From positions 22,534,703-22,598,702 of the forward strand of contig NC_135256.1 in assembly GCF_964204865.1 (NCBI RefSeq): a stretch of 64,000 nucleotides of DNA, written 5' to 3'. Every line of letters starts with the position of its first letter. Position 1 is the stretch's first letter. Made by a program: the position numbers and the translations under genes. This stretch comes from Styela clava (taxonomy: Eukaryota > Chordata > Ascidiacea > Stolidobranchia > Styelidae). Under the pieces are notes generated by a model. The model was not told the DNA's origin, ran no database searches, and worked only from the letters and a program-made list of their open reading frames with translations. Positions 1-64,000 of the stretch are shown here, piece by piece.

Positions 1-201
1 TTAGACCAGCAAAAAATAGCTAAAGGAATTTGTTGGGATTGCGATCAAATTGGGTTTTGAGGCTTATCGTTTTCCACTTTTGCTTTTGTACTAGTGTAAA
101 TATTGTCTATAAAATGTAACTTTCACTTCATACCTACATGGCCCGTCAGTCTAGATGAGCAAAATTTTTGGCCCCCGGTCTGAAAACCTTGCCCACCCCT
201 G
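1..201. mobile_element. right end of a hAT-type element
   Basis: The stretch ends in CCCACCCCTG, which read from the other strand starts CAGGGGTGGGC, a common hAT terminal form. It is followed by the octamer gcttagac at 202-209, a likely target-site duplication. The window opens with ttagac followed by CAG, which could be the other copy of that octamer, but the sequence after it does not match the right terminus. The left boundary is therefore unproven and the element may begin outside the window. No coding potential is seen. Confidence 0.45.
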
Positions 202-1457
202 GCTTAGACCAACGTTTCCATTATTACCTGCCCACACTGTACAAATCCAGAGTGCATGTCTCCCAAAAATAGTTGGTCTATCGACTATACAGCTGTTTTG
301 TTTTATTTATACAAATAAAATTGCTTGGTTGTGAAATGGAGTTCGTTCATCTGTATGATACTTTTATGTGGCAAATATATATGTCTATGACTTATTCTCA
401 TACATGACACAGCAGCAATGCAGTGTATTAATTAAACTATTTCCAGATATATTGTTGTCAAATGCTCGCATAAGTTGGAATGCTTCAATAAAACATTTTA
501 GATCTAGATTTTTGTTAGAGCATTATATATATACCAAGAATACACTCAAATACATTCATTTACTCTCTAAAAACAAAGTCGCACGCGACATCTGATGCAC
601 AGACAGCACTAAAAATTTACCTAGCAAATAGTTATAAAGTTCCAAGACAGATTCCTAATCTCCAGTCATGCTCTTTAAGACTGCCATTTTTATCTTGAAC
701 TTTCAAAAATGGTGTGGTTTGAGGAGAACATTAAAATTTGTTTGGAGTCAGATGAAATTTTTATTCCGTCTATATTCCCATATAATAGGATTTGATATTC
801 ATTTCTCGTGGTATTGGTATTCAATCTTCACTTAAATGATTGACTGATGGACCCACAAAATTGCTGTTTTCGGCGATTTTATACCGGCTTTACGAGATAT
901 GAAATTGAAACACCGTTGAAAGCATGGTACGCCAAAATCAGTGATCGGGACTAAAACGGTGATTATAGAGGTGTTTCCAAACTTTGCACGATCCCAAGTC
1001 CACGTGAAAACTAATTTATATATAAGATATTTGAACATTTTGCCAAGACATGAAAAATGAGATTTATTAATAATGAGTAATTCTTCGTGGTATTTCACGC
1101 TTTCAACAAGTAGTAGGAAGAAATCAACGTAAAAACCGCTAAATATTTTATTGATATGGCAAGTAGTCGTAGGCATTTAGGAACTTAACAATTCAATAAA
1201 CGATTTTGATTAAAACATTGTCAGAAAATTATTACTTGATACATAACAATATATCTTTTTTTCATAATTGTAATTAAGATATGTTATCAAAATATATCCA
1301 AAGGTATTACAAATTATATGCATTCCTTCATAAGATGAAATAATTTGAAGCTCAGATATACAATGAAGCACAGAGTGGATTTTAATCAACAAAATATTGA
1401 AATAGCGTTTAAACCAAAGAACGTCAAAGTTTAGATGTAGTTTTTTGTTAACAAAAT
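202..1457. other. intergenic, no gene recognised
   Basis: Short open frames here match no family I know. The minus-strand sequence between about 1147 and 1457 could be 3' untranslated sequence of the SLC26 gene; an AATAAA-type signal (tttatt on the plus strand) lies near 1147-1152. Confidence 0.4.
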
Positions 1458-3559
1458 TTAGGCATGACTATATCCTGCATCACACATTTGGCACTCTGAC
1501 TCCAATAAATCTTTTGCGGTCGCTACAGCCAGAGATACTGTTGGATATACTTTCACTGCTGATTTTTCGCCATCTACTATGCCATATAAGGATAGCTTAT
1601 CGTAAACATCTCCTTGAATAGACGCAAGAAACACTGTATTTTTAGCCACTGTCAACTCTGTTATAACTTGATGTAAAGAAGACATTCCAACGGTATCAAT
1701 CATGCTCCAACAAGAACAATCAAATATGATGTAGTATGTTTTTTTCGTCGTCGTATTAGCTGAGGGGTTTCCTTCTTCGATATTTTCTATGTCACTGGAC
1801 TTACTAATCGTTAACTTCGCCATTCGATCATAATGAAAAAGTGAAATTATTTTTTCTAATGATGACTTGTTGGCATACGTTGGAGACTGCGAAAATTGTA
1901 TAATTTTTATTCCTGGTATTTCATGTGCACCCTGATATAAATTTACATCTCTGTATACATCAATTCCATTTAGTTTGCCTAAGATTTTGTTCGTGACACG
2001 GCGTTGTCTTATTCCACCACAACAAAGAGAAAATATCACGCCCAGGAGAAGTCCGGTGTCAACCTTCAGAAGTGTAACAAATAAGAATGTGAGCAGCCAC
2101 GTTGAAAAATCATACTTATCGACTTTCCAAAGTCGAGGTAATGTCTCGACTTGTTTTAAAAGATTATGCATGTTTGCCAAAATCATGCAAGCTAAACACG
2201 CAACGGGCAAATTTTCAAAAGCTGGTCCAATAACTAGTATAACTAGAAGCATAATAGAACAAGATACAAGTGAAGCAATCTGTGTGTTACCTCCTGCACT
2301 TTCCTGTACCGCACTTCTCGATAACGCACAACCACCGCAATGCCCACGAAAGAATCCCGACACTATTTGGCACAACCCAAGTGCAATAAACTCTTGATTT
2401 GGATCAGTACTGTACCCATGCTTTAAAGCAAAAATTTTACCTATTGAAACTGCGAGAGCAAATGAGACTAATGCAATTGAAATTGCGTCCCCTATCAAAA
2501 CAGGCCATAACGAAGTATTTGGCAATATGGGAGATGGCATCCCACTAGGAACAGAACCAACAATTTTGATACTGTATGTTTTGTTGAGATTAGCACTATA
2601 TGAAATTCCTGTTCCAAGTATCACAATCAGTAGTTCAACAGGAATCGGTATATTTTTCAGTTTCTTCTTGTATTGGCGGTTTACGAACTTTATCGGTACA
2701 AGGATGATTAGGCATATAACACTGGTAATTATAGTTGGCCATTTAATTTCTGATAGACGAGAAAATAGTTCGATGTAAATTAAAATTATTTCAAAATATC
2801 CACTTTTGATCTGCAGTGGTATTCCTGTCAAATGTTTAAGTTGTGAAGTGACAACATGGATAGCAACAGCTGTTGTAAATCCTGATACAACTGGTTCTGA
2901 TAGGAACATCGCAACAAAGCCCAGTCTGCAGAAACCAAGCAAGAGTAATATAAGTCCAACCAAAACAGTTAAGGAGCTGATAACCGTAAGCCTTTGAGCT
3001 TCCGTGTATTCAATCGAGGATCCTTCTAGTGAATAACTGGAGTTTGCAATAATATTATTATTAGGTCGTTCGGTTCCATTTTGTGAGAAATCAACTGTTG
3101 AGATATTCACAGCTAAAATATATTTGGATTAATTTCTATTCTGGCCAAAGTATTCCCAAGCATAAGGCTTATAATAGTCGTTACTCCAGCAGATATATGT
3201 CTTGAACTACCGAATACAGAGTAAACGAGAGGAGAGAAGAATTCAGTGTATAATCCGTTTATAGGAAGTAATCCTGCTAGTAATCCATATGCTAGACCTT
3301 GAGGAATCCTCACTATAGCTGTTGTTATTCCAGAAATAAAATCTCCTAATGCATATTCCATAAATATATACTTTGGAAGCCATGTCAAAATTGGCACAAA
3401 ACTTCTGAGCCTGCTTCTCAAGCAAGTAATATTGCACTTGAGTAGATTCTGGAGTTTTAATCTGAGAGTTGTAATTTCACCAGGCATATATCCAAATTTG
3501 TCTCTCAGATCTTTTTCTGATAACGGCCTTGTTTCCGATGTACGAGTCTTGGCCGCCAT
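1458..3559 (-). CDS. SLC26-family sulfate/anion transporter, single exon, one frameshift
   Basis: Multipass anion exchanger of the plasma membrane. It starts at ATG 3559-3557 (A at -3, G at +4) and reads 148 codons. These include the family's first transmembrane signature (PQGLAYGLLAGLLPINGLYT) and the FGSSRHIS stretch. The frame stops at TAG 3115-3113. Two bases later homology resumes in another frame and runs to TAA at 1460-1458. The second part has the SEPVVSGFTTA segment, the GGCALSRSAVQE region and a C-terminal STAS domain (core IDTVGMSSL). Total is about 697 residues, near family size. The GTG at 3110 is not a start, only the first codon of the second open segment. No GT lies near enough upstream to remove the break as an intron without deleting conserved sequence. 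It is either a sequencing or assembly slip or a real inactivating change. Absence of introns, when the neighbouring genes have many, suggests a retrocopy (inference). Confidence 0.85.
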
Positions 3560-6500
3560 ATTTCTCTTCTACATCTGACTTCTACAGATATACTAATAAG
3601 AGTAAGTAAAAAAATCAATTATTATGCCAAAGGACTTTATTTTCCTTATTTTTGGTGGTTTTATCTTTATTTGTGTTTATTTGCGCGTGCTTTGATTTAG
3701 ACTAAAGATCAAGGAGTCAGAATAGTCAAACAAAATTGTGCCAATCACTAATTGTGACAAACACGTTTTAATAATGAATTTTAAATGGGTATGAGTTCAG
3801 TAATTCTGGTTGTTTTCAGCTAATTACATGTATCATTTTTAGTTAAACACACCAGTGAGTTTAATTCAAGCTAGCTTTGTTCCCGTGTGGGGAAAGACGG
3901 ACCCTATAATCTTTGCATGTCCCTCTCCTGTACTAATTAACGAGCTTCAGCGGGATTAACCTCAACGAAATTTCTTTGATAAGCTCACAATAAATTGTAA
4001 CGACAAATGTTCGTATTTCGTAAAGTTGTACGATCTGATTGAAATGATCTAAAAACAGATGTATTGGAATATGCTGTTGAACCCTTAATACAAATACAAA
4101 TCAAAACGTCCAATACAAAGAGAACATCAAAAAAACACTGTTTTTCATTTCGTGTGTGATGGTCGGATTCAAATTCTCGGAACTCAAAGACAGGTACATA
4201 CGCTCGTTGCCGATAAATCACCATTAGGCAACAGAACTCCTTCAAAGGTTAAATATTCACATATTATATTGTAACACCAAATATTCGTATATATATATCA
4301 TAAAGTTGCATGATCGAATTGAATTGATCCAAATACGTCATCAATCTTCTGGACACACAAGGTCACTGCATACACGTTTGTCGCAAATAAATTACAATAA
4401 TGGAAACAGGCCAGAATAGTATGATTTCATTAAATTCAACGTACTATTAACACAAAGGGTTAAATACTGTTACAAACCATAGTAATCATCCCACAGTCGC
4501 GACATCCATACCTCGACCTTTATTTGTTAACATGCTGAATCATGATTCGTATACATCTACGTATTAACTGAGGTGATGTGATTCTTGGCAATACTTCTAA
4601 ATAGATTTCGTTTTAATAAAGCGCATTGTTCGACCATAGTATTGGTATATTTCGTGTGATAAAGACATCAACGCGAACACCTAACGCGTATTTTTTATTG
4701 ATCATCACATTGTTTTATCATATAATCCAGTAGTTCCTAAACTGTGGGTCGCGACCTCGGATACGCACACAAGTGAATAGGATTTGGGAAGTGAAATTTG
4801 TGTTGTTCAGCAGTCGTCACTCGACAGGTAACGTAATAGTGTCTAACTTCGGATTTTTCAGCAACAACTCCATTTATTGTCCAAACGGCGCCAAAACTGC
4901 TCGATAAAACTTTTATGTGGTACACAACCTTTCCAGCTTGTCGGCAGGTACCGGTAATAGTAAATGGAATTAAGTGACAATGTGACGAGCGCCAATAATA
5001 TTTTCCTATTTACAGCATTTTTGATCATGTTACATCCGAATGAGTAGCTGTGAGCTGTCCCGCTGGTACGCGAATCGGACTTTTTGCCAGGCTGCGCGAA
5101 ATTAAGTTGGTTTGTTATTTTGTACCGGTGTAGCCGCTTGGAATATACAAAGCAAAGTTTCTTTATTTGACAATTAGCCCACTATTAGGTGATTGGCAAA
5201 TATGGTATTGATTGCCAGTCGGTGTTTTGGCTGGCTGAGTAATTACACTTTAGGATTCGGTCAGTTGCGAAACGGTTTGTTAATCGCACACGTGTCTGAA
5301 ATCTAGGAGTACGCTGCGTGTTTTGTCCACAACGCCTCCACATAAAAGCGAACATTTTTGTATTGCGATATTACGTATTTAGACGTTTGATACATAATTT
5401 CGAAGCGTTCCGAGCAGTTAAACACAAAACCACATTGGGTTCTAGCATAGAAAAAGGCACTTAAAAGATGTGATTCCGTACAAATTTTTTCCTATTTTAT
5501 TTTCTTGCTTTGTTTTATTTTTGAATTAATGATGGAGCAATCTGTAATATGTTAATATCAAACTAAAAATAATAAATACACCGTTGAAATATATTAAATA
5601 AGAATTAAAATTTATGTATATTTAGAAGCAATCTTACTATTCCCGAAGTATCGTACGCTTCAGGTCCGGCTATTCAGAGACAATGCATAACAACTTGTTT
5701 CGTCAAAGAACCGTTGTAATTCTTATCTAAGATGATCTGAGATGTTTACACCGTGGTTTTCATACGACGCCATGTGTTATCAAATCTTCTGAGGTTTTTC
5801 CGGCGCATTGCCGGAATCGTTCATATATTTTTTTGGGCTAATGTATGTTCACCGTCAACGTCCACTTGCAGTCGATATTGTTCCCATTTAGATAATTAAA
5901 CAGATATACAGTATTGATTTTTTGAAGTTGCTCTATGTTTCCAGTTGTGGGGTCGCGAGTAACCTTAGGCTTTGATTTTATGAAAATTGGATCGTGAAAA
6001 AAGTATAATCTACACTGTAGATTTTCAACCGTTGTTCCGCGGAACACTTGCGGTTCCTTGAACTACATTTATGTGTTAGTTGTCAAGTTGTTGTTTCTCT
6101 TTTTATTCTGATTGACAAATTCATGATAGCGAATGAGTAGTAGAGTAGAGCATAGGTTCTCAAAGTGCTCCGTACGGAGCCCCAGGGCTCCGTGAGAGAA
6201 ACCCAGGGGCTCCGCGAGCTATTCGATTACTTTTCAAAATACTGACTAATTTTGTAACTGTTCAAAGAAGCAATAACAGCTTTGATAAAATCTGACAACA
6301 ATATAGTCTCAAAATATGGCAAAGAGGCGGAATTATGACATTATTTATAAGCAGGAGCACAGCCAGGATTCTTAAGAGGGAGGTGGTTCAAAATTGGAAT
6401 TGGAAATTTCCTCGCAACATTCGCGATTGAAAAAACGGATAACGAGATTTCTGTTGCGTAAAATATTCAATCCATGACCGACGCGAGCATTTAACGTGTC

Positions 6501-9500
6501 TCGTCGTTATAATGTAATTGTGCTCATCGTTTCTCACGCTTGATTCGAGATTACTATTAGGATTACTAAAATGAAAGAATACTATTCTAAAGTAACATAA
6601 AATACGTGATGAACTGCCAACTATAAATAAATTGGAGTAGTATTTTTGCGATCTTGGGATTTGTCAAACTTGATTTGTTCTTTCGCACTTGAGATTATTT
6701 TTAAGCAAGATATCACCTTTTAAAAATCACAAAGTCTGGGCAAAATACGAACAATTGAAATTTATTTTATTGCATTCGGCTTCGTCGGTAGTTTCAGAAT
6801 GAAAAAAAGGTACATCGCGGATCGCGCGCACAATGGATTGCGTGCAGCTCCGTCGGTAGTTTCAAAATGGGAAAGAAGGTACATCGCGCACGCAATTGAC
6901 AGTGTTTCGATTTCGCAGTTACTACGATGAAAACCTAACATAACACCAAATTTTGTGATTTACAATGTCTATAAAAGCGTTTTCAATCTGAGGTGAGTCT
7001 GCTGAAACCAAACGTGTGATCTTCCATTTTAGGTTTTAATATTTTAGAATGCCTATTTTCAATCAAGAAATTTGAGTTGCGGATTTACCTCTTTACTAAT
7101 TATTATTTTTAGCATTTCGTCGTCGATGACTATAAAATGTTAACATATTTTTTACATTGAACTCTTAATTCCTCACGAGAACAACAAAAGAGCAATTAAC
7201 GTCGTCATTGTGTAACAATACAAGTGTATGCCGAGGGAAATATTTGATTTAGGGAGAATAAACACCGGCGTAATGATGTTTAAAGGTTCAAAAACACGCC
7301 ATGCTGAGGAAAAAAATCGGCGATTGTAACAAAATGCAATCGCGCACATTATTAGCGGCCTTTTAAGTCTTCCAAAAATGTCAAAATGGAAAAGATTCGA
7401 CCCCTAATTTATTAGTATGTTTGTCAAGTGTCAAATTTACAGCTTTAGTATATATAATTAATTTTAAAATTTAGATTTATTTATGACTTGTATTAACCCT
7501 ATTGAAAAAGGTTCAGCATTTAAATTAAGTAAAGTATTTTTACCTTGCTCAGGAATATTAATCTGAAAGTAACAATTTTAACATTTATTTTGGGGGTCCG
7601 TGAATAATAGTCAACATTTTCAAGGGCTCCGCAACACCAAAAGTAGAAATCAGGATTCACCGAGCACGTTTTTGGTTTATGATAAACCTGCTGTTTTATA
7701 ATAAGAATCCACAACGCTAAATTTCAAATATATGATTCTTGTAAACAGATCAGACAGAGCATTCTTATCCTTTGAGATTTGTCAGAAGTAGTAGTTTGCC
7801 AACATACTGCACGTTATATTGAATATTCTTGTCATGATGGATGGATATTTGAAATAAATGACTAAAAAACGGCAGAAACGTGCATGAGAATCCATGAAAT
7901 AAAACTAGCTGCGTGCTCGTCCTTCCCCAATCCCCGTCAGAATAGACTTGGTGTCATTGATACATATCTAGATATCATGTTAAATTGCCATTGCTAATTC
8001 TAGCAAATTGAATAATTCAAAATTGTAATTCAGCATTTTGACCAGGGTTTGAAAACTTTCTTTTTACCTGACATCTTTCTATCCATGAATTTGCATTTGT
8101 TTCCATGTTTACAATTCGGCTTCCATTTTTTTCTGAATTCCTTGAGGATAAGAAACTTTGAATGTTTTAATTTCGAATGGTTTCCGCGGAATTTATATTA
8201 ATTCGAAATTGGCGGATATTAACAATACTTTTCGATTGAATATAGTAGGCCTTCCAGAAGTATGTGTACCAATATGGAGGTAACTAATTTTGTTCGCCTA
8301 CTTTACATCAAGTTGTGTAAAGACTGAAGACCATGGGCAGGGGGTATATTCACTTGACTAACACAGACAGTCCCCGAGCTTGTAAGAGTACTAAAATAAG
8401 GAAAATAAAATAATGGCCTGACCCTAACATGGTACACATACAAGTACTACGAGAGTACCGAATAGTTAGCATTGAAATACTACTAAAAGATGATACAAAC
8501 GAGTCACACTTTTAAATATTTCCAACATCGTCGTCAATGGAACGATGAATAAGTTTGTCACCGTATTACATACATATACGATCATATATCACCATTTGAC
8601 GTTGTATACGTTTTTCAAATTTTGAAGATACTTAATATATTAATGGTCCATAGATCCCTGTATTTATTATTTATTAAGAATGATTTTATTAAATGCCATC
8701 ATTTTTATTTTATATCTTGGAAGTCTATTGCGCTAGCTAATTCTTGCAAATTTTTATCCCCATATATATATATAAGGTTTATTTTGTTTTCGCACTGTTC
8801 AAATGAATCATGGAAGCGATTCCTTAAGGTGTGGCACTCCCAAAAAACTGTAAAATGTACTGGCAGTTGCAGGGAACCTAATATTCTTATGCCAATTAAA
8901 TTGACTGATTATAGTTTTACTTAGTCAAGATGTAGATTTATACACCCTTGTTCCTATAAAAGTTATTTTTAGTCCACTCAGGCTTTTGTTGAAGAGCTAA
9001 TTTAGTCGATATGTTTTCGATTAACATCTATTAGTATTTATTTTTGAATTGTGTCTTCTCGCTTGAGCGAATTTCAACGGCAACCTGGTTTGTCAAGTCG
9101 CAAATAGAGTTGACGGTATATAAAATATTTTTAATCAATTCATTTGAAACGACAACTTCAAAGATTGCACGAGAGTTGAAGACAGTATAATGAGACACTC
9201 AACCGGTTGAATCAGAATAAAAAATAAACTATTTTTTGCCCCAATGCCTCTGTATGTTTGTACGTTCATGATATCTTCGCCTTATCATTAATGAATGCAT
9301 CAAAGTAAGGGATTCTGGTCAGCAAACAAAAATGGAATTGTCAGAAAATCCAAATGTTGTTTTGGCTTTGAATGTTGTAAGACAGGTTAGCGAAAGCTTG
9401 AGTGTGTAAGTAGTCTGCTGAGATTCAATCCACCATGAGTTCATGAACGGCAAATTCACTTCAAAGCATCATAGAAAGTCATATTAATTATAAATTTATC

Positions 9501-9785
9501 TGTAGAGTGAGGTCGCAAAGATTATAAGATTCTCCAAAGGGGCATGCGGCTTGAAAAGATCAAGAAACACAAACACTACCCTAGGCTGATTATTGGCAAT
9601 AATCGTATAACGTGTGTATTTTAGCTGTGAATTTATAGGCAAAAGATTGTTTTCCGGTAGTTTCAATAAAGAGCTGTTGATACAAACCAGAAGGCGGATT
9701 GTTACAAAACTTTGCATCTACGGAGTTCATTAACGCAACATCTAACACATTTTTCAAATCAATCTTAGCCTCACAGTTTTGTGAT
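3560..9785. other. 6.2 kb intergenic, decayed hAT DNA, no gene recognised
   Basis: Besides the repeats listed separately I see no exon with coding character. hAT-like termini occur at 4728 (CAGTAGTTCCTAAACTG followed by GGGTCGCGACC) and near 6151 (GGTTCTCAAAGTGCTCC). Related GGGCTCCGCG-type motifs sit near 6200 and 7625, so parts of 4.7-7.7 kb are probably old hAT copies. Confidence 0.4.
6784..6890. repeat. two tandem copies of a ~68 bp unit
   Basis: The phrase cgtcggtagtttca followed a few bases later by aaggtacatcgcg occurs from about 6784 and again from about 6852, with few differences. Function unknown. It lies inside the hAT-like intergenic area. Confidence 0.6.
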
Positions 9786-12700
9786 ATGGCAAATAGAACT
9801 CAGTCAAAACGGATTACGCTAAGTGGATTTATTCTTGCTGCGAGTGTTGTATTCATTTACACCTTTTATAGACCTAAAATCGTTGGTAAAAATTTGGATA
9901 TAGATATTGGATGGAAAACAAAAATATATCAGGAGGTACGGAATTTGAATATATTTATTAAATCAGTAAATTATAATAATTAAGATCGCCGAAGGAACAC
10001 CACAACTGGCGTATAATAGTAACTCTAACCATGCACGACAAGCGTAAGTACTTGTCATGCTTGTAAAAGAAGCTCTCAACATTGCTGATTCTACCGCCGT
10101 ATAGACTCACAGTGATATTTTGAACACACGAACCATTTTAATATATTCAAGTTATAACGGAAAAATTAAAAAAAAATTGTTTGAGGATGTTTAAGGAAAT
10201 CCAATTGGAGTAATAAGTGGTTGGGTTACTTCAAGTTATAGATTACGTTGCAAATAATGTCAGCAACATTGAATACCATAGTTTAGACTTAACCTTTATG
10301 AACCTCCCGTACCCATAAGTTATTATGCAAGCTCTGTCGAACCCCAACTATTCCAACAGTTGAAGTTAATATCGTGCAAGGCTATAGATTATAATAAATG
10401 AATTTGTATATAACTGGTCTTGTGGGAAATCTTTGCGTTACATTCTCAAGACCGCCTATTCTTTGGGTGCGTCGTGTATAGTCATTAGACCAAGTATTTT
10501 TGGAAGACATCTTTTACAAAAAACTACTAGTATTAGGTTTTTGGGAAAACTTGAATTTTCCACGATCACTGTGATGTAAATTAAGATATCTATACACTGT
10601 GGCCAGTTTCGTTGCGACGGCATCAGAACATATGTTGGTGAAAAAACGGCATTTTGTTGTAAAAGTTGTGCAGGTCGCAATTGGAAAAGCGCCCAAAACT
10701 GAAACCGTCGATGGCTCAAGTCATTCATAACTAGAAACTGCAGTCAGATGCGGATAAAAACATTTGCCCAGGAATTAACAAAAGTAGACATAACATATAA
10801 CGCACATCCACGTCGCCCAGAACGTGAGATGATAATTTTATTGCATAGCTCTGCACTGAAAATACGTGGATGGAACGTAAAATAATGAAATAAATGAAGT
10901 TTTTTTAAATGAAATATCAAAAATAAAGCGGGCAAGATCAAATCTAACAAATATTTTTATTTTCAAATATCACGTCCCCCTCCCCCAATTGTTTACGCCT
11001 CTCTTGTAGGGGGCGCCCCATCATTTGAGAAGCACTGGTTTACGCGCACGGACTTTCGCAAATATGGTCTTTTTCACCAAGGGGTCGTTTGCACCCATAA
11101 ATGTTTGCCCCAACTACCAGTATATCTGGTGTGTTTGTCTTTGATCATAACTATAGATCGCGAATTGATGAGAGTAGCAGTCTCATATACTTTTCAGAGA
11201 TTCGGTGAACTTTGTAAAAATAAGCAGACCGACACATATGAAAATAAACCACATGTCTAACATTTTGCAGAATAGACAAGAAAAACGGATTGTTTCGAAG
11301 AACAATGAACCTACAAAAAGGAGCAAAGAGTCTTTGTTATTAAGACGAATTCCTCAGGTAAACATTTTTTTTGCTACGCCTGCTTGTTATCAAACTTGTC
11401 GAGTTTTTTCTCTTCTTTTCTGATTAATTCTCAGGTCATCTGTATCGGAGTCAAAAAATGTGGCACCGGAGCTTTAAAAAGTTTTTTGGGTAAACACCCT
11501 AAAGTCAAACTTCCAACTGAAGCAGAACCACACTTTTTTGACAACAATGCTACTTTTGAAAAAGGTGTAGAATATTACAGGTTTGTGATATTTGTATCAC
11601 AGTACACAGGTTTTGAAAGAAGTTATAAGAAATAAAATATTATATTATACATATTGTATTAACTTTTTTTGTATCTCTTGCATCTGATCACCAGTAACAG
11701 CCAGTTCAGCAGCGGCCCATTTAAAACGATGTGAATATTAAGTATATTTGGTGCTCGAATGTTACCTCCCATCTTTAATTTGTACAAAATCAGAAATTGT
11801 GCGATATGCATAATTTATATAGGCTAGGATTTACAGATTTATCCCGGGAGAGAGGAAAGGCGATTAGACGACTTCATCATATGGTGAACTACGGCCATTC
11901 GTTCGGTTACCAATCCATGTTGTGTATGGAATTAGTTAGCCAGTTTTCGGAGCATGGGACTTGATTAGCCTGATTGATTTAGCCCTGTTAGCTAAAAGTT
12001 GAAACCAAGCTAAAATATTCGTTTGCTATCGTTTGCTATATTATAAACATGAATAAATCATATCAAATTTTAATTCAGATCATTAATGCCGTTGAGCAGA
12101 AAAGATGAAATAACTATGGAAAAAACACCGAAATATTTTGTGACGGAATGGGTTCCTGAACGAATTCACAAATTCTACTCTTCTCAGTCAATTCGGCCTA
12201 AATTCATACTTATATTATGCAATCCAATTGACAGGTTTTATTCTGAATTTGTTCACGTTTATACTGGGAAAACATACAACATTACAAAAAAGGTGAATAA
12301 CGTTCAGTGCATTTTGTGATCTAGATCAATACCACAATAGTTTATATTGTTACTTATCGATCTTTAGATCAGTAAGTATGTTGATAGGTATTTGTCTGTT
12401 TGTTTGTTTGTCTGTCTGTTTGTCTGTTAGATGCACGCGATATCTCACGAGGGCGTGGTTGAATCTGCTCCAAATTTCGCATGTGCAATCATCATATCTT
12501 GGACCAGAAGCCTATTGATTTTGGCTTGAATTATGTCGTATAATTAGCGGGTTATTAATTAATTAGTGATGGGACACGCGGTGTCACTATAGAGTCATGA
12601 ATCAAAACCGCAGTTTCGATCGATAAGTCTTATACTATAAGTCATTAAATAGTATAATTTGCCTGTATATGCAATTTCAGATGCTAAGAACTTTTTGCGC

Positions 12701-13257
12701 TTTTTATTCTTGTAATCAGTTAATCTTCGTTTCAGATAAAGAAAAATCCCACGGTGGCTGAATTAGTGCACGAACTAACAGAAAACGTGTCATCAACTTT
12801 GAACGAAATCGTACGCAGCAACAATCTGTCGTCTAATCACAAACATGTAGCATTTACACAATTTATTCGAAACAATTATGAAGCTTCACTGTTGACAAAT
12901 GGATTTTACATGTTTCATCTAAGCAGATGGCTTAGGTATTTTTCAAAAGACCAACTTCTTATTGTCAACGGCGAGGAAATTATTAAACGACCTTGGAACG
13001 TGATTGAGAAAATACAAGACTTCTTAGGAGTTGATAAGGTTATTACAAAAAAAGATTTTTTCTACAATAATGAAAAAGGATTTTACTGTGTTCATAGTTG
13101 TCTTGGAGATAATAAAGGCAGGACAAGATCTTTGAGTCTTGAAAAAAGGTCACCATTTCCGTTGTTAACTCTCGATGACAGGATTACATTAAGAAAGTTT
13201 TATGAACCTTTGAATGAAGCTCTTTATAAATTTTTTCATAGAACATTTTACTGGTAG
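9786..13257 (+). CDS. heparan-sulfate 3-O-sulfotransferase-like, five exons
   Basis: Golgi type II sulfotransferase expected to move sulfate from PAPS to heparan-sulfate glucosamine. Exons: 9786-9885 or -9935, ~11200-11357, 11435-11580, 12079-12292, 12736-13257 (TAG 13255-13257). With the first pair joined 9885 to 11200 all phases agree and the product is 379 residues. Exon 1 has a good start context and a signal anchor (SGFILAASVVFIY). Exon 3 holds the 5'-phosphosulfate loop (GVKKCGTGALKSFL) and EPHFFD, matching the family's catalytic Glu-X-His-Phe-Phe-Asp. Exon 4 has EKTPKYF. Exon 5 has KGFYC, KGRTR and the FHRTFYW end typical of the 3-O group. Odd: the 3'-phosphate motif reads LCNPIDRFYS, so the usual Arg-Asp is Cys-Asn, although the Ser is kept. 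Activity is uncertain. AATAAA occurs at 13621 and 13742. Confidence 0.85.
10983..11037. mobile_element. hAT terminus in intron 1 of the sulfotransferase gene
   Basis: The segment ends in TTTGAGAAGCACTG. From the other strand it begins CAGTGCTTCTCAAA, a typical hAT terminal inverted repeat, followed inward by a GC-rich block. I did not find the matching end upstream, so the element is truncated or strongly diverged. Confidence 0.45.
12385..12600. repeat. interspersed repeat with (GTTT/GTCT)n stretch, intron 4 of sulfotransferase
   Basis: A tgtctgtttgtttgtttg microsatellite (about 12389-12428) is followed by a moderately GC-rich block containing atgcacgcgatatctcac and gggacacgcggtgtcac. Such a composite looks like a SINE or MITE, but I cannot find termini or a target duplication. 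Confidence 0.4.
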
Positions 13258-14084
13258 ATTACGTTACTTGTTTATTAATTAATCTGATTATAAAACACAT
13301 GAGTTCCCGGAATTTATGTTTAAATTACAACTAAGCATTTGTTTTGCTTTACGTGTACGTGATTTATGATGTAACATTCCTATTCCAGCGGCCACATTTG
13401 TATAAATGCTACACTCCCTAAAAAAATGTTGCTGTGCTGAGAGCTGAATCGAAGAAAAGTCTACATCGATTTTTCGTCTTTTTATGATTGACATAACCTT
13501 GCTTTACGCAATTTTTCTTTGTGGAAATTTATTCACAAAGTGTCCCGTTTCTTAGTACGTGAGACTGAATTGTTCTGAATGATTGCCTCAGCAATTAGGA
13601 AACACGAGATATTTAAAATTAATAAAATCCCCCTGATGATTAATTTAATCAGTATTTTTGCTCTCGTTTCTCACAGTTACTGTAAATCTTGATACCAACA
13701 ACCTATATACGCCGTGAAGACAATTCGTCACGCTTCATTGCAATAAAACTTCATTTTTTCTGCGATATATATCCTGTCCAATCATTCTTATTTACTATAC
13801 TTTTTCATGAGTATGCATTTATTTCAATCGAATCAGGCAGAATACAATATGTTGATACAATATACGTTTATTACATTTTTATTGAAAAACCAGATATACT
13901 TTTCTTGTTAATGCTGCTTGTTGTCTTCAGCATTTAGTAGATAATAGATTTACCTGCAAAAAAGGTTAAATTGTGATCAATCGAGTCTAGATTTAGGAAC
14001 AACACAAGATTCCACCAAGCAGTAAAACAATGTTGCTTCTCTGCAATATCTTACTTAACCAATTTTACTCAAAATTGTATCAAC
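13258..14084. other. convergent 3' regions, no gene
   Basis: This gap separates the tail-to-tail sulfotransferase (plus) and EGF/SMB (minus) genes. Plus-strand AATAAA occurs at 13621 and 13742; the minus-strand signal is at 13872-13867. It is most likely the two 3' untranslated regions. Confidence 0.5.
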
Positions 14085-14275
14085 TTAGGCGAAATTTGAG
14101 AAAATAAAAAAACATAACTTTTCAAAAACTGATAAATTCTTACAATATTTGTGGTAGTCATGGCAACAATTACGGGTGTCCACGCACGAAGAGTCGCAGT
14201 TGCATTCATCGGTATATCCATACAATCCTAAGTTGGTGCATCTGCCTTTACAGGATGGCTTTGGTGGCGCTGGTT
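14085..14275 (-). other. terminal exon: somatomedin B domain
   Basis: After a short Pro/Lys linker (PAPPKP) the exon reads [19 protein letters not shown] and KYC: eight cysteines in the somatomedin B spacing. This is a compact disulfide knob used in vitronectin- and ENPP-type proteins for protein binding. The frame continues 15 residues past the last cysteine to TAA at 14087-14085. A polyadenylation signal (AATAAA, minus) lies at 13872-13867. Confidence 0.8.
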
Positions 14276-17200
14276 CTATAAAAAAGAAATCATGAGCGTT
14301 GGTTTGAAACTACTTGTGACAATCGGCAATACATTGTTTATTAAAATCCTTAGTAAATATTCTAGCGAATCTAAATCTATTATCTAAACTTTTTTCGTTT
14401 TTAATGGCATTGTGTATACCTCACCTTTACAATGTCCTGGTTTACCAGATCCAATGTAACCGGATTTACACGTGCATCTGTACTCCGTGGGGCTGATGTC
14501 TTCACAAGTCGCATACGGGTCGCAAACGCTCTTCTCGCACGGGAAAACCTCTGTGTATTGTGAACGAATAATCAATTAAAAAAGACGATATCAAGCCAAT
14601 TTCTATCATATTGCACACATAACATTTTTTGCTCTGAGATAACAGGAATTAAAGTTTGCTCTAATACAACATTTTGCAATAATTGGACCGCAAATATTAA
14701 ATATGGATTAAACAAAAGAGCTATTCCAAAATTTATGGACATGAAAGTACGGGCATACAATCTGTCACAGAATAATATTGCCACAATAAGCACAATTTTT
14801 AAATGACGTTGAAAAAAAGCGAATTCCACAAAGCTCACAGAAATTTTGAGATAAATAAAAGTACAGTAATATCCTTCTAACAAAAAATACAATCTTTAAT
14901 AAATGAAGCAATTGGTGCAGTAGTTAATGAGAAAAGCGATGAGGAAAGCGAGAAAAATACTAATAAGGAATTGAACATGGACAACAACAACAACATAATA
15001 ACAAATCGATCCGTATATATGTACATTTTGTCTCCAAAAATAACAGAAATGATATGTTTTAGTCAGAATATAAGACTTTACAATCGCAATTTTTACCAGA
15101 GAACTGACTGTTATTCTCCTTCTATCGAAGGTTTATATCATTTTGTTACTTAAAATTTGAATACTGATTCATTGTTTTCTGTTTAGTTTTGGTATTTGCA
15201 AAGAAATATTTTTTGCGATTTTGCTACCATGCATATATTTATATTCTATTTCATCAATTTTGCAGTCTCAATCCGATTACATTTCATAATCGTTTCGCCT
15301 TACAAACACCATGTCATAATAATCAGTTGAAAGCCGCAGATGAAATAAATTATGCTATTCGAATTTCGCTTTCAAATATTAAATTGTTTAGAAATAACTA
15401 CATTACACTTCTTTTTATCACAACCATAATTGACTTTTCTTACGTCTGCATCTGTTATTTAAACCCTGGACGTATCCAGTGTAGCATTTACATTCGTAGT
15501 TATCGTATCCTATGTTTTTGCAAGTTGAATGTATGCCGCATGGTTTTTTGTCGCATGGGTTTCGTCCTGAAAATAATAATAAAAGTAAAAAAGACAATAA
15601 TTTATAAAAGTCTGGGCAGAAATATACTTTTAGAAACCCTTTCCAAGCTGTTTTTTGAGCCCAGTGAAAAAGAATTTACTTGTCAACTATTTTACTTCTA
15701 TTTCGCGCGATGATGATAAGAGACTTTCCCATAGCGATTTGTCACGTGAGTGAGTCAATGGCAAAATGTACTTTTGTAAATCGTCAAGTATAGTTACGTA
15801 TAAACTCATATGCGCGTTCTGCTGGCGAAGGGTTGCTGTATTTCGAAGACATCAATAGCCTCAGGAAGACGTTGGCAACCTAGTGTAGATTATTTAATTG
15901 ATGTGGTCCCAATTTTTCCAACGTCTGACGGTGTGAAGCAATGCGTAAAAATTTGTGTAATTACTTTTACAATGTCCTGGCTTCCCGGTTCCATAATACC
16001 CTTCTTTGCATGTGCATTTGTATTCATATGCGTTTCTATCCTCACAAGTTGCGTGGGGGTCACAAACACTGCGTTCACATGGAAACAATTCTGTAAAGTT
16101 TTAAAGTTTTTTCATGATTACTATTTTCAATTTTTAGGAAACAGTGTTGATTTTTCACATTCGGTACACACTATGAAATAAAAAACACTTCATAAGTCAA
16201 TGTTTTGTTTCATATCACTATAGATCCATAAAATTATATTAGGGTGTCGGCCAACCCCTTTTTATATATTTAGTAGCAATAAACCATGAAATATTTTAAG
16301 TAACCTATGCTGTGCGCTCACATGTTTACAGGCCGTGACAAAAGTAAAGTCACAGACAAAAAAAGTGATGCGTTTCAAAACATGTAGAAGGTACCGATAA
16401 GGAAGGTTGCACGATTTCGAAATATTGGGAGTTTTATTGGAAACTATATTTCAATACATACGTCTGCATTTATTAGGTCCGTCATGAACATAGTCACCGG
16501 GATGGCAATCGCATTTGTAATCATAGTCTCCTTGATTTATGCAATTAGCGTATTCGCCGCATGGATTTCGATCACACGGCTTGATTTCTGAAAAAAGGTT
16601 ATTTTGGTACAATTTAAAAACTTTAGATCTTGGTACGTTTTGCATCACCTTTTGAAATATTATTCTGTTTACTTACTTATACATATGTCACCAACTAGTT
16701 TGTAGGTTTTAGCACATCTACAAACGGCTTCGCCCATTTCAACAAAACATTTGGAGTTTTCCATGCAGTCCACAAGGAAACAAGGATTGATAACTATAAA
16801 AATTACAGAAATATATTATGCCCAGAGAAGGATTTTAATTTTATATATTCATGAATTTTAGCAAAAAACAGAAACGAACGAACAGGAACGAAGAGTAAAA
16901 CAGTTTCTTTTGAAAGTTATGAGAGTACGTTTTTCGCGAGTCAAACTCTATTTTATTAAACGGTGGAAAAAACAACTTTTGAAAAATTGTACCACAATGA
17001 CGATGTGGCCTTTGTGAGCGTATATCTGAACATTGCTCTCCTCTTTGTAAAACTATAAATTTGTTGAAAAGGCTTCTACTTGAATCGAATATAGGTTGTC
17101 TTTAGAAACAGGATGGCATGATGTACAGTACTAATTAGTTTTAAAATAATGTTCAACCAAAACTTTCGTTCGCTTTTTTAATATATTGCATGACTTACTT

Positions 17201-20200
17201 TTACAGTCTTTTCCATTTCCTTGGTAATTATCTTTGCATGTGCAGGTGTAATGAGTGTAATTTAAGTCTTTGCAAATTGCATGTTCATGGCAAAGACCGG
17301 GAGTTTCACATGGATATTTTCCTATATACGAAAGACAATATAAATATATATGTGATATTGTCTGGTATTTGGTTGTTTTAGAAACTTAGTTTTAAAGTCT
17401 CTCAAATCCAGAAATTAGCTACCACAAGGCTAACATTTTAGCATTCATAAACAAAGTTATTAATATTATTAAATTAAACTTACTGATACAAATCTTGCCG
17501 TCTCCCTTCCATCCCTTATTGCATTCACAAGTGAAATGAGTTTCGTCGACGTTTGTGCAAGAAGCATTCGCATGGCATGGATAACGATCACACGGGAAAA
17601 GTTCTGAATAAATACAAAGTAGGCAATATCATAAAATAGTTCATTTAATTACAGTGATAGAGGAAGATACACCCTTGCGTTCGAATATGATTAAATTGAA
17701 GTATAATTGAGAAGAATTGAATCTTACTTCTACAGCTGAAACCATCACCAGTATAACCTTCAAAGCATACACAAGCATAGTTGCCATCTGTGGTTGGGAA
17801 GCATTGAGCGTTCACATCACACATGTGATCATCACATGGTCCTGCAAAATTATATATAATATATTTAGTAATAATTATTTACGGGGTATTTCGGTAATGA
17901 ATCAATTTGTAGTTATAACCTATGAGGTGGGTTTTTGAACATGGAGATTCTATTCGTTTCCAAACTTTTTAACGTTTTGTTTTAGAATGCGCTACATAGG
18001 ATTCTGTAGGCTAACACGGTGGTAAAATCAATTTAAAATGTATACAATCTTTCTCTTTACATTTCTGATCATGTGTTCCTACCTGTGCTTTAGGGATGAT
18101 TGTTTTTAGTGTCTACAAATTTTCAATGCCGACTTCATTATACATATATAGAAACATTCCTCAAAAATGAACTTACGTTTGCATTCGTATCCAGAACCGT
18201 AATATCCATCTGTACATTCACATCTGTATTCGCCCCCTTCTGTGGGAATGCATTGTGCGTGTGGGCTGCAGGTATGGTCATCACAAGGAACTGGGAAATA
18301 AATTTAAATTTGTTTTTTCAAAGTTTAAATTTGAAAACTGAAAATAGAAAATAACGCCATTGTTTCTGGTTTTCGACCAACACCCGTCCATATTAAACTT
18401 TCTTTTACTTTATTGTTAATCATGTGTGATATAGTAATAAAATTTGAAATTTATTTATAGAATTAATTATTTTCATATTTGCCTTGAGATAAAAGTTAAC
18501 ATTTAGTGTCATGCATGTTTTCTTCGTAAATATAGGTAAAAGAGCGTTTGCTTCTCTTTTATATGAAATAGCTTGGAACAAAAACCAAACCAGTTAAAAC
18601 CAAAATTACCTACTTTCTTCTTGATCGGCTCAATGTGTTGTGCATCACGTTTTATGGTTTATAAGTATAGCCTCAAGTCACAAATACAAACTTGCAGACG
18701 CTTACAGTGATAAACGTGACCTAATTTAATAAATACTGATGTCCGTGAAAACAAAAGTAGTTTTGCAACGATTTTATGGCATCTTTCTTGAGCCCAAAAC
18801 ATGTACAGTATGATTAATAACAATGAAAATTTTTAAAAAACTCACGTTTGCAGTTGTAACCGTCTCCATAATATCCGTTGACGCATTGGCATGTATAACT
18901 CTTGTACCCTTCTGGTACGCATTTAGCATAGTTGTGACAGTCGTGGTTTTTGCATGGGTTGATTTCTGCATTATAAATTATTTAGATTTGTTTATAATTT
19001 TTTAAACACACTGCAGGGAGTTTAGCTTTGCAATCAGTGTATTTGCTTTTGGATGAACCTATTTTGGTATCACGGGAATTATTTCACTGGAATGGCAAAC
19101 AACAATTATATACCACAGGGTGGTCCCAACTGCGGCCCGCGGGTCGCATTCGGCCCGCCGATACATTCCTTCATCTTAGTCAAAACACTCCCCTATTTTT
19201 AAGCGTTGGGCATGTTACCGCAGTGACAAAAAGCGCAATCTTTTTTTTTTTTTAATTGGGTCCGAGGTCCCAACTTAGACGAACTTGTTGTTTTTCGACG
19301 GTGGCACTAGGCCTGCTCACGCTAAGTAATAAATTTTTGGTAATATAACAAATCTTCATACAATGAGTGTAGAAAAAAGGTGATAAAAGTAAACGGAAAG
19401 GAAACGTATTTCCTAACCCACAACAACGTCAAATCACTGTCTCTGGTATGTTTTCGAGTAATATCTCTCACGAAATAATATAATTCCAAGCGACATTACA
19501 AAACCAAACACGAGAAATGATACCGAAAATAGAAGCAATTTCGGTAAGCAATTTTCGAGAAGCAATTTTAAAACAACTAAAGGCTTTATATAGTCTCCTT
19601 GAAAAGAAAAACTGATTTGAACGATAAACTCTCATTCTCAAAATTATTTAAAGTGAGTGAACTCGCCATGTTTTGATCACTTGTGGGTTTTCTACAACTG
19701 CGACCCGCCAGACCTCCTCCAAAGGTTTTGCGGTCCTTCAACCTCGCAACCGTGGATCACCCTGATGTACCATATAATTTAGGGATTTGATGTGATCACA
19801 CTTTACCTTTACAAATTTTCTTTCCGTCACCTTCGTATCCCTCAATGCATGTACATTTGAATTGATGTTTACCATGATTTTCGCATGTTGCCATTGGGTG
19901 ACATGGTTTACTATCACAGGGGAAAATCTCTGAAAAAGAGAAAATTATACAAAAAGATTCAGGTACAGACCTTGATATGACAAGTATGGAAATACATATT
20001 TTCATATCAATTGTATGCTTCAATTATTTGTTACTCTTAATTATTAAATTTCAACTTTCAACCGTTAGTCTTCACACAAAAGCTGTGCTAAATTTTATTG
20101 AAGCCATGTCCAAAAATTGTGATATATATAATATTGGTTAGGAATATGCAATTCGCCACACAGCCCAGCAAGGCCATACGGATATCGATGTTACCTCAAC

Positions 20201-23200
20201 AATACTACAAAAGCTTAGCTGGGTTTGTTAGCCAAAATTGCCGTTTCCATCAAAATACGACCTGTTGCTTTTCTATATAAACTCACTTTTGCATTTGTAA
20301 CCATCTCCACTGTATCCATCAAAACATTTACATGCATAACTGTCATAGCCTTGTGGAATGCATTTAGCATAAGTGTCACATCCATGATTTCTGCAGGGGT
20401 CAATCTCTGCAATACACAATATTAAATATTTTAATAAATATTATGATAGGATTTTGGGGACAAGTTGCAGAAAAACGTTTTCATTACCAATTTAATATTA
20501 TTTTACATTAGATAAGTACCTATTCGCCATAACCGGAAGATAGATCGCAATATAATATTGTATGTACTTTAACTGATTTACCTCTGCAAACCTTCTTTCC
20601 GTCACCTTCGTATCCCTTGATGCATGTGCATTTGAATTGATGTTCACCATAATTTTCGCACGTTGCCTTTGCGTGACACGGTTTACGATCACAAGGAAAA
20701 ACCTCTGAAAAAATAGAAATTGGGCAGAAAGATTAATGTACAGATGTTACATAACATGTATGGAAATACATTCATTCATATAAATTATACACTTTGATTG
20801 TTTATTAATCTTGATAATGAATTTCTACTTTCAATTGCTAAACTTTTGCACAAAAGCTAAAAACCTTGATGAAACGATGATTTGTGCTTAGACAGTTCGT
20901 CACACAATCTCGCAATGATCTCTTGTCTTACGAAAGCTTTTATTTATGACGCAGAAAAACTAATTGGCAAATATATTTTACAGAGAGTTCATGTTGTAAC
21001 TAACTATATTCGCATACACGCAACCTATTTCTGTTTTTGTAATTATTGTCCGAAATAGCTTTCATTGTAGTATTCTTCATTTGTCAGCACTACCAGCAAT
21101 ATATATAAGATTTAAGAAATATTAAATATTCATAAACTTCATAGATATTGTCCCAGGAATACTATAAATTCCAATATGGGAATGTTGACCTTATCAATCA
21201 CAATACGATTTATTGCTTTTCAATATGAACTCACTTTTGCAATTGTAACCATCTCCTCTGTATCCATCAAAACATTCACATGCATAACTGTCATAGCCTT
21301 GTGGAATGCATTTAGCGTAAGTGTCACATCCATGATTTCTGCAGGGGTCAATCTCTGCAATACATAATATTAAATATTTTAATAAATATTGTAATAAGAC
21401 TTTGATGAAGAGTTGCAGAAAAAAGTTTTCATTGCCAATTCAATATTATTTTACATTAGATAAGTACCTATTTGCCATAACCGGGAGCTAGATCGCAATA
21501 TAATATTGTATGTACTGTAACTGATTTACCTCTGCAAACCTTTTTTCCGTCACCTTCGTATCCCTTGATACATGTGCATTTGAATTGATGTTTACCATAA
21601 TTTTCGCACGTTGCCTTTGCATGACATGGTTTACGATCACAAGGGAAAACCTCTGAAAAATTGGAAATTGGGCAATAATGTACAGGTGTTACATGACAAG
21701 TATGGGAATACGTATATTAATTATACACTTTGATTGTTTATTAATCTTGATAATGATTTATTACTTTCAACTGTTAAATTTTGCACGAAAGCTGAAAACC
21801 TTGATGAAACGATGATTTGTGCTTAGACCAGGGGTCAACAACTTACGGCCCGCGGGGCGGATCCGGCCCGCGGAGTAATATAATCCGGTCCGCGACGCTT
21901 CACTGAATTATAGCGACAAAACTGTTTTGACACTTATATTCTTAACGTAACAGAATTTATTGTGAGACACGTGTAGACAAAATTATATTATAACCTAACA
22001 AGTATATAATTCACAATTATTCGTTTAATGAGCCTATAATATAAATATAATTAGACAAATGATAACAAAACACAAAAAAAAATTGATGCTAAGTGTAAAA
22101 GGTTTAATGGCGCCAAAAATATCCAAATGGGATTTTTTGAGATGCAATGCAATGGGGAAATAAATCTATATTCTATTCGATAGATGTATCACTGCTTGAT
22201 GCTTGATTTTTATTATAAAAAGTATCTTCTGTTTGATTTTCAACTTTCTAAAAATATATGCGCCCCGCCAATGCCTTGCAACACTTATTTTGGCCCGCGA
22301 GCGACAAAAGGTTGCCGACCACTGGCTTAGACAGTTCGTCACACGATCTTGCAACGATTTCTTGTATTACGAAAGCTTTCATTTATGACGCAGAAAAAAA
22401 CCTCTTGGCAAATATATTTTACAGAGAGTTCAAGTTTTAACTGACTATATTCGAATACATGCAGCCTATTTTTATTTTTGTAATTGTCCAAAATGGCTTT
22501 CATTGTAGTATACTTTATTTATCAGCATTACCAGCAATATATATCAGATTTAAGATAAATTAAATATTCATAAACTTCAAAGATATTGTCTCAAGAATAC
22601 TATAAATTCCAAGCTGGAAATGTTGACCTTATCAATCACAATACGATTTATTGTATTTCAATATGAACTCACCTTTGCAATTGTAACCATCTCCTCTGTA
22701 TCCATCGAAACATTCACATGCATAACTGTCATAGCCTTGTGGAATGCATTTAGCGTAAGTGTCACATCCATGATTTCTGCAGGGGTCAATCTCTGCAATA
22801 CATAATATTAAATATTTTAAGAAATATTGTAATAAGACTTTGATGAACAGTTGCAGAAAAACGTTTTCATTACCAATTCAATATTATTTTACATTAGATA
22901 AATACCTATTTGCCATAACCGGGAGCTAGATCGCAATATAATGTTTATGTACTGTAACTGATTTACCTCTGCAAACCTTCTTTCCGTCACCTTCGTATCC
23001 CTTGATGCATGTGCATTTGAATTGATGTTTACCATAATTTTCGCACGTTGCCTTTGCGTGACATGGTTTACGATCACAAGGGAAAACCTCTAAAGAATTA
23101 TAGATATAAATTATTATACATATACATTAGATACATATATACATATTATATCATTATATGCATTAGTTTTTTTTAATGTTCCTCTTACTAAACATGTTTT

Positions 23201-26200
23201 TACATAATATAAGTGTTGTGTGTCGATATAAATAATTACTAATATTTCATTTATCTAATCGCGGGAAGACAAGGTAAGAGTTTTATATCATATTGTGCAG
23301 AATCAAGAGAAATTTCAAAGATTTTTTTAAATGATATTTATTATCTCCTATTTCTTACAAAGCTATCGAATTTTCAAGCCGGGAGAGATGACTGACACTA
23401 AACACTGGTGTATGATTGACAATGACTTGATCTAGAAACGCGATGAAATGCGCAAAATCTCGGAATTTGGGAATTCGACATTTTCGAGATAAAAAAAGTG
23501 AAATGTCCTGTTCATCGCTTATTTCGTTCCTCTAAAAAAATATGTGAGTAATTCTAGATTGTACAAGTTTGCTCTGTGTAGCAGTCACTCAGGGGCTCCA
23601 GAAGTATGTGCGCCAAGAAGGAGCACAATCGGAACAGAGTATGTATAGCAGGTTATGGTCCAGGTTGTGCGCCATCTTGGTGAACATACTTTGGGAGCGC
23701 CGTCACTCATGACGATTTTATATCTAAACAGTTGATTTATCGTGCACTAGTGTAATTCAACAGACGGTGTTTATTTGGTTGGACATTCACTGACGATGGT
23801 GTGGTAAAAATAGGGGAAAATTCCATTTCTCATACATTGAAAAAGTAACAGATTCATATCTGTCTATCAAGTTTGAAGGTTTTCATTTTGTAAAACAAAT
23901 ACTGCACTTACGTCTGCAATTTCCATATCCATTTCCGTTATAACCGTCCATACATTTGCAATCGTATGAATCACCGCGTGCATAGCATTTTGCATATTTA
24001 TGACATTTGTTTCCATAGCATGGGTCGATTGCTAAATGAAAATAAAGAAATGCTTTGTTTTATTTTGAAATATCAGGACCATGCATTGTATATGACATAA
24101 ATGTTTCGTTATTTTCAATTTAATAATTGACTATACTCACGTTTGCAGCCGCCTCCGTACTCATTGGTGTAGCCTTTCATGCAAATGCATTTATGACCTC
24201 CATAACCATCTGATTTGCATTCTGTGTATCTTGGACATGTTGCAGCGATGCATGGGTCAACAGCTGCAGAAAAGTGTTTTAGTTGAAACGCACAAGCAAA
24301 GACAAAGAAATAAGAGATCTGGCAGATTATCACGAACTCATTTTAGATCTTGGCTTGGCCTGATTTGACAATTAATTTGAGTGCAAAATACTTTAATTTC
24401 GGTAATGTTTTTCAATTCGATGAAATTAAATTTAACCTAAATATTTCCGACCTACTACGATAGGAAAAATAATACTACATTATAGGTATTTTAAAATCTT
24501 GTTCAAATTCTATTTATTGAAACTATATTTAAAATATATCTTACGTTTGCATCCGGGTCCGTATTGATCGGTGTATCCGGTTAAGCATACACATTTATGT
24601 CCTCCATATCCATCTCTCACACATTTTGAATATTTCGGGCAAGACGCATATGCGCAAGGGTTGATAGCTACAAACAAGACAAATTTGCGTAAATAATATT
24701 GTTTACAACAAGATGCAGAGATAGATCATTGAATCATTTTCCTACAGTATGTGAACACGGCAAATGGAAAAATATCTTAAATGAAGATATGCCAATGTTT
24801 CATGCACGTTCACTGGCAACAACAATTTTCAAGTTCTCATTCGAAGCAAAGAAAAACAACAAAGTTAGGACGAAACCGTCTGAAAATATTTGTAAATATA
24901 GAATACAAACAGCAATGAGGATGATGTAGAAATAAAGTATTTTGAATGATTGAAGATGATAGAATAGCACTAAGTTAAAGTGTTGCAACTATAAGATAGA
25001 AAATAGTTTGATTAGAATCATGCTTTCGTTATGAATATGAGAATCCATAATGCGCAAACTCCATACTACCAATGAGTCATAGCTAAAGCTAGTTTATTTA
25101 TGGTAATTTTTGGTAGATTTGCTTCAAATATTACAAACCACGTTGTGTTTTCATCATTAATTATCAGTATATTCTTAAAAACAATGCAATTTTCTCAAAA
25201 CATCCGCAACCCATTCATTTACAAAATTCACGATCATATCTATTTCAATTTGCAACTCCTCAAATTCAACAACACCATGCAAGAATCTCGCCTTAGAGTA
25301 CAGGACCAGATCAATATCATGGCAATTTTTTTTATCATTTTTCATTTCATATATATTTCTGAATTCAATATATAGCTCTAAGGGTTTTGATTTCCTGTTC
25401 GCCGCAATTGCCATGGTGTTCACAGGAAACAAAGTTATCTAAAAAGTATGTAAGATTTGAGAAAAGTTTCTGATGGTTAAGTGTCAGATGTTAAAAATGA
25501 ATGACAAATATAAATGAAATTAATGATTCCATGCCAAATCAACGAACGAGCGTTGTCTCAAAGTTCGACTATGTGACTTGGTAAAATATGTCAAAACACC
25601 AATAACGTCCCCAAACTTTATTGGAAAACAAGAAATTTAACGTGGAATACTCGTATTTCACTCTTCTTCAAACGAATACCCGAATATTTAACGGAATATT
25701 TTTCAATTTTCTATGTTGACTTAGAATGAGATGTTTCATCCTGTTTTTTTTGCGTAAATTAGTTTGTTCTGCGTACAAGAGTATAAGAAATAGCCCTTGG
25801 TGCAATTTGTTATTGTGAAATCGAAGTGAAGTCAAAAAGGAAAGTTCGAATGACTTGTGTTGCCCATTCACATGCGTCATGCGCGAGAATATTACACGTA
25901 CAGATACAATTTGGTTCCACATCGTTCCAAGCGCTCCCTCCACAAGTAAGCACAGTAAATCCCTCTAACGTATACCCTTCATCACAATAAAACTTGACCA
26001 TGTCTCCTGCTACGTAAGCTTCCTTTTCCCCAGTAAAGTGTCCGTGATTGGGTTTATCAATATTTCGACAATAAGTGACAAATGGCTCTGATAAAAAATG
26101 GAATGTTTGCTAGTTTTGTAAATAATTTTTTAAACAAATATCTATCAACAAGATGACAAAAACTTTATTTGTTACAATGTTTTGCAGTGGTTTTTCGTGG

Positions 26201-27247
26201 TGTTATATTGTTACTTTGTAATTTTAACTGTAAATAATTTATATTTCCAAGGTTATTCGATTAAACGATTTGAAAATCACGAAAGTAAATTCTCACTTCT
26301 GCAAGTTGGTGCTTCTGGCATCCAATAGGCAGAGAAAGGTCCATGTAAAAAGTCTGGTTTCAATTCACAAGTTCGTCTGCTTGCCCCACTCAGCTTGTAA
26401 CCTGCTTTGCATCTGTAGGTGATGGTCTTCCCAACCGCAAACGATTGTTGATTTCCACCACTGTGGCTTCCGTGGGGAATTCTTCCTGGATTTGAGCAGT
26501 AAGTTGGAGTGGTTGGGTACAGAGTGTCATCGGTGGGCGGGTAGTATGTATTATCTGGCGTTGGGTAATGTTTTGGTTCATAAGGTTTCGGATTGTAAGA
26601 ATCTGGTTTGTACGTATTTGGTGGGTATACGTTGGGTATGTCTGTAAATAAAACGAACAAAATGATTTCAATAAATGTGTCATCTTTAAAGCATTAATAA
26701 CAGAGAGACACAATGTTTTTATAAATAAAATAATAAATAGGAAACGCTTTTCGTCAGATTAAATCAAAATCTGTAATGTCAATAATGTATGGTTGTTTCT
26801 ATTCAGCAAAATAGGTCTAAACTAAATATAGCTCATATCGAATGCTCAAAATCGAGCAAAATTTAGTGTATATAGTTCCTCAAATTAAAAACAATCTGCT
26901 ATCAGACATCAGAACTAATTTCAATTTTCATCATTTAATCTTGGATTTATTTTTAAATTTTATTCTATGAAGCTTCCAAAATTTCAATTTTTGGTACCAT
27001 GTTTGATTTTACGACAAAACAAAAGTATAAATTATGAGTGGAAGGAATTTTTTCATCAATTAAGGTTTCCTATAACATCTATCAGAAAATAGCCATTTTG
27101 ATTTTTTTGAAAGCTGTTTCAATACTGGACGCAAATTAAATGTTTTTCGGTATACTCACAGTCATCGCCCGTGTTGTAGAAACCATTGTCATCTGCGTAG
27201 GACAATCCTAGAATAGTTGCTACAGCAACAAATCCGAACAGCTTCAT
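14085..27247 (-). CDS. secreted multidomain protein: 2 sushi, 20 EGF-like, somatomedin B
   Basis: Twenty-four coding exons with GT-AG borders. In transcript order: 27247-27160 (signal peptide), 26641-26297 (Pro/Tyr stretch, sushi 1), 26087-25902 (sushi 2); EGF exons 24667-24545, 24263-24141, 24031-23912, 23089-22967, 22792-22673, 21652-21530, 21354-21235, 20704-20582, 20406-20287, 19929-19807, 18965-18846, 18290-18177, 17841-17728, 17603-17484, 17321-17199, 16793-16677, 16587-16462, 16090-15965, 15566-15444, 14550-14425; and 14275-14085 (somatomedin B, stop). Every internal border is phase 1 and the sum is 3237 nt, 1078 residues. There is no transmembrane segment, so the protein is secreted, probably matrix or humoral. 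Sushi plus EGF plus SMB recalls SVEP1-like mosaics, but this order matches no protein I can name. A TATA box lies 43 bp above the ATG. The last exon also holds a donor-like GTAAGA after the eighth SMB cysteine region, so a further 3' exon is possible. Confidence 0.85.
14425..18290 (-). other. EGF-like exons 12-20
   Basis: Nine exons of 38-42 codons, each phase 1-1 with six cysteines: 18290-18177, 17841-17728, 17603-17484, 17321-17199, 16793-16677, 16587-16462, 16090-15965, 15566-15444, 14550-14425. The first two share PCDDH and form an older pair. Those at 16090 and 14550 are also a pair (FPCE..VCDP.ATCED and GKPGHCK). The exon at 16793-16677 is the most divergent and lacks the usual aromatic-Gly stretch between Cys 5 and Cys 6. 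Confidence 0.85.
19116..19764. mobile_element. hAT-type non-autonomous element, intronic
   Basis: Terminal inverted repeats CAGGGTGGTCC and (from the other end) CAGGGTGATCC. Flanks are atatacca at 19108-19115 and atgtacca at 19765-19772, an 8 bp target duplication with one mismatch. The ends hold the GGCCCGC-type GC-rich blocks common in hAT MITEs. It lies between the A and B exons of the fourth EGF pair. No transposase frame is seen. Confidence 0.75.
21829..22324. mobile_element. hAT-type MITE with perfect 8 bp target duplication
   Basis: It starts CAGGGGTCAACAACTTACGG and, from the other strand, CAGTGGTCGGCAACCTTTTG. The octamer gcttagac flanks it at 21821-21828 and 22325-22332. The homologous intron near 20885-20910 reads gcttagacagttcg without any insert, a natural empty site. 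The 496 bp element therefore arrived after the EGF exon pair was duplicated. Confidence 0.9.
23592..23701. mobile_element. 110 bp palindromic MITE with 8 bp target duplication
   Basis: Inverted termini GGGGCTCCAGAAGTATGTGC and GGCGCTCCCAAAGTATGTTC. The octamer gtcactca flanks both sides (23584-23591 and 23702-23709). A related element occurs at 51584-51797, and a single half-like piece may be near 8250. Confidence 0.85.
23912..24667 (-). other. EGF-like exons 1-3
   Basis: Three exons (24667-24545, 24263-24141, 24031-23912) of 41, 41 and 40 codons, each with six cysteines in EGF order. The first two are close relatives: both contain DGYGGHKC and a GYT..YG.GC end. All start x-(A/V/I)-(I/V)-(N/D)-P-C. 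The calcium-binding EGF consensus is not met. Confidence 0.85.
25080..25433 (-). pseudogene. possible decayed exon(s), von Willebrand A-like remnant
   Basis: Between sushi 2 and the first EGF exon, an acceptor-like TTTTTAG is followed by a frame with CEHHGNC that stops after 23 codons. In the next frame comes [12 protein letters not shown] and, later, [13 protein letters not shown], resembling the start of a vWA domain but with the metal-site DxSxS replaced. Further fragments appear in a third frame. The gene model works in phase without this block, so I treat it as a relic. The vWA assignment is tentative. Confidence 0.25.
25902..26087 (-). other. exon for sushi/CCP domain 2
   Basis: Exon of 62 codons, phase 1-1, acceptor TTTATCAG and donor GTACGT. 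It reads through a complete sushi pattern: [31 protein letters not shown] and EPNCI, giving four cysteines and the conserved Trp. Only 62 residues long, it forms one intact module following sushi 1. Confidence 0.85.
26297..27247 (-). other. 5' exons: signal peptide, Pro/Tyr-rich segment, sushi 1
   Basis: Exon 1 encodes a short basic start and a hydrophobic core ([16 protein letters not shown]) followed by DDN, a standard signal peptide. It ends in phase 1 at a GTGAGT donor. Exon 2 opens with about 45 residues in which Pro and Tyr recur (YKP, YNP, YEP, YPT, YYP), a low-complexity linker or possible crosslinking site. A sushi/CCP domain follows, with Cys in [26 protein letters not shown] and APTCR. 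Confidence 0.85.
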
Positions 27248-27289
27248 TTTTCAACAAATATCACACTAATTTATTTAAGTATTGTGGTA

Positions 27290-27297
27290 TATTTATA
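27290..27297 (-). promoter_or_regulatory. TATA box of the EGF/SMB gene
   Basis: Minus strand reads CTTATAAATATACC, with TATAAATA centred about 46 bp before the start codon at 27247. This leaves room for a very short 5' untranslated region. Confidence 0.5.
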
Positions 27298-27299
27298 AG

Positions 27300-30200
27300 T
27301 TCTGCCAGATGCAAGAATCAAAATGCATGTTTATTTATTCACATATGTTATTGAGGGCACAGCAATTTTTATTTTCTATATATTCGTTTATTCCAAATTG
27401 AGATTCTAGTTTCTCCTGCGCTCATATGATTACACCAAGCTTATGTTTTACAAACAACGCGAATATCGTTACTACGGTTTTGCATAGTATAACATAGGTT
27501 ACAACTTTAACCCATTTTCTCAACTTTGCCTTTAAATAGCAGCAGCAAAACTAATCTGTCTCCTGGCGTTGGAAAATAGAAAAGTGGTATCAGATTAACT
27601 AGCGCATTACTTTTTATACCAATAGTTTAGTTGTTCACTTATCCTCTCGCCCCCGGGGATTTAAAACATTAATTTCACGTCACGCCTACATTGTCAAAAA
27701 TAAGTCTTGTCACATATATTTTTTAGAAAAATAATGAAATATATGATAATTTTTTGTTGGAACAATACTGAGAAATCATATTTAAATTGTATTTGTGAAT
27801 TATATATTTTTATAATTTTTACTTTACAAGACAATGAAAACATAATAAATGAATATACAAAAAAGTGAAATAGAAACGGCATATATACATGTTAAAAAAC
27901 ATGGTTAAGTTTTATTTAAACTTTTTAGGCGAAGTCAAACAACTGTGCCTTAAATATCATTAGACCAAATATATTTTGCGGATCATTTTAAAAGCAATTT
28001 CTCCGATTTATATCTTTCAAAAACACATTGAATTATAGGCAAATTTAAGTGTTGCAAATAGCAGAAAATCAAGTATATTGGGTCGGGTATAATCTAAAAA
28101 TTAGTCACCAAACCTGTAGTCAATATTCAGTCGATTTGGATTATTTTAAAATGACAAAACTTTAATGTAAAATGCTAGATCGCTACTCTGAGTGTTGCTG
28201 CGAGTGTTATTTGGCTCATTATTTTTGTGAAATTAACCAGTTATTCGCACAGCGCTGATGGCTGACATCAGTCAGAGTTTGACTTGTATATACCGATATA
28301 TAAAGATTATCATATAAGAGCAATCTTAAAGTAAGACAATTATTAAAGAAAAGAATTTCGAGATGAAAACTTTCATGCTTATTTAGATATCGCGAGAAAA
28401 ATATGTCAAATTATTCAGCATGTTAACCCTTTTATACAACATCTGTATTTTTTCTTCATTTATGTAAAAAAAGTTTATTTGATATCCACCTCAAACTCAT
28501 AATCTGTGTGCTATACCAAATTCAAATATAAGTCCTTAACGTTAAACTAGGTGGCTGATCGGTATCTTTTTGTTGTAAACTACTCCAAGTTTGCCATTCA
28601 CGTCGTTTTAGTCATGCAAGTAAGACAAAAATGTCGCGTGAATGAACATACTTTTCAGTTTCTATCCACTAACTAGTTTCAAATCGAGCTATATTTGTTC
28701 ATTCATCTGACTTTTGAGACATTGAAGATGACATTTATCTCTCACTAGCAAATGTCAGTGTTGAAAAAGTCGTAATTCAACTTTTTCCTGTGCAACCCGA
28801 TTTAATTAACTTGAATTAAAAGAAAAGAAAATTTGTAGTCACGGCTGACAAAAATTTTGTATCTTGGTAACTTTTGTAAATACATTCAACTGCATGCAAA
28901 ATAAAAACAAATATATCACTGACATTGTACTTGATTGAAACCCATCTAATTTTTGCGTTGGTTTTTAAAACAAATGTTTCGACTATGCCTTTATCAATGG
29001 TTTTTACTTGGTAATGCTTAATTTTTATCTGATGTAAGACGAGTTTTCTGAGAAACAGGTTAAAACTTCATATTTCATCTGTAAACTCCTAATTTACTGA
29101 TAAAATGCGTAGGTGTAGGTGTACATACGTGAGTCTCTACATCAGATAACTGCGGTGTGTTTAGTTGGTTTGGTATTTCATCGCATGATATTTGATCCTT
29201 GAGACGATCCATAATATCACTCGACATTGCTATGTGAGTTCGTTTATCGGGCATCACTACAGTTAATATCTCAATGACCCGCAGGGCGAAACTGGGAAAG
29301 TATTGCGTCGATAAACGTGTTGTTCTCGTACCGAAACAAGATTAATTTAACGGATTACAAATTAAAAATACTACAAATTAATATTACAATAATATTTGTC
29401 CCATATGAGTCATTATATATACATTCATTTGAACAAAATTGAGATATCTCTGTAAGTACGACACAGTCAATATGATGACGCCATTTTCGATACATTAGTT
29501 TCATCAATCTGTTGAATAAGAGTTTCTACGTGGTTTCTATACTCTATACTCAAAAATAGAACTTGAAGCTCCATTGAAAAAATCCCTTCTCATTTTTTCA
29601 TGTCTGATACATGACAAACATAATAAAAGTAAACAATTCTTTGAATTTTATATGCTCTGTGTTCAACGCTCATATACTCGGTTACATGAGGTATTTATTG
29701 ATGAGTCATTGATAAATGATGCTATAAAGAAAATGCCTGCTGTGAATTTCAAACAAAAACACAATTAGTTTCAAGATGTACAATGTCCTGAGATAGATAT
29801 TTTGTAAATATTTTGTATGTGCCATATAATAGCTATAAAGGCAAATACAAATAAGTACAGAATCATCAATATGCTGTTTAACATCGTGAAGTTGCATAAG
29901 ACCAAATCACGCTGCATTGCTTACGTCTAATCTTGTATAATAATAATAGTATGAGAATGCATGAGCAGAAACAAGTATGCACCAGGATTCTAACAAAGAC
30001 ACCCAGTGCTGCCTCACTGATATTTATTGTATGCCAGATATCTCGAGCACTGAAAGTTTTTTCCCGCTGAGGAAGTGAATGTTTGTTCAAAGCTTTGTTT
30101 GGAAATATGGCCAGGATCGCCTCACAAAAATAAATTTTTTAATACTACTAGTTAAAGGGGATGGTCCATGTATGCGAGAGATGCATCGCGAACTGTAAAT

Positions 30201-30985
30201 TAAGTATGCAATCGAACTTGAGATAAAAAAACGTTTCGAACAATTTCTTCCAATAAGGGAACAATCATACCATATGAAATGTAATCCTATTCGGACAAAT
30301 AAAAAATGGAATTTCTGGATTTTCAGTCGATTGTTTTTGATATTCATGTACATAATAAAATTTGCTTCCGGCAGTGGATTAAAAAGATTCTCAAATGCTT
30401 GTGAACTGAGTGAATTGTGAAGTTTCAATCATTGACACAATTAGAGCCTACGGCAAATTTGTCTATGAAAATATGCTAAATCATTACTTCTTTATATATA
30501 TAGAATTATTTTCGTGTTATGTAAAATTCAAATATTGGATAATAACCAAACTTGAAAAAAACTGATTAATATACACATAGCATATTTTAACCGGTATTGT
30601 ATTCGGAAAGTTTACAGAAAACTAAAAAAACGTTTTATGTAATGAGGGTTTTTTCTTTTATAGCGAGACAGAAATAAAGCAATTCGTCATGAACAATAGT
30701 TACATACATCTTGAGCCCTAAAATGAAAATTCCTATGTAGGTATCTATAACCACCCACCATGTTCCATGTAAATCGGCGGGAACTAAACATTTCCAGTAA
30801 AACAGATTCCACAAATCGGATTATGGCGAAGCAAGCGGAGTTACGAGAGGATGGGAAAGTAAACGATCACGTCGGAGATTGTGGGACGTCGGGTTTGAGA
30901 GGACAATATGTTAGATAAGCCAATTTCTAACTAAAAAAGTTCCACAAAATCTTGTGATAATTCCAACGAAACCTGTTTAAATTTG
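27300..30985. other. intergenic, no firm gene
   Basis: AT-rich, with many stops in all frames. The only block with mild coding character is the possible exon at 29129-29254. No clear repeats or transposon ends were noticed. Confidence 0.35.
29129..29254 (-). CDS. possible single coding exon, unknown
   Basis: From ATG 29254 the frame reads 42 hydrophilic codons (starts MPDKRTHIAMSSDIMDRL) up to ACTCAC followed by a GTATGT donor. The acidic/polar composition differs from the surrounding AT-rich noise. I found no partner exon downstream on this strand and recognise no domain, so it may be chance. Confidence 0.2.
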
Positions 30986-30989
30986 CAAT

Positions 30990-32492
30990 TGAAAAAACAA
31001 CAACAGATTTTTCCACAGTCGACGTGATTCTCTTTCCAAATTTGGTATTTATTTCATTGCATGTGTTTGTTTTGTGTTCTGTGGTTCTTTATAAGCTGTT
31101 CATTATCTCTACTTTATTCCAATGTAACGAAATTGAAAAGCAGTTTGTGGTAGAACGCTAAAAAGTCTTAATTTTAATCAACAACAAAGTATATTGAAAA
31201 AAATATTCACAAATGTAAAATATTACACTTTTAATTGATATTGAATTTAACAGTATATAGTATTACATTTTGAATCACAAGGTTCAAGAAAACATTTGTT
31301 GTATAAACAAACATTAATAATGAGATTTAGTGGCAAAGCAATCACTGGAAAAAAGTACATCAATAACAGGTACATTTTGTCGCTATAAGACCCATGAAAG
31401 CTTCAGAGGCCATATCTAATCGAATGATTGTTTTGTACCTTATCTGTTTTATATTTGTTCGGCATGCAAATAAATATATGAATGATGTGATTTTGGCCCC
31501 AATTTTTGCTTTGGAAAATTTAAAAAATAAAAGTTTTTAATTTTTCAAGACTCGAAATACGGATGACCGATGTTTTCCAACAATGCTTTCACCATACTTA
31601 AGCTATGGCTTATATATGAATCAAAATATTTCTTAAATCGAACTTCTGGCTTTTAGAGTTATTGTTGCAGACAGTTTGTGGTTTCCCTTTTTCTACAGCA
31701 TTGATATTTTACATTCGACTGGAGTTGAGCTTTGGAGCACGTATATTGGTTTAGCTAGACAGCGAGCAAATCTCATTTGCAACTTTGTTTATCACAATTA
31801 ACCCAAGCGACAACATATTACTTGCATTTTCGAATAATTTAACGCTCAACGTGTGAACATTTCCTTAGATTCCAAATAATGCGATGCAAAAAACGCAACA
31901 GGTTTGGCTACATCCGAAGTGATTCTCCTTCCAAAGTTGTTGTTTGTTGTTACATGTTACATGTTGTTACATGTTACATGTTGTTACATGTGGTTGTTTT
32001 GTATTCATAATTGGTTGATTATTTCAATCTAAATTTGAATTCATGGAATTAGCATTGAATTAAATGGATCCATTTACATCGGAGGAGTTCGTAAAGCAGT
32101 TTGTGGTAGCCCGCTAAAAGGTTTTCATCCAAATAAATAACAAATGAAGATTATTAAAAATTCACAAATCAAAAATATTACATTTTCAATCTAAATTATA
32201 TTTAAAATAATATTACATTTGAAATGTTAGGACATGAGTAGAATAAGGATACATTTATTCAACAAACAGGCTCGGTATAGCTCTGCTGGAATAATATTTA
32301 TGATGACGTCATAGTAAGATATAACCAAATATAACTACATTCTTCCTTGATTACCATTATAAGCAGTGTCTCTCAAAACTCAAAGCACTAAAAAAAATTG
32401 CAGCACATTCTTTATATAACAGAGTTCTGTGAATTATTTATTCTTGAAACTTTAATGCAATGAATGAGCCTGCTTTTACCCCCTTTAGGTCA
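30990..32492. repeat. partial copies of the 33-38 kb repeat unit
   Basis: From about 31630 to 32490 the sequence parallels 33330-34000 at an offset near 1700 bp. Shared phrases include tggagttgagctttggagcac, the block ggtttggctacatccgaagt and ttcgtaaagcagtttgtggtag. A weaker copy of part of the unit starts near 31010. At 31950-31990 the B copy contains a short ttacatgttacatgttg tandem repeat absent from the others. Confidence 0.65.
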
Positions 32493-33049
32493 CAGCCCTG
32501 CCCAATCTTTTTCATCTGGCGGGCCACTTTCACGTGACGAAATCGGTCGCGGGCCGCAAACGTTTGTACCAAACATTAGTACCAGATAAGTCCTGATTTT
32601 AGTATAGGTAATTACATAATACATAAAAGGCGAGTTTATTAACATTAAATCAATCAAATTAATAATTGCTTATTTCCAAAATCTTATTTAACGCGAACAT
32701 AACATGAACAAAAGTAGAAACATAAAAAGACAACGAGTCCGGGGACCAGTACCCAAGATATTGTTGACTTCAATATCTTTATAGTTCGTCGAACAGAGTG
32801 CACAGTTTTGCGAGAAATAAAAAAAAATGACGTTTATGTCCACCAGGGTACAAGACTTGACACATACGTAATAATAAAAACCGGCATTTGAACGTAGATA
32901 GGTGGAATGATGGCAGGAATAATTACACCAAAATCACGAAAGAGACTTATGTATAGTAAAATGTATGTAAAAATTTGAAAAGTCTGCTTACAAACTTTAT
33001 AGGGCGGGCCGCAAAAAACACTCCGGCGGGCCGCGGATTGGGCAGCCTG
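32493..33049. mobile_element. hAT-type MITE between repeat copies
   Basis: Ends read CAGCCCTGCCCAATC and, from the other strand, CAGGCTGCCCAATCCGCGG. Both are followed by GGCGGGCC-type GC-rich blocks in an otherwise AT-rich 557 bp. Flanking octamers are similar but imperfect (ctttaggt against ctctagga), so the exact borders are uncertain. Confidence 0.65.
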
Positions 33050-33329
33050 CTCTAGGACCAACTCTTCTTTGAAAAAATCCCCCTTCTAAAAAATAACATT
33101 GAAACAAAGTTTCGCTGTTGCCAGGTACAATTACCTTCTGTCGTGTCAAGACTTTCCAGTTTTCCTGCCAAATGTTCACGGTTGTACATCAGACAATCAA
33201 TATCTTCTTGTTGGATAAACCACTTTTTCCAATCCCATTTTTGTAAATCCTTATAGCATTTTTAATGAATATGTCTCATGTTTGGCGTTTTTCGCAACCT
33301 TGTGTATTCGATTTATGTGTTGAGCATTT

Positions 33330-35945
33330 CTGAAATCAAACTTCTGGCTTTTAATGTTATTGTTGCAGGCAGTTCGTGGTTTCACTTATTTCACAACATT
33401 GATATTTTACATTCGCCTGGAGTTGAGCTTTGGAGCACCTATATTGGTTTAGCTAGACAGAGAGCAAATCTAATTTGCAACTTTGTTTATCAGCAATTAA
33501 GCCAAGCGACAACATATGACTTGCATTTTTTATTAAGGAGTCAATTAGATTCCAAGTAATGCGATGCAAAAAACGCAACTGGTTTGGCTACATCCGAAGT
33601 GATTCTCCTTCCAAAGTTGTTCTTTGTTTGACTACATGTGGTTGTTTTGTGTTCATAATCGGTTAGATTATTTTCAATCTAAATTGGAATTCATGGAATT
33701 AGCATTAAATTAAATTAATCCATTTATATCGTGGAGTTCGTAAAGCAGTTTGTGGTAGCCCGCTAAAAGGTTTTCATCCAAATAAATAACAAATGAAGAT
33801 TAATAAAAATTCCTCATTTCCTCTAAAAATATTACATTTTCAATTTAAATTAAATTTAAAATAATATTACATTTGAATTATTAAGACATGAGTAATAAAG
33901 AAGCATTTATTTAACAAACAGTCTCGGAAAACAGCTCAGCTCGAATAATGTTTATGATGACGTCATAGTAAGATATAACTACGTGAATGCAATGAATGTG
34001 CTTGCTTTTGATCGTTCTCATTTTTTTCTGGTCAAGCTATATTTCTGGAAAAATTATTATGTATTTGTACATATTCACCCACCCACATAAAGTTTGTAAG
34101 CAGCTCGGTCGCTTTTGGGAGATTATTTGAATGAATATAAACCAGATACAGAGCTTTATTTTTTTCAAGAATAGCCATTATGAAAAGTACCATAAAATAG
34201 CAGCCTTTATAGGTAGATAGTCGATTCCCGTGTTATTGAACACACGTTATGGAATGTAATCCTAATCTCCTCCTCCTTCATTGGTCAATAAAGCACACAA
34301 TGTATTGAATGCCACATGTTGTTATATTGAGAGTTTCACAATTTATTCCAAATACAGATATTATATTGATAATACACTTAACTCTTAATGCAGTCAAAAA
34401 CAGAATAATATCACAAGCACAATATATTTCAGCCCTTTCGGCGAAACTGGAAACATACGACATCACATAGGCCGCTTATAAAGCAGGCTATATAGAACGA
34501 AGGCTTTATCGTTGTCGCGAATCATAAAGTGACCTCTTTCAGGGAATGCAACATACTATTAATATGGAGGAGTCAAATAACATTATAATCCACAGTTACA
34601 ATCCACAATCGCTACAGTACAATATTTGTATTGACTACAAGCTATTTCACAAATGCGTTTCTAACAGCTTCATGGCCGATACAAATACTTTTATTCAGAT
34701 ATCAAATTTTATTCACGATTTTTATCACGTTTAAAATTGTATGTTAATTCGATACGACAAGATATCTCCATTATCATCTTTTCCGTTTTCCTGCTACGCC
34801 GGCAAATGACGTCAATTATTTTACAAGAATGCTTTCATAATTGTGAATGTTTTCAAATAGTCCCTAAATAAAATCCGATGGAACAAACAACACAACAAAA
34901 ACTTTTCCAGCATGCTCCATACATCTTGGTTTCTTGTTCAGAAATGCCTATGCTTTTTCAAAACTATTTTTGTGGGAAGACGAGGCGACTGCACAAGAAC
35001 ACCCCTCGATATATTTGATTGTGATCGATTCTTGCAAAACAATTGAACCTATGTTTTATCTGTGATATTTTCGTTTCCCTAAATTAGGTTTCATTTACCC
35101 CAAAAATAACGTAATTTTTGATATTCTGTGCCTCCAAACAATCGGAGGATGTATGCTGTAGTTTTGCTTCTGTGACGACCCATATTTTTATCTTTTTAAA
35201 TGTCAATCTGTCTTTTGCTATCCAGTTATGATAGGCTGCCAGTTTTAGCAAATGCAGATGTGGTTGTTTCAGTTAGATTTCCTATGTTTTAGGGCCTTTT
35301 TATGTCTGGTAAATTGTTGCTAGTTCTTAAGTATGGGATACCAGGTGTGTTTAGTTCTGATTTTATGGCTATTAGATTAGGATTTGTTTAGTTATTGCTA
35401 GTCAGTAGGATGATCAGTGGTTAGCCGGAATGTACCGGATTTAGGAAACTGTCTTCAGATTTCAGTGATCGGCCTCTAATATAAAGAGTAAGGAAAATAG
35501 ATGATATCTTTTGAAAGACGGTCGAGTGTAATCCGCCTTCATACAGACATAATGTTGGTGTAAGCACAGTCGGAAACGTAAGGCTGAAATCGATCCAAGG
35601 TTGTTTGAAAGAAGTTCAATCCGAATAGATGATAAATGGACACAAAGATTAGATTGGTCATTGACACTTTTTTGTTTTGTTTATAATCACAAAAAAAAAT
35701 TGTGTTACTCAAAATTTTATTGAATGTTTTGTGGGTCTAAGATTTCGTTTGACGCTGAAAAGGGGCCCCAGGAGAATAAAGATTGTGAACCACTGGTTTA
35801 CACCATTATCCGATGGCGCCGCAGAATTTAATCGTAAACCAATGGAACCACTAACCCGATTTTGCTCAAATCACTCTGAAAATCGTCTTTATCAGAGTTT
35901 TTTTGATGAACTGGATATTTACCTCATTAATAACACACACATAAC
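33330..35945. repeat. tandem duplication, copy C (~2.6 kb)
   Basis: It matches 36282-38840 in order along its length: tttagctagaca near 33449 pairs with 36282, gcagctcggtcgctttt near 34100 with 37050, acaatatttgtattgac near 34620 with 37258, ggtcgagtgtaatccgcc near 35520 with 38423, and gaactggatatt near 35909 with 38815. Offset is 2.83-2.91 kb. The stretch gattgtgaaccactg (near 35785) is a hAT-like terminus (CAGTGGTTCACAATC). No intact frame is seen; function unknown. Confidence 0.7.
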
Positions 35946-36281
35946 GCTAGACTCCAACCATGACATACAAGGAACAAGCTGATTACAGGGCGGATCCCAG
36001 AATCGACTGACTTTAATTTTTCGCCAAACAGGACCGCAAACCACATTACAACCGTATAAGGAAGATTAGAACTCTCCGACATTACATCCATTTAAAAGGG
36101 GTGATCCGAGAAAACAAGACGCATTGGAAATAGTGCTGCCAGTAATAATAATGAAACTGGCGCTCTCGTTTTTCTCTGCTCAGTCCTCAAAGGTTTATGA
36201 CTTCACGTCAAGCATACGCCGAATCGTCTGAGCCACACAAAATTCTTTTTGCGGTGCTGGCCGCATGTTCGCCACCTCTGA

Positions 36282-38840
36282 TTTAGCTAGAAAGCAAGCG
36301 AATCTAATTTCCAACGTCGTTCATCAGCAATTAACCAAAGCGATGAAATATGTCTGGTAAAATTTTATTAGTCTACGCTCAAAGCGTCAACGATTCCTTC
36401 GAGCCCAAGGGATGCGTCCCAACAGGTTTGGCCACATTTCAAGTGATTCTCCTTCTAAAGTTGTTATTTGTTTGATAAAATGTGGTTGTTTTACGTTTAT
36501 AATCGGTTGATTATCTTTAATCTAAATCTGAATCCATGAATTTATTACTTCATTAAATTGATCCGTTTATATCAGAGGAGTTCGTTAAGCTGTTTGTGGT
36601 AGTCCGCGAAAAGGTTTTCATTTAATGAATAACAATGCAGATTGATATAAATGTACAACTTAAAAATCATACATTTTCAATTAGAATTAAATTTAAAATA
36701 ATATTACATTTCAAATTATAAGGCACGAGTAAAACAAAAAAAAACTTTATTTAATAAACAGTCTCGACATAGTTCCGCTTGAATATTATTTATAATCACG
36801 TCCTAGTAAGATATAACCAGATATAACTACGTGGCCTACCAGAAATAACAGTGGCTCCGAAACTCGATTCACTAAAAAAAATTCAAAAGTCGGGGCACAC
36901 TCATTATATAACAAAGTTCTATATATATATTTTTTTGAAACTTCAATGCAATGAATGTACCTGCTTTTGATCGCTCTAATGCTTTTTCTGATTAAGCTTT
37001 ATTTGTGGTTTAGTTATTAGTCATTTGTACATATCCACTCGACCACAAAAAGTGTGAAAGCAGCTCGATCGCTTTTGAAAGATTATTTGAATGAATATAA
37101 ACCAGATATGAAACTTTATGTACTTGAAAATAGGCATTGTGGGAAGTACCGTAAAATAATTCTACTACCCTGAAGCAACTCTAGATTGTTTCTATAAAAA
37201 AAGGAACATAATTGACTTGGAAAACGAAATTTCTATATTCCAAGGTCTGGCGAACGTACAATATTTGTATTGACCTCGAGTAGTTTTCAAATGCGTTTCT
37301 AACAGTTTCTTAGCCGATACAATCACTTATTCAGGTATCAACTTTCATTCACGATTTTTATCACGATTAAAGTGGTATGGTATTATGTTACAACAAGATA
37401 TCTTCATTATCATATATTTTGGCAATGGCGGCAATTGACGTCAATTATTCTACCAAAATGGTTTCGCAATTGTGAATGTTTTCAAAGTCTCTGAATAAAG
37501 TTCATGGGACCAGCAACACATCATAATCTATTGTGTTCCGATTGGATCCAGATTGCCGCCACTATATTTCAGAATGGGGAATGTCTCTTATTGCATTAAT
37601 CATTTCACATTCAGATATTGAGCAAAAAACAGTCCGGTATTCCAGCATTTCCCATATGTCAGATTTGCTTGTTCCAAAATGCTATGCTCTTTCGAAAATG
37701 TTTTCGAGAAAAGACAAGTCTACTGCAAACTTCTCGGCGTAGTTTGATGTGATTGGTTTTTGCAAAACAATTGAACATGTGTTATACCAAGTAATATTTT
37801 CGTTATCATAAGTTGGGTTTTGTTCACCCCAAAAGTAACGTAATTTTCGATATACCGTGCCTCCAAACAATTGGAAAATATATGCTATAGTTTTACTCCA
37901 AAATCTTCGAAGACTATATCTAATTGGGAATCTCCGCATGTGTTTTGGTCGGTTCCATTACATTTGAACCCACGTACATTTGAACCCATGACAATTGCAC
38001 CGGTATGCTATTGCACCTATGGAATTTTTTTTGTTTCACGGATAGTTAAACCCATACTAACCCTAACCCATGGGTTTTAGCACCCGCATATAGATTGAAC
38101 CCGTGGATATACGCATGGGTTCAAATGTACATGGGTTCAAATGTACGGTCACCGTTTTGGTCCTATCATGAAACCAATATTTGTCTTAGAATCTCTTAGC
38201 TTCGGCATAGCGCTACTTTAGCAGTATCACAGAGGCCAAATTCGAAAGTCAAAATCTTACCTTGATCAAACAGATTACTTACAAGTTTGATATAACAAAG
38301 AAATAATTAGGATCAGTAAATATATCAAGTCAATGATATTATAGGTATATATAATGATTTTTCACGGTGATCGGCCTCTAACATAAACAGAAAGGGAAAT
38401 AGACGGTATTTTTTGAAACACGGTCGAGTGTAATCCGCCTTCATGCAGACATAATGTGGGTGTAAGCACCCGTCGAAAATGTAAGGCTGAAATTGATCCA
38501 TGGTTGTTTGAAGGAAGTTCAATTCGAATAGCTGATAAATGGACACAAAGATTAGATTGGTCATTGACATTTTTTCTGTATTGTTTATATTCACAAAAAA
38601 AAAAAAAATTTGCGATACACGAAATTTTGTTGAATGTTTTGTGGGTGTAAGATTCCGTTTGACGCTGAAAAGGGGCTCAAATGAATAAAGATTGTGAACC
38701 ACTGGTTCACACCATTATCCGATGCCGCCGCAGAATTTAATCGTAAACCAATGGAACCACTAAGCCGTATTGTTCAAATCACTCTGAAAATCTTCTTTAT
38801 CAGAGGTTTTTCGATGAACTGGATATTGTTCTCATTAACA
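36282..38840. repeat. tandem duplication, copy D
   Basis: Second copy of the unit described at 33330-35945. It carries the hAT-like terminus near 38690-38703 and, unlike copy C, the 204 bp inverted-repeat element at 37951-38154. The copies differ by frequent substitutions and small indels, so the duplication is not recent. Confidence 0.7.
37951..38154. mobile_element. 204 bp inverted-repeat element with 9 bp target duplication
   Basis: Flanked by gttttggtc at 37942-37950 and 38155-38163. Inside each end the phrase ACATTTGAACCCA occurs twice, in inverted orientation, so each arm is itself a short tandem repeat. A 9 bp duplication points to a Mutator-like or similar superfamily rather than hAT. 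No coding capacity. Confidence 0.85.
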
Positions 38841-39075
38841 CAAGTATGAAAATGGGGAAATGAATCATACAGATTTTAATTTCCCCTGGTTCAGAAGTGA
38901 CTTGGCGCCGCGGACGGTTACAATTGTTCGCAGATGTGCAAATAAGCAGTAAGAAAGGTAAGGGTATCTAGGTGGATGGGCGAGTATGCATTAAACATGT
39001 TGTAACATGGTAATGATAAAAAAATATTGGTGATTTTTTTTTTCTATTTTCTTTACATATACTGATTGTCGTCAG

Positions 39076-39449
39076 TAGGGCTGGGCATTTTCGAATACCT
39101 GATGATTTCAGAATCGAATCGAATAATTTTTTCGAATCGAATCGAATCTCGAATACTTGAAAGGTATGAAATTTTATGTAACTTTCTTATTATTTTAGGT
39201 CCTCTAGACACATAAATTACTGGAAACATAGAATACATCACTGACAATAAACAAAAAAACACGTTTTCATCAATACCTCAATACAGAAAAGAGTCATATG
39301 TCAGAATTGTGTTGAAAAAATATGGCTTCAATGATAAAAAATTGAGAAATTTACCTCGACCATTGGCGGAAAGAGTAAAACAAGATGACGGCGATTCGAA
39401 AATTTGCTCTCAACCGATTCGAATATTCGATTCGAAATGCCCAGCCCTA
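39076..39449. mobile_element. 374 bp hAT-like MITE, perfect 8 bp target duplication
   Basis: Termini are TAGGGCTGGGCATTTTCGAA and, from the other strand, TAGGGCTGGGCATTTCGAAT. The flanking octamer gtcgtcag occurs at 39068-39075 and 39450-39457. The left arm contains repeated cgaatcgaat motifs. Non-autonomous; no frame. Confidence 0.9.
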
Positions 39450-39457
39450 GTCGTCAG

Positions 39458-41103
39458 TATCTATTGTTGACTGAGAGTGTATATTGAAGTCGATTGCTTC
39501 ATTTTTCCCGAGTTTCAATAAATCAGAGCAGTTTTTGTGAACTATAGGAGGGAAGCGGAGAGAAAAAAGTTGGATGTGATAATTTGAATAGGTCTTTCAG
39601 TAAGGGAGTATTGTTTTACATTTTAAACAGAAATCTACAATTGCTTTGAGCTAAGGAAATTCATCTGTTTCCCTGGATATAAACTGTATAATTTATTGGC
39701 GTTGAGGTGGGTCAATGTTTCAAGCATACCTTATTTGCAGGATTTCAAAGACTCTGAATGCTTGTGCATCAACCCTCATAATCTTCGGAGTAACAGAGTT
39801 CTGGTTTTAACACGAGCATCCAGTGGCAAGTGTCTTTGATCTTAGCAAATGCTCAATATCTACACATCAATCGTTACCTAATGCAGATAATTATCTAACT
39901 GAAACAAAGAAAAAACTGTACCAAAGTGATATTTTGTCTGTTTATATTTCAGAATGTATATTGTCTGTGCCACAAAATCTTCGATATATGTCGTAGCCAA
40001 GTGGGGGCCAGAACAAAACTTAATTTTTAATAAAATTTGGGAGTCACGCCCAATAGAAGTATTTGTGGTACTAAACTATACCAGACCCCATTTGTATTAG
40101 CACAAAGTAACTTAGCGACATCAGCGACTCCGATTGCTTATGGTTTACAGTGGCAGTGACTCGACTACAAATCGCTATTCAAATTTCCTATGAATGACTC
40201 AAACTTCACCGAACCCCTCAAACCCCTCGCCAACAGTTTGAGCCAACTTATTCTATAACTTATTTATTCTATTCGTCCTGAGCTCTTGAACATGAAGGCT
40301 AAATTTTTCTAGCAAGACAGCGAGCACAGCTAAGTTGTAACATTGTTTATCTGCAATTAACTCATGTGGCAAAATTAGTAAACGGGCGGGCAATCTTTTA
40401 TTAATTAGCGCTCAAAACACCAAAGATAATGATTGAGGCGATTTTAAACATTATTCATTTGGGTCACCACGATCGCGGCAGTTTTTTAGGCCTGATTCGA
40501 AGCTGAAACATTTCAGCTGTAAGGAAACGACAATACTTTTAAAATATTACAGTATTAGAAAACGCTCGTACGAGAAATCGATGTTAGCTAAAATAAGAAA
40601 AAGTTGATGAAGTTAGACAGCTTTGAAATTAATAAAATAACTCATTCATATTGAATAACTTTATTCAACAAATATTCAGTATCCTTCGACCGCTCTACTA
40701 AAAATTGAAATAAATATATAAACATCTGCTTCCTCCTTCGCTGATCGAATGGATTTCCAGCCTTATTTCTTTCTCTACAAGGTTGTTTACGTGAAATGTT
40801 TATTTTCAACTACACTGGTTTTTGGTAAGGATAAAGGTTTGGGGACAACAACAGTCATGCAGCCTCTCATTCTGGCAGAATGGGGAGTTGCATCCAGTAC
40901 ATTTTCTAACCAAAATAACTCTTCTAAGAGTGTTAGTAAGTGATCACTAGAACACTTGGAATCCATGCGTGAATTAAATATATTTCTTTATCAGATTTCA
41001 AGATATAGGGTGATATGATTAGATATAGTTAAACAACACTCAATAAAGTATATAGCATATTGCAACGAAGATGCATTTGAAAAAAAAGAAATTGTAGTTC
41101 TAT
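39458..41103. other. intergenic, no gene recognised
   Basis: AT-rich, with no persuasive exon. Near 40315-40360 a phrase resembling the repeat unit (agacagcgagcaca, ttgtttatctgcaattaac) suggests another decayed copy of the 33-38 kb repeat. Confidence 0.35.
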
Positions 41104-44100
41104 TCAACATCCAGTGCATGATGGATTGGGACGTTCTGTTTGACCGCACTTCGACTGTGGTCGAACCTGATAAAAAAGCAAAGAATTTCAAAAAGGTATT
41201 CACATTTGTTATGTGCATCATTTACGACTGAGAATCTAGCAGCCTTCATAGAGAGTTGATATGATGATACAATGTGAATACATTGGTGATGTTTAAACCC
41301 AATGTTTGGGCGGGAGCAACACAGTGTCCACCCCAACTTGTACTTCATTCATTTATGCCTAAAAAATTTGCTATGATTAAATTTTGTAGGCAAATTTTGG
41401 ACAACTGTTGAATTATCAAATCAGGTGACTAATAGTAACTATAAGCAAATTTTGTTCACAAAAACGAATATAAGCAATATCTTCCAGCTCCGTCAAAACT
41501 GCTAATAACGTGGTGTAATAAAAAAAAACTTTTCGACATGACCTTTGGACATTTGTTGTAGCGCAACCGATTGGACTTAGCGATACTTGGCGATAATATT
41601 CCGTTACTATCAAGTAAACAAAAACTAGAAATGCTGGTTGGCACATAATAAAAAAAATAAATAATAAATAGTAATAAATTTTAACTTACTTGTTGATACT
41701 TATCACCTCCTACGTTAAACCAGCAGCTTCTAGTATCTCTGCATAATCCGCCCATTCTCCTACACTTCCATTGGGTCCAAACATATGTCGTTGCTGAAAA
41801 AAAGTTATTAGATAAACAATCATACAAATATGAACATGTACTTTATTTATCAATGTATATATATATATAGTTTTAAATTTATCTACCTACGTTGTCAGAT
41901 ACGTAAACGTGTATTCACTGATTATTTCATTCACTGATTATTTCATTTCACCTTAGATTTGATACTATTATGATGATCTCACTGATTTTCAAAAACGAAT
42001 TAGACCAACGATAGTTTGTTACATCCACCCAACTTGCACTTAAGCGCAGACATTTGCTATAAGTTCTCATAGGAAAAGATCTACATTTGCACGTATGGAC
42101 TCTCTGTGTGTTTTGTTATTTCAAAGCACTACTAGTACTGAGAATTCAGTTCTGAAGTTTTTAAAACATAATTCACTCACGACACTGTGTGGGACCACAT
42201 GGTACGAATCTTTGTGTAGAAGCTTTGGCATCGCCACATAATATAACTGGAGCAGACCGACCGTCAGGGAATCGACAACGTCTTATTTCTTCCCGAAACA
42301 GATTTGGACCACAAGATGCTTCACATTGTGTAATAGGTGACCAATCGGTCCAGTACGCATCACCTGAAACTTTAGGTAAAATGACGATATTATGATACTC
42401 AGTAGCATATTTGCACTGAACCAAAAATTATTTTTATAGGTTATTTATTGTTTGAGATTTCAGTGCTTACGATTTAGGATTAGTCAATGATAGCCATAGA
42501 ACACACCTGGTGGCTGTGGAAGACATTGAGATGGTCTGATGCAGCGATCACTTTTTTCATCTGGCTTTACCATTCCAGAAGGGCAGACGCATTTTTTGAA
42601 ATTGCATCCACGTTGACATCCAACGGGATTTCGATTTGCACAAGTAGGCTGACACATAGATGGGCAGAGTTGATATATTTTTCCGTTTTCGCAATTCCCT
42701 GAAATGTTAAGTTTTTTAAATATTTTAAATGCCTAATTCTACAAAATTAATTATGTTCATCACGCGGAGGAGACGTTGGGCAAACTTCTATATGAAACCA
42801 GTACTTCAGCGCTGAAACATTATGTCCGGTATTTCGAAACATAAAGTCAGTAAGTAAATTGGATTTGACAACATGTTCCACGTCAAAGTAGAAACTTTAG
42901 GCAAATTGTTTGTTAAAGTAAGGATTCATTTCACAAAAGTGGTTGGTTCATGCCTAATTTTTTCTTGAAAATCACATAAGATGTTGGTCAATTATCTAGT
43001 TTAAGGAAACGGAGAAATATATATACGACGTAATAAAAGTTGCTGCTTTTCAGGCTCATTAATACATATACTGCTATAGCGAGTTTTTGGAGCAACTGAA
43101 ATATTTGTCTGTTCGATATTTACATATCTGCTAACAAACATTGGTTAACCAGTAGACTACTGAATATAACTCACGTGGACATGCTCCTTCTTTAACACAT
43201 TCCTTGTTTTCGAGACTTAATTGAATGTAACCAGTGGGGCATCCGCAAGTATATTCAGACGTACATTGCACAGAACACGGAAAAGGTTTTTCCGCGCATG
43301 TTGCTGGACATTTTGATTTGCACCTCATCAATACTCCGGGAGCTTTACAATCTGTGGATGAAAAATATTTATTAGAATCTCGTACCATGGAAACTGTTTT
43401 TAGGCCTATAACATATACTATTGGTCTTTTAGGAGCTCTCTTATGGATCAGGAAAAAAAAAAATTACCAGATGATGTTGATGTTGTCTCTGGTTTTGTAA
43501 TAGACGGACGAGGCTCAGTTATCGTTGAGTCGCACGTATTTATGATTTTACGTAGATATACATCACTGCGAGTTGCCAATTTGTATACTTCTACTAAATC
43601 ATCTCTCCAATCTGATTCGGGACTTTCTTTTTCACAAAAAGTATCCACATACAGCATAGGAACGAGGCACCATTGTTCTTGCGGTATCGTAGGTACTGTT
43701 CTGAATATTGCGTAATATTTTAGCGGAATTTTTGTATTATATGGCATCATACACACTGCTGTAGTCTTTAAAATTCTGTTCGTTTTAAAAAATATTTTGA
43801 CAAATTAATTAATCTAATTAATCTTTCTTTATACTTTCATTTCTTGCAATTAATATTTTTCAATTACATGACAGAATTATATCAAAATTTGAATAAAGTA
43901 ATTTGAGAGAGCATATCACACCACATACTATATCTCTTTAACATGTAAATTAGGTAAATTAAAAAATAACGATTTTTTGATATTACCGACAATAGGAGTA
44001 ATGATTCTGAAGAAAGATAGAGACGCTATTTATATCGAATCCGTTCCATGAAGGAAATTGACTAGTAGAAACTTGAACATTTTGTACTAAGCAAGTCGAA

Positions 44101-45598
44101 AATGATTTCTTTTTTATTTTGATTTCTCCATGCTTTTCGTCGCTACCAATCGATTTCATCTTTCTTGGACGCACTTCAGGTGCTGAAAGTATAATAGTAA
44201 TTTTGAATTACACCGAGAAAGAAGTTGATAGTGCTAAGTGCGCCTCTGGAAAATTAACGGAATTGTGTTAAACACAGCTAATATATCATTGAATATTTTA
44301 CCTGATGTTATTTAATATAAATGTTCTGTTGCTTTTTATTTCAAATGCTGTGCTTACGTATCAATAAATTACGTTTATTTTCTGTTAAGCAGTCTCACCC
44401 TCTATTACGTAATTGTTACGTAACAATAGAGGTAGACACTACTTGCACTTCACTACTTGAAAAGTGTTCGCGTTTTTTTCGGAACTCCTAGTTCCGACTC
44501 CAACATTTAAGGTTAAAATCAGAGTATTTACCCCAGCAAGTTCCGTCCCAGTCACATATACATTGTGCTAATGGTGTCTCAAATGGAGAGTCATCCTTTA
44601 GCAGAATTGGTATTGCATTAATCCAGCATGAGGCAACGTCGTAGATTCCTCTACAAATTAATTATAAAATGTACGCTAATGACGTAATTGAAATTGGATA
44701 ATAAAAAAAAACAGTAAACATCTCTTTTCGAAAATACTTTATCTGACTTTCCCGAAATGTACTCAATATGCGAATTCTCGAGGTGAAAAGATTTTCCTAT
44801 ATGCGATTAAACCTATTTATACTCATTTAGCAATATTCTTGATAAAACCTAAATTATTATGTCAACGTTAGTGCCATATTGTTACAATCATGTCGTATTT
44901 TTTCAATCTAGTTAGTACATGATTCAAAAAACAAACATAAATTATGCTTGAATAACTTACGCACAAACCCTTTCTCTTATCCTTTTGTACCAAACACTGT
45001 CTCTTAGAACATATACCACAACACTTCGCAACGAAGGTAAAATTCCACTGGACGCTTGGCGAAGTTGGGGGCAGTTTCCCATAAAATTTGCGAGATCCTG
45101 ATCGAAATTAATCGCATTTCGTCTACTACATCCTGTTTATATTGAAAAATGCATTCTTTTATACTCGTATTGCGTATAAGCAGATTGTATATATAATAAA
45201 ATTACCTAACACCGCATAGTTTGTCAGCAAAAAGTTATTTTAGGCAAATATGTTGAATACATGAATGTAAGTGTGTGTGGAATGTGAAGGGATATTGTGT
45301 AGTGAGTTCAATGATACACGACGACATCTTTACAAATAAATCAACATCAAATTCTTACAGAAAAACCGAAGCAAAAAAAATCATATTGAGCATCGCAATT
45401 CTAACCAGTCATTATTGTCATTGTATTTCAACACAAATTGTTCGTGATTTAAGAGGCATAGATTTTTGCTTTTCAAAAAATATAAAATCAACTCAAAACT
45501 CAATTAAAATATTCAAATCAATGGTACTTTATCTTACCTTCTGTAAATTTGCAACAAGCGGCAAGAGAAACAGCAAACACCACAAAACTAATTTTCAT
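41104..45598 (-). CDS. T3: secreted protein, novel N-module, two TIL domains, one TSP1
   Basis: Ten exons in transcript order: 45598-45538, 45132-44961, 44650-44532, 44182-43987, 43700-43468, 43351-43175, 42698-42507, 42363-42181, 41793-41690, 41166-41104. Border phases 1,2,1,2,1,1,1,1,0 agree throughout and the sum is 1500 nt, 499 residues. Domains: signal peptide (SFVVFAVSLAACC); an unrecognised N-terminal module of about 200 residues shared with T2 and T1 (PSLRSVV, LRDSVWY, ASCWI, CICDWD); a Thr/Ser/Pro linker; two ten-cysteine trypsin-inhibitor-like domains (residues about 261-319 and 320-383); a TSP1 repeat (YWTDWS, CEASCG, about 384-444); and a basic Cys-containing tail ending CTGC. No transmembrane segment. 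Likely an extracellular matrix, mucus or defence protein. The protease-inhibitor role is inferred from the TIL fold only. Confidence 0.85.
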
Positions 45599-45620
45599 AT
45601 TTCTTTCTGATATAAGTAGG

Positions 45621-45630
45621 CTTATATATA
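45621..45630 (-). promoter_or_regulatory. TATA box of T3
   Basis: Minus strand reads TATATATAAG about 23-32 bp before the start codon at 45598. The very short distance implies a minimal 5' untranslated region, or a different start of transcription. Confidence 0.4.
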
Positions 45631-45718
45631 GATACTGTTATTCAAACCCGGTTTCAGCCGATATTTAGGAGTATCATACGCTATGATCAATAAGTGAGTA
45701 TATATATATATATATGTA

Positions 45719-46023
45719 TCAGGTTGGTCGTTAAAAAAGCAGAAAGTATTTAGGTCAAATGCAATCACGTATAAAATGCGTGCTAACTCATTTCTTTCTC
45801 GATACGTTTTTATTTAGTTTAGGTTCTGGATTGTTTTCGGTTGATACCTTTTGGGTTGTACTAGATTAAAACACTGCTCTGAAGTACACGGACGACATAT
45901 TGAGTCTTTAATTGAGCTGTAAGTATGGTATAACATATTATGCATTTGAAAAAACTTTGTAAAAAGTTATTGTTTGTAAAGTAGTTGTTTGACAAATATT
46001 CTGTTTTTCTAACGACCACTCTG
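45719..46023. mobile_element. TA-flanked inverted-repeat element (Tc1/mariner-like MITE)
   Basis: The left end TCAGGTTGGTCGTTAAAAAA and, from the right end, CAGAGTGGTCGTTAGAAAAA form imperfect inverted repeats over about 30 bp. TA sits on both outer sides. About 305 bp, no transposase frame. It lies just upstream of T3. Confidence 0.6.
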
Positions 46024-48295
46024 TATATACATATATATATAATTGCAATCTAAAACTGCATTGGTATGATTACTTCTATCTTTCAACTTAGAAGAAGATA
46101 TAATGAAACAATCCTGAGATATAAAACTAAGTGGAGTCTTTTAATTATCTAAAACTTGTTATAGCATATATCGACCCTTAATACTCAACAGTTAGTAATA
46201 ACAAATTTCATTCTATTCATAGATTAGGATAAATGGCTTCAATGACGAAGCATTGGATTTCCGTATGGCCTGCGGGCAGGCGTCATTTAATATGAATATA
46301 AATCTTACATCAAACAGTTGTGTCCATTACCATTTATTGACTTTTCGATTTTCTGATAAATAGAAGTTGTAATGGGTGCTACAACGAAAACATGCTCACG
46401 TGGGCTACGATTCTTGCAATCGAATGTAAAAATGTAGACTTTCGCTCTAAATCGTTATACGATTCATTAAAATATTATGCTTAAAAACAAGTACACATCT
46501 CTGTAACGCCATTATCACTTTTCTTTTAGTCGACAACATCTAACAGCAGGCATATCTGATATACATTTGTTTACCTGGTATAGCATGGTGTAACTGGTAT
46601 AGCATGATTTATATATAGAATCTTGCATGAAATCTACTTTCTCTATAGGAGTCTTCACATCAGCCCACTAAAACTGTCAGAAATAATATTTTCACAAAAT
46701 ATAAGTCTGTTATTGGTTCATTCAATAACGTCTTTGTTCACAAATAGTAATAAATTGATAGTAGTTTAATGGTACGGCGATTGTTGGATTTTGAAAATCT
46801 TCGAGGTACGATTAGCGATGACCTTTTTACCATCGTCTTTTATTGGAAACATCCTTGAATGCAAACCGCATAGAACCGGGCTAGTAAAACCCGTATTTTT
46901 CTCGAAAGTTTCCATTCACTCTCAGATATGTGCTCTACCGCAGTAATTCTCCAAGTGGTCGATATCGCCTCCAGATGATGAATGAGATGAAACAGGGGCC
47001 GAAAGCTCCGGAGGGGGCAAAAAGGGGACGATAGCGCATTTTCGAATAGTCAGAATTAGAATTATTGCAAAATTTGAATTTGAAATTTGAAATTTGAAAA
47101 TTGAAAATTGAAATTTGAAAATTTGAAAAATTGTTTATGTGCCGATGTGGACTTGCCGATCTGGACTTGAGTAATATTTCCCTAATTTTGAGTTCATGAG
47201 GTTTTTTTTTCAAAATGCGCCTCGCCAAAAAATGTTTGTGAATCAATACACTCCTACTATCTCACTGTGAGGAATATAACAGCAGAGATCGCTATCGAGG
47301 TGTACTCATTCCCTTCGGCTTTGTATCTGTCATACCGGACTGACAGACCCCTATTCCCTATTTATGCCAATAATTTGAAAATCCGCCTGACTTTAAGTTT
47401 GCCGAAGGAACAAAATATCCCAAAAGATTTATAAATGAAAGTAGTGCGAAATTGGTGGACTCATTCTTAAGGTCTTCTGACAGTGGCGTATCTAGAGAAA
47501 ATGGCACCGATGGCAAAGTTTGAATATTCCCCCCAAATATTTTCCGGTGGTCCCTAAATCAATAATACCGTACCGAATGTAATCTTTTGTTGTATATAGG
47601 CACTTCGATTCATGCCCAGCAGTTTCTTTCGGTGTGGATGAACGTTTAAAAATATATTGATTTTCTTTCTGATTCTCTAGTAATAAGAGTGTTTACTGCC
47701 CCTCAAATATCTAAATATCAAGTGAAGTTTAGTTGGATATTGAACGACCTAAAATAGCTTTCTAAACTTCAGATAATTAACGCTGTATTCAGCCAGACTA
47801 CACACAACTTCTTTTCTTTCTATTCGAAACTACCGTAGGCACGACACACAGTCTGATACCACTGCCCTAGGGAACTCGAACCCGCACATTGCAATCAGAG
47901 ATCTCTTGCAACTTAGAGTTTAGATAATAGTTGATCTCGCGTTGTTTACTTCAATTTTAAACTTTTTATAATAAATCATGTACGGCTGCATGTGTACCTC
48001 AATGGAACCAGAAAAATAAATATCCGACTGGAAAAGCACAATAAAAACTGGAATCAAACTTTATGCCAGATAGTTTAAAAGTCCATTTTCAAATCAAGGT
48101 TTCATTTATTTCAATAGACAAATTTACACTACTTTTATAAACTTCAAAAACATATAATTGGTGATTTTGATTTGTTGTACATCATCTTCAATAAACTTGC
48201 CCTACAATTCAATGAATATATGGCAGTGTAACACTCCAAAAAGTAGCACAAATTAACATTAAACCAAAACTTTATTAGTAGTTCGATCTAGTTAG
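46024..48295. other. intergenic between T3 and T2, with low-complexity tract
   Basis: No exon seen. At about 47068-47135 there is a run of gaaatttgaaaattgaaa-type units, a minisatellite-like tract. Near 46990 a small GC-rich patch (ctccggagggggc) could be a decayed hAT end. Confidence 0.45.
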
Positions 48296-48327
48296 TTTAT
48301 TCTTGTCCACTTTTCTTTTGCCGCCAT

Positions 48328-51300
48328 CTAACCTATAAAATGTCAAATTCAAGTTTTTAATTGAATTGAATGACATGGTGATGTGGAACGATAAATATTT
48401 AATGCACGATTTTTACTACAATATAATTACTCAAAATTTTTTGTTATAATTATTTTTTTTGTTATATTATGATCTCAAGTTTACTTACGTGTCAGATCTT
48501 TTGGTGCTAAAACGATAAAATATGAATTAATAAAATACATAAACTTCAAACGGAATATTTTCATCCCCAAACTTGTTTTGAATAATTCCTGAATTTTAAA
48601 ATGTTTTGAATTGTAAAGAACATATTCAATGCGAATACTAATTTCGCCTGAATGACAAATTGTAAAATGTCAGGAATACATTTCATGTTGTTTGTCTGAC
48701 TTGATGTATATATACTTTAAAATATACAGTACTATAATAATAATATTTAATTGCGTGCACTTACGACATGGTGGCAGGAAACAAACTGAATTTCTTTTAT
48801 CGCTTCCTTCACAGAATGAAGACGGCACTGTTTGTCCATTTAACATGCATGACCTTTTTTCATTTCTCAAACTCAGCCCACAGATCGCTCCACATGGTCT
48901 ATTCTGTCGCCAAGTGCCCCAGTTAGCCCCCGTTCCACCATCTAGAATGGAACGAATTTTAAACATAGTCTGTACTCATTACCCGGAATGTGATGGTATG
49001 TATTTGCACTTATGCACTTACGACATGGTGGCAGAAAACAAACTGAATTTCTTTTATCGCTTCCTTCACAGAATGAAGACGGCACTGTTTGTCCATTTAA
49101 CATGCATGACCTTTTTTCATTTCTCAAACCCAGCCCACAGGTCGCTCCACATGGTCTATTCTGTCGCCAAGTGCCCCAGTTAGCCCCCGTTCCACCATCT
49201 AGAATGGAACGAATTTTAAACATAGTCTGTACTCATTACCCGGAATGTGATGGTATGTATTTGTAATAAGAAGGGGACGTAGCGTTTGGACCACATCGGC
49301 TTGTACAAAAACTGGCGCTGTAATGTTAATGTAAATTCGATAATTACGATTAAAAGGATAACAAACGTCTAGACGTCTACCAACAAAAAACGTTTTTTTG
49401 AACTATTGAAATCTAAAATGGTGCCTTCAACAGGCATCCTGTTTTTAAGAGTAAGATAGTTTCTGTGAAATGAATTGGACAAATGAAGATTCCTACCGCC
49501 TTCTGGACATTTAGCAACCGCTCTCCCCAAAGGACTGTTTTGTCTGGCGTAGGCTTTGAACACATTTATCTGATCTTTTCTCCAATTTGAGTTAGGTCCT
49601 GACTTCGGACATAAACTGTCGATGTAAAGTAGATCGAGCTGACACAAATGCTTCCGAGGAATGTTAGGAATCGTTCTGGGCGTAGAAAATTTATATGATA
49701 ACAATTCAGTCACATTAACATGGGAATCAATTTATAAAACAAAAAATAAAGTTGTAATCAATACCCTGCATATTTTGTCAGCAGCAGCTTTAAGATTTCT
49801 TCCATTCCCCTCAACCACGTGCAAAAAAACAATTTAGACCAATTTAGAAAGAAATGTACTACAAACTTCTGGATTGTCAATTATGAAGAGAAAATTACAA
49901 TTAACAATGGAAACCAGTAATGTTACACTCCAAAATAATGCTCTGAATGTTGTCATGCAATTCTTGGCCAATACTATTAAATTTTTTATATATATTCAAA
50001 ATACCCCTAATTCTGTGTGGTGTGATAGTTAGTTATCGGTGCGTTTGAGCTGAATTATTATATCCGCAAGATGCTGCTCTTAGATGACCTATTTATGCTT
50101 CTCTTTAGCGCACAATACTATTTTCGTGATACAGTACTGTCTACTCTACACTCTACAGTTTGTGGGGAGAAAAAAACAACTATTCACGATGAGGAGAAGG
50201 CCTTGTGCGTTGTACAAAATTGATCGTTTACATTCTTGTGTGTGAAATATGTATTGAACTAAGCTTCTTCTGAGATTTGCTTGTTTTCAATTATTTAGTA
50301 TTACTGTTACTGCATTGAATTTTGAATGATGACGTTTGGAAAACTAGTTGTTTACAACAGGGCATTTATATGTAGTCGTAGTTCAGTAAAAATTTAGCCC
50401 TTGTCCATAAAGAGAATGGAACGGTCTATAAAGAGCGTTGGATTAACATAATTTTTTGTAAACCAAGGAATTTTGGGTTATACTTATAAACTTTTCAAAA
50501 CATCATCCTATTGGAGACGAAAATAGTGAATGAAATGATGAGTGAAATACGCACTATTGTTCTGATCATACTTCTACATTGGATATTGCTGAATCTACAG
50601 AATCAGCTTCCCTAACTCCTTTAAGGTAGTATTAAAAATACTTCAATTATATCAAATCATACAACTTCACCTGCAATACGAATAATGGTCCTGTAGAAAA
50701 ATAGAAATCGATTTTGCATCAAATCTTTGTAAAGACCGGTATTGTCCTCTGAATAGTCTTACATTTCGATCTACGCATAATAAAAAATTGCTCTGCGCTT
50801 GTCGTTTCATTCGCAGATGTTTTTCGTCCATCAAGTCAGAATCTATTGATCTTTTTTTCTTCCCAGGAGGACCTTACATTTACAGAGAATCATTTACAAT
50901 CATTTGGTCATATAAAATGAAATTGTACAGGGCTCCATGATACATATTTAATTTATGTGTAGGTGCAAGCTATTTGCAGTGAGTCTTTCATTTTACTTTG
51001 TGTCTTCCATGATGTTGACACAAGCACTATAAATAGAGCCGTCTGAATATTAACATGATCCACTATTTACTAATGTAAGTTTCCATACAATTAAAAAAAG
51101 AATTTCCATATTTTTTATATTTGTATTGGATGTTAAGATTATATCAAATTTTCCTAATATATAATCAACAGGAGTTATATAACGCTTACTCCAACATCCG
51201 TCTGAGTCCCATTGACATATGCATTTCGCAGTAGACTGTCGAAAAACTGAATCGGCGTTTAAGAGTAAAGGTAGCGCACCAATCCAGCAGCTAGCTTCGT

Positions 51301-53425
51301 CATTGTCTCCACTAAAATATTAGGATAGTTATGGTGATGTAATGACACAGAAACAAGGTATACAACTCAACTCATCGATCAAAACTATGATACATGCGGA
51401 AACGTAAAAATGTGTATATTAGAACTATATTAGAGACGAGACGAGAACGTACAACAAAACACAAAAAAAGATAGTTTTGGGGTCAGATAGTAGGTATTTG
51501 ATTATTAATACAATACTTTAAATATGCGCATAATTGATCGAAATATTCCTCTCATTAATATACTAAGAAAAATAATAAAAAATGGGTGCTCCCGAAATAT
51601 GTGCACCAAGATGCCGTACAATCTGATAACTCTAACCTAGTACATATACTATGTTCAGGTTGTGCGGCATCTTGGTGCACATATTTCGGAAGCACCCATA
51701 TGTGCACCAAGATGGCGCACAATCTGAATATAGTATATGTACTAAGTTAGGGTTATCAGGTTGTACGCCATCTCTGTGCACAAACTTCTGGAGCGCCAAA
51801 AATTGAACTATTGTTTTTTGTACCTGGCCTTGGCCTTGGCCTTACCTACTTGGAAAAAATAACGGTAACAACTTGGTTGTTTGTTAGTTGTTTACTGGTC
51901 TGCGCGTTGGTAAGTAATCAACGCGATTCGCAATCACATAACGCAAAAACGGTTGGTTGATTGCTAAGGCGTTAAGATCGTCCTTTCTTGTTTACGTATT
52001 CCGTTTAGTTTGAGCGCGGGCTTATTTACATAAAAGTTCCACTGCAAGAGTAAATAAGTAAATAAACATCACTGTTTCATATTTAGTATGCAGCATGTAA
52101 GGCACAAAGTTTTTTTTTCAGATATTTGCTGGTATCAGTGGGCCACCCTCTATTGTCGTTCAATATCACTTCACCTAATCTTCCAAATACCGCGACAGGG
52201 GAGCCTGTAGTGTCAACCTTAATTAATCAGATCGACTAACAGATGAGGCGCCAACAAATTGAGTGTTAACGATGTGACACGTTTTGGCGGCCCATCTGTG
52301 CTGTCGAGTGTATGAGTCGGCGAATCGTCGCCTAAAGAAAAGGAAAAAAAAAGAAAATAGACTAGGAATAGAATATAGGAGACTGTGACTTAATATTATA
52401 CTGTTAATAAATATCTCAGAACCTAAAGACTGTGACACTTTATCTGATAAAGAAGATATAAAGAAAGTATAGCACACCGTACTAAGACGTTAAAGGGAAG
52501 AAGAACGATAGCCAACGGTACGGCCCCTGCATTGGGTTACTGTACATGTCTTCCGCGTATCTTTGATGATCCTCCGGGTTCTTGACTGCAATCAGTGATT
52601 ATCTGGTATGATCTGACTCCAATCAGAAAGCAGTTCTTTTTGTCTTGGGGTCACCGAATGCAGGGACCGTACCGACGCGCGATCGTTTCTTCTTCCCTTT
52701 CTTAACGTCTCAGTACGGTGTGCTATACTTTCTTTAATATATATTCTCATATATTAGACAGCACAGATGGGCCGCCAAAACTTGTCACATCGTTAACACT
52801 CATTTTGTTGTCGCCCCACCTGTTCAGTCGATCTAAGTAAGGTTGACACTACAGGCTCCGCTGTCGCGGTATTCGCAAGATTAGGTGAAGTGATATTGAA
52901 CGACAATAGAGGGTGGCCCCCTGATACCAGCATATTTACTCACAAGCAGATGATGTTCTTGACAGCATTATACCATTTGCTATCTCTAATAACGCTGTCG
53001 ACTACACTTTGAAGTGAAGGTATTATCCCAAAGTTGGCTCGATTGAGTTGCTGGCATTTTCCAAAGAAATCAGCTAGTTGAAAATCTAATTCAGGTACAT
53101 TTCTCTTTTTCCGAGCTCCGCTGCTTTGGCATGCTGGGTTGAAGCATTCGGTAAAAAATTGCGTTTGTTACTATTCTTTAAAAGCTGTAGCTTATTTATT
53201 TTAGATAATGCGTTGCATGCCTAATACAAGTACACTTATGAAGGAGCAATTGCACAGAACAGTGAAATATTAGTTAATGAATTTAGTTGCAATTCATCCA
53301 AATTTTGTCCATTTGAAATAAAATTGTTCAAGTAATAAATATTCACGATAATAAGTCTTACCTTCCCCGACTCCATGCAAAGCCGTAAGCACCACCAGGA
53401 ATGCAATACTTGTTATGATTCTCAT
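48328..53425 (-). CDS. T2: secreted protein, novel N-module, two TSP1 domains
   Basis: Exons in transcript order: 53425-53362, 53133-52944, 51311-51190, 49858-49765, 49675-49497, 49198-49022, 48941-48765, 48506-48489, then a last exon near 48332. Phases 1,2,1,2,1,1,1,1 repeat those of T3. The product is about 341 residues if the last acceptor gives R-stop (TAG 48330-48328). Using the AG 5 nt further would instead add a basic tail. Domains: signal peptide (IAFLVVLTALHGVG), dibasic ARKKR soon after the cleavage region, the N-module shared with T3 and T1 (IPSLQSVV, RDSKWY, ASCWI, CICQWD, LYIDSLC), then two TSP1 repeats (NWGTW, GLRNEKRSC) at residues about 217-275 and 276-334. The exon at 49858-49765 is assigned by its W..G pattern and fitting phases; it is the least certain. 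Confidence 0.8.
48765..49198 (-). repeat. 257 bp tandem duplication of a TSP1 exon in T2
   Basis: Exons 49198-49022 and 48941-48765 are both 177 nt and almost identical, as is the intron with its branch and acceptor region. The repeat period is 257 bp. Visible protein differences are CGAT to CGAI and GLGL to GLSL. This is a very young exon duplication that keeps phase 1-1. Confidence 0.9.
51584..51797. mobile_element. compound palindromic MITE in T2 intron 3
   Basis: It reads GGGTGCTCCCGAAATATGTG to a reverse-complementary CACATATTTCGGAAGCACCC. A second copy of the arm (ATGTGCACCAAGATGG) follows at once and closes with CTTCTGGAGCGCC. It looks like two head-to-tail or nested copies of the family seen at 23592-23701. 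The flanks are A-rich, so the target duplication is not certain. Confidence 0.75.
52123..52936. mobile_element. 814 bp foldback element next to a T2 splice donor
   Basis: Two inverted arms of about 390 bp, for example ggtatcagtgggccaccctc at 52131 against its complement ending near 52928. Inner parts match too: gtatagcacaccgtactaag near 52469 pairs with a segment near 52710-52730. A central stretch of roughly 130 bp is unpaired. The right arm ends about 7 bp from the GTGAGT donor of exon 53133-52944. No transposase frame is present, and target duplication is hard to define because the palindrome runs into the flanks. Confidence 0.85.
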
Positions 53426-53429
53426 ACTT

Positions 53430-56122
53430 TTGTTTGCGATGCCCGGTGAACTTCAAGTAATCTATACTGTTTGCAACTGTGCATTATATCAGGATAATCA
53501 GTCGGTTTAAGAAAAAGGCAATAGAGAAAAAAATCTCTACGCTACCAAAAATATTCATGATATAAGATAAATTTTATGATAAATATAATGCGATTGGGTT
53601 GTTGTCAGTATGGTCCTCAAAATTTTATTTGGGGAGGGGGTTTCAAATTTGGGGGTGATAGATATTTTGTTATCAGTGATAAAAATATTTATAACTCATA
53701 AAAATGTGTTATGTATTTAACTGATCATTTTCAGCGGCATATGAGCCACTTTCTGAATAATCAAATACATTTCTATTTACTTTAGGAATTATAGTATGGT
53801 GTAACACCTAAAAATTAGGGGAGGTGTTTGAAATTTTAGTGTGGGTGTTCACCCCCCATAAGAGGGAGGGGGGGGGGGTAGGAAAATCACTGAATATTAT
53901 TGAAAATATTTTGGCATTAGACGATATGCCACATGGCATTGGGTCGTGGTACGTATATGTATTCATGTTCTATTGCTTTACTTTTTGGAAATATTGACAT
54001 TGGCATATTTTTATTGTTGTGTTATTTTGTTTAATCTATAAAATATTCCAACAGCTTCGGCTATTATTTTCTGTAAATTTACCCGTTATACAAACCCGAA
54101 GTCCCATTGTAAAGTTAGCAATGCATTTCATTTTATCGTATGTCATCTGCGGCTTCCGAGATAGAGTGAATGTATATATATTTATATATTATGTATTTAT
54201 TGGACTAATTGAAATTGTTTGAAAGGTAATGAATGAAGTTAATGAATACTCAGCAGGTTTATTCCTCAACACCAAAATAGACTTGGGTGTTGCAAATTGA
54301 CTGAAAGGTATTTTATGGGAACTACGTAGTATTGTTTACAAGTTTCGTTTTATCTTTCGTGTATCGCAAACTTGCTTGTTGCAAAAACATTTGCGGCGGT
54401 ATGTAAAAAGTACCTACTTCAAAAAATTAAAAACATTTTTATGCAATATTACTTTTTTAATTAACTCCAAGTACTTGTAAGTTATAATAGTTAAAATCGT
54501 ATGTTTATTGAGGACGGAGAGGTGTTGATCATAAACGATCTGCACAATTTTTGCGTCTTTTGTATTCAATAAAACATGAAAAGAATATTTCTCTTTATAA
54601 CACTAAAAGCCTTCTTTTTTCAAACAAAATGGTTTATACGACAGAAGTATAGTTTTGCTTTGATATATATGTGTTGACGCATGAACAGGAGATAAAAAAT
54701 GCATTTTGGCTCCATTTATGTATGATTCACAAAACGAAAGCTTTGTTTGAAAGTATTTATCCTGCATGTTGTATTTAATATTTTATCAGCTAATCAATGA
54801 TTTGTGGTAAGATAAGCCTTTAAATTAAAACAACAAAAATAATAATTTGTTCAAATGCGTCACGTAACTTGCAAACGGGACTTTCCACATTAAACATTTC
54901 TGTTATAATTATTGAACCTATGAATATTGCATATAAAATAAATTTGGAAATATTTGCTTGTCATGGTACCAGGCCGCACCAACGATTGCAATAAGTTATT
55001 TTTGAACATCGAAATCTGCAAAACTTAATGAGACAGCAAATATTGCTTTTTTCCATGCGATATAATATTTAGATATTCTTTCAACAGGATCTTTTTGTGC
55101 AGCAAACTTTGAAATCAGGCATGCGCTAGGCTTCACCAACGATCGCAATAAGTTATTTTTAAACATCAAAATCTGCAAAAATATCAATTATACAGCACAT
55201 GTTTCTGTGTTTTTCCATTGTGATCTTCTGTTTAGATATTCTTAACAGAATTTTCGTGCGCGCGTAATAGCTTGTCCAATCTGTTAAGCAACAAATGAGA
55301 TAGTGTTGATCATGATGTTTAACAAGTGATCTTCAGATTTGTGATTCCCGCGAGTTTTGTTATCCTGAATTTAAATCCTGAACTGAAATATGCAATTAAT
55401 GCGATTTAAATTTATTTGTTCCCTAAATTATCTATAACACTACCACGAGTATTTCAAATTGAGAAATGAGCATAGACATAGTTTAATTTGAGTCATTTAG
55501 CCCGACCCTACATGTCTAACAGCCTCGTCAACAATGCTTTTTCAAATCTTGTAATAGAGGTCAACTCCATACTGTGGAAGTGTAGATTGATAATGTAAAT
55601 CACAGATGCATCCTCAGGATATTCGAAACAATTTCAATTCTAGTTCTAGTAATTCATCAATCAATTGCGAAAGATTCTAGAGCCAGCTATGCTGCAGCAA
55701 ATATATGATAATGTTGTCCAGTGAAGACAGATCATCCTAATTTGAGAGCAGATAAAATGGAATACAAACATGGTTACCAACTGACACAAATTGTCCACCA
55801 TAATGTTTTATTTACCAGAAAAATATTATATACAAATACAATGCAGAAACAATCTAGATTTGAATGTACAGATCTTTAGGCAAATTTTCTGCAAGAAATT
55901 GCGTTTAGTTGGTATTGATCAGTTAGTGACTCGTCCAAGTGGTAGAATATAATTGTTATGTACGTCGTGTCTTGCTAGTCGGTGTACAGGGCTTCTAATA
56001 AATTAATCGTCTCCATGGTACTATTTTAGTTGTGGTACATGATTGAATGATATATGTTTCGACCTTGATATGGTAGTGACTTAGCAAGTATGTATAGTTC
56101 TTTTAAAAACAGAAACCATTTT
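53430..56122. other. intergenic between T2 and T1, with repeats
   Basis: No exon seen. G-rich runs occur at 53630-53660 and near 53865-53880 (a run of twelve G). At about 54970-55255 two imperfect copies of a 157 bp unit stand in tandem (caccaacgattgcaataag at 54977, caccaacgatcgcaataag at 55134). Confidence 0.5.
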
Positions 56123-58314
56123 CTACATGTATTGACGGCATTTTGATTTCACACATGTACGGTATTGGCGTGGTTGAGGACTTCTGCAGTAGCTATTAGA
56201 AACCACTTTTCCAGTCATCGTCTGGCAGTGCTGTTCCCACCAGATGCCTTCTTTCTTACAAATCGTGCTACATCCCTTAGTTGGTTTGTAAACACCACCC
56301 CACTTGTATACTAAAAATACAGTGAAAGAATTGATGTGGAATTTATCATTTCCTTGCAAATACTTAAATACTGGAACAATCTATTGAAATACATTATTGT
56401 ATACCATATGAAGACAAATTTAAAGATTTTACGTAATATTCAATTTCAGCCACAAAACATTGTATATATTTAGTTGATCGAATCATCATAATATTTTATC
56501 AATATGTTACATTTAAAACTTACGTGGTGCACAGACATTGAGTATTTTGAACATAGGACTGTCGGTCCGTGTTGCAGCTCGGTACACTGCAGCCAGATCT
56601 CTTTCTTCCCTGAAATTACAAAATGTATTTGTGCTATGCTTGTGGTTGTGATAATTTTTTGAATAAATGAAGATACAAGAGAGAACGGTCAAAAATAAGG
56701 ATATAGCTTATAGCACGACATGTGTATACACTTTAAAGAAATACAACGAATCGGTACAACGAATCGGAAGTATGAACTAAAATAGCCAGACCTTTCGTAT
56801 GAAGAATGCTTCCTTAGCAATATTGTGATTGATTCTCCATCCACTCGTCGAAGCGAAGGATACTGGCGAATGAACTTGCTGTTCACGGAATTTTTGGTAA
56901 TGCAACTCGATAACTTTTCTGGAGATCGAGACGTCGATTTGTATGCTCGTTTTGAACGCGAATTCCAAGAAGTGTATCCGGGTACTTCTGCAATCAGCCC
57001 AATGAATACATTGTAATAGACGCAGAGATTCCAATTCCTAATTTAAACTTGCCGAAATATAACGATTTTTAACCAATACATATACCTACATATCATATGG
57101 CAGTCGGTTAGCAAACATTTGAATGAGTAAAGTTCATTTATCATGTTATAGGTATACATTCAATAAATAATAATGTAGAGAGGAATACCCAAAAGCATTG
57201 ATATATTATAAATACAATTCGGAGCAAAACGATCCAAAAATACGACAGAAAATGTTTGGGTGTGAACCAAGGCGCCTTTCATATAGCCTACATGGATTTC
57301 AAACAAAGAAGGCACAAAATTTCCATTTGTATTGAATGATTATAGTACAGCTATGTTTAGTGCATAGCTGCCCATTTGTTTTTCCTAAACACGAAGAACA
57401 AGTTGTACCAAGATTTAACACGTACGAACTAATACTTCTCTGTTGAACTTCAAATACGTTTGGTATTTAAAACAGTTTTTGTGTTTTCATAAGATGATAC
57501 CGACTTGACTTGACACAAATCCGTTGGAAGATAATACCTGATTTAGTATTATGTCAGTTACCTTAAATGTAATTATCTAAACAGATCTATCTACTGCTTT
57601 TTTACAACACCTTCAACTTACTCATCATCTTGAGAGCATGTTCAGTAATACACGTTGTTGTTGGTATATGTAGAGGGGAGGTAGTCTTTATCAAATACTT
57701 CAGTTGTCTGTTCCAGCAAGTTGCAGTATCTAGAGATCCACTAAAAATAGTAATATGCAATCACAGTTTAGATTAGAAAAACGATCCATATGTCCACTCC
57801 AATAATTTACTAAAACTATAAACGCATGGGGAAAAGCGCAGAAAGCCACGTAAGCACAAAGTCTACCTTTGAATTTTAGCACTTCTATTTCAGGTCAAGT
57901 CTTTTGTGAAACTTACACACAAACCCGTCTTTTCGTTTCAATGAACCATTTGCTATCTCGTAATGTGAATTCAACAGCACTTCGTAGTGAAGGAAATATT
58001 TTTGTTGCTACCAAATGACGACACCTTGAGAAGAAATCCGATAGCTCCATATCAACATCCAAACCTGCTGCCCTTTTCTTTCTGACACCATAATGGCAAC
58101 CTAAAACAAAGTTGTCATAATATATAATGAGAAGGATGAAAATATTTGACTTGACCAATCTAATGCTAATAATATGCAGTTTTCAATATCTCTACCAGGG
58201 AAATTATTGCCCAATTTACATTTACCCTTTTTACTTGGATTCCCACTTACCTTGAGTTACGGCAAAAATTTCGACCAACACCAAATACAGAACAAAAAGT
58301 TCAATCTTTGCCAT
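56123..58314 (-). CDS. T1: third paralog, novel N-module and diverged TSP1; middle unresolved
   Basis: Recognisable exons: 58314-58251 (signal peptide, ELFVLYLVLVEIFA), 58100-57917 (YGVRKKRAAG, SDFF, PSLRSAV, RDSKW), 57740-57622 (TATCW), 56609-56524 (DLAAVYRAATR), 56310-56123 (TSP1, stop TAG 56125-56123). The first three share the phases of T2 and T3. The 57740 exon ends in phase 1 while the 56609 exon needs phase 2, so an exon equivalent to T3 44182-43987 must lie between. The first half of the next exon, present in T2 and T3, is also missing or too diverged to see. In exon 3 the CIC.WD...CW motif is lost. The TSP1 keeps six cysteines but has WGGVY for the usual tryptophan ladder. It may be a fast-evolving gene or one that is decaying. 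A TATA-like TTATAAGG lies about 70 bp upstream. Confidence 0.65.
56777..57034. other. block open in several frames, unassigned
   Basis: Inside the long intron of T1, about 260 bp of less AT-rich sequence is open in one plus frame (ending SAISPMNTL) and in two overlapping minus frames. The minus reading contains RRVDGESI and RKHSSYERSGYF. I recognise no family. It may be a piece of a transposon or a retroposed gene, and it does not fit T1 in phase. Confidence 0.3.
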
Positions 58315-58319
58315 AATTA

Positions 58320-59712
58320 GTTTGATCGGTTTATTGCAGACGCTGCAAGCTCTGAATGAGTTCTCCAATTTGTCAACAGTTCCTTATAACTAAGACGAAA
58401 TTGCTCTTATTCTTTTAAACATAAACTGCTTGTGTGAATTTTATGAAAAAAAATATCATGATATGCAAGTTTCGCGTGTGATTCAAAGATAGGGATCTTA
58501 CAAGACCTATTGGCAACCCATAGTCTGTTATCGAGTATGAGAAAAACAAATATTTCGACAAAGTTTATTCAAAAAATCGCTTTGCATTCACGAGTTTGTC
58601 AATGTTTGTGTCCTATTAGTTGACCCTAAAATAGCTTTTTTTCTGAATTGTTACAAATCACCTCTACATAACACTGTATTTGAAATATGCATTTATACCC
58701 GGAATTTACATTTTGTTCAGACGCTAATTTATCCGAAAACAATGGAAAGAATAGGTGATGTGTTGAATTGATATCTAGCATCAACATTCTTTTCCATGTC
58801 ATATTCGCATTTAGTAGAGCACGTACGCCTTTAGTGGTACCGACGTATCACCATCTATAGTTTTCAAAAGTCATGGTTTCGATCGCGCTTCTTAATTTTA
58901 TTACAAAGTTATTTTTAACTTCTATTCAAGCACGCATATAAAAATTTTTTTTATCATTTTTAGGACTTTCCATTTTGAATTTGATCGGACTTTAAAAGAT
59001 CTATATTTGAATTCTCAGAATTGCTTTGTGTTTTGTTTCATAAAAAGCCCGTTTTCTGATTTTCTCTCGCAAAGCATCGTGACGAGACGGTATGCGAGCT
59101 GTCTAAATTTTAAATACTGCGGATTAGCAAAATATGCATATACTAGATAAAATCATTCAAAAATTTCATTTGATCCGTGATATTCTGTTTTTTTTTTTGA
59201 GTCAGGCTTGTACCAATACAATCTTGACATGCAAAAAACATCCACGGGCTATAATATCGCACGTCAAAATCCTTTTTCATTTGATACGGTGCAGCCACAA
59301 AATATGAATTTGTAAAAAAAATAATAAAGTTTACAAATTGTGAGGTTGATATTTTAAAAATTTCGAGTGAAAATCTGCGCCATTTCTTTATTATAAAAAA
59401 TTGTACACTATTTAAAACATAAGTTGTAAAACTGGTTTAATGCGCCATGACCTTAAAATGGATTCATGGATTCTCTTCGCAAATTTCTAGGGAGTTTTGT
59501 TCAAAGCAATTTACATGCAATAATTGTTATCAGAATTGTTATTCGGAGATGTATGATTGAAGATTTAATTTTTTTCGTATTTCCTCGCGTTTTCTCTCGC
59601 CCTGTCTCTTTTCTGCTATTATAAAAAGTTGCAAATTGAACGTTATTCTCCTTATTTCATCGATAATGCTGATGTGGTTTTCTGCGCGCGTATTGGTATT
59701 TAGTTTATATCA
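58320..59712. other. upstream of T1, no gene recognised
   Basis: AT-rich sequence with no exon, repeat or transposon end that I can support. Confidence 0.4.
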
Positions 59713-60144
59713 ATGGCTATCTTAGGTAAAAAAAAACTTGGTATATTAGATTCGGAAAGTTCAGCGACTCGCATGAGTTCAGTTATGACAACAGAGGTAA
59801 GCATGACCAAAAATTTATTCTGAGTTACTTCCCGACCCTCGGTCAATTCAAAATTGGGTTTTAGGCATAAAAACCAAATATATATATGTGCTGAAATTCC
59901 GATTCGGGAAGTTTTCTACTGATTTGCATGCCTGGAATCATTGTCTCGAATTGTTTCAGGTCTCTTGACAAGTAGTAAAGCTCAAAATTCAAATGAGAAA
60001 TTCTAAATTTGTATTTCACAGATATTTAATTTAAAAATTTTGTCGAAGGCCAAAAAGCAACGACGTGTCACGGACAAAGTTAGGTTTAAATATACAAAGG
60101 ATCAGCTATGTACGGATGGTATCGAGATCTTTAATAACAAGTAA
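59713..60144 (+). CDS. possible small two-exon gene, unknown function
   Basis: Exon 59713-59796 (28 codons, start ATGGCT, ends GAG before a GTAAGC donor) joins in phase 0 to 60022-60144 (acceptor TTTCACAG, 40 codons and TAA). The product of 68 residues has a Ser/Thr-rich first half and a basic second half (KAKKQRRVTDKVRFKY). Both splice sites are good. A second donor-like GTAAAT overlaps the stop (AACAA then GTAAAT), so the gene may continue to the right, where the retrotransposon begins within 200 bp. I recognise no family. Confidence 0.4.
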
Positions 60145-60309
60145 ATCACTAAAATGTTATCTCCGCAAATTCTGTATTTTATCTACCCGGCCCTAAATAT
60201 TGTTACGATATGACGTAATATACCCTCAAGCGCCTCAAGTTTGTTTTTTCATTAACCTGTAGTCAGTGTAGCAAACCTGATTGTTTGCCACATTGCCTGA
60301 TCTGTGAGC

Positions 60310-60801
60310 TCATTCATTTTCAATATATCTTTGTGGTCTACGACGTATTCTTGTACTACGACGTAATGGTGGATTTGAGCTCATAATATTTCGTGATGAC
60401 TCTTGATCATTTCTTGTCAGATTTCTATCTTCTGTCGTCGGTGAAACTGGAGCTAAAATTGGATGTTGAGTATCCGATGTCGGATCAACTGGTATTGATT
60501 GGTTTTGATCGACGATTAAATTTTTGTTTCTTACATATGGAACATCATCGACTTCCACAATGTATTTTCTGTGTAATAGCCTTTCATTGACTATTTCTGG
60601 AACCCATCATGTGGAACCTGGAATTCGAATTCCTACACATTCTCCTTCTTGTATTGGTGTGAGAGGTTTCGTGTGACGATCATAATATTCAGTTTGCTTT
60701 TCTTGTCTATTCTTCCTCTTTTCATCAATGTTTGTTTGAATGTTGCATGTGAGCTTTGTTTGAAACATTAGTAGACGAGTTCTGGTTCTGCGGTTAAACA
60801 T
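60310..60801 (-). pseudogene. retrotransposon integrase C-terminal tail
   Basis: Continues the integrase frame after the stop at 60802, is broken by a second stop at 60609-60607, then runs to 60310. It contains a YYDRHTKPL stretch and ends in an Arg-rich LRRSTRIRRRP segment, as is common at the end of this class of polyproteins. Confidence 0.7.
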
Positions 60802-61400
60802 TCATTGGGCTGGAGAAGCATTGATATGTTCAAGAGGTATATTTCTCCATTTTAATAAAGCGAGGTTTGGATCTGATCCATCCAATTTGCATTTCTTCAA
60901 CATGGTTTTGGCAATTTTCACTGCTGATTCTGCTTTTCCGTTGCATTGCTGGTGGGAAGGCGAAGAAGTTGCGAGCTGAAAATCCCATTTGTTTGCAAAT
61001 TCTTTGAATTGGGAGGATTTGAATTGACTTCCCGAGTCTGACATGACTATTAGTGGAATACCATGTCGGCAGAAATGTTTTCTACAAACAATAATCAATG
61101 TGTTCACTGACATTGATGATACAGGATCAATTTCAATCCAATTCGAGTAATAATCTACCATGACAATATGTGGCTTATTGTCAAGTTCAAGTTAGTTCAT
61201 TCCTATCTTTTGCCATGGTCCGATGGGGACATCTTGCGGTTGCATCGGCTCCTTGGCTTGTGAAGGTTGAATTGATGCACATATTCGACAACTTCCAACA
61301 GTATCCTCAATGTCGGAACTAATACACGGCCAATATACAGATTATTGTGCCAGTCTACGAGTAGATCCAATTCCTTTATGTCCTTCGTGCAAAGCTTCGA
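60802..61400 (-). pseudogene. retrotransposon integrase
   Basis: A zinc-binding HEGH...CRIC segment (about 61270-61400, with an internal stop) precedes the catalytic core MVDYYSNWIE, DSGSQFKS and a Glu-containing GKAESAV stretch, giving the D, D, E residues. It ends at a stop at 60804-60802. Confidence 0.8.
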
Positions 61401-61888
61401 GAGTTTTTTTTCCGCACTGGAAAAGGAATTATCAATCTTTCCCTCAATCCTTCTGACTTAAATACCAATCCTTGTTTAGTGCTTATTTCATCTTTACAGA
61501 CTTATATTCTGGTGGTAATTTATTTGTCTTTCCGTACTCTGCAAGCACTGGATCGTTTGCAGTTTCTTTGACCAGTTTTTGAAGTGTCTGAGGTGTGACT
61601 GTCATCTCACCATTTAGTTTTGTGATTTCGATTTTCACACTAAAGACGCTTGACTCTTGTGTTTGCGGAAACAATCGCTGAGCAGGTCGGCAATCCACAT
61701 ATCTTTACCTGGTTTGTAGCGCACTCTGAGATTGTATTTTTGCAAGCGAAGTCTTATTTTTTGAAGACGACGCGGAACATCTGAAATGGCTTTTTAAAAT
61801 ATTGCTTGTGATCAGATTCTACAATCACTTCAGGTAGACTAAATATATAATGGTCGAATTTCTCACAGGCATAGACTATAGCGAGCAT

Positions 61889-63034
61889 TTACTTTTCTAT
61901 TTGTGCACATCGCTCCTCTGTTTGTGTCAAACTTCTACTTTTTAATGCAATTGATTGGTCATCCTGAATAATAGCTGCACCCAATCCATATTGCGAGGCA
62001 TCGCACTGAATTTTGACTGGTTTTGATACATCAAAGTAGGCCATTACTGGGGTCTCAGTGATCAATTTCTTTATGTTTGAGAATGTTTTTTCACAATGTG
62101 GAGACCATATAAATTCAACATCTTTGCATAGCAGATTATGCAGTGGTTTGGCAATTGTAGCTAGTCGTGGCAGAAATTTGCTCAAAAAATTTACAGTGTG
62201 TAAAAATGTAGGTACATTCTTTGGCGCTGGCATTTGAATGATGCCCTGTATTTTGTCTTCATCTGCTACAATTCTTTGCTCAGTTAGAATGTGGCCCATG
62301 TACGTTACTGATTTCTGACGCAGTTCAAGCTTTTTAAATTTAAGTCGCAGATTTCTATCTTGACATCTCTTTAACAAATTGTGCGAATTTGTGTCATGTT
62401 CTTGCTCTGGGTTTCCAGTGACTAATATGTCATCAGCAATAACGAATACTCCTTTGAGATTCTCAAGTATTTGGCAAATAGAGCACTGGAAGCTTTCAGA
62501 AGATGATTTTAAACCAAAAGGAAGTCTCAGAAAAGATGATTCTTTATTCAAACGAATCTGGTGGTAACCATGTTTAGCATCTAACTTTGTAAAATATCTC
62601 GCACCATTTAGACGAGAAGCTATTTCTTCAAAAGTTGGCATTGTATAGTACTCGCGCTTTATTGCATCGTTCAGCTCTTTGCAATCTAAGCAAATTCTTA
62701 TTTCTTTATTTGGTTTGAGTACAGTTACCATCGAACTTTGCAAGTCTGTCGGTTCTAATACTGGCTTTATGATACCTTGCTGTTCCATCATGTCAAGTTT
62801 TTCTTTAACTTCGACTCGAAAAGGTTCTTGCACTCGACGCTGTTTGTGATGAACAGACTGTACATTGCTATCTATGCAAATGTGATGTGTGACTCCTATG
62901 TCACCTGGAATATCAGCAAATACTTGTGGGTAAGCTGATAAAACATGTTCCTTGCTTTCAAGCTTTTGTTCATGTTTGCTTTCCATAGACATGCAGGCTG
63001 GCTTTTCTACACGATGCAGTGTTACTAATTGCAT
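61889..63034 (-). pseudogene. retrotransposon reverse transcriptase and start of RNase H
   Basis: 381 codons open. RT motifs present: ICLDCKELNDAI, FTKLDAKHGYHQI, RLPFGLKSS and the catalytic IADD (near 62431-62442). A stretch usually found between HGYHQI and RLPFG is shortened, probably by an in-frame deletion. RNase H begins with IQCDAS, then the frame stops at 61889 although similarity carries on in the same frame. Confidence 0.85.
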
Positions 63035-63227
63035 TTTTATAGCTGATTGAATACCAAATTAAGGGATCACCTTAGTCATTTAAAAGCAAAAGGTTCAAAT
63101 TGTGTGTTTTCCCACTGTCATCTGAAAAGTTGACGTTGCCAATGGTATGCACTGATTGGCCATTATAACACATAATACTTTTATGAACCTTCTTTACATG
63201 TCTTAATCTGTAGTCAACTGTCGCCTT

Positions 63228-63330
63228 TTTATTCATCTACGCTGGTAGTGTGTTGACATCACTTCCCGTGTCAATTAGAAATTTGATGTATTCCTTGCCT
63301 ATTTTCAGGTCTTTTGTTGCTGCAAATGTT
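63228..63330 (-). pseudogene. retrotransposon aspartic protease remnant
   Basis: Contains the active-site DTGSD motif (63259-63272 region) in the same frame as gag, followed shortly by an in-frame stop near 63240. Confidence 0.7.
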
Positions 63331-63536
63331 CTATGAATACTGTTTAGTGAGCTAGCAAAATACTTTAGCTGTATTTCTTGTTTTGATGACTGAAGCATAG
63401 CTGCATTTCTTTGTTTCTTGAATGTCGTTCCTGTCGTTGATCTGCAAACTTTGGCCTAATGACCAATTTTATGGCATTTATGACATTCAGATGATTCCGC
63501 AGGACATTGCTCTTTAGCATATTTAATGTTGCCACA

Positions 63537-64000
63537 TCAACCACATTTCCTCATATTTTTCTTCTTAAAATTCTTGAATGAATTTTGTGGTGATCGGTCG
63601 TGCATTGATGAAGCTGCTAATGTTGTATCATTTGACCTTTGGGTATGCATGTCAGAAGAAAGTGTCTTTTCTGCTTCTGCGGCTTTTTCAAAACCTTGTA
63701 CAATGTCAATAACTTTCTCAAGCGTCAAGGAATCTGCTGTCTCGCGACGAAAAGCATTTCGTATCTGGGCTGATACATTGAAGATTACCTTGTCCCTGAC
63801 AAGTTCATCAACAATTTTATCTGGTGCAATTTTTTTAAATTCACATGTTATTGCAAGGTTCCGCAGTGCAGAAACGTATTCTCTGACAGTTTCTGTGCTA
63901 TCTTTTGTTCTCATTCCAAATTCATATCGTTCAAATATAATACTCTTTTTAGGCATTCAGTGGTCTTCAATTGCTTAAGTACACTTTCTGGCTTGTTTTT
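63537..64000 (-). pseudogene. retrotransposon gag fragment
   Basis: Open from about 63956 to a stop at 63537, with SLTLEKVIDIVQGFE and a Lys-rich end. It is followed in the same frame by a CCHC zinc knuckle (ECHKC, KIGH) near 63470-63530, interrupted by further stops. The gag N-terminus lies outside the window. Confidence 0.75.

Follow-up and report, generated by a model that had tools for sequence, protein, structure and literature searches.

Three neighbouring genes that begin alike and end differently raise the question of what their common beginning is and how such different ends came to be joined to it. In Styela clava, such genes lie in a stretch of 64,000 nucleotides of contig NC_135256.1 (positions 22,534,703 to 22,598,702), here called the window, for which a sequence-only reading had proposed a head-to-tail cluster of three secreted paralogs, T1, T2 and T3. 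The current work confirms the cluster as a real observation. T1 (58314-56123), T2 (53425-48275) and T3 (45598-41104) follow one another head to tail, all on the minus strand. Their outer coordinates were given exactly, with 58314 at the start codon and 41104 at the stop codon. The gene models are complete: all 22 introns are GT-AG, each model stays in frame through to its stop, and the exon lengths give proteins of 278 (T1), 393 (T2) and 499 (T3) amino acids. The signal peptides were called by eye.

The common start and its exon phases were borne out in the spliced models. In all three genes the signal exon ends in phase 1 and is followed by exons of phases 1-2, 2-1, 1-2 and 2-1 (exons 2 to 5; Table 1). 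The fourth and fifth exons had been ascribed to T2 and T3, where they are indeed present, but T1 also keeps both in degenerate form. Profiles of the family exons, which include window sequences among their rows, recovered the T1-T3 exon sets in a search of the window with E values from 1.5e-9 to 2.4e-28; the remaining window matches at E<=1 were at E 0.058 or worse. Over 217 codons, T2 and T3 differ at 89 first, 73 second and 137 third positions, so that the third position dominates. Scans of the window for Rfam families (gathering threshold) and tRNAs returned nothing.

Table 1. Exons of T1, T2 and T3 (window coordinates)
Feature	Position	Strand	Basis
T1 exon 1: start codon and signal-peptide-like segment, ends phase 1	58251..58314	-	gene model
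T1 exon 2: unit 1 first half; RKKR site	57917..58100	-	model, linker motif, profile
T1 exon 3: unit 1 second half; without C-x-C...CW end	57622..57740	-	model, profile
T1 exon 4: unit 2 first half; RSKR site	56792..56987	-	model, linker motif, profile
T1 exon 5: unit 2 second half, first half of exon missing	56524..56609	-	model, profile
T1 exon 6: diverged TSP1-like end and stop; no Pfam recognition	56123..56310	-	model, Cys spacing
T2 exon 1: signal-peptide-like segment	53362..53425	-	gene model
T2 exon 2: unit 1 first half; RKKR site	52944..53133	-	model, linker motif, profile
T2 exon 3: unit 1 second half	51190..51311	-	model, profile
T2 exon 4: unit 2 first half; RMKR site	50671..50872	-	model, linker motif, profile
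T2 exon 5: unit 2 second half	49497..49675	-	model, profile
T2 exon 6: TSP1 copy 1, class 1-1	49022..49198	-	Pfam, model
T2 exon 7: TSP1 copy 2	48765..48941	-	Pfam, model
T2 exon 8: tail, tentative	48489..48506	-	splice sites only
T2 exon 9: basic tail and stop, tentative	48275..48327	-	splice sites only
T3 exon 1: signal-peptide-like segment	45538..45598	-	gene model
T3 exon 2: unit 1 first half; without R-X-[KR]-R	44961..45132	-	model, linker motif, profile
T3 exon 3: unit 1 second half	44532..44650	-	model, profile
T3 exon 4: unit 2 first half	43987..44182	-	model, profile
T3 exon 5: unit 2 second half, Ser/Thr-rich tail	43468..43700	-	model, profile
T3 exon 6: TIL domain 1, ten cysteines, class 1-1	43175..43351	-	Pfam, model
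T3 exon 7: TIL domain 2, ten cysteines, class 1-1	42507..42698	-	Pfam, model
T3 exon 8: TSP1 by W..W and cysteine spacing, no Pfam match	42181..42363	-	model, spacing
T3 exon 9: odd Cys-rich domain, first part	41690..41793	-	model, spacing
T3 exon 10: odd Cys-rich domain, end and stop	41104..41166	-	model, spacing

Beyond exon 5 the genes diverge. TSP1 domains have a six-cysteine spacing pattern. The doubled TSP1 reported for T2 was recovered as two exons with 3 differences over 177 positions, a spacing of 3-10-11-9-4 and 24.5 bits against Pfam TSP_1 (PF00090; cut-off 21.6; two stretches at a lax E<=10). For T3, two TIL domains and a TSP1 had been listed. The TIL domains are recognised by Pfam (PF01826; 33.3 bits, cut-off 24.5; two stretches at a lax E<=10), their ten cysteines each having been counted by eye, whereas the TSP1 of exon 8 drew no Pfam report and was assigned by its spacing (3-11-12-12-4) and W..W; the list had also missed a further cysteine-rich end, formed by exons 9 and 10, whose spacing of 6-5-17-9-2 is not TSP1-like. 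The single odd TSP1 attributed to T1 has a TSP1-like spacing (3-10-12-10-4), but Pfam does not recognise it.

In T1, conserved cysteines are also gone from exons 3 and 4, as is the first half of exon 5, and the fourth donor (gtctgg) is weak. T1 could be a decaying copy, in which case the cluster would contain only two working genes. However, its six exons run without a stop or frame break and all five of its introns are GT-AG, and we consider decay of T1 unlikely.

About nine more genes carrying the N-terminal module of exons 2 to 5 (the N-module) are present in the same genome, and 12 genes were read in total. The module matches lie on contigs C8, C16, C17, C1 and C3, with exons in order, and the nine genes were read from exon 2 onward. 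Some exons of C3a, C3b, C3d and C8b were picked by eye from open frames; C8b, whose initial match was at E 0.67, was accepted only since frames like exons 2, 3 and 4 follow in order. C8b is also a long branch in the family tree, which holds 11 of the 12 rows, C3d having been dropped because no exon 5 was found. A splice-site scan in all phases, with a purpose-made score, covered 43 of the possible 48 exons of the 12 genes (exon 4 of C3d and C8b and exon 5 of C3a, C3d and C8b were left out). The best acceptor fell in the expected phase for 41 of the 43 and the best donor for 42, where the top site in the right phase is not always the modelled position (as for the acceptors of T2 exon 2 and T1 exon 4) and a tie at the C3d exon 2 donor was resolved toward the expected phase by sort order.

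The C-terminal exons of ten of the 12 genes were read, and five kinds of end exceed their Pfam cut-offs: TSP1 and TIL, with the scores given above, EGF (33.2 bits), Mucin2_WxxW (71.6 and 55.4) and PF23308 (34.8). Three ShK-like ends (13.4, 10.7 and 15.5 bits) all fall below the ShK cut-off (PF01549, 20.9). Outside the window, the domain exons probably belong to the module genes that they follow, to judge from strand, order and phase. On these ends, the earlier description of a constant N-module with swapped C-terminal domains is well supported and reaches beyond the window. The way in which the ends were acquired is suggested by the intron phases. Among 11 domain exons, our selection from a larger set, 10 start in phase 1. 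Each unit of the N-module is a two-exon 1-2/2-1 cassette and hence class 1-1 as a whole; in T1-T3 both the units and the entire N-module have phase-1 introns on both flanks. C-terminal exons that start in phase 1 are a signature of class 1-1 exon shuffling, and class 1-1 modules are described as a signature of such shuffling in metazoans (PMC8001218).

The role in defence, adhesion or cuticle put forward from the sequence is a guess, and the observations favour none of the three. A more definite version would make the family defence proteins of blood cells or mucosa, with protease-inhibitor and pattern-binding ends, in a lineage-specific expansion; the ten-cysteine TIL domains of T3 and the strong divergence among T1, T2 and T3 are consistent with it. 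Protease inhibitor I8 motifs are presumably of the TIL type. Such motifs, with thrombospondin type I motifs, are mentioned among Botryllus rejection ESTs (PMC2527998), but nothing ties these ESTs to the module. However, TIL occurs in T3 only among the ten genes with ends read, and EGF, WxxW and TSP1 ends suit a matrix equally well; a defence family seems quite unlikely.

The constant part itself is a duplicated unit, in which exons 2 and 3 (unit 1) resemble exons 4 and 5 (unit 2). This match scored 28.7 in hhalign, whereas none of 200 column shuffles scored above 18.8; the probability that hhalign assigns to it is only 46%. Exon by exon, the observed score was reached by none of 100 shuffles for exons 3 and 5 and by 2 of 100 for exons 2 and 4, the latter match spanning only 8 columns. 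A four-fold repeat with one motif per exon, which inspection by eye had suggested, found no support: shuffles reached the observed score in 10 (exons 2 and 3), 11 (3 and 4), 64 (2 and 5) and 57 (4 and 5) of 100 cases, and only the two-fold repeat stands. Alignment A2 contained 8 rows (without C3b, C3a, C3d and C8b) and alignment A3 contained 9 (without C3a, C3d and C8b). The unit is cysteine-rich and probably helical, the helical call being based on single-exon structure models of two window exons, both of low confidence (pLDDT 58.7 and 54.3) and giving no fold.

Searches of Pfam and PDB sequences with the N-module, and of NCBIfam with unit 1, yielded nothing convincing. The unit may be a known disulfide-rich extracellular domain that has diverged so far as to escape sequence profiles; the profiles were built on few rows, and the weak single-exon models yield no fold. 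However, the modules of the three full proteins had no Pfam match over cut-off (one weak match to Stonin2_N in T3, 12.9 bits, E 0.079) and the 8 unit-1 rows had no Pfam match, while the 9 unit-2 rows matched three families with one row each, at E 0.0056 at best. The best PDB match was at E 0.43, and NCBIfam gave a single chance-level match (E 0.15). Stanniocalcin (PF03298), taken up as a candidate, had no Pfam match in T1-T3 or the unit rows; its sole genome match at E<=10 lies on contig C9 (E 0.055, below cut-off), with none at the family loci. A diverged known domain is, on this evidence, rather unlikely.

The linkers of the module carry a further common feature. The furin-type motif R-X-[KR]-R occurs in linker 1 of 8 of the 12 genes and in linker 2 of 6, with linker ends for C3a, C3b, C3d and C8b chosen by eye, and only once in 1,979 residues of module cores. 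Cleavage by proprotein convertases at the linkers may be expected from this distribution. The convertase motifs at the unit borders, and the presence of duplicated units throughout the family, could mean that the N-module is a payload, with furin freeing units 1 and 2 as hormone- or cytokine-like cysteine-rich factors and the C-terminal domains anchoring or targeting the precursor. However, many members have an N-terminal cysteine ahead of the first site, which could hold the pieces together, and the first site is missing in four members and the second in six. Release of a payload seems improbable.

The explanation that we favour, with somewhat better than even confidence, is that T1-T3 form a local cluster of a dispersed secreted family with a duplicated N-module, interchangeable extracellular ends and furin-type sites. 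The precursor would comprise a signal peptide and two tandem cysteine-rich units, with a furin-type site before unit 1 in many copies and before unit 2 in half, and ready-made extracellular domains would have been added C-terminally by phase-1 exon shuffling or duplication. The module may serve as the constant working or docking part, while the TSP1, TIL, EGF, ShK-like and WxxW ends may pick the partner. Secretion and cystine pairing of the family proteins are predicted from their sequences. Their setting might be among extracellular matrix, tunic or mucus-surface proteins, a possibility that we place somewhat short of even. Very unlikely, in our estimate, is a bolder form, in which a mainly helical class 1-1 module born in tunicates and absent from other animals was duplicated and shuffled to at least five domain kinds, its units being furin-released as paired signalling or cross-linking factors.

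Phase-1 exon shuffling is known to have produced secreted families; here, searches of Pfam and PDB sequences did not recognise the core module, and because it is spread over five contigs its birth, duplication and reuse can be traced exon by exon. The host probably belongs among the closest animal relatives of vertebrates. A cellulose synthase joined to a GH6 domain is a mark of tunicates. In this genome, matches to PF03552 (cellulose synthase; C9:16177457-16177855, 26.6 bits, cut-off 24.7) and PF01341 (GH6; C9:16179895-16180164, 35.4 bits, cut-off 27) lie on the same strand, 2.0 kb apart, as separate matches, and are suggestive of a tunicate.

Among the papers listed in literature searches, none was recognised as an earlier account of such a family, and comparison was made with several known systems. 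The likeness to TIL-domain proteins (PF01826) is confined to exons 6 and 7 of T3; the present family is defined by its N-module. Among class 1-1 exon-shuffled proteins, it differs in two ways: none of the catalogued modules found matches its N-module, and each unit of that module is interrupted by a phase-2 intron. Those class 1-1 modules that are used most are described as mainly beta, the share of mainly alpha ones being negligible (PMC8001218); the N-module would be unusual among them if helical and, if also confined to tunicates, would depart from the mainly beta rule that holds for shuffled modules. Tuphoxins, phenol oxidases of the TSP1-tyrosinase type from the morula cells and tunic of tunicates, likewise join TSP1, and in some cases EGF, to another part, and limited proteolysis and a tunic matrix role are thought likely for them (PMC9395347). 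However, their constant part is a tyrosinase domain, and Pfam reports no tyrosinase in T1-T3. The oikosins of the Oikopleura house are secreted external-matrix proteins, some with TSP1, CCP, LDLa and EGF-like domains (PMC3390340); compared by description only, they resemble the present family as tunicate secreted proteins of which some carry TSP1 and EGF-like domains.

In the window, three complete gene models (T1, T2 and T3) follow one another head to tail on the minus strand; each begins with ATG and ends with a stop, and all 22 introns have GT-AG borders. A signal-peptide-like segment, judged by eye, opens each of them. The N-module, the shared front part formed by exons 2 to 5, has exon phases 1-2, 2-1, 1-2 and 2-1 in all three genes. 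The shared phases proposed in the sequence-only reading therefore hold, but exons 4 and 5 are not limited to T2 and T3, since T1 has the same 1-2, 2-1 run. Family exon profiles (9 to 12 rows each, the window's own sequences included) recover the exon sets of T1-T3, and the remaining window matches have E 0.058 or worse. Differences at codon positions 1/2/3 number 89/73/137 between T2 and T3 (217 codons) and 75/53/138 between C17a and C17b, two genes elsewhere in the genome (220 codons); this third-position excess is the pattern of coding sequence.

In the genome searched (376.6 Mb, 379 contigs; window at C8:22534703-22598702), four protein queries and reading of the DNA at matched loci located nine further N-module genes, each with its exons in order on a single strand. 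The paralog cluster is thus confirmed and enlarged to a family of at least 12 genes, all such counts being lower bounds. C8b is counted because exon 2-, 3- and 4-like frames come in order. Weaker matches at C3:13.627, C3:13.651, C3:11.468, C2:17.85 and C19:8.56 Mb stand outside the count. In an all-phase scan using a simple custom splice-site score, whose top site sometimes differs from the modelled site, of the 43 exons scanned, 41 have their best acceptor and 42 their best donor in the expected phase (one donor tie decided by sort order). The region C3:13.13-13.65 Mb is a second group of N-module genes, two of which were read, to EGF-like and WxxW ends.

Location and C-terminal ends of the N-module genes
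Gene	Location	Strand	Model	C-terminal end	Remark
T1	window 58314-56123	minus	6 exons, 278 aa	one diverged TSP1-like domain	
T2	window 53425-48275	minus	9 exons, 393 aa	two TSP1	
T3	window 45598-41104	minus	10 exons, 499 aa	two TIL, then TSP1, then odd Cys-rich end	
C16a	C16:12.766 Mb			EGF (33.2 bits) and ShK-like	
C17a	C17:11.858 Mb			ShK-like	
C17b	C17:11.866 Mb			ShK-like	
C1 gene	C1:15.973 Mb			EGF-like repeats	one repeat scanned, 20.8 bits at best, under cut-offs
C16b	C16:8.997 Mb			array assigned by Pfam to PF23308 (THS7A/B C-terminal TSP1), 34.8 bits	
C3a	C3:13.131 Mb			two Mucin2_WxxW (71.6 and 55.4 bits)	
C3b	C3:13.140 Mb			many EGF-like repeats	by eye
C3d	C3:13.642 Mb				no exon 5 found
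C8b	C8:9.486 Mb				least certain member; search match E 0.67

The reading extended to C-terminal exons in 10 of the 12 genes. The divergent ends claimed earlier for T1 (odd TSP1), T2 (doubled TSP1) and T3 (two TIL plus TSP1) are borne out by the exon models. The interpretation given there is partly supported: a constant N-module with swapped ends fits the 10 genes read, and a setting in defence, adhesion or cuticle is a conjecture. All three ShK-like matches are under the Pfam cut-off. Outside the window, a pyrimidine-rich phase-1 acceptor precedes 10 of the 11 end exons examined (one of the 10 has a phase-0 acceptor too); the exception is the second WxxW exon, where no acceptor passed the filter. 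From strand, order and phase, we infer that these exons belong with the N-module. TIL-domain exons form dense arrays at C16:19.67-19.80, C17:7.64-7.66, C3:14.36-14.40 and C4:19.55-19.59 Mb, with at least 99 TIL matches genome-wide.

The internal TSP1 and TIL exons of T2 and T3 are class 1-1, and the final exon of T1 begins in phase 1. Wherever both borders are seen, the N-module and the end domains are class 1-1, so that intron recombination can join, double or remove them without frameshift; PMC8001218 describes this as the signature of metazoan exon shuffling. One step of such recombination is shown by the T2 TSP1 exon pair (49198-48765), where a 257-bp unit including the TSP1 exon is doubled. 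Between the copies, 3 of the 177 positions in the exon differ, or 4 of 251 bases when the flanks are included, and recent duplication, conversion or an assembly artefact could account for the pair. In a tree of 11 modules, C17a and C17b group at 96/99, T1 has no settled place, and T2 and T3 group at 95/95, so that the latter look like a tandem pair sharing the module and not the ends.

The second intron of T2 contains a foldback element (52124-52935; 102-nt arms, 94% complementary), whose outer end is 8 bases away from the boundary with exon 2, next to the splice donor, and a second inverted repeat occurs at 51582-51797. Retroelement pieces (integrase core, reverse transcriptase and RNase H by Pfam) occupy 60805-63058 on the minus strand, and neighbouring genes or exons encode sulfate permease with STAS (1461-3128), sulfotransferase (12724-13254) and a sushi repeat (26280-26693). 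A single gene joining cellulose synthase and GH6 is a tunicate mark; here, one match to each (C9:16177457-16177855 and C9:16179895-16180164, respectively) lie on the same strand, 2.0 kb apart.

Would a well-known domain explain the shared region? Against Pfam and PDB sequences, the best matches were E 0.0056 and E 0.43, respectively. Within the module of the three full proteins, the sole Pfam match was to Stonin2_N, in T3, at E 0.079 and with 12.9 bits where the cut-off is 25. None of eight rows of unit 1 (exons 2 and 3) matched any Pfam family, and nine rows of unit 2 (exons 4 and 5) matched three families, one row each, Stonin2_N being the best. Aligned by hhalign, the two units scored 28.7 (P 2.1e-4, probability 46%), while 200 column shuffles reached 18.8 at most and the reversed profile 12.9; by sequence they look homologous. 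The observed score was reached by 0 of 100 shuffles for exon 3 against exon 5 and by 2 of 100 for exon 2 against exon 4 (a match of 8 columns); the remaining four pairings were at chance level (10 to 64 of 100 as high). The signal is placed as expected from a putative tandem duplication of a two-exon cassette, which is possible without breaking the frame as each unit is a 1-2/2-1 exon pair. Structure models of single exons show helices at low confidence (pLDDT 58.7 for exon 2, 54.3 for exon 5).

The motif R-X-[KR]-R occurs in the linker preceding unit 1 in 8 of 12 genes and in that preceding unit 2 in 6 of 12; the unit cores contain one in the 1,979 residues scanned in total. Within the window, both linkers of T1 and T2 carry it and neither linker of T3. 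These are candidate sites for cutting by proprotein convertases.

What is shown for the family is the sequence itself, the exon phases, the duplication, the dispersal over the genome and the enrichment of sites. The proteins would be secreted, their precursors cut by convertases, the units held by cystine links, and the partner chosen by the ends. Because of the TSP1, EGF and WxxW ends, a role in matrix, tunic or mucous surface is tentatively favoured over hormone-like release or blood-cell defence. In PMC9395347 and PMC3390340, TSP1 occurs in tunicate tunic proteins and house proteins, respectively, which have domains in common with the T1-T3 family; the comparison covers the domains.
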